A DNA stretch of 43,561 nucleotides from Utricularia gibba (Eukaryota; Streptophyta; Magnoliopsida; Lamiales; Lentibulariaceae): contig NEEC01000038.1 of NCBI GenBank assembly GCA_002189035.1, forward strand, positions 1 to 43,561, written 5' to 3'. Position 1 is the stretch's first letter, and every line of letters starts with the position of its first letter. The notes under the pieces were generated by a model. That model had not been told where the DNA came from. It did not search any database and saw nothing but the letters and a program-made list of their open reading frames with translations. The position numbers and the translations under genes are program-made. Of this stretch, positions 1 to 43,561 are shown piece after piece.

Positions 1-3000
1 AGTGCACCCAAGACCGCCTCTCAAGTATAAAAGTAAGTTGTTGAAAAATCATGTGGGGTGCACATGATATCGCAATTTAAACAAATGCATCATTTTTTTA
101 ATCGATTTGCATCCGGTTGACCTCATGAGCCATACAGAATCGGGGTCAAGGACCAAGTTCCCAGCGAGACTGGCCCCACAAAACGAGAAGCGGTTCCTTG
201 AAAAACCATGTAGGCAGCCCCCGAAAACCGAACGATATCAAATTTATCACTTTATTTGTGGGCTACAACTAACTCTCGGCGCAAGCCAAACCTTACCTTT
301 GTCCCGTTCAAGGTGCACCCAAGACCGCCTCCCCAAGTATAAAGTAAGTTGTTGAAAAAATCATGTGGGGTGCACGTGATATCGCAATTTAAACAAATGC
401 ATCATTTTTTTTAATCGATTTGCATCCGGTTGACCTCATGAGCCATACAGAATCGGGGTCAAGGACCAAGTTCCCAGCGAGACTGGCCGCCACAAAACGA
501 GAAGCGGTTCCTTGAAAAACCATGTAGGCAGCCCCCGAAAACCGAACGATAAAAATACATCACTTTATTTGCCGGGCTACAACTAACTCTCGGGCAAGCC
601 AAACCTTACCTTTGTCCCGTTCCAGCTGCACCCAAGACCGCCTCCTCAAGTATAAAGTAAGTTGTTGAAAAAATCATGTGGGGTGCACATGATATCGCAA
701 TTTAAACAAATGCATCATTTTTTTTAATCGATTTGCATCCGGTTGACCTCATGAGCCATACAGAATCGGGGTCAAGGACCAAGTTCCCAGCGAGACTGGC
801 CGCCACAAAACGAGAAGCGGTTCCTTGAAAAACCATGTAGGCAGCCCCGAAAACCGAACGATAATAAATACATCACTTTATTTGCGGGCTACAACTAACT
901 CTCGGCGCAAGCCAAACCTTACCTTTGTCCCGTTCAGCTGCACCCAAGACCGCCTCTCAAGTATAAAGTAAGTTGTTGAAAAAATCATGTGGGGTGCACG
1001 TGATATCGCAATTTAAACAAATGCATCATTTTTTTTAATCGATTTGCATCCGGTTGACCTCATGAGCCATACAGAATCGGGGTCAAGGACCAAGTTCCCA
1101 GCGAGACTGGCCGCCACAAAACGAGAAGCGGTTCCTTGAAAACCATGTAGGCAGCCCCGAAAACCGAACGATAATAAATACATCACTTTATTTGTGGGCT
1201 ACAACTAACTCTCGGCGCAAGCCAAACCTTACCTTTGTCCCGTTCAAGGTGCACCCCAAGACCGCCTCCTCAAGTATAAAGTAAGTTGTTGAAAAAATCA
1301 TGTGGGGTGCACGATATCGCAATTTAAACAAATGCATCATTTTTTTTAATCGATTTGCATCCGGTTGACCTCATGAGCCATACAGAATCGGGGTCAAGGA
1401 CCAAGTTCCCAGCGAGACTGGCCGCCACAAAACGAGAAGCGGTTCCTTGAAAAACCATGTAGGCAGCCCCCGAAAACCGAACGATAATAAATACATCACT
1501 TTATTTGCCGGGCTACAACTAACTCTCGGCGCAAGCCAAACCTTACCTTTGTCCCGTTCTGCACCCAAGACCGCCTCCTCAAGTATAAAGTAAGTTGTTG
1601 AAAAAAATCATGTGGGGTGCACGTGATATCGCAATTTAAACAAATGCATCATTTTTTTTAATCGATTTGCATCCGGTTGACCTCATGAGCCATACAGAAT
1701 CGGGGTCAAAACCAAGTTCCCAGCGAGACTGGCCGCCACAAAACGAGAAGCGGTTCCTTGAAAAACCATGTAGGCAGCCCCCGAAAACCGAACGATAAAA
1801 AATACATCACTTTATTTGTCGGGCTACAACTAACTCTCGGCGCAAGCCAAACCTTACCTTTGTCCGTTCCAGGTGCACCCAAGACCGCCTCCTCAAGTAT
1901 AAAGTAAGTTGTTGAAAAAATCATGTGGGGTGCACGTGATATCGCAATTTAAACAAATGCATCATTTTTTTTAATCGATTTGCATCCGGTTGACCTCATG
2001 AGCCATACAGAATCGGGGTCAAGGACCAAGTTCCCAGCGAGACTGGCCGCCACAAAACGAGAAGCGGTTCCTTGAAAAACCATGTAGGCAGCCCCGAAAA
2101 CCGAACGATATAAATATCACTTTATTTGTGGGGCTACAACTAACTCTCGGCGCAAGCCAAACCTTACCTTTGTCCCGTTCAAGGTGCACCCCAAGACCGC
2201 CTCCTCAAGTATAAAGTAAGTTGTTGAAAAAAATCATGTGGGGTGCACGTCATATCGCAATTTAAACAAATGCATCATTTTTTTTAATCGATTTGCATCC
2301 GGTTGACCTCATGAGCCATACAGAATCGGGGTCAAAAACCAATTCCCAGCGAGACTGGCCGCCACAAAACGAGAAGCGGTTCCTGAAAAACCATGTAGGC
2401 AGCCCCCGAAAACCGAACGATAAAAATACATCACTTTATTTGCCGGGCTACAACTAACTCTCGCCGCAAGCCAAACCTTACCTTTGTCCGTTCCAGCTGC
2501 ACCCAAGACCGCCTCCTCAAGTATAAAGTAAGTTGTTGAAAAAATCATGTGGGGTGCACATGATATCGCAATTTAAACAAATGCATCATTTTTTTTAATC
2601 GATTTGCATCCGGTTGACCTCATGAGCCATACAGGGGGTAAGGACCAAGTTCCCAGCGAGACTGGCCGCCACAAAACGAGAAGCGTTCCTTGAAAAACCA
2701 TGTAGGCAGCCCCGAAAACCGAACGATATAAATACATCACTTTATTTGTCGGGCTACAACTAACTCTCGGCGCAAGCCAAACCTTACCTTTGTCCCGTTC
2801 CAGCTGCACCCAAGACCGCCTCTCAAGTATAAAGTAAGTTGTTGAAAAAATCATGTGGGGTGCACGTGATATCGCAATTTAAACAAATGCATCATTTTTT
2901 TTAATCGATTTGCATCCGGTTGACCTCATGAGCCATACAGAATCGGGGTCAAGGACCAAGTTCCCAGCGAGACTGGCCGCCACAAAACGAGAAGCGGTTC

Positions 3001-5550
3001 CTTGAAAAACCATGTAGGCAGCCCCGAAAACCGAACGATAATAAATACATCACTTTATTTGCGGGCTACAACTAACTCTCGGCGCAAGCCAAACCTTACC
3101 TTTGTCCCGTTCCAGTGCACCCCAAGACCGCCTCCTCAAGTATAAAGTAAGTTGTTGAAAAAATCATGTGGGGTGCACGTGATATCGCAATTTAAACAAA
3201 TGCATTTTTTTTAATCGATTTGCATCCGGTTGACCTCATGAGCCATACAGAATCGGGTCAAGACCAAGTTCCCAGCGAGACTGGCCGCACAAAACGAGAA
3301 GCGGTTCCTTGAAAAACCATGTAGGCAGCCCCGAAAACCGAACGATAATAATCACTTTATTTGGGGCTACAACTAACTCTCGCCGCAAGCCAAACCTTAC
3401 CTTTGTCCCGTTTGCACCCAAGACCGCCTCCAAGTATAAAGTAAGTTGTTGAAAAAATCATGTGGGGTGCACATGATATCGCAATTTAACAAATGCATCA
3501 TTTTTTTAATCGATTTGCATCGGTTGACCTCATGAGCCATACAGAATCGGGGTAAAGGACCAATTTCCCAGCGAGACTGGCCGCCACAAAACGAGAAGCG
3601 GTTCCTTGAAAAACCATGTAGGTAGCCCCGAAAACCGAACGATAATAAATACATCACTTTATTTGCGGCTACAACTAACTCTCGGCGCAAGCCAAACCTT
3701 ACCTTTGTCCCGTTCCAGTGCACCCAAGACCGCCTCCTCAAGTATAAAGTAAGTTGTTGAAAAAAATCATGTGGGGTGCAGTGATATCGCAATTTAAACA
3801 AATGCATCATTTTTTTTAATCGATTTGCATCCGGTTGACCTCATGAGCCATACAGAATCGGGGTCAAGGACCAAGTTCCCAGCGAGACTGGCCGCCACAA
3901 AACGAGAAGCGGTTCCTTGAAAAACCATGTAGGCAGCCCCCGAAAACCGAACGATAAAAAATACATCACTTTATTTGCCGGGCTACAACTAACTCTCGGC
4001 GCAAGCCAAACCTTACCTTTGTCGTTCCAGTGCACCCAAGACCGCCTCTCAAGTATAAAGTAAGTTGTTGAAAAAATCATGTGGGGTGCACGTGATATCG
4101 CAATTTAAACAAATGCATCATTTTTTTTAATCGATTTGCATCCGGTTGACCTCATGAGCCATACAGAATCGGGGTCAAGGACCAAGTTCCCAGCGAGACT
4201 GGCCGCCACAAAACGAGAAGCGGTTCCTTGAAAAACCATGTAGGCAGCCCCCGAAAACCGAACGATAATAAATACATCACTTTATTTGTGGGCTACAACT
4301 AACTCTCGCGCAAGCCAAACCTTACCTTTGTCCCGTTCAAGCTGCACCAAGACCGCCTCCTCAAGTATAAAGTAAGTTGTTGAAAAAATCATGTGGGGTG
4401 CACGTGATATCGCAATTTAAACAAATGCATCATTTTTTTTAATCGATTTGCATCCGGTTGACCTCATGAGCCATACAGAATCGGGGTCAAGGACCAAGTT
4501 CCCAGCGAGACTGGCCGCCACAAAACGAGAAGCGGTTCCTTGAAAAACCATGTAGGCAGCCCCGAAAACCGAACGATAAAAAATACATCACTTTATTTGC
4601 ACAACTAACTCTCGGCGCAAGCCAAACCTTACCTTTGTCCCGTTCATGCACCCAAGACCGCCTCCTCAAGTATAAAGTAAGTTGTTGAAAAAATCATGTG
4701 GGGTGCACGTGATATCGCAATTTAAACAAATGCATCATTTTTTTTAATCGATTTGCATCCGGTTGACCTCATGAGCCATACAGAATCGGGGTCAAGGACC
4801 AAGTTCCCAGCGAGACTGGCCGCCACAAAACGAGAAGCGGTTCCTTGAAAAACCATGTAGGCAGCCCCGAAAACCGAACGATAATAAATACATCACTTTA
4901 TTTGGGGCTACAACTAACTCTCGGCGCAAGCCAAACCTTACCTTTGTCCCGTTCAGGTGCACCCCAAGACCGCCTCCCAAGTATAAAGTAAGTTGTTGAA
5001 AAAATCATGTGGGGTGCACGTGATATCGCAATTTAAACAAATGCATCATTTTTTTAATCGATTTGCATCCGGTTGACCTCATGAGCCATACAGAATCGGG
5101 GTCAAGGACCAAGTTCCCAGCGAGACTGGCCGCCACAAAACGAGAAGCGGTTCCTTGAAAAACCATGTAGGCAGCCCCGAAAACCGAACGATAATAAATA
5201 CATCACTTTATTTGTCGGGCTACAACTAACTCTCGGCGCAAGCCAAACCTTACCTTTGTCCCGTTCCAGCTGCACCCCAAGACCGCCTCCTCAAGTATAA
5301 AGTAAGTTGTTGAAAAAATCATGTGGGTGCACGTGATATCGCAATTTAAACAAATGCATCATTTTTTTTAATCGATTTGCATCCGGTTGACCTCATGAGC
5401 CATACAGAATCGGGGTCAAGGACCAAGTTCCCAGCGAGACTGGCGCCACAAAACGAGAAGCGGTTCCTTGAAAAACCATGTAGGCAGCCCCCGAAAACCG
5501 AACGATAATAAATACATCACTTTATTTGTCGGGCTACAACTAACTCTCGC
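1..5550 (+). repeat. Regular array block 1 (about 18 units)
   Basis: Anchors lie at 101, 414, 727, 1038, 1349, 1661, 1974, 2287, 2598, 2904, 3214, 3509, 3819, 4130, 4442, 4747, 5057 and 5371. Spacing is 295-314 bp. Units differ mainly by one- or two-base changes in C, A and T runs, at ctctcg(g/c)cgc, and at the bases following actttatttg. Four units (61, 686, 2557, 3470) carry CACATG for CACGTG, with no regular period, so I see no higher-order repeat. Confidence 0.93.
1249..1312. repeat. Inverted repeat 2: GTGCACCCC / GGGGTGCAC, 46-nt loop
   Basis: GTGCACCCC (1249-1257) and GGGGTGCAC (1304-1312) are perfect 9-bp reverse complements. The right arm is nearly constant across units. The left arm varies (gtgcaccc, ctgcacccc, tgcacccc), so many units have a 7-9 bp stem. 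The loop holds ccgcctcctcaag, TATAAA and ttgaaaaaatc. It is similar in geometry to inverted repeat 1 but does not sit at the homologous place in the other half-unit. Confidence 0.6.
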
Positions 5551-5700
5551 GCAAGCAAGCCAAACCTCCTCACCTTATCGTCCATCGATTTGCATCCGGT
5601 TGACCTCATGAGCCATACAGAATCACCCCCAGCGAGACCGCCTCCCAAGTAATAAATATCACTTTATTTGTACAGTTGTTGAAAGAAAGTCATGTGGGGT
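5551..5700 (+). repeat. Rearranged junction containing a half-length unit
   Basis: The regular array breaks at a gcaagcaagcc stutter. The anchor at 5584 is followed by the next at 5743, only 159 bp on. Within this short unit the beta sequence cccagcgagac continues as alpha cgcctcccaagta. The switch lies at the homologous gac..ccgcc word of the two halves. A stray aataaatatcactttatttg fragment from alpha then replaces the expected taaagtaag. Regular units resume at once. Confidence 0.7.
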
Positions 5701-6101
5701 GCACGTGATATCGCAATTTAAACAAATGCATCATTTTTTTTAATCGATTTGCATCCGGTTGACCTCATGAGCCATACAGAATCGGGGTCAAGGACCAAGT
5801 TCCCAGCGAGACTGGCCGCCACAAAACGAGAAGCGGTTCCTTGAAAAACCATGTAGGCAGCCCCCGAAAACCGAACGATATAAATACATCACTTTATTTG
5901 TCGGGCTACAACTAACTCTCGCCGCAAGCCAAACCTTACCTTTGTCCCGTTCAGGTGCACCCCAAGACCGCCTCCCCAAGTATAAAGTAAGTTGTTGAAA
6001 AAATCATGTGGGGTGCACGTGATATCGCAATTTAAACAAATGCATCATTTTTTTTAATCGATTTGCATCCGGTTGACCTCATGAGCCATACAGAATCGGG
6101 G

Positions 6102-6158
6102 TCAAGGACCAAGTTCCCAGCGAGACTGGCCGCCACAAAACGAGAAGCGGTTCCTTGA
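6102..6158. repeat. Inverted repeat 1: TCAAGGA / TCCTTGA, 43-nt loop
   Basis: TCAAGGA at 6102-6108 is the exact reverse complement of TCCTTGA at 6152-6158. Allowing one bulged T extends the stem to tcaaggacc / ggttccttga. The arms are present in nearly every complete unit. This could form a cruciform or RNA hairpin, but a 7-bp stem with a long loop is weak, so a structural role is inference only. Confidence 0.6.
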
Positions 6159-6193
6159 AAAACCATGTAGGCAGCCCCCGAAAACCGAACGAT

Positions 6194-6213
6194 AATAAAT
6201 ACATCACTTTATT
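6194..6213. repeat. Small AT hairpin with AATAAA on both strands
   Basis: AATAAA-tacatcac-TTTATT is a perfect 6-bp inverted repeat with an 8-nt loop. Each arm reads as the canonical polyadenylation hexamer on its own strand. It recurs in units with the gataataaat spelling. Other units carry gataaaaaat, gataaaaat or gatataaat and lose part of the left arm. If the satellite is transcribed it could promote 3' end formation in either direction, but an AT-rich chance origin is equally plausible. Confidence 0.4.
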
Positions 6214-6296
6214 TGTCGGGCTACAACTAACTCTCGGCGCAAGCCAAACCTTACCTTTGTCCCGTTCCAGCTGCACCCCAAGACCGCCTCCTCAAG

Positions 6297-6308
6297 TATA
6301 AAGTAAGT
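6297..6308 (+). promoter_or_regulatory. TATAAA followed by GTAAGT (possible promoter / donor-like words)
   Basis: Every regular unit contains ctcaagTATAAAGTAAGTtg. TATAAA matches a TATA-box core and GTAAGT matches the 5' splice-donor consensus. No matching gene, initiator or acceptor is recognised. These are short words repeated by the array, so they indicate at most a potential for satellite transcription. Confidence 0.2.
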
Positions 6309-6331
6309 TGTTGAAAAAATCATGTGGGGTG

Positions 6332-6337
6332 CACGTG
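6332..6337. promoter_or_regulatory. CACGTG palindrome (E-box / G-box word)
   Basis: The palindrome CACGTG follows ggggtg in most units. In at least twelve units it is CACATG instead (for example 61, 686, 2557, 3470, 8525, 9311, 16064, 27238, 30754, 32774, 42002, 42727). CACGTG is a core recognised by bHLH or bZIP proteins in many eukaryotes. Binding here is untested inference. Confidence 0.25.
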
Positions 6338-6343
6338 ATATCG

Positions 6344-6384
6344 CAATTTAAACAAATGCATCATTTTTTTTAATCGATTTGCAT
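6344..6384 (+). other. AT-rich segment with T8 tract and ATTTGCAT octamer
   Basis: The stretch caatttaaac, aaatgcatca, an 8-T run, then taatcgATTTGCAT is the most AT-rich part of the unit and among its most invariant. ATTTGCAT (6377-6384) is the exact reverse complement of the POU-domain octamer ATGCAAAT. Rigid T tracts affect nucleosome placement and recur here once per unit. The octamer has no known meaning outside animals and may be coincidence. Confidence 0.4.
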
Positions 6385-9300
6385 CCGGTTGACCTCATGA
6401 GCCATACAGAATCGGGGTCAAGGACCAAGTTCCCAGCGAGACTGGCCGCCACAAAACGAGAAGCGGTTCCTTGAAAAACCATGTAGGCAGCCCCGAAAAC
6501 CGAACGATAATAAATACATCACTTTATTTGTCGGGCTACAACTAACTCTCGGCGCAAGCCAAACCTTACCTTTGTCCCGTTGTGCACCCCAAGACCGCCT
6601 CCTCAAGTATAAAGTAAGTTGTTGAAAAAATCATGTGGGGTGCACGTGATATCGCAATTTAAACAAATGCATCATTTTTTTTAATCGATTTGCATCCGGT
6701 TGACCTCATGAGCCATACAGAATCGGGGTCAAGGACCAAGTTCCCAGCGAGACTGGCCGCCACAAAACGAGAAGCGGTTCCTTGAAAAACCATGTAGGCA
6801 GCCCCCGAAAACCGAACGATAATAAATACATCACTTTATTTGGGGCTACAACTAACTCTCGCGCAAGCCAAACCTTACCTTTGTCCCGTTCAGTGCACCC
6901 AAGACCGCCTCCTCAAGTATAAAGTAAGTTGTTGAAAAAATCATGTGGGGTGCACCGCAATTTAAACAAATGCATCATTTTTTTTAATCGATTTGCATCT
7001 TGACCTCATGAGCCATACAGAATCGGGGTCAAGGACCAAGTTCCCAGCGAGACTGGCCGCCACAAAACGAGAAGCGGTTCCTTGAAAAACCATGTAGGCA
7101 GCCCCGAAAACCGAACGATAATAAATACATCACTTTATTTGTGGGCTACAACTAACTCTCGCGCAAGCCAAACCTTACCTTTGTCCCGTTCCATGCACCC
7201 CAAGACCGCCTCCTCAAGTATAAAGTAAGTTGTTGAAAAAATCATGTGGGGTGCACGTGATATCGCAATTTAAACAAATGCATCATTTTTTTTAATCGAT
7301 TTGCATCCGGTTGACCTCATGAGCCATACAGAATCGGGGTCAAGGACCAAGTTCCCAGCGAGACTGGCCGCCACAAAACGAGAAGCGGTTCCTTGAAAAA
7401 CCATGTAGGCAGCCCCGAAAACCGAACGATAATAAATACATCACTTTATTTGTCGGGCTACAACTAACTCTCGGCGCAAGCCAAACCTTACCTTTGTCCG
7501 TTCAGGTGCACCCAAGACCGCCTCCTCAAGTATAAAGTAAGTTGTTGAAAAAATCATGTGGGGTGCACGTGATATCGCAATTTAAACAAATGCATCATTT
7601 TTTTTAATCGATTTGCATCCGGTTGACCTCATGAGCCATACAGAATCGGGGTCAAGGACCAAGTTCCCAGCGAGACTGGCCGCCACAAAACGAGAAGCGG
7701 TTCCTTGAAAAACCATGTAGGCAGCCCCCGAAAACCGAACGATAATAAATACATCACTTTATTTGGGGCTACAACTAACTCTCGGCGCAAGCCAAACCTT
7801 ACCTTTGTCCCGTTCCAACTCCTCAAGTATAAAGTAAGTTGTTGAAAAAATCATGTGGGGTGCACGTGATATCGCAATTTAAACAAATGCATCATTTTTT
7901 TTAATCGATTTGCATCCGGTTGACCTCATGAGCCATACAGAATCGGGGTCAAGACCAAGTTCCAGCGAGACTGGCCGCCACAAAACGAGAAGCGGTTCCT
8001 TGAAAAACCATGTAGGCAGCCCCGAAAACCGAACGATAAAAATACATCACTTTATTTGTGGGGGCGCAAGCCACCGCACATGTATAAAGTAAGTTGTTGA
8101 AAAAATCATGTGGGGTGCACGTGATATCGCAATTTAAACAAATGCATCATTTTTTTTAATCGATTTGCATCCGGTTGACCTCATGAGCCATACAGAATCG
8201 GGGTCAAGGACCAAGTTCCCAGCGAGACTGGCCGCCACAAAACGAGAAGCGGTTCCTTGAAAAACCATGTAGGCAGCCCCGAAAACCGAACGATAAAAAT
8301 ACATCACTTTATTTGACAACGGCGCATTAAAACCCCAAGACCGCCTCCCCACAGTCGGGCAGTTCGGGGTCAAGGACCAAGTTCCCAGCGAGACTGGCCG
8401 CCACAAAACGAGAAGCGGTTCCTTGAAAAACCATGTAGGCAGCCCCGAAAACCGAACGATGTGTTAAGACCCAAGACCGCCTCCTCAAGTATAAAGTAAG
8501 TTGTTGAAAAAATCATGTGGGGTGCACATGATATCGCAATTTAAACAAATGCATCATTTTTTTAATCGATTTGCATCCGGTTGACCTCATGAGCCATACA
8601 GAATCGGGGTCAAGGACCAAGTTCCCAGCGAGACTGGCCGCCACAAAACGAGAAGCGGTTCCTTGAAAACCATGTAGGCAGCCCCCGAAAACCGAACGAT
8701 GAGGCGCAAGCCAAACCTTACAGACCTCCTCAACATGTGGGGTGCACGTGATATCGCAATTTAAACAAATGCATCATTTTTTTTAATCGATTTGCATCCG
8801 GTTGACCTCATGAGCCATACAGAATCGGGGTCAAGGACCAAGTTCCCAGCGAGACTGGCCGCCACAAAACGAGAAGCGGTTCAGCTAGAAACTAACCATG
8901 TCCCGTTCCAGGCACCCAAGACCGCCTCCTCAAGTATAAAGTAAGTTGTTGAAAAAATCATGTGGGGTGCACGTGATATCGCAATTTAAACAAATGCATC
9001 ATTTTTTTTAATCGATTTGCATCCGGTTGACCTCATGAGCCATACAGAATCGGGGTCAAGGACCAAGTTCCCAGCGAGACTGGCCGCCACAAAACGAGAA
9101 GCGGTTCCTTGAAAAACCATGTAGGCAGCCCCCGAAAACCGAACGATAATAAATACATCACTTTATTTGTCGGGCTACAACTAACTCTCGCGCAAGCCAA
9201 ACCTTACCTTTGTCCCGTTCCAGTGCATGTGGGGTGCACGTGATATCGCAAGCATCCGCCTCCTCAAGTATAAGGAGTAAGACTTGTGTAGGCAAAAATC

Positions 9301-9440
9301 ATGTGGGGTGCACATGATATCGCAATTTAAACAAATGCATCATTTTTTTTAATCGATTTGCATCCGGTTGACCTCATGAGCCATACAGAATCGGGGTCAA
9401 GGACCAAGTTCCCAGCGAGACTGGCACAAAACGAGAAGCG

Positions 9441-9672
9441 GACCCATGAGCATTAAAACAAGGCAATCGCTTGCAAAATCGATTTGCATCCGTATTTGTG
9501 AGCGATGTACTAACTCTCGGAAGCCAAGTTTCCTACATCACCTTTGCGGGCAAGCGGTTTCCTTGTCAAAAACCTTACATGTGTTAAGCACCCCAAGTCA
9601 TGTGGGGTGCAACAAATGCATCATCGATAATCCGGTTTGCCTTTCATGTTGACGCATGAGACCTCACAATAT
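9441..9672 (+). repeat. Highly degenerate satellite stretch
   Basis: Only short satellite words survive: gatttgcatccg, actaactctcgg, catgtggggtgc and aaatgcatcatcgat. They are separated by bases that fit no unit position, such as gcattaaaacaaggcaatcg. Several of these words keep the order they have in a unit. An apparent 68-codon open frame across it has no recognisable domain and is considered chance. Confidence 0.6.
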
Positions 9673-10215
9673 TAAACAAATGCATCATTTTTTTTAATCG
9701 ATTTGCATCCGGTTGACCTCATGAGCCATACAGAATCGGGGTCAAGGACCAAGTTCCCAGCGAGACTGGCCGCCACAAAACGAGAAGCGGTTCCTTGAAA
9801 AACCATGTAGGCAGCCCCGAAAACCGAACGATAATAAATACATCACTTTATTTGACAACTAACTCTCGGCGCAAGCCAAACCTTACCTAAAAATGCATCA
9901 CCAATTTGCATCCGATTTGCATCCGGTTGACCTCATGAGCCATACAGAATCGGGGTCAAGGTTCTTTCCTTGAAGCAAAAACCTACATCACTTTATTTGC
10001 GGGCTACAACTAACTCTCGGCGCAAGCCAAACCTTACAGGTCCTCAAGTATAAAGTAAGTTGTTGAAAAAATCATGTGGGGTGCACCAATAAACAAATGC
10101 ATCATTTTTTTTAATCGATTTGCATCCGGTTGACCTCATGAGCCATACCGAAGTATTAAGTTACATCACTTTATTTGTTGGCGCTTACATGTCGCAATCG
10201 GCATCATTTTTTTTA

Positions 10216-10362
10216 ATCGATTTGCATCCGGTTGACCTCATGAGCCATACAGAATCCAAGGACCAAGTTCCCAGCGAGACTGGCCGCCACAAAACGAGAA
10301 GCGGTTCCTTGAAAAACCATGTAGGCAGCCCCGAAAACCGAACATGATAATAATTTATGCAC
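10216..10362 (+). repeat. Half-length hybrid unit (147 bp)
   Basis: From the anchor at 10216 the beta half runs cleanly into the start of alpha as far as ccgaac. It then reads atgataataatttatgcac and re-enters beta at acatcgatttgcatcc (10361). The switch from alpha aataaatacatc to beta aaatgcatc...atcgattt lies in the homologous segment of the two halves, removing about one half-unit. It complements the unit at 5584, which switches beta to alpha. Confidence 0.6.
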
Positions 10363-12250
10363 ATCGATTTGCATCCGGTTGACCTCATGAGCCATACAGA
10401 ATCGGGGTCTCTTCAAGCGCATGTCCTGTTGTCCGTTCAGGTCCTCAAGTATAAAGTAAGTTGTTGAAAAAATCACACCAAGCGCAACCTCAAGTATAAA
10501 GTTTTTCCTTGAAAAACCATGTAGGCATCACTTTATTTGTGGGCTTACATTTGCCTCGCCAAATGCATCATTTTTTTTAATCGATTTGCATCCGGTTGAC
10601 CTCATGAGCCATACAGAATCGGGGTCAAGGACCAAGTTCCCAGCGAGACTGGCCGCCACAAAACGAGAAGCGGTTCCTTGAAAAACCATGTAGGCAGCCC
10701 CGAAAACCGAACGATACCAGATCATAATTCCTCAAGTATAAAGTAAGTTGTTGAAAAAATCATGTGGCACTGCACTGCCGGGCGCAACTAAATCTTTGTT
10801 TTACGTGTTAAGACCTCCTCAAGTATAAAGTAAGCATGTGGGGTGCACGCAGCATCATCGATTTGCATAAAGGACCAAGTTTCACAAATTCATGTAGGCT
10901 GCACGTGAGAAGCAATTTAATCAAATGCATCATTTTTTTTAATCGATTTGCATCCGGTTGACCTCATGAGCCATACAGAATCGCAAGGACCCCCAGCGAG
11001 ACTGGCCGCCACAAAACGAGAAGCGGTTCCTTGAAAAACCATGTAGGCAGCCCCGAAAACCGAACGATAATAAATACATCACTTTATTTGTCGGGCTACA
11101 ACTAACTCTCGGCGCAAGCCAAACCTTACCTGTCCGCAACACCCCATATTCAAGTATAAAGTAAGTTGTTGAAAAAATCATGTGGGGTGCACGTGATATC
11201 GCAATTTAAACAAATGCATCATTTTTTTTAATCGATTTGCATCCGGTTGACCTCATGAGCCATACAGAATCGGGGTCAAGGACCAAGTTCCCAGCGAGAC
11301 TGGCCGCCACAAAACGAACGGTTCCTTGAAAAACCAGTAGGCAGCCCCGAAACACCGAACGTATAATAAATACTATCATTTATTACAACTACGCAACTGC
11401 GCTCGCGAGCCAAACCTTACCTTTGTCCCGTTCCAGGTGCACCCAAGAAATATAAAGTAAGTTGTTGAAAAAATCATGTGGGGTGCACGTGATATCGCAA
11501 TTTAAACAAATGCATCATTTTTTTTAATCGATTTGCATCCGGTTGACCTCATGAGCCATACAGAATCGGGGTCAAGGACCAAGTTCCCAGCGAGACTGGC
11601 CGCCACAAAACGAGAAGCGGTTCCTTGAAAAACCATGTAGGCAGCCCCGAAAACCGAACGATAATATAATCACTACATCACTACAATTTGCATCGGGCGC
11701 AAGCCAAACTCTTTGTCCGTGAGTTCCAGCTGCACCCAAGTAGCCTCCTCAAGTATAAAGTGTTGTGTGAAAAATGTGGGGACGTGATATCGCAATTTAA
11801 ACAAATGCATCATTTTTTTAATCGATTTGCATCCGGTTGACCTCATGAGCCATACAGAATCGGGGTCAAGGACCAAGTTCCCAGCGAGACTGGCCGCCAC
11901 AAAACGAGAAGCGGTTCCTTGAAAAACCATGTAGGCAGCCCCGAAAACCGAACGATAATAAATACATCACTTTATTTGCCTTCTACACTTCCTCCATCTC
12001 ATCAACGCGCTTTTTGTCCCGTTCAAGTGCACCCCAAGACCGCCTCCTCAACGTGATATCGCAAGCGATTTGCATTTGACCTCAAGCCATAATCATGCGA
12101 GACTGGGGTGTCATGTGCAATTAAAACAAGTATAAAGCATCAATTTTTTGCATCATCGATTTGCATCCGGTTGACCTCATGAGCCATACAGAATCGGGGT
12201 CAAGGACCAAGTTCCCAGCGAGACTGGCCGCCACAAAACGAGAAGCGGTT

Positions 12251-12470
12251 CATGAGGGTAGGCAGCCAAGGCGAACGATACGAATCGACTTTTTCCTTGG
12301 TAGGCTGTCGGGCTACAACTAACCTCGGGCAAGCCATTAAAGTTTTAGTTCATCCGTGTACTACAAATATTAAACAAATGCATCATTTTTTTTAAAATTT
12401 TGTTGTCATGAGTACAGAATCGCAATGACCAAGGCCACCTCATGAGCGAGATGCGAGACCGCCACAAAAC
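12251..12470 (+). repeat. Highly degenerate satellite stretch
   Basis: After gaagcggtt the sequence becomes catgagggtaggcagcc and continues with short satellite words (gggctacaactaac, aaatgcatca plus a T run) in imperfect spelling. It returns to a normal core at gccacaaaacgag near 12471. No gene or insertion is evident. Confidence 0.6.
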
Positions 12471-14593
12471 GAGAAGCGGTTCCTTGAAAAACCATGTAGG
12501 CAGCCCCCGAAACCGAACGATAATAAATACATCACTTTATTTGTCGGGCTACAACTAACTCTTCAAGCCAAACCTTACCTTTGTCGTTCCAGGTGCACCC
12601 AAAAACCATGTAGGCCTCAAGTATAAAGTATTGTTTACATCACTTTATTTGTCGGGCTACAACTAACTCTCGGCGCAAGCCAAACCTTACCTTTGTCATG
12701 TGCGCAATTTAAACAAATGCATCATTTTTTTTAATCGATTTGCATCCGGTTGACCTCATGAGCCATACAGAATCGGGGTCAAGGACCAAGTTCCCAGCGA
12801 GACTGGCCGCCACAAAACGAGAAGCGGTTCCTTGAAAAACCATGTAGGCAGCCCCGAAAACCGAACGATGCGCAAGCGATGTCCTCAAGTATACATCACT
12901 GATATCGCAATTTAAACAAATGCATCATTTTTTTTAATCGATTTGCATCCGGTTGACCTCATGAGCCATACAGAATCGGGGTCAAGGACCAAGTTCCCAG
13001 CGAGACTGGCCGCCACAAAACGAGAAGCGGTTCCTTGAAAAACCATGTAGGCAGCCCCGAAAACCGAACGATAATAAATACATCACTTTATTTGTGTTAC
13101 AGTGCACCCAAGACCGCCTCCTCAAGTATAAAGTAAGTTGTTGAAAAAATCATGTGGGGTGCGGCGCAAGCCATACAGAATCGGGGTCTTCCCAGCGAGA
13201 CTTTCCTTGAAAAACCATGTTAATCATCAGGTGCACCCAAGACCTCCTCAAGTATAAAGTAAGTTGTTGAAAAAATCATGTGGGGTGCACGTGATATCGC
13301 AATTTAAACAAATGCATCATTTTTTTTAATCGATTTGCATCCGGTTGACCTCATGAGCCATACAGAATCGGGGTCAAGGACCAAGTTCCCAGCGAGACTG
13401 GCCGCCACAAAACGAGAAGCGGTTCCTTGAAAAACCATGTAGGCAGCCCCGAAAACCGAACGAACATCACTTTATTTGACAACTAACTATTAATGTCCTC
13501 ACATCACCCAAGCATCGAATCCGGCCTCACCATATAAGGACCAAAGCCTTGTTTGCTGCACGTGTCCCCTCAATCATTAAACAACATGCATCAAATGCAT
13601 CATTTTTTTTAATCGATTTGCATCCGGTTGACCTCATGAGCCATACAGAATCGGGGTCAAGGACCAAGTTCCCAGCGAGACTGGCCGCCACAAAACGAGA
13701 AGCGGTTCCTTGAAAAACCATGTAGGCAGCCCCCGAAAACCGAACGATAATAAATACATCACTTTATTTGTCGGGCTACAACTAACTCTCGCGCAAGCCA
13801 AACCTTACCTTTGGTTCCTGCACCCCAAGACCGCCTCCTCAAGTATAAAGTAAGTTGTTGAAAAAATCATGTGGGGTGCACACGCAGCAATTTTTTTTAA
13901 TCGATTTGCATCCGGTTGACCTCATGAGCCATACAGAATCGGGGTCAAGGACCAAGTTCCCAGCGAGACTGGCCGCCACAAAACGAGAAGCGGTTCCTTG
14001 AAAAACCATGTAGGCAGCCCCCGAAAACCGAACGATAATAAATACATCACTTATATTTGTCAACTCCTCAACTCTCATCATCGATTTGCGCAAGGAATCC
14101 AAGTTACCTTTGAAAAACCATGTAGGCAGCCCCCGAAAACCGAACGATAATCATCACTTTATTTGTCGGGCTACAACTAACTCTCAAGCCAAACCTTACC
14201 TTTGTCCGTTCAGACCGACCTCTCAAGTCAACCGCAAGCATCCCATTGAAAATATCATGTTGAAAAACCACGTCATCACTTTATTTGCCGGGCTACAACT
14301 AACTCTCGCGCAAGCCAAACCTTACCTTTGTCAATGTATAAAGTCATCAATTCGCAATTTAAACAAATGCATCATTTTTTTTAATCGATTTGCATCCGGT
14401 TGACCTCATGAGCCATACAGAATCGGGGTCAAGGACCAAGTTCCCAGCGAGACTGGCCGCCACAAAACGAGAAGCGGTTCCTTGAAAAACCATGTAGGCA
14501 GCCCCCGAAAACCGAACGATAAAAATACATCACTTTATTTGGGCTACAACTAACTCTCGGCGCAAGCCAAACCTTACATTCCTCAAGCATGTG

Positions 14594-15110
14594 GGGTGCA
14601 GGCAATTTAAACAAATGCATCATTTTTTTAATCGATTTGCATCCGGTTGACCTCATGAGCCATACAGAATCGGGGTCAAGGACCAAGTTCCCAGCGAGAC
14701 TGGCCGCCACAAAACGAGAAGCGGTTCCTTGAAAAACCATGTAGGCAGCCCCCGAAAACCGAACGATAATAAATACATCACTTTATTTGTCGGGCTACAA
14801 CTAACTCTCGCGCAAGCCAAACCTTACCTTTGTCCGTTCAGTGCACCCAAGACCGCCTCCTCAAGTATAAAGTAAGTTGTTGAAAAAATCATGTGGGGTG
14901 CACGTGATATCGCAATTTAAACAAATGCATCATTTTTTTTAATCGATTTGCATCCGGTTGACCTCATGAGCCATACAGAATCGGGGTCAAGGACCAAGTT
15001 CCCAGCGAGACTGGCCGCCACAAAACGAGAAGCGGTTCCTTGAAAAACCATGTAGGCAGCCCCCGAAAACCGAACGATAATAAATACATCACTTTATTTG
15101 TGTACAACTA
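14594..15110 (+). repeat. Regular array block 3a
   Basis: Anchors lie at 14631 and 14942 (311 bp apart). The block ends abruptly at acaactaac, which is joined to atgtggggtgcac at 15108-15120, skipping the second part of alpha. Confidence 0.85.
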
Positions 15111-15440
15111 ACATGTGGGGTGCACGTGATATCGCAATTTAAACAAATGCATCATTTTTTTAATCGATTTGCATCCGGTTGACCTCATGAGCCATACAGA
15201 ATCGGGGTCAAGGACCAAGTTCCCAGCGAGACTGTTCCTTGTGTTGTGGTTAAGACCGCCTCCTCAAGTATAAAGTAAGTTGTTGAAAAAATCATGTGGG
15301 GTGCACCCGCGCAACCTCATGAGCCATACAGAATCAATGCATATTTTTTTCGACAACTAACTCTCGCGCAAGCCAAACCTTACCTTTGGTTGGTGCACCT
15401 CCTCAAGTATAAAGTAAGTTGTTGAAAAAATCATGTGGGG
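15111..15440 (+). repeat. Truncated and shuffled units between blocks 3a and 3b
   Basis: The anchor at 15163 is followed by a core cut at gcgagactg, then ttccttgtgttgtggttaagac, a gcgcaacctca junction at 15308-15319, and a short alpha piece. Normal sequence returns near 15400. Confidence 0.75.
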
Positions 15441-16500
15441 TGCACGTCGCAATTTAAACAAATGCATCATTTTTTTTAATCGATTTGCATCCGGTTGACC
15501 TCATGAGCCATACAGAATCGGGGTCAAGGACCAAGTTCCCAGCGAGACTGGCCGCCACAAAACGAGAAGCGGTTCCTTGAAAAACCATGTAGGCAGCCCC
15601 GAAAACCGAACGATAATAAATACATCACTTTATTTGTCGGGCTACAACTAACTCTCGGCAAGCCAAACCTTACCTTTGTCCCGTTCCAGCTGCACCCCAA
15701 GACCGCCTCCTCAAGTATAAAGTAAGTTGTTGAAAAAATCATGTGGGGTGCACGTGATATCGCAATTTAAACAAATGCATCATTTTTTTTAATCGATTTG
15801 CATCCGGTTGACCTCATGAGCCATACAGAATCGGGGTCAAGGACCAAGTTCCCAGCGAGACTGGCCGCCACAAAACGAGAAGCGGTTCCTTGAAAAACCA
15901 TGTAGGCAGCCCCGAAAACCGAACGATAATAAATACATCACTTTATTTGTCGGGCTACAACTAACTCTCGGCGCAAGCCAAACCTTACCTTTGTCCCGTT
16001 CCAGCTGCACCCAAGACGCCTCCTCAAGTATAAAGTAAGTTGTTGAAAAAATCATGTGGGGTGCACATGATATCGCAATTTAAACAAATGCATCATTTTT
16101 TTTAATCGATTTGCATCCGGTTGACCTCATGAGCCATACAGAATCGGGGTCAAGGACCAAGTTCCCAGCGAGACTGGCCGCCACAAAACGAGAAGCGGTT
16201 CCTTGAAAAACCATGTAGGCAGCCCCGAAAACCGAACGATAAAAATACATCACTTTATTTGTGGGCTTAACTCTCGGCGCAAGCCAAACCTTACCTTTGT
16301 CCCGTTCACACCCAAGACCGCCTCCTCAAGTATAAAGTAAGTTGTTGAAAAAATCATGTGGGGTGCAATATCGCAATTTAAACAAATGCATCATTTTTTT
16401 AATCGATTTGCATCCGGTTGACCTCATGAGCCATACAGAATCGGGGTCAAGTTCCCAGCGAGACTGGCCGCCACAAACGAGAAGCGGTTCCTTGAAAAAC
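15441..16500 (+). repeat. Regular array block 3b
   Basis: Anchors lie at 15479, 15792, 16105 and 16402, spaced 313, 313 and 297 bp. These are full-length units. The block ends at ccatgtagtagagttacag near 16505. Confidence 0.9.
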
Positions 16501-19500
16501 CATGTAGTAGAGTTACAGACTAACATGTGGGGTGCACGGCGCAATCGCAAATGCCATTAAGTTCCCAGCGAGACTGGCGCCACAAAACGAGAAGCGGTTC
16601 CTTGAAAAACCATGTAGGCAGCCCCGAAAACCGAACCATCACTTTATTTGCGGGCGGTTAATAAGTATACATCACCGCAATTTGCATCCGGGTTGACCTC
16701 ATGAGCCATACAGAATAAGTTCCCAGCGAGACTGTTCCTTGAAGTTGTCGGGGTTACAGTGCACCCAAGACCGCCTCCTCAAGTATAAAGTAAGTTGTTG
16801 AAAAAATCATGTGGGGTGCACGTGATATCGCAATTTAAACAAATGCATCATTTTTTTTAATCGATTTGCATCCGGTTGACCTCATGAGCCATACAGAATC
16901 GGGGTCAAGGACCAAGTTCCCAGCGAGACTGGCCGCCACAAAACGAGAAGCGGTTCCTTGAAAAACCATGTAGGCAGCCCCCGAAAACCGAACGATGACG
17001 CCATGATTGTCCTTGAAAAACCATGGGGCGCCCCGAAACCACTTAATAAATACATCACTTTATTTGTGTTACCAACTCCTCAACCTCGGCGCAATTTATT
17101 TTTTTTTTGTTGTGCAAGCCAAACCTTAAGACCTCCTCAATATAAAGCATCATCGATTTGGGTTGACCTCAAGGAATCCAAGTTCCCAGCGAGACTGGCC
17201 GCCACAAAACGAGAAGCGGTTCCTTGAAAAACCATGTAGGCAGCCCCGAAAACCGCGATTTACATCACTGTCGGGCTACAACTAACTCTCGGCGCAAGCC
17301 AGAATCCTTCCCAGCGAGACTGGCCGCCACAAAACGAGAAGCGGTTCCTTGAAAAACCATGTAGGCAGCCCCGAAAACCGAACGATAATCATCACTTTAT
17401 TTGTTGCTAAGACCGCCTCCCAAGTATAAAGTAAGCCAAAAAAATGTTGTCATGACGTGATATCGCATGTGGGGTGCATTTAATTTACAAATGCATCATT
17501 TTTTTCGATTTGCATCCGGTTGACCTCATGAGCCATACAGAATCGGGGTCAAGGACCAAGTTCCCAGCGAGACTGGCCGCCACAAAACGAGAAGCGGTTC
17601 CTTGAAAAACCATGTAGGCAGCCCCGAAAACCGAACGATAATACGAGCATTACAGAATCGTCAAGGACCAAGCGCAAGAGCGAGACTGCGAGACTGGCCG
17701 CCACAAAACGAGAAGCGGTTCCTTGAAAAACCATGTAGGCAGCCCCCCGAACGATGTGTTAATTACATGTGGGGTGCACGTGATATCGCAATTTAAACAA
17801 ATGCATCGATTTGCATCCGGTTGACCTCATGAGCCATACAGAATCGGGGTCAAGGTTCTTTGTGCAAAAATTACATCAGTCGGGCTACGTTACCAGCTGC
17901 ACCCCAAGACCGCCTCCTCAAGTATAAAGTAAGTTGTTGAAAAAATCATGATGCAATTTAAACAAATGCATCATTTTTTTTAATCGATTTGCATCCGGTT
18001 GACCTCATGAGCCATACAGAATCGGGGTCAAGGACCAAGTTCCCAGCGAGACTTTCCTTGAAAAACCATGTAGGCATGTCACAACTAACTCTCGGCGCAA
18101 GCCAAACCTTACCTTTGTCCCGTTCCATCGCATCTCGGCATCATGAGCCATCACAGAATCGGGGTCAAGGACCAAGTTCCCAGCGAGACTGGCCGCCACA
18201 AAACGAGAAGCGGTTCCTTGAAAAACCATGTAGGCAGCCCCGAAAACCGAACGATAATAAATACATCACTTTATTTGTACAACTAACTCTCGGCGCCAAG
18301 ATGCCTTTGCATCCGATTTGCATCCGGTTGACCTCATGAGCCATACAGAATCGGGGTCAAGGACCAAGTTCCCAGCGAGACTTGTGTTCATGTGGGGTTA
18401 CACTAACATGTGGGGTGCACGTGATATCGCAATTTAAACAAATGCATCATTTTTTTTAATTGATTTGCATCCGGTTGACCTCATGTAAGCATGTGGGGTG
18501 CATACAGCATCATCGGGGTTGACCTCATGAGGACCAAGTTCCCAGCGAGACTGGCCGCCACAAAACGAGAAGCGGTTCCTTGAAAAACCATGTAGGCAGC
18601 CCCCGAAAACCGAACGATAATAAATACATCACTTTATTTTGGGCTTACAACTCCTCAACATCTCGCGCATCAGCCAATCCTTACCTTTGTCCCCATGTTA
18701 CATCACTTTATTTGAGGTTACAGGTCCTCAAGTATAAAGTAAGTTGTTGAAAAAATCATGTGGGGTGCACGTGATATCGCAATTTAAACAAATGCATCAT
18801 TTTTTTAATCGATTTGCATCCGGTTGACCTCATGAGCCATACAGAATCGGGTCAAGGACCAAGTTCCCAGCGAGACTGGCCGCCACAAAACGAGAAGCGG
18901 TTCCTTGAAAAACCATGTAGGCAGCCCCCGAAAACCGAACGATAATAAATACATCACTTTATTTGCTGCGCATTACCTTTGTCCCGTTCCAACCTCCTCA
19001 AGTATAAAGTCATCATCGGCATCATTTTTTTTAATCGCAAGCCATACAGAATCGGGGTCCAAGTTTAGCAGAAATCCTCAAGCATGACCGCAAGGGCGAG
19101 TACCATGTAGAGAAGCGGTTCCTTGAAAAACCATGTAGGCAGCCCCCGAAAACCGAACGATAATAAATACATCACTTTATTTGTGGGTTTAACTACATCT
19201 CGGCGCAAGAGCCAACAGAATCGGGGTCAAGGACCAAGTTCCCAGCGAGACTGGCCGCCACAAAACGAGAAGCGGTTCCTTGAAAAACCATGTAGGCAGC
19301 CCCGTTCATCACTTTATTTGCTGCACCCAAGACCGACCGCCTCCTCAAGTATAAAGTCAAGATTTGCATTGAATGAAACAGAATCGGGGTCAAGGACCAA
19401 GTTCCCAGTGGGGTGCACATGACAACTAACTCTCGGCGCAAGCCAAACCTTACCTAAAAGACAAATGCATCATTTTTTTTAAATCGATTTGCATCCGGTT

Positions 19501-22500
19501 GACCTCATGAGCCATACAGAATCGGGGTCAAGGACCAAGTTCCCAGCGAGACTGGCCGCCACAAAACGAGAAGCGGTTCCTTGAAAAACCATGTAGGCAG
19601 CCCCGAAAACCGAACGATAATAAATACATCACTTTATTTGTGGCATAAATCCTCAAGTATAAAGTAAGTTGTTGAAAAAATCATGCACCGGCGCAACCTC
19701 ACGAATAAGGACCAAGTTCCCAGCGAGACTGGCCGCCACAAAACGAGAAGCGGTTCCTTGTTGTGGGGCACCCCCTCGCGAAAGTATTGCTTGTGTTGTG
19801 TGATAACATGCAATTTAAACAAATGCATCATTTTTTTTAATCGCAACCTCATGAGCCATACAGAATCGGGGTCAAGGACCAAGTTCCCAGCGAGACTGGC
19901 CGCCACAAAACGAGAAGCGGTTCCTTGAAAAACCATGTAGGCATGAGCGCATTACAGATACATCAATTTAAACAAATGCATCATTTTTTTTAATCGATTT
20001 GCATCCGGTTGACCTCATGAGCCATACAGAATCGGGTCAAGGACTTCTGGCCGCCACAAAACGAGAAGCGGTTCCTTGAAAAACCATGTAGGCAGCCCCC
20101 GAAAACCGAACGATAATAAATACATCACTTTATTTGTGCCACAAAAGCAACCGCGGATTTGCCTTGACCTCAAGCCATACAGAATAAGGACCAAGTTCCT
20201 TGTGTATGTGTTAACTCCTCAAGTATAAAGTAAGTTGTTGAAAAAATCATGTGGGGTGCACGTGATATCGCAATTTAAACAAATGCATCATTTTTTTTAA
20301 TCGATTTGCATCCGGTTGACCTCATGAGCCATACAGAATCGGGGTCAAGGACCAAGCGAGACTTTCCTTGAAAAACCATGTAGGCAGCCGAGAACGATGG
20401 CCGCCACCAAAACGAGAAAGCGGTTCCTTAAAAAACCATGTAGGTTGAGCCCCGAAGGACCAAGTTCCCAGCGAGACTGATAATAAATACATCACTTTAT
20501 TTGACGGGCTTACAACTAACATCACCGGCGCAAGCCGGTTTTTGTGTTACAGTGTAAGACCGCCTCCTCCCACGCGCAGTGCATCATTGAATCGATCATC
20601 CGGTTGACCTCATGAGCCATACAGAATCGGGGTCAAGGACCAAGTTCCCAGCGAGACTGGCCGCCACAAAACGAGAAGCGGTTCCTTGAAAAACCATGTA
20701 GGCAGCCCCGAAAACCGAACGATACATCACTTTATTTGACAACTAACTCTCGATTACCTATTCACATCACGTACAGCGGGCAAGGACCAAGTTCCCAGCG
20801 AGACTTTCCTTGAAAAACCTGTAGTGAACCTCCTCAAGTATAAAGTAAGTTGTTGAAAAAATCATGATAATAAATACATCGCAATTTATCAAATGCAACT
20901 TTTTTTTGATAATTGTCCCGTTCCACCTCGCCATACAGAATCGGGGTCAAGGACCAAGTTCCCAGCGAGAACAAAACGAGAAGCGGTTCCTTGAAAAACC
21001 ATGTAGGCAGCCCCGAAAACCGAACGATAATAAATACATCACTTTATTTGTACGTACAACTAACCTCGGCATGATTTGCATCCGGTTGCCCCCCGAGAAT
21101 TGGTTGACGTTTATTACCACGCGGGCAAGCGCCAATTCCTTGAAAAACCATGTAGGCAGCCCCCGAAAACCGAACGATAATAAATACATCACTTTATTTG
21201 TGCGCTTACAGACTCCTCAAGTATAAAGTAAGTTGTTGAAAAAATCATGTGCTCGGCAGCAAGCCAGAATCCTTTTTCCTTGAAAAACCATGTAGGCATG
21301 ACGCATTAAGACCTACCTCAGCGCAACACCGACAAGTTCCCAGCGAGACTGGCCGCCACAAAACGAGAAGCGGTTCCTTGAAAAACCATGTAGTACGAAG
21401 TTTATTACATCACGCGGGGGCAAGGACCAAGTTCTTTCCTTGAAAAACCTGTAGGCAGCCCCGAGAAACCGAACAAGTATAAAGTCATCGTTGTTGAATT
21501 GTCGGGCTGTGGTCACGTGAAACCTCTAATTTAAAAGACAAGTATAAAGCATCATTTTTTTTCCGATTTGCATCCGGTTGACCTCATGAGCCATACAGAA
21601 TCGGGGTCAAGGACCAAGTTCCCAGCGAGACTGGCCGCCACAAAACGAGAAGCGGTTCCTTGAAAAACCATGTAGGCAGCCCCGAAAACCGATAATAAAT
21701 ACATCACTTTATTTGTGGGCTACAATGCATCTCGGCATCATGCAAGCCAGAATCATTCCCAGCGAGACTTTCCTTGTGTTGAGTTACAGAAAGACCGCCT
21801 CCTCAAGTATAAAGTAAGTTGTTGAAAAAATCATGTGGGGTGCACGTGATATCGCAATTTAAACAAATGCATCATTTTTTTTAATCGATTTGCATCCGGT
21901 TGACCTCATGAGCCATACAGAATCGGGGTCAAGGACCAAGTTCCCAGCGAGACTGGCCGCCACAAAACGAGAAGCGGTTCCTTGAAAAACCATGTAGGCA
22001 GCCCCGAAAACCGAACGATAATAAATACATCACTTTATTTGTGGCGCTTACAACTCCTCAACATCTCGGCGCAACCTCAAGGAATAAGGAGTTTCCTTTG
22101 TATGTGTTAACTCCTCAAGTATAAAGTAAGTTGTTGAAAAAATCATGTGGGGTGCACGTGATATCGCAATTTAAACAAATGCATCATTTTTTTTAATCGA
22201 TTTGCATCCGGTTGACCTCATGAGCCATACAGAATCGGGGTCAAGGACCAAGTTCCCAGCGAGACTGGCCGCCACAAAACGAGAAGCGGTTCCTTGAAAA
22301 ACCATGTAGGCAAAAACCGATGTAGGCAGCCAAACCGAAAAGACCGTATACATGACGTGAATCGCAAAAACAAATGCATCATCGATTTGCATCCGGTTGA
22401 TCATGAGCCATACAGAATCGGGGTCTTCCCAGCGAGACTTAAAAACCATGTAGGCAGCAAAACCGAACCATCACTTTATTTGTCGGGCTACAACTAACTC

Positions 22501-23569
22501 TCGCGCAAGCCAAACCTTACCTTTGTCCCGTTCCAGTGCACCCAAGACCGCCTCCTCAAGTATAAAGTAAGTTGTTGAAAAAATCATGTGGGGTGCACCG
22601 CAATTTAAACAAATGCATCATTTTTTTTAATCGATTTGCATCCGGTTGACCTCATGAGCCATACAGAATCGGGGTCAAGGACCAAGTTCCCAGCGAGACT
22701 GGCCGCCACAATAGCGTTCCTTGAAAAACCATGTCATGCCCCGCAAAACCGATAATAAATACATCACTTTATTTGACGTTACAGCCACTAACATCTCGGG
22801 CAAAATTTGCGAGACTTTCCTTGAAAAACCATCATTGACGATTAATATCCTCACATCTCAATTTGCATCATTTTTTTTAATCGATTTGCATCCGGTTGAC
22901 CTCATGAGCCATACAGAATCGGGGTCAAGGACCAAGTTCCCAGCGAGACTGGCCGCCACAAAACGAGAAGCGGTTCCTTGAAAAACCATGTAGGCAGCCC
23001 CCGAAAACCGAACGATAATAAATACATCACTTTATTTGCACGTTACCAGTGCACCCCAAGACCGCCTCCTCAAGTATAAAGTAAGTTGTTCATCACCGCA
23101 ATTTAAACAAATGCATCATTTTTTTTAATCGATTTGCATCCGGTTGACCTCATGAGCCATACAGAATCGGGGTCATTTTTCCCCATGTTGGGGGCGCAAG
23201 CCAAACCTTAAGATCCTCAAGTATAAAGTAAGTTGTTGAAAAAATCATCACCGAAAAACCATCATGATATCCGGTTGACCTCATGAGCCATACAGAATCG
23301 GGGTTCCCAAGACTTTCCTTGAAAAACCATGTTACATCACTTTATTTGGGGGGCGCAAGCCAAACCTTACCTTTGACTGTATCCTCGCAAAAACAAATGC
23401 ATGATTTGCATCCGGTTGACCTCATGAGCCATACAGAATCGGGGTCAAGGACCAAGTTCCCAGCGAGACTTTCCTTGAAAAACCATGTTACATCACTTTA
23501 TTTGCTGGGCAAGCCAAACCTTACAACTCCTCAAGTATAAAGTAAGTTGTTGTCATGACCGCAAAAACA
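16501..23569 (+). repeat. Mosaic satellite region II
   Basis: This is the longest irregular stretch. Clean anchors occur at 16860, 17805, 17983, 18808, 19483, 19993, 20300, 21894, 22196, 22381, 22630, 22880 and 23128. Damaged ones occur near 16679, 17153, 17506, 18311, 18459, 19840, 20592, 21570 and 23403. Near-intact units stand at about 16760-17000 and 21790-22050. Elsewhere cores such as cagcgagactggccgccac or ttgaaaaaccatgtaggc are joined out of register, for example three partial beta cores in a row at 20350-20480. Nothing coding or foreign is recognisable. Confidence 0.78.
20350..20482 (+). repeat. Serial partial copies of one half-unit, order broken
   Basis: A core cut short (ccaagcgagactttccttg) is followed by ggccgccaccaaaacgag with aaaaaaccatgtagg, then gccccgaaggaccaagttcc, then gcgagactgataataaat. 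The word order of the normal unit is therefore broken by a backward jump. Most other mosaic pieces show forward jumps only. Confidence 0.55.
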
Positions 23570-26040
23570 AATGCATCATTTTTTTTAATCGATTTGCATC
23601 CGGTTGACCTCATGAGCCATACAGAATCGGGGTCAAGGACCAAGTTCCCAGCGAGACTGGCCGCCACAAAACGAGAAGCGGTTCCTTGAAAAACCATGTA
23701 GGCAGCCCCGAAAACCGAACGATAATAAATACATCACTTTATTTGTCGGGCTACAACTAACAAGCCAAACCTTACCTTTGTCAGTGCACCCAAGTCCTCA
23801 AGTATAAAGTAAGTTGTTGAAAAAATCATGTGGGGTGCACGTGATATCGCAATTTAAACAAATGCATCATTTTTTTTAATCGATTTGCATCCGGTTGACC
23901 TCATGAGCCATACAGAATCGGGGTCAAGGACCAAGTTCCCAGCGAGACTGGCCGCCACAAAACGAGAAGCGGTTCCTTGAAAAACCATGTAGGCAGCCCC
24001 GAAAACCGAACGATAATAAATACATCACTTTATTTGCCGGGCTACAACTAACTCTCGCGCAAGCCAAACCTTACCTTTGTCCCGTTCCAGCAAATCCTCA
24101 CATCACCCAAGTCGGGCCTCACGAATAACTCTCGCCACAAAACGAGAAGCGGTTCCTTGAAAAACCATGTAGGCAGCCCCGAAAACCGAACGATAATAAA
24201 TACATCACTTTATTTGTGTTACCTTTGTCCCGTTCCACACCCAAGACCGCCTCCTCAAGTATAAAGTAAGTTGTTGAAAAAATCATGTGGGGTGCACGTG
24301 ATATCGCAATTTAAACAAATGCATCATTTTTTTTAATCGATTTGCATCCGGTTGACCTCATGAGCCATACAGAATCGGGTCAAGGACCAAGTTCCCAGCG
24401 AGACTGGCCGCCACAAAACGAGAAGCGGTTCCTTGAAAAACCATGTAGGCAGCCCCCGAAAACCGAACGATAATAAATACATCACTTTATTTGTCGGGCT
24501 ACAACTAACTCTCGGCGCAAGCCAAACCTTACCTTTGTCCCGTTCCATCCTCAAGTATAAAGTAAGTTGTTGAAAAAATCATGTGGGGTGCACGTGATAT
24601 CGCAATTTAAACAAATGCATCATTTTTTTTAATCGATTTGCATCCGGTTGACCTCATGAGCCATACAGAATCGGGTCAAGGACCAAGTTCCCAGCGAGAC
24701 TGGCCGCCACAAAACGAGAAGCGGTTCCTTGAAAAACCATGTAGGCAGCCCCCGAAAACCGAACGATAATAAATACATCACTTTATTTGTCGGGCTACAA
24801 CTAACTCTCGCGCAAGCCAAACCTTACCTTTGTCCCGTTCAGTGCACCCAAGACCGCCTCCTCAAGTATAAAGTAAGTTGTTGAAAAAATCATGTGGGGT
24901 GCACGTGATATCGCAATTTAAACAAATGCATCATTTTTTTTAATCGATTTGCATCCGGTTGACCTCATGAGCCATACAGAATCGGGGTCAAGGACCAAGT
25001 TCCCAGCGAGACTGGCCGCCACAAAACGAGAAGCGGTTCCTTGAAAAACCATGTAGGCAGCCCCGAAAACCGAACGATAATAAATACATCACTTTATTTG
25101 GGGCTACAACTAACTCTCGGCGCAAGCCAAACCTTACCTTTGTCCCGTTCAGACCCCAAGACCGCCTCCTCAAGTATAAAGTAAGTTGTTGAAAAAATCA
25201 TGTGGGGTGCACGTGATATCGCAATTTAAACAAATGCATCATTTTTTTTAATCGATTTGCATCCGGTTGACCTCATGAGCCATACAGAATCGGGGTCAAG
25301 GACCAAGTTCCCAGCGAGACTGGCCGCCACAAAACGAGAAGCGGTTCCTTGAAAAACCATGTAGGCAGCCCCCGAAAACCGAACGATAATAAATACATCA
25401 CTTTATTTGTCGGGCTACAACTAACTCTCGGCGCAAGCCAAACCTTACCTTTGTCCCGTTCCAGTGCACCCAAGACCGCCTCCTCAAGTATAAAGTAAGT
25501 TGTTGAAAAAATCATGTGGGGTGCACGTGATATCGCAATTTAAACAAATGCATCATTTTTTTTAATCGATTTGCATCCGGTTGACCTCATGAGCCATACA
25601 GAATCGGGGTCAAGGACCAAGTTCCCAGCGAGACTGGCCGCCACAAAACGAGAAGCGGTTCCTTGAAAAACCATGTAGGCAGCCCCCGAAAACCGAACGA
25701 TAATAAATACATCACTTTATTTGGGCTACGTTACACACCCCAAGACCGCCTCCTCAAGTATAAAGTAAGTTGTTGAAAAAAATCATGCAATATTTTAAAC
25801 AAATGCATCATTTTTTTTAATCGATTTGCATCCGGTTGACCTCATGAGCCATACAGAATCGGGGTCAAGGACCAAGTTCCCAGCGAGACTGGCCGCCACA
25901 AAACGAGAAGCGGTTCCTTGAAAAACCATGTAGGCAGCCCCCGAAAACCGAACGATAATAAATACATCACTTTATTTGTCGGGCTACAACTAACTCTCGC
26001 GCAAGCCAAACCTTACCTTTGTCCCGTTCCAAAAGACCGC
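23570..26040 (+). repeat. Regular array block 4 with one long unit
   Basis: Anchors lie at 23588, 23879, 24336, 24632, 24943, 25251, 25565 and 25820. Spacing is 291, 457, 296, 311, 308, 314 and 255 bp. The 457-bp interval contains an extra partial unit. The last interval is shortened at gggctacgttacacacccc. Units are otherwise near consensus. Confidence 0.88.
23879..24335 (+). repeat. Long unit of about 1.5 repeats (457 bp)
   Basis: After a complete unit to cccgttccag the sequence reads caaatcctcacatcaccc and a degraded stretch. A second core then starts at gccacaaaacgagaagcgg (about 24134) and runs through the alpha half to the next normal unit. The length is 457 bp, about 1.46 repeats. Confidence 0.65.
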
Positions 26041-27790
26041 CTCCTCAAGTATAAAGTAAGTTGTTGAAAAAATCCTCGGCGCAACCTCACCATACCAAGG
26101 ACCAAGTTCCTGGCCGCCACAAAACGAGAAGCGGTTCCTTGAAAAACCATGTATAATAGTGTTAAGAAAAAAGTCATGTGGGGTGCACGTGATATCGCAA
26201 TTTAAACAAATGCATCATTTTTTTTAATCGATTTGCATCCGGTTGACCTCATGAGCCATACAGAATCGGGGTCAAGGACCAAGTTCCCAGCGAGACTGGC
26301 CGCCACAAAACGAGAAGCGGTTCCTTGAAAAACCATGTAGGCAGCCCCCGAAAACCGAACCATCACTTTATTTGACAACTAACGAACGAAATCCTCAAGT
26401 ATACATCACTTTAATTTAAACAAATGCATCATTTTTTTTAATCGATTTGCATCCGCCTCATGAGCATACAGAATCGGGGTCAACTTCTCCGCGCAAAAAC
26501 CATGTAGTTACCTTTGTCCGTTCAGCTGCATGTGGGGTGCACGTGATATCGCAATTTAAACAAATGCATCATTTTTTTTAATCGATTTGCATCCGGTTGA
26601 CCTCATGAGCCATACAGAATAAGTGTTGTTTCATGTGTTACACATGTATCCAATTTAAACAAATGCATCATTTTTTTTAATCGATTTGCATCCGGTTGAC
26701 CTCATGAGCCATACAGAATCGGGGTCAAGGACCAAGTTCCCAGCGAGACTGGCCGCCACAAAACGAGAAGCGGTTCCTTGAAAAACCATGTAGGCAGCCC
26801 CGAAAACCGAACGATAATAAATACATCACTTTATTTGTGGGGTTACAACTAACTCTCGGCGCAAGCCATTCCTTTTTGTTTGTGGGGTTAACATGTATAA
26901 AGTAAGTTGTTGAAAAATCATGTGGGGTGCACGTGATATCGCAATCAAACAAATGCATCATTTTTTTGGATTTGCATCCGGTTGACCTCATGAGCCATAC
27001 AGAATCGGGGTCAAGGACCAAGTTCCCAGCGAGACTGGCCGCCACAAAACGAGAAGCGGTTCCTTGAAAAACCATGTAGGCAGCCCCGAAAACCGAACGA
27101 TAATAAATACATCACTTTATTTGTCGGGCTACAACTAACTCTCGCGCAAGCCAAACCTTACCTTTGTCCCGTTCCAGTGCACCCCAAGACCGCCTCCTCA
27201 AGTATAAAGTAAGTTGTTGAAAAAATCATGTGGGGTGCACATGATATCGCAATTTAAACAAATGCATCATTTTTTTTAATCGCATCCCTCAAGTTAAAGT
27301 CTTTCCTTGAAAAACCATGTTTGGGGGTGACATCGTACAACGTTTACAAATGCATCGAGCAAGCGGTTCCTTTCCTTGAAAAACCATGTAGGCAGCCCCC
27401 GAAAACCGAACGATAATACATCACTTTATTTGTACGTTACCTATTCCTCAAGTCACACCAACCGGGGCGAGGCCAAATTGTCCGTGCGTTAACTCACATG
27501 TGGGGTGCACGTGATATCGCAATTTAAACAAATGCATCATTTTTTTTAATCGATTTGCATCCGGTTGACCTCATGAGCCATACAGAATCGGGGTCAAGGT
27601 TTCCTTGAAAAACCATGTAGGCAGCCCCCGAAAACCGAACGATGCACGCGCATTACAGAAGCGGTTCCTTGAAAAACCATGCATCGGCATGCCATACCCC
27701 AAAGTTAATAATAAGGGCGTTAAACTAACATCAGTTTGCGGCAAGAGCCGTTGTATGTTGTCCTACAACTAACTCTCGTTACCTTTGTCC
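26041..27790 (+). repeat. Mosaic satellite region III
   Basis: Anchors lie at 26227, 26441, 26581, 26680, ~26969, 27279 (core damaged) and 27549. Intervals are as short as 99 and 140 bp. Degenerate stretches at 27280-27480 and 27640-27785 keep only short words such as ttgaaaaaccatg, ccgaacgat and acaactaactctcg. No gene is seen. Confidence 0.78.
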
Positions 27791-30700
27791 CGTTCAGTGC
27801 ACCCCAAGACCGCCTCCTCAAGTATAAAGTAAGTTGTTGAAAAAATCATGTGGGGTGCACGTGATATCGCAATTTAAACAAATGCATCATTTTTTTTAAT
27901 CGATTTGCATCCGGTTGACCTCATGAGCCATACAGAATCGGGGTCAAGGACCAAGTTCCCAGCGAGACTGGCCGCCACAAAACGAGAAGCGGTTCCTTGA
28001 AAAACCATGTAGGCAGCCCCGAAAACCGAACGATAATAAATACATCACTTTATTTGTCGGGCTACAACTAACTCTCGGCGCAAGCCAAACCTTACCTTTG
28101 TCCCGTTCCAGTGCACCCAAGACCGCCTCCTCAAGTATAAAGTAAGTTGTTGAAAAAATCATGTGGGGTGCACGTGATATCGCAATTTAAACAAATGCAT
28201 CATTTTTTTTAATCGATTTGCATCCGGTTGACCTCATGAGCCATACAGAATCGGGGTCAAGGACCAAGTTCCCAGCGAGACTGGCCGCCACAAAACGAGA
28301 AGCGGTTCCTTGAAAAACCATGTAGGCAGCCCCCGAAAACCGAACGATAATAAATACATCACTTTATTTGTACAACTAACTCTCGTTACAACCCCAAGAA
28401 AGTATAAAGTAAGTTGTTGAAAAAATCATGTGGGGTGCACATATCGCAATTTAAACAAATGCATCATTTTTTTTAATCGATTTGCATCCGGTTGACCTCA
28501 TGAGCCATACAGAATCGGGGTCAAGGACCAAGTTCCCAGCGAGACTGGCCGCCACAAAACGAGAAGCGGTTCCTTGAAAAACCATGTAGGCAGCCCCGAA
28601 AACCGAACGATAATAAATACATCACTTTATTTGTCGGGCTACAACTAACTCTCGGCGCAAGCCAAACCTTACCTTTGTCCCGTTCCCACCTCCTCAAGTA
28701 TAAAGTAAGTTGTTGAAAAAATCATGTGGGGTGCACGCAATTTAAACAAATGCATCATTTTTTTTAATCGATTTGCATCCGGTTGACCTCATGAGCCATA
28801 CAGAATCGGGGTCAAGTTCCCAGCGAGACTGGCCGCCACAAAACGAGAAGCGGTTCCTTGAAAAACCATGTAGGCAGCCCCGTAATAAATACATCACTTT
28901 ATTTGTCGGGCTACAACTAACTCTCGGCGCAAGCCAAACCTTACCTTTGTCCCGTTCAGTGCACCCAAGACCGCCTCCTCAAGTATAAAGTAAGTTGTTG
29001 AAAAAATCATGTGGGGTGCACGTGATATCGCAATTTAAACAAATGCATCATTTTTTTTAATCGATTTGCATCCGGTTGACCTCATGAGCCATACAGAATC
29101 GGGGTCAAGGACCAAGTTCCCAGCGAGACTGGCCGCCACAAAACGAGAAGCGGTTCCTTGAAAAACCATGTAGGCAGCCCCCGAAAACCGAACGATAATA
29201 AATACATCACTTTATTTGTCGGGCTACAACTAACTCTCGGCGCAAGCCAAACCTTACCTTTGTCCCGTTCCAGCTGCACCCCAAGACCGCCTCCTCAAGT
29301 ATAAAGTAAGTTGTTGAAAAAATCATGTGGGGTGCACCGCAAGCATCATTTTTTTAATCGATTTGCAACCTCATGAGCCATACCGGGGTCAAGACCAAGT
29401 TCCCAGCGAGACTGGCCGCCACAAAACGAGAAGCGGTTCCTTGAAAAACCATGTAGGCAGCCCCCGAAAACCGAACGATAATAAATACATCACTTTATTT
29501 GTCGGGGGCGCAAGCCAAACCTTACCTTTGTCCCGTTCAGATCCTCAAGTATAAAGTAAGTTGTTGAAAAAATCATGTGGGGTGCACGTGATATCGCAAT
29601 TTAAACAAATGCATCATTTTTTTTAATCGATTTGCATCCGGTTGACCTCATGAGCCATACAGAATCGGGGTCAAGGACCAAGTTCCCAGCGAGACTGGCC
29701 GCCACAAAACGAGAAGCGGTTCCTTGAAAAACCATGTAGGCAGCCCCCGAAAACCGAACGATAATAAATACATCACTTTATTTGTGCGCAAGCCAAACCT
29801 TACCTTTGTCCGGTGCACTCCTCAAGTATCAACGCGCCAAATGCATCATTTTTTTTAATCGATTTGCATCCGGTTGACCTCATGAGCCATACAGAATCGG
29901 GGTCAAGGACCAAGTTCCCAGCGAGACTGGCCGCCACAAAACGAGAAGCGGTTCCTTGAAAAACCATGTAGGCAGCCCCCGAAAACCGAACCATCACTTT
30001 ATTTGTCGGGCTGCGCAAGCCAAACCTTAAGATCCTCAAGTATAAAGTAAGTTGTTGAAAAAATCATGTGGGGTGCGCAATTTAAACAAATGCATCATTT
30101 TTTTTAATCGATTTGCATCCGGTTGACCTCATGAGCCATACAGAATCGGGGTCAAGGACCAAGTTCCCAGCGAGACTGGCCGCCACAAAACGAGAAGCGG
30201 TTCCTTGAAAAACCATGTAGGCAGCTACATCACTTTATTTGGGGCTACAACTAACTCTCGCGCAAGCCAAACCTTACCTTTGTCATTCCTCACCACCGGG
30301 CCACCTCAAGGAATCGGGGTCAAGGACCAAGTTCCCAGCGAGACTGGCCGCCACAAAACGAGAAGCGGTTCCTTGAAAAACCATGTAGGCAGCGTGAATC
30401 CTCAAGTATAAAGTAAGTTGTTGAAAAAATCATGTGGGGTGCACGTGATATCGCAATTTAAACAAATGCATCATTTTTTTTAATCGATTTGCATCCGGTT
30501 GACCTCATGAGCCATACAGAATCGGGGTCAAGGACCAAGTTCCCAGCGAGACTGGCCGCCACAAAACGAGAAGCGGTTCCTTGAAAAACCATGTAGGCAG
30601 CCCCGAAAACCGAACGATAATAAATACATCACTTTATTTGTCGGGCTACAACTAACTCTCGGCGCAAGCCAAACCTTACCTTTGTCCCGTTCCTGCACCC

Positions 30701-31215
30701 CAAGACCGCCTCCTCAAGTATAAAGTAAGTTGTTGAAAAAATCATGTGGGGTGCACATGATATCGCAATTTAAACAAATGCATCATTTTTTTTAATCGAT
30801 TTGCATCCGGTTGACCTCATGAGCCATACAGAATCGGGGTCAAGGACCAAGTTCCCAGCGAGACTGGCCGCCACAAAACGAGAAGCGGTTCCTTGAAAAA
30901 CCATGTAGGCAGCCCCGAAAACCGAACGATAATAAATACATCACTTTATTTGTGGGCTACAACTAACTCTCGGCGCAAGCCAAACCTTACCTTTGTCCCG
31001 TTCCAACCCCAAGACCGCCTCCTCAAGTATAAAGTAAGTTGTTGAAAAAATCATGTGGGGTGCACGATATCGCAATTTAAACAAATGCATCATTTTTTTT
31101 AATCGATTTGCATCCGGTTGACCTCATGAGCCATACAGAATCGGGGTCAAGGACCAAGTTCCCAGCGAGACTGGCCGCCACAAAACGAGAAGCGGTTCCT
31201 TGAAAAACCATGTTC
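27791..31215 (+). repeat. Regular array block 5 (about 12 units)
   Basis: Anchors lie at 27899, 28212, 28476, 28767, 29060, 29357, 29626, 29858, 30107, 30483, 30795 and 31102. Spacing is 232-376 bp. Short units lack parts of alpha. Two carry the spelling agatcctcaag (29539, 30030) in place of agaccgcctcctcaag. Confidence 0.88.
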
Positions 31216-33740
31216 ATGTGCAAGCCAAACCTTAAGACCTCCTCAAGTATCCATTGCAAAAACAAATGCATCATTTTTTTTAATCGATTTGCATCCGGTT
31301 GACCTCATGAGCCATACAGAATCGGGTCAAGTTCCCAGCGAGACTGGCCGCCACAAAACGAGAAGCGGTTCCTTGAAAAACCATGTAGGCAGCCCCCGAA
31401 AACCGAACGATAATAAATACATCACTTTATTTGTCGGGCTACAACTAACTCTCGGCGCAAGCCAAACCTTACCTTTGTCCCGTTCCAGATCCTCAAGTAT
31501 AAAGTAAGTTGTTGAAAAAATCATGTGGGGTGCACCGCAAGCGCAAGCCATACCAAGGACCAAGTTCCCAGCGAGACTGGCCGCCACAAAACGAGAAGCG
31601 GTTCCTTGAAAAACCATGTATGACGTTACACTAACATCACCGGCATCATTTTTTTTAATCGGCATCCGGTTGACCTCATGAGCCATACAGAATCGGGGTC
31701 AAGGACCAAGTTCCCAGCGAGACTGGCCGCCACAAAACGAGAAGCGGTTCCTTGAAAAACCATGTAGGCAGCCCCGAAAACCGAACGATAATAAATACAT
31801 CACTTTATTTGTCGGGCTACAACTAACTCTCGGCGCAAGCCAAACCTTACCTTTGTCCCGTTCCAGCTGTGCACACCGGCATCATTTTTTTTAATCGATT
31901 TGCAAGTATAAAGTGCGAGACTTTCCTTGAAAAACCATGTAGGCAGCCCCGAAAACCGAACGATCATGTGGGGTTACAATGTATAACATCAATTTAAACA
32001 AATGCATCATTTTTTTTAATCGATTTGCATCCGGTTGACCTCATGAGCCATACAGAATCGGGGTCAAGGACCAAGTTCCCAGCGAGACTGGCCGCCACAA
32101 AACGAGAAGCGGTTCCTTGAAAAACCATGTAGGCAGCCCCGAAAACCGAACGATGACGTTAATTCCTCAAGTATAAAGCATCACTTGGCATCGGGCCTCA
32201 CCAACTAACTTCTTTGAAGCCAAAACCTGTCCGTTACCAGCTGCACCCCAAGACCGCCTCCTCAAGTATAAAGTAAGTTGTTGAAAAAATCATGTGGGGT
32301 GCACCGGCGCAACCTTTACCATGCGAGACTGGCCGCCACAAAACGAGAAGCGGTTCCTTGAAAAACCATGTTGAGTTACAAGACCTCAACCACGCGCAAG
32401 CATCATCGATTTGCATCCGGTTGACCTCATGAGCCATACAGAATCGGGGTCAAGTTCCCAGCGAGACTGGCCGCCACAAAACGAGAAGCGGTTCCTTGCA
32501 TGTACGTTACGAGCAACCGAACCACCGCAAAAACCATCATCGACAGGTTGACCTCATGAGCCATATCGGGGTCAAGGACCAAGTTCCCAGCGAGACTGGC
32601 CGCCACAAAACGAGAAGCGGTTCCTTGAAAAACCATGTAGGCAAAAACCGAACGATACATGTGTTTATTGCACACCGGCGCAACCTCATGAGCCATATCC
32701 AAGTTACCTTTGTTTGTGCACCCCAAGACCTCCTCAAGTATAAAGTAAGTTGTTGAAAAAATCATGTGGGGTGCACATGATATCGCAATTTAAACAAATG
32801 CATCATTTTTTTAATCGATTTGCATCCGGTTGACCTCATGAGCCATACAGAATCGGGGTCAAGGACCAAGCGAGACTTTCCTTGAAAAACCATGTAGGCA
32901 TGAGCCATACATTACCTAACCAAGTAAGCCCCCGCTTTCAGATGTAGTGAAAACCGAAGTATAAAGTAAGTTGTTGAAAAAATCATGTGGGGTGCACGTG
33001 ATATCGCAATTTAAACAAATGCATCATTTTTTTTAATCGATTTGCATCCGGTTGACCTCATGAGCCATACAGAATCGGGGTCAAGGACTTTCCCGCTGGC
33101 CGTTGAGTTCCTTGAAAAACCATGGAGCCCCCTATTAATAAATAAGTTACAACTAACTCTCGTGAATTACACTTTGCGCAATTTGCAAATGCATTTTTTT
33201 TATAAAGAGCATTGGTTGACCTCCCATACAGAATCGGGGTCAAGGACCAAGTTGTTGATATCGTTCCTTTAAAAACCAAGGCATCACCATCGAGCGGCAT
33301 CACAAGCCATATTTGTTTCCCATCTAACATCACTCGGGCGCAAGCCAAACCTTACCTTTGTCCAGACTCCTCAAGTATAAAGTAAGTTGTTGAAAAAATC
33401 ATGTGGGGTGCACGTGATATCGCAATTTAAACAAATGCATCATTTTTTTTAATCGATTTGCATCCGGTTGAGACTTTCCTTGATGTAGTACATCACTTTA
33501 TTTGTCGGGCTACAACTAACTCTCGGCGCAAGCCAAACCTTACCTTTGTCCCGTTCAGGTGCACCCCAAGAAAGTCATGTGGGGTGCACGTGATATCGCA
33601 ATTTAAACAAATGCATCATTTTTTTTAATCGATTTGCAAGAGCCATACAGAATCATTCCCAGCGAGAACGAGAAGCGGTTCCTTGAAAAACCATGTAGGC
33701 AGCCCCCCGAACGATGACAACGCGCATTACAGACCTCCTC
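31216..33740 (+). repeat. Mosaic satellite region IV
   Basis: Anchors lie at 31283, 31658 (damaged), 31894, 32019, 32405, 32814, 33036, 33452 and 33628. A near-complete unit spans about 31650-31865. The poorest match is 33088-33330, where inserted words such as tataaagagcattgg and atcaccatcgagcgg fit no unit position. No gene is supported. Confidence 0.75.
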
Positions 33741-34485
33741 ACATGTGGGGTGCACGTGATATCGCAATTTAAACAAATGCATCATTTTTTTTAATCGATT
33801 TGCATCCGGTTGACCTCATGAGCCATACAGAATCGGGGTCAAGGACCAAGTTCCCAGCGAGACTGGCCGCCACAAAACGAGAAGCGGTTCCTTGAAAAAC
33901 CATGTAGGCAGCCCCGAAAACCGAACGATAATAAATACATCACTTTATTTGTACAACTAACTCTCGTTACAACTAACACTCGGCGCAACCTCAAGCCATA
34001 TCCTTACCTTTGTCCTCATGGGGGTGAGATCCTCAAGTATAAAGTAAGTTGTTGAAAAAATCATGTGGGGTGCACGTGATATCGCAATTTAAACAAATGC
34101 ATCATTTTTTTTAATCGATTTGCATCCGGTTGACCTCATGAGCCATACAGAATCGGGGTCAAGGACCAAGTTCCCAGCGAGACTGGCCGCCACAAAACGA
34201 GAAGCGGTTCCTTGAAAAACCATGTAGGCAGCCCCCGAAAACCGAACGATAATAAATACATCACTTTATTTGTCGGGCTACAACTAACTCTCGGCGCAAG
34301 CCAAACCTTACCTTTGTCCCGTTCCAGTGCACCCAAGACCGCCTCCTCAAGTATAAAGTAAGTTGTTGAAAAAATCATGTGGGGTGCACCGCAATTTAAA
34401 CAAATGCATCATTTTTTTTAATCGATTTGCATCCGGTTGACCTCATGAGCCATACAGAATCGGGGTCAAGGACCAAGTTCCCAGC
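33741..34485 (+). repeat. Regular array block 6
   Basis: Anchors lie at 33794, 34114 and 34421 (spacing 320 and 307 bp). The last unit is cut inside beta: gcgagac is joined directly to ttgaaaaaccatgt near 34491. Confidence 0.85.
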
Positions 34486-35589
34486 GAGACTTGAAAAACC
34501 ATGTTGAGTTAAGATCCTCACATCACGTGATATCGCAATTTAAACAAATGCATCATTTTTTTTAATCGATTTGCATCCGGTTGACCTCATGAGCCATACA
34601 GAATCGGGGTCAAGGACCAAGTTCCCAGCGAGACTGGCCGCCACAAAACGAGAAGCGGTTCCTTGAAAAACCATGTAGGCAGCCCCCGAAAACCGAACGA
34701 TAATAAATACATCACTTTATTTGTCGGGCTACAACTCCTCAACATCTCGGCATCATTTTTTTTAATCGCATCCGGTTGACCTCATGAGCCATACAGAATC
34801 GGGGTCAAGGACCAAGTTCCCAGCGAGACTGGCCGCCACAAAACGAGAAGCGGTTCCTTGAAAAACCATGTAGGCAGCCCCGAATCAGATCATTAATCAG
34901 GGCATAGTAACTCTGTTAAATGTTGTCCGTTCAATTAAGTTGAAGTTTAATCCTCAAGTCATGTGGGGTGCACGGCAATTTAAACAAATGCATCATTTTT
35001 TTTAATCGATTTGACCTCATCCATACAGAATCGGGGTCAAGGACCAAGTTCCCAGCGAGACTGGCCGCCACAAAACGAGAAGCGGTTCCTTGAAAAACCA
35101 TGTAGGCAGCCCCCCGAACGATACAGAGGCGCATTAAAGGACATCACCTTTGCGGGCCTCATGAGCCATACAGAATAAGTTCCCAGCGAGACTGGCCGCC
35201 ACAAAACGAGAAGCGGTTCCTTGAAAAACCATGTAGGCAGCCCCGAAAACCGAACGATAATAAATACATCACTTTATTTGTCGGGCTACAACTAACTCTC
35301 GGCGCAAGCCAAACCTTACCTTTGTCAGGTGCACCCAAGACAAGCCACCCACAAATGCATCATTTTTTTTAATCGATTTGCATCCGGTTGACCTCATGAG
35401 CCATACAGAATCGGGGTCTTGCGAGCTGGATATAACGAGAAGCGGTTCCTTGAAAAACCATGTAGGCAGCCCCCGAAAACCGATGATAAATACATCACAT
35501 CATTTGGGGCTACCAACTAACTCTTTCAAGCCAAACCTGTCCCGTTCGAGAAGCGGCCTTGAAGTATAATTTTTTTGTAAGTTGCACGT
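34486..35589 (+). repeat. Mosaic satellite region V
   Basis: Anchors lie at 34565, 34765 (damaged), 35005 and 35372. The interval 34884-34970 (cagatcattaatcagggcat and following bases) is among the least satellite-like sequence in the window. It is too short to assign to anything else. Cores on each side are normal. Confidence 0.72.
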
Positions 35590-37765
35590 TGAATGCAATC
35601 GGCATCATTTTTTTTAATCGATTTGCATCCGGTTGACCTCATGAGCCATACAGAATCGGGGTCAAGGACCAAGTTCCCAGCGAGACTGGCCGCCACAAAA
35701 CGAGAAGCGGTTCCTTGAAAAACCATGTAGGCAGCCCCCGAAAACCGAACGATAATAAATACATCACTTTATTTGTCGGGCTACAACTAACTCTCGCGCA
35801 AGCCAAACCTTACCTTTGTCCAGACCCCAAGACCGCCTCCTCAAGTATAAAGTAAGTTGTTGAAAAAATCATGTGGGGTGCACGTGATATCGCAATTTAA
35901 ACAAATGCATCATTTTTTTTAATCGATTTGCATCCGGTTGACCTCATGAGCCATACAGAATCGGGGTCAAGGACCAAGTTCCCAGCGAGACTGGCCGCCA
36001 CAAAACGAGAAGCGGTTCCTTGAAAAACCATGTAGGCAGCCCCCGAAAACCGAACGATAATAAATACATCACTTTATTTGTCGGGCTACAACTAACTCTC
36101 GGCAAGCCAAACCTTACCTTTGTCCCGTTCAACTCCTCAAGTATAAAGTAAGTTGTTGAAAAAATCATGTGGGGTGCACGTGATATCGCAATTTAAACAA
36201 ATGCATCATTTTTTTTAATCGATTTGCATCCGGTTGACCTCATGAGCCATACAGAATCGGGGTCAAGGACCAAGTTCCCAGCGAGACTGGCCGCCACAAA
36301 ACGAGAAGCGGTTCCTTGAAAAACCATGTAGGCAGCCCCGAAAACCGAACGATAATAAATACATCACTTTATTTGACAACGTTAAGACCCAAGACCGCCT
36401 CCTCAAGTATAAAGTAAGTTGTTGAAAAAATCATGTGGGGTGCACGTGATATCGCAATTTAAACAAATGCATCATTTTTTTTAATCGATTTGCATCCGGT
36501 TGACCTCATGAGCCATACAGAATCGGGGTCAAGGACCAAGTTCCCAGCGAGACTGGCCGCCACAAAACGAGAAGCGGTTCCTTGAAAAACCATGTAGGCA
36601 GCCCCGAAAACCGAACGATAATAAATACATCACTTTATTTGACAACTAACTCTCGAAGCCAAACCTTACCTTTGTCCCGTTCCTGCACCCCAAGACCGCC
36701 TCCTCAAGTATAAAGTAAGTTGTTGAAAAAATCATGTGGGGTGCATGATAGCAATTTAAACAAATGCATCATTTTTTTTAATCGATTTGCATCCGGTTGA
36801 CCTCATGAGCCATACAGAATCGGGGTCAAGGACCAAGTTCCCAGCGAGACTGGCCGCCACAAAACGAGAAGCGGTTCCTTGAAAAACCATGTAGGCAGCC
36901 CCGAAAACCGAACGATAATAAATACATCACTTTATTTGTCGGGCTACAACTAACTCTCGGCGCAAGCCAAACCTTACCTTTGTCCCGTTCCACCCAAGAC
37001 CGCCTCCTCAAGTATAAAGTAAGTTGTTGAAAAAATCATGTGGGGTGCACGTGATATCGCAATTTAAACAAATGCATCATTTTTTTTAATCGATTTGCAT
37101 CCGGTTGACCTCATGAGCCATACAGAATCGGGGTCAAGGACCAAGTTCCCAGCGAGACTGGCCGCCACAAAACGAGAAGCGGTTCCTTGAAAAACCATGT
37201 AGGCAGCCCCGAAAACCGAACGATAATAAATACATCACTTTATTTGTCGGGCTACAACTAACTCTCGCGCAAGCCAAACCTTACCTTTGTCACACACCCA
37301 AGTCCTCAAGTATAAAGTAAGTTGTTGAAAAAATCATGTGGGGTGCAATATCGCAATTTAAACAAATGCATCATTTTTTTTAATCGATTTGCATCCGGTT
37401 GACCTCATGAGCCATACAGAATCGGGGTCAAGGACCAAGTTCCCAGCGAGACTGGCCGCCACAAAACGAGAAGCGGTTCCTTGAAAAACCATGTAGGCAG
37501 CCCCCGAAAACCGAACGATAAAAAATACATCACTTTATTTGCACAACTAACAAGCCAAACCTTACCTTTGTCAACCCCAAGACCGCCTCCTCAAGTATAA
37601 AGTAAGTTGTTGAAAAAATCATGTGGCTCGCAATTTAAACAAATGCATCATTTTTTTTAATCGATTTGCAACCTCATGAGCCATACAGAATCGGGGTCAA
37701 GGACCAATTCCCAGCGAGACTGGCCGCCACAAAACGAGAAGCGGTTCCTTGAAAAACCATGTAGG
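35590..37765 (+). repeat. Regular array block 7 (about 7 units)
   Basis: Anchors lie at 35617, 35922, 36218, 36484, 36781, 37089, 37383 and 37660, spaced 266-308 bp. Shorter units lack pieces of the gggctac...ctctcg segment in alpha. Beta is intact in nearly all of them. Confidence 0.88.
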
Positions 37766-40204
37766 CAGCCCGTGACAGTTAAGACCTCCTCAAGTATAAA
37801 GTAAGTTGTTGAAAAAATCATGTGGGGTGCACGTGATATCGCAATTTAAACAAATGCATCATTTTTTTTAATCGATTTGCATCCGATAAAAGCCAAACCT
37901 TACCTTTGTCCCGTTCCATCCTCATACCAATCCACAAATGCATCATTTTTTTTAATCGATTTGCATCCGGTTGACCTCATGAGCCATACAGAATCGGGGT
38001 CAAGGACCAAGTTCCCAGCGAGACTGGCCGCCACAAAACGAGAAGCGGTTCCTTGAAAAACCATGTAGGCAGCCCCGAAAACCGAACGATAATAAATACA
38101 TCACTTTATTTGTCGGGCGGCGCTTACCTTTGTCCGTTCCAACTCCTCAACAACCGCAATCAAATGCATCATTTTTTTTAATCGATTTGCATCCGGTTGA
38201 CCTCATGAGCCATACAGAATCGGGGTCAAGGACCAAGTTCCCAGCGAGACTGGCCGCCACAAAACGAGAAGCGGTTCCTTGAAAAACCATGTAGGCAGCC
38301 CCGTCATCAGCTGCAAGCCAAACCTTAAGCTGCACCCCAAGACCTCCTCAAGTATAAAGTAAGTTGTTGAAAAAATCATGTGGGGTGCACGTGATATCGC
38401 AATTTAAACAAATGCATCATTTTTTTTAATCGATTTGCATCCGGTTGACCTCATGAGCCATACAGAATCGGGGTCAAGGACCAAGTTCCCAGCGAGACTG
38501 GCCCACAAAACGAGAAGCGGTTCCTTGAAAAACCATGTAGGCAGCCCCGAAAACCGAACGATAGCGGTTCCTTTGATCCGGTAAGCCCCCGAGCGAACGA
38601 ATCGGGGTCAATTTTCATTTGTCGATACAATAACCTCGCGGCCAACCCCAATTTTAGTTACACGCGTAAACTAACATGTGGGGTGCACGTGATATCGGCG
38701 CGATTTATTTGGTTCACCCCAAGAGCCAGGTTATTTGTTTCATGTTGTTAATTGCAACCGCAAAAACAAATGCATCATTTTTTTAATCGATTTGCATCCG
38801 GTTGACCTCATTATAAGACTTAAGTTGGAAAAAATCATGTGGGGTGCACGTGACGCAAGCATCGGGGTTGAGAGGAATAAGTTCCCAGCGAGACTGGCCG
38901 CCACAAAACGAGAAGCGGTTCCTTGAAAAACCATGTAGGCAGCCCCGAAAACCTTGAAAAACCATGTAGGCAGCCCCGTATAAAGTAAGTTGTTGAAAAA
39001 ATCATGTGGGGTGCACGTGATATCGCAATTTAAACAAATGCATCATTTTTTTTAATCGATTTGCATCCGGTTGACCTCATGAGCCATACAGAATCGGGGT
39101 CAAGGACCAAGTTCCCAGCGAGACTGGCCGCCACAAAACGAGAAGCGGTTCCTTGAAAAACCATGTAGGCAGCCCCGAAAACCGAACGATAATAAATACA
39201 TCACTTTAACGGCAAGCCAAACCTTACCTTTGTCCCGTTCCACTGCACAATATCGCAATTTAAACAAATGCATCATTTTTTTTAATCGATTTGCATCCGG
39301 TCCTCATATAAAGAGTTCAGAATCCTCAAGTATAAAGTAAGTTGTTGAAAAAATCATGTGGGGTGCACGTGATATCGCAATTTAAACAAATGCATCATTT
39401 TTTTTAATCCAACCTCATTACAGAATCGGGGTCAAGGACCAAGTTCCCAGCGAGACTGGCCGCCACAAAACGAGAAGCGGTTCCTTGAAAAACCATGTAG
39501 GCAGCCCCGAAAACCGAACGATAATAAATACATCACTTTATTTGTCGGGCTACAACTAACATCTCGGCGCAAGCCAAACCTTACCTTTGTTTAATCATCA
39601 CTTTATTTGCCGGGCTACAACTAACTCTCGGTAACTCCTCATGTGGGGTGCACATAAAGCGCAAAAAAATCATGTTGCACGTGATATCGCAATTAAGACC
39701 TCCTCAAGCATCATTTTTTTTATAAATTTGCATTCCGGTTGTCATGAGTACAGATCGCAATCCAAGCGCATCAGCCACTTTGTTTCCTTGGTAGGTACAG
39801 ACCGTAAAAATACATCACTTAATTTGTCGGGCCACAACTAACTCTCGGCGCAAGTAGTTAAAGTCCGTTCAGTGTAACATCACCGCAATTTAGCATCATC
39901 GATTTGCATCCGGTTGACCTCATGAGCCATACAGAATCGGGGTCAAGGACCAAGTTCCCAGCGAGACTGGCCGCCACAAAACGAGAAGCGGTTCCTTGAA
40001 AAACCATGTAGGCAGCCCCGAAAACCGAACGATAATAAATACATCACTTTATTTGCACGGGGAATAACCTCGGCGCAATTTTTTTGATGTTCAGGTGCAC
40101 CCAGATCATCGGGGTCCTCAAGGAATCCAAGGACCAAGTTCCCAGCGAGACTGGCCGCCACAAAACGCGAGTAGAGCCCCGAAAAAACGATCATGTGGGG
40201 TAGT
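37766..40204 (+). repeat. Mosaic satellite region VI
   Basis: Anchors lie at 37871, 37955 (only 84 bp later), 38181, 38429, 38786, 39055, 39285, 39407 (damaged) and 39898. The most degenerate parts are 38563-38767 and 39640-39890. They mix recognisable words (catgtggggtgcacgtgatatc, gcaaaaacaaatgc) with bases of unclear origin. A short tandem duplication lies at 38923-38978. No gene or transposon is recognisable. Confidence 0.75.
38923..38978 (+). repeat. Local tandem duplication, 31-bp offset
   Basis: The 25-base word beginning ttgaaaaaccatgtaggc and ending agccccg occurs at 38923-38947 and again at 38954-38978, separated by aaaacc. Normal units have it once. After the second copy the sequence jumps to tataaagtaag, losing the rest of alpha. 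Confidence 0.8.
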
Positions 40205-43200
40205 GCGCAATTTAAACAAATGCATCATTTTTTTTAATCGATTTGCATCCGTTACCCATTTCATATCGTCAAGGACCAAGTTCCCACTAACATGTGCACG
40301 CGCACAAAACGCAAGCGGTTTCCTTTGAAAAACCATGTAGGCAGCCCCGAAAACCGAACGATAATAAATACATCACTTTATTTGCCGGGCTACAACTAAC
40401 TCTCGCGCAAGCCAAACCTTACCTTTGTCCCGTTCCAGCTGCACCCAAGACCGCCTCCTCAAGTATAAAGTAAGTTGTTGAAAAAATCATGTGGGGTGCA
40501 CGTGATATCGCAATTTAAACAAATGCATCATTTTTTTTAATCGATTTGCATCCGGTTGACCTCATGAGCCATACAGAATCGGGGTCAAGGACCAAGTTCC
40601 CAGCGAGACTGGCCGCCACAAAACGAGAAGCGGTTCCTTGAAAAACCATGTAGGCAGCCCCGAAAACCGAACGATAATAAATACATCACTTTATTTGTCG
40701 GGCTACAACTACACTCTCGGCGCAAGCCAAACCTTACCTTTGTCCGTTCAGGTGCACCCAAGATCGCCTCCTCAAGTATAAAGTAAGTTGTTGAAAAAAT
40801 CATGTGGGTGCACGTGATATCGCAATTTAAACAAATGCATCATTTTTTTTAATCGATTTGCATCCGGTTGACCTCATGAGCCATACAGAATCGGGGTCAA
40901 GGACCAAGTTCCCAGCGAGACTGGCCGCCACAAAACGAGAAGCGGTTCCTTGAAAAACCATGTAGGCAGCCCCCGAAAACCGAACGATAATAAATACATC
41001 ACTTTATTTGTCGGGCTACAACTAACTCTCGGCGCAAGCCAAACCTTACCTTTGTCCCGGTACACCCTAAGCGCCTCCTCAAGTATAAGTTGTTGTCATG
41101 TGGGGTGAGATCGCATGCACAAATGCATCATTTTTTTTAATCGATTTGCATCCGGTTGACCTCATGAGCCATACAGAATCGGGGTCAAGGACCAAGTTCC
41201 CAGCGAGACTGGCCGCCACAAAACGAGAAGCGGTTCCTTGAAAAACCATGTAGGCAGCCCCCGAAAACCGAACGATAATAAATACATCACTTTATTTGCC
41301 GGGCTACAACTAACTCTCGCGCAAGCCAAACCTTACCTTTGTCCCGTTCCAGCACTAACACACCGCAAGCATCATTTTTTTTAATCGATTTGCATCCGGT
41401 TGACCTCATGAGCCATACAGAATCGGGGTCAAGGACCAATTCCCAGCGAGACTGTTGTGTTCATGTCGGGCTACAACTAACTCTCGGCGCAAGCCAAACC
41501 TTACCTTTGTCAGTGCACCCAAGACCGCCTCCTCAAGTATAAAGTCGCCTCCTCAATTCGGGGTAAGGACCAAGTTCCCAGCGAGACTGGCATTCCTTGA
41601 TGTTAATTACATTTTATTTGTCGGGCTACAACTAACTCTCGGCGCAAGCCAAACCTTACCTTTGCATGCACCCAAGGTCCTCAAGTACATGTGGGGTGCT
41701 CGCAATTTAAACAAATGCATCATTTTTTTTAATCGATTTGCATCCGGTTGACCTCATGAGCCATACAGAATCGGGTCAAGGACCAAGTTCCCAGCGAGAC
41801 TGGCCGCCACAAAACGAGAAGCGGTTCCTTGAAAAACCATGTAGGCAGCCCCGAAAACCGAACGATAATAAATACATCACTTTATTTGTCGGGCTACAAC
41901 TAACTCTCGGCGCAAGCCAAACCTTACCTTTGTCCCGTTCCAGCTGCACCCAAGACCGCCTCCTCAAGTATAAAGTAAGTTGTTGAAAAATCATGTGGGT
42001 GCACATGATATCGCAATTTAAACAAATGCATCATTTTTTTTAATCGATTTGCATCGGTTGACCTCATGAGCCATACAAAATCGGGGTAAAGGACCAAGTT
42101 CCCAGCGAGACTGGCCGCCACAAAACGAGAAGCGGTTCCTTGAAAAACCATGTAGGCAGCCCAAAACCGAACGATAATAAATACATCACTTTATTTGTCG
42201 GGCTACAACTAACTCTCGGCGCAAGCCAAACCTTACCTTTGTCCGTTCAGGTGCACCCTAAGACGCCTCCTCAAGTATAAAGTAAGTTGTTGAAAAAAAT
42301 CATGTGGGTGCACGTGATATCGCAATTTAAACAAATGCATCATTTTTTTTAATCGATTTGCATCCGGTTGACCTCAAGTATAAAGTAAGTTGTTGAAAAA
42401 ATCATGTGGGGTGCACGTGATATCGCAATTTAAACAAATGCATCATTTTTTTTAATCGATTTGCATCCGGTTGACCTCATGAGCCATACAGAATCGGGGT
42501 CAAGGACCAAGTTCCCAGCGAGACTGGCCGCCACAAAACGAGAAGCGGTTCCTTGAAAAACCATGTAGGCAGCCCCCGAAAACCGAACGATAAAAAATAC
42601 ATCACTTTATTTGCCGGGCTACAACTAACTCTCGCCGCAAGCCAAACCTTACCTTTGTCCCGTTCAGCTGCACCCCAAGACCGCCTCCTCAAGTATAAAG
42701 TAAGTTGTTGAAAAACATGTGGGGTGCACATGATATCGCAATTTAAACAAATGCATCATTTTTTTTAATCGATTTGCATCCGGTTGACCTCATGAGCCAT
42801 ACAGAATCGGGGTCAAGACCAAGTTCCAGCGAGACTGGCCGCCACAAAACGAGAAGCGGTTCCTTGAAAAACCATGTAGGCAGCCCCCGAAAACCGAACG
42901 ATAATAAATACATCACTTTATTTGTCGGGCTACAACTAACTCTCGGCGCAAGCCAAACCTTACCTTTGTCCTGTTCGAGGTGCACCCAAGACGCCTCCTC
43001 AAGTATAAAGTAAGTTGTTGAAAAAATCATGTGGGGTGCACGTGATATCGCAATTTAAACAAATGCATCATTTTTTTTAATCGATTTGCATCCGGTTGAC
43101 CTCATGAGCCATACAGAATCGGGTCAAGGACCAAGTTCCCAGCGAGACTGGCAGCCACAAAACGAGAAGCGGTTCCTTGAAAACCATGTAGGCAGCCCCC

Positions 43201-43561
43201 GAAAACCGAACGATAATAAATACATCACTTTATTTGTCGGGCTACAACTAACTCTCGGCGCAAGCCAAACCTTACCTTTGTCCGTTCGAGGTGCACCCAA
43301 GACGCCTCCTCAAGTATAAAGTAAGTTGTTGAAAAATCATGTGGGTGCACGTGATATCGCAATTTAAACAAATGCATCATTTTTTTTAATCGATTTGCAT
43401 CCGGTTGACCTCATGAGCCATACAGAATCGGGGTCAAGGACCAAGTTCCCAGCGAGACTGGCCGCCACAAACGAGAAGCGGTTCCTTGAAAAACCATGTA
43501 GGCAGCCCCCGAAAACCGAACGATAATAAATACATCACTTTATTTGTGGGCTACAACTAAC
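40205..43561 (+). repeat. Regular array block 8, running off the window
   Basis: Anchors lie at 40237, 40540, 40852, 41140, 41384, 41732, 42043, 42352, 42455, 42768, 43080 and 43389. Most spacing is 303-313 bp. Interruptions are a damaged arm at 41060-41115, a shortened and shuffled stretch at 41340-41710, and a clean internal deletion at 42376. The last unit is cut by the window end at ctacaactaac. Confidence 0.9.
42352..42454 (+). repeat. 103-bp unit with clean internal deletion at cctca
   Basis: The anchor at 42352 is followed by the next at 42455. The sequence ggttgacctca joins agtataaagtaag directly. The word cctca (42372-42376) is present on both sides of the break in a normal unit (cctcatgagcc and cctcctcaagtat share ctca). 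About 209 bp are missing, with no scrambled bases at the join. This looks like a true slippage or exchange deletion at microhomology. Confidence 0.8.

Follow-up and report, generated by a model that had tools for sequence, protein, structure and literature searches.

A 312-bp satellite of Utricularia gibba that very probably grew by doubling of a shorter tandem unit

Introduction

That satellite DNA can grow by multiplying a shorter unit is known (PMC4053949). Satellites are usually either too homogeneous or too diverged to reveal their origin. In the relevant passages of PMC4053949, the 343-bp centromere satellite of New World monkeys has weakly related halves and derives from a doubled shorter repeat, and in the AB dimer of Sorghum, blocks of two variants repeat as a single unit. 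A satellite of tomato is described as having a relative among the subrepeats of the ribosomal intergenic spacer (PMC2679016). For Utricularia gibba, putative centromeric regions were reported to be free of satellite repeats, as worded in the part of PMC8333044 that concerns them. A literature search on centromeres, tandem repeats and satellites of this species, and on Lentibulariaceae, gave no title naming this satellite among those listed.

Here we describe a satellite with a unit of about 312 bp from this plant. Like the monkey satellite, it has a unit whose two halves, called A and B below, are related and very probably come from a doubled shorter repeat. The 171-bp form of the monkey satellite is known from related species, whereas we found no ~156-bp form here, and the monkey repeat is a centromere satellite, a function for which the 312-bp family would be no more than a candidate. 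As in the Sorghum dimer, two-unit blocks repeat in two of our sampled arrays (L027 and L047). However, divergence between the basic A and B is far greater than between the Sorghum variants, which differ by SNPs, and, unlike in Sorghum, the larger registers sit atop the A-B alternation in some arrays. Finally, like the tomato satellite, the 312-bp family has a putative spacer relative, a repeat of 132 bp that may have its home there; in contrast to the tomato case, either of the two might descend from the other.

Results

The window, by which we mean the whole 43.6-kb stretch of DNA that was analysed, is one contig (C260) in an assembly of 516 contigs and 100.09 Mb, and consists of ~312-bp satellite in a single orientation. 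Words of 12 bases taken from the unit consensus cover 87% of its bases; opposite-strand unit words were found nowhere in the window, and neither was any stretch of at least 150 bases devoid of 12-base consensus words. Its first part is highly regular, with TRF rows at 2-5567 and 5674-8063 (matches 95-96%) and an identity of 0.990-0.994 between units at lags 1 to 6 within positions 1-8000 (24 units scored). The features discussed below are as follows.

1..8063, plus strand: regular part of the array, period ~311-314 bp, one orientation (TRF and unit identity)
6155..6470, plus strand: unit named in the preliminary description, with full-length matches elsewhere in the window
6163..6319, plus strand: A half, begins CCATGTAGGC (family-alignment cut; homologous to the B half)
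6320..6478, plus strand: B half, begins TCATGTGGGG (family-alignment cut; 85/159 columns identical to A)
6281..6371, plus strand: best-conserved block, copy 1 (local alignment with copy 2; positions mapped from the consensus)
6439..6529, plus strand: best-conserved block, copy 2, at offset 158 (local alignment with copy 1; positions mapped from the consensus)
8064..43561, plus strand: rest of the contig, regular runs (e.g., 24251-25723 and 42372-43561) and scrambled stretches (TRF, short exact fragments in 2-kb bins and phase jumps)

The unit at 6155..6470 has at least 298 scored places across the assembly. The B half at 6320..6478 extends 8 bases into the following unit, and the two copies of the best-conserved block are identical in 60/94 columns of their local alignment. 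Small indels between near-identical units cluster in the A half, at consensus positions ~61-62, 81 and 108-119 (34 units).

The preliminary description, made from the letters of the window, had read the ~312-bp unit as a diverged dimer of a ~156-bp unit, quoting word pairs shared by the halves. Counted on the sequence, these pairs lie where they had been placed and agree in 15/18 columns each. Globally aligned, 6155-6310 and 6311-6470 exceeded all 1000 dinucleotide shuffles under three scoring schemes (z of 4.6, 5.1 and 5.9); the local alignment of the same segments was less even, being matched or bettered by 1, 27 and 0 of 1000 shuffles under the three schemes. We then used a consensus of the array built from 34 units and let the split point float by scanning all rotations at intervals of 4. 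Its best half-to-half local alignment, at an offset of ~158, scored 20 against 10.6 ± 1.7 for shuffles (maximum 19; 0/400 as good), and the anatomical halves aligned globally with 85/159 identical columns (z 6.5; 0/1000 shuffles as good). G/C columns agreed in 39/71 cases and A/T columns in 46/83, showing that the homology is not restricted to A/T-rich words. Given that shuffles were beaten and that G/C columns agree equally often, the similarity of the halves goes beyond chance and beyond A/T-rich words. Whole units (0.990-0.994 identical) are far more alike than halves. The gapless circular autocorrelation of the window does not single out the half-unit offset: offset 106 (0.326) reaches as high a value as 154 (0.323) and 156 (0.313). 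By itself the window carries a modest, suggestive signal of half homology; the dimer origin is secured by related arrays.

We sampled the starts of 40 small contigs, 34 of which were readable, including three (C15, C18 and C21) picked as known hits. The 312-bp family occurred in 20/34 of these contigs (17/31 without C15, C18 and C21) and was the most abundant tandem repeat in this sample of contig starts, ahead of satellites of ~340 bp and ~535 bp (4 contigs each). Several of the sampled arrays are diverged subfamilies with the same layout as the window. Local alignment of their halves gave scores of 40 in L031 (106/159 columns identical), 36 in L032 (96/147), 32 in L034 (76/111) and 29 in L035 (72/109), against shuffle maxima of 17-19, and a family consensus scored 37. 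Three close relatives of the window scored 21-22, and the L027 score was reached by 1/500 shuffles. Offsets between the halves were 147-161 and the alignments collinear in 9/9 consensuses, one of them the family consensus, and in 8/8 arrays tested by global alignment none of 1000 shuffles was as good. The halves are thus closer to each other in some relatives and in the family consensus than in the window, which fits the prediction of an old dimer. Two of the sampled loci, L034 and L052, contain diverged 312-type copies adjoining AT-rich tandem repeats of ~62 bp, possible array edges.

A tree of both halves from 22 arrays (21 sampled loci and the window consensus) separated the 22 A halves from the 22 B halves by a branch of 0.47 with a support of 1.000, and mean identity between arrays was 0.81 for A-A, 0.79 for B-B and 0.52 for A-B. 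Since all A are split from all B across arrays, there was one dimerisation, older than the sampled subfamilies. The reading of the unit as a diverged dimer was therefore borne out by the half homology within the window, by its stronger form in the relatives and by the A/B split in the tree.

The arrays also indicate the unit in which the satellite turns over. Exact word neighbours at half-unit spacing across the genome, counted with words from the window's subfamily and for A-B and A-A pairs only, numbered 5270 for A-B and 18 for A-A. In 12 stretches of other contigs we counted 571 A-B/B-A neighbours and 10 A-A/B-B neighbours (751 and 41 with the window added). Given this alternation and the very few A-A neighbours, the dimer is the probable unit of exchange, and the earlier suggestion that homogenisation acted on the dimer after doubling agrees with the near-identity of whole units in the window and with the 5270 to 18 ratio.

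Four relatives showed larger registers, each measured on 2-6 pairs per lag. Identity in L027 was 0.985-0.993 at even lags and about 0.917 at odd lags, and in L047 it was 0.994 at lag 2 and about 0.894 at lags 1 and 3, both indicating two-unit registers. Four-unit registers were seen in L023 (0.993 at lag 4, other lags 0.865-0.899) and L031 (1.000 at lag 4, other lags 0.790-0.856); given the little or no rise at lag 2 in these two, they did not necessarily arise by doubling a block of two. No larger register was found in the window, where identity was compared at lags 1 to 6. Candidate three-unit registers in L011 and L018 were rejected, as identity at lag 3 (0.984 and 0.986) was slightly above the 0.966-0.979 of the remaining lags and was hardly raised at lag 6.

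No 156-bp monomeric array was seen in the 34 readable contig starts that were sampled, and the exact A-A word pattern, searched genome-wide, occurred at its 18 places without forming a run (at most three consecutive, in C175). A tandem repeat of ~153 bp with an A-rich run (L068 1-776, at the start of C255) was considered and discarded, having no match to the family profile. The nearest relative repeats at 132 bp. The preliminary description had also pointed to the nucleosome-like size of the ancestral unit and of its dimer. The length does fit, whereas the power of A/T dinucleotides at 10.0-10.4 bp did not exceed that of shuffles in 6/6 consensuses, a weak test; unit length is thus the whole of the nucleosome argument.

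The 132-bp repeat lies in pairs or a triplet within a GC-rich composite of 816-836 bp. In L037, L060 and L097 this composite is built from 132-bp and 52-bp tandem units. Searched with the profile of the whole 312-bp family, the 132-bp repeat scored 23.8 bits (E 7e-8; controls 1.0 bits, shuffles 2.4), with a match that runs through the A core and on into the B core (profile positions 9-212). The A profile alone gave 14.0 bits; with the B profile alone the score was 8.9 bits (E 0.0067), little more than the 6.3 bits that shuffles reached. By profile comparison, the 132-bp repeat is homologous to the 312-bp family. Pairwise tests of single halves, with four versions of the 132-bp repeat and 300 shuffles, varied: the halves of L034 mostly exceeded all 300 shuffles, those of L031 and L051 did so only with some versions, and those of the window did not beat the shuffles (5-53/300 as good). 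Some comparisons with L035 and L051 favoured the opposite orientation. A tree that included the 132-bp copies placed them in neither the A clade nor the B clade. Clusters of the composite, at hand-picked positions, follow one another at 12.1-12.2 kb in four contigs; in a fifth the intervals are 12.9 and 13.8 kb. The 12.1-12.2 kb spacing fits 45S rDNA, and on this ground the home of the 132-bp repeat is perhaps the rDNA spacer. No rRNA match, 5.8S rRNA included, was found in the readable sequence, and 5S rDNA sits in different contigs (C222-C224, C227 and C229).

Two subfamily patterns of the 312-bp family match 7116 and 8791 places in the assembly. Assuming a ~312-bp unit per match and pattern sets that do not overlap, this amounts to ~5.0 Mb, or ~5% of the assembly. 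In 17 contigs, sixteen of them longer than 2 Mb, we read 1 kb at either end. Three of these ends carried the family: the end of C213 opposite its telomeric start, the end of C402 and the start of C414. The ~340-bp satellite was found at five contig ends and the 535-bp satellite at one, and telomere repeats lie at each end of C3 and of C4. Among the matches listed, which are apparently ordered by contig number, no exact match to three patterns fell in C1-C4, which are among the largest contigs. Given these placements at contig ends and the lack of C1-C4 among the matches listed, the family, where it is placed, is internal and not next to a telomere, and it is not evidently on every chromosome. 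We infer that its role is that of non-coding bulk heterochromatin and not of a universal centromere repeat.

The other two satellites, ~340 bp (L033, L039, L057 and L058) and ~535 bp (L028, L029, L040 and L059), are abundant as well and also occur at the inner ends of large contigs. We compared the 312-bp family with both and rejected homology, as shuffles were not exceeded in 8/8 comparisons (lowest 48/300). Outside the plastid contig, broken or partial rbcL-like stretches were seen in C2, C375, C451 and C515. Transfer of plastid DNA to the nucleus or mitochondrion would leave such stretches.

The contig of the window is unusual in its junctions. We compared phase jumps larger than 20 bp in 13 stretches, including the window, and found 282, 18 of them close to half a unit. 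Normalised to the shift in bp, there were 1.71 jumps at 147-157 bp and 1.1-2.0 at 70-147 bp. The 43.6-kb window had 216 large jumps and 111 kb of other contigs had 66, so that jumps were ~8 times denser in the window. At 8064-42000 the unit words are scrambled, with junctions mostly unique to this contig and far denser than in other contigs of the same subfamily. Most of the novel 24-mers (20,054/23,455) were confined to just one of the 11 contigs compared, as would also be the case for a long unique region. The concentration of jumps in C260 and the contig-unique 24-mers suggest, short of proof, a poor consensus, and the scrambled stretches of the window are probably consensus error of the assembly.

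Discussion

We propose that an ancestral short tandem unit, about 130-160 bp long, became fixed as a two-copy block, A-B, and that unequal exchange would then have spread and homogenised this block as a whole, giving the 312-bp repeat. A and B would have drifted apart because they no longer recombined in register, the dimer would have radiated into several subfamilies, and turnover in some arrays may by now involve larger blocks, of two or four units. This course, from short unit to A-B dimer, homogenised 312-bp repeat, subfamilies and, in some arrays, larger blocks, is in our judgement very probable. Its parts that can be read directly from the arrays are the homology of A and B, one duplication preceding the sampled subfamilies, the A-B alternation, the larger registers in a few relatives and a homologous 132-bp repeat; we infer unequal exchange as the driver.

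The similarity of the halves might be attributed to chance aided by A/T-rich words, as the window's local score of 20 is close to the shuffle maximum of 19 and offset 106 autocorrelates equally well without gaps. Given that G/C columns match as often as A/T columns, that 8/8 arrays exceed all 1000 shuffles globally and that relatives score twice the shuffle maximum, we judge this reading already refuted, with a negligible residual probability. Alternatively, the halves might share a selected protein-binding box rather than descend from duplication of a whole unit. The word AAATGCATCA is indeed found in many family consensuses, twice in some (L031 and L034), and also in 2/4 of the 535-bp consensuses, but the halves of L031 and L032 are collinear over 147-159 columns, far exceeding one box, and the 312-bp family as a whole does not exceed shuffles against the 340- and 535-bp satellites. 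A shared box without duplication is therefore very improbable, and duplication of a whole short unit remains our reading of the A-B homology.

Two further alternatives concern the surroundings of the dimer. The preliminary description had held that the dimer origin explains several odd junctions, a claim that was not supported by the comparison of contigs, where half-unit shifts show no clear excess over other shifts. Genuine half-unit exchanges between A and B would account for the 17/216 large jumps of the window that fall near a half unit, and a few A-A neighbours exist, 5 of the 18 genome-wide being in C260. However, the ~8-fold jump density of this contig fits a poor consensus better, as does the confinement of most novel 24-mers to one of 11 contigs, though a long unique region gives the same. 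We regard half-unit exchange as improbable, if slightly less so than the shared box, and assembly error as the probable source of the scrambling. As for the 132-bp repeat, it could be a degraded offshoot of the satellite within the GC-rich composite rather than a relative of the pre-dimer monomer. The direction of descent is unreadable from a single genome, the B profile alone barely exceeds shuffles, the halves of the window do not beat them, and some half comparisons fit the other orientation. Against this, the 132-bp copies stand inside neither the A nor the B clade of the tree that includes them. We consider an offshoot unlikely, although considerably less so than the other alternatives.

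The broadest form of our proposal is more tentative, and we consider it less likely than not. It states that a superfamily of ~5 Mb, located mostly in unplaced contigs and at the inner ends of a few chromosome-arm contigs of a tiny genome with reportedly satellite-free putative centromeres, may have arisen through successive multiplication (from 130-160 bp to 312 bp to two-unit or four-unit blocks) of a repeat that it shares with the ribosomal spacer, several of the steps being extant and the route readable and datable in one genome. As an example of satellite growth by a known process, the 312-bp family is new, clear and unusually well preserved. Given that an old dimer and a shorter tandem relative persist in one genome alongside larger registers of younger age, the order and the age of these steps become testable. 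In Utricularia gibba, a satellite family of ~5% of the assembly also qualifies the published remark, as worded in that part of PMC8333044, on putative centromeric regions free of satellites.
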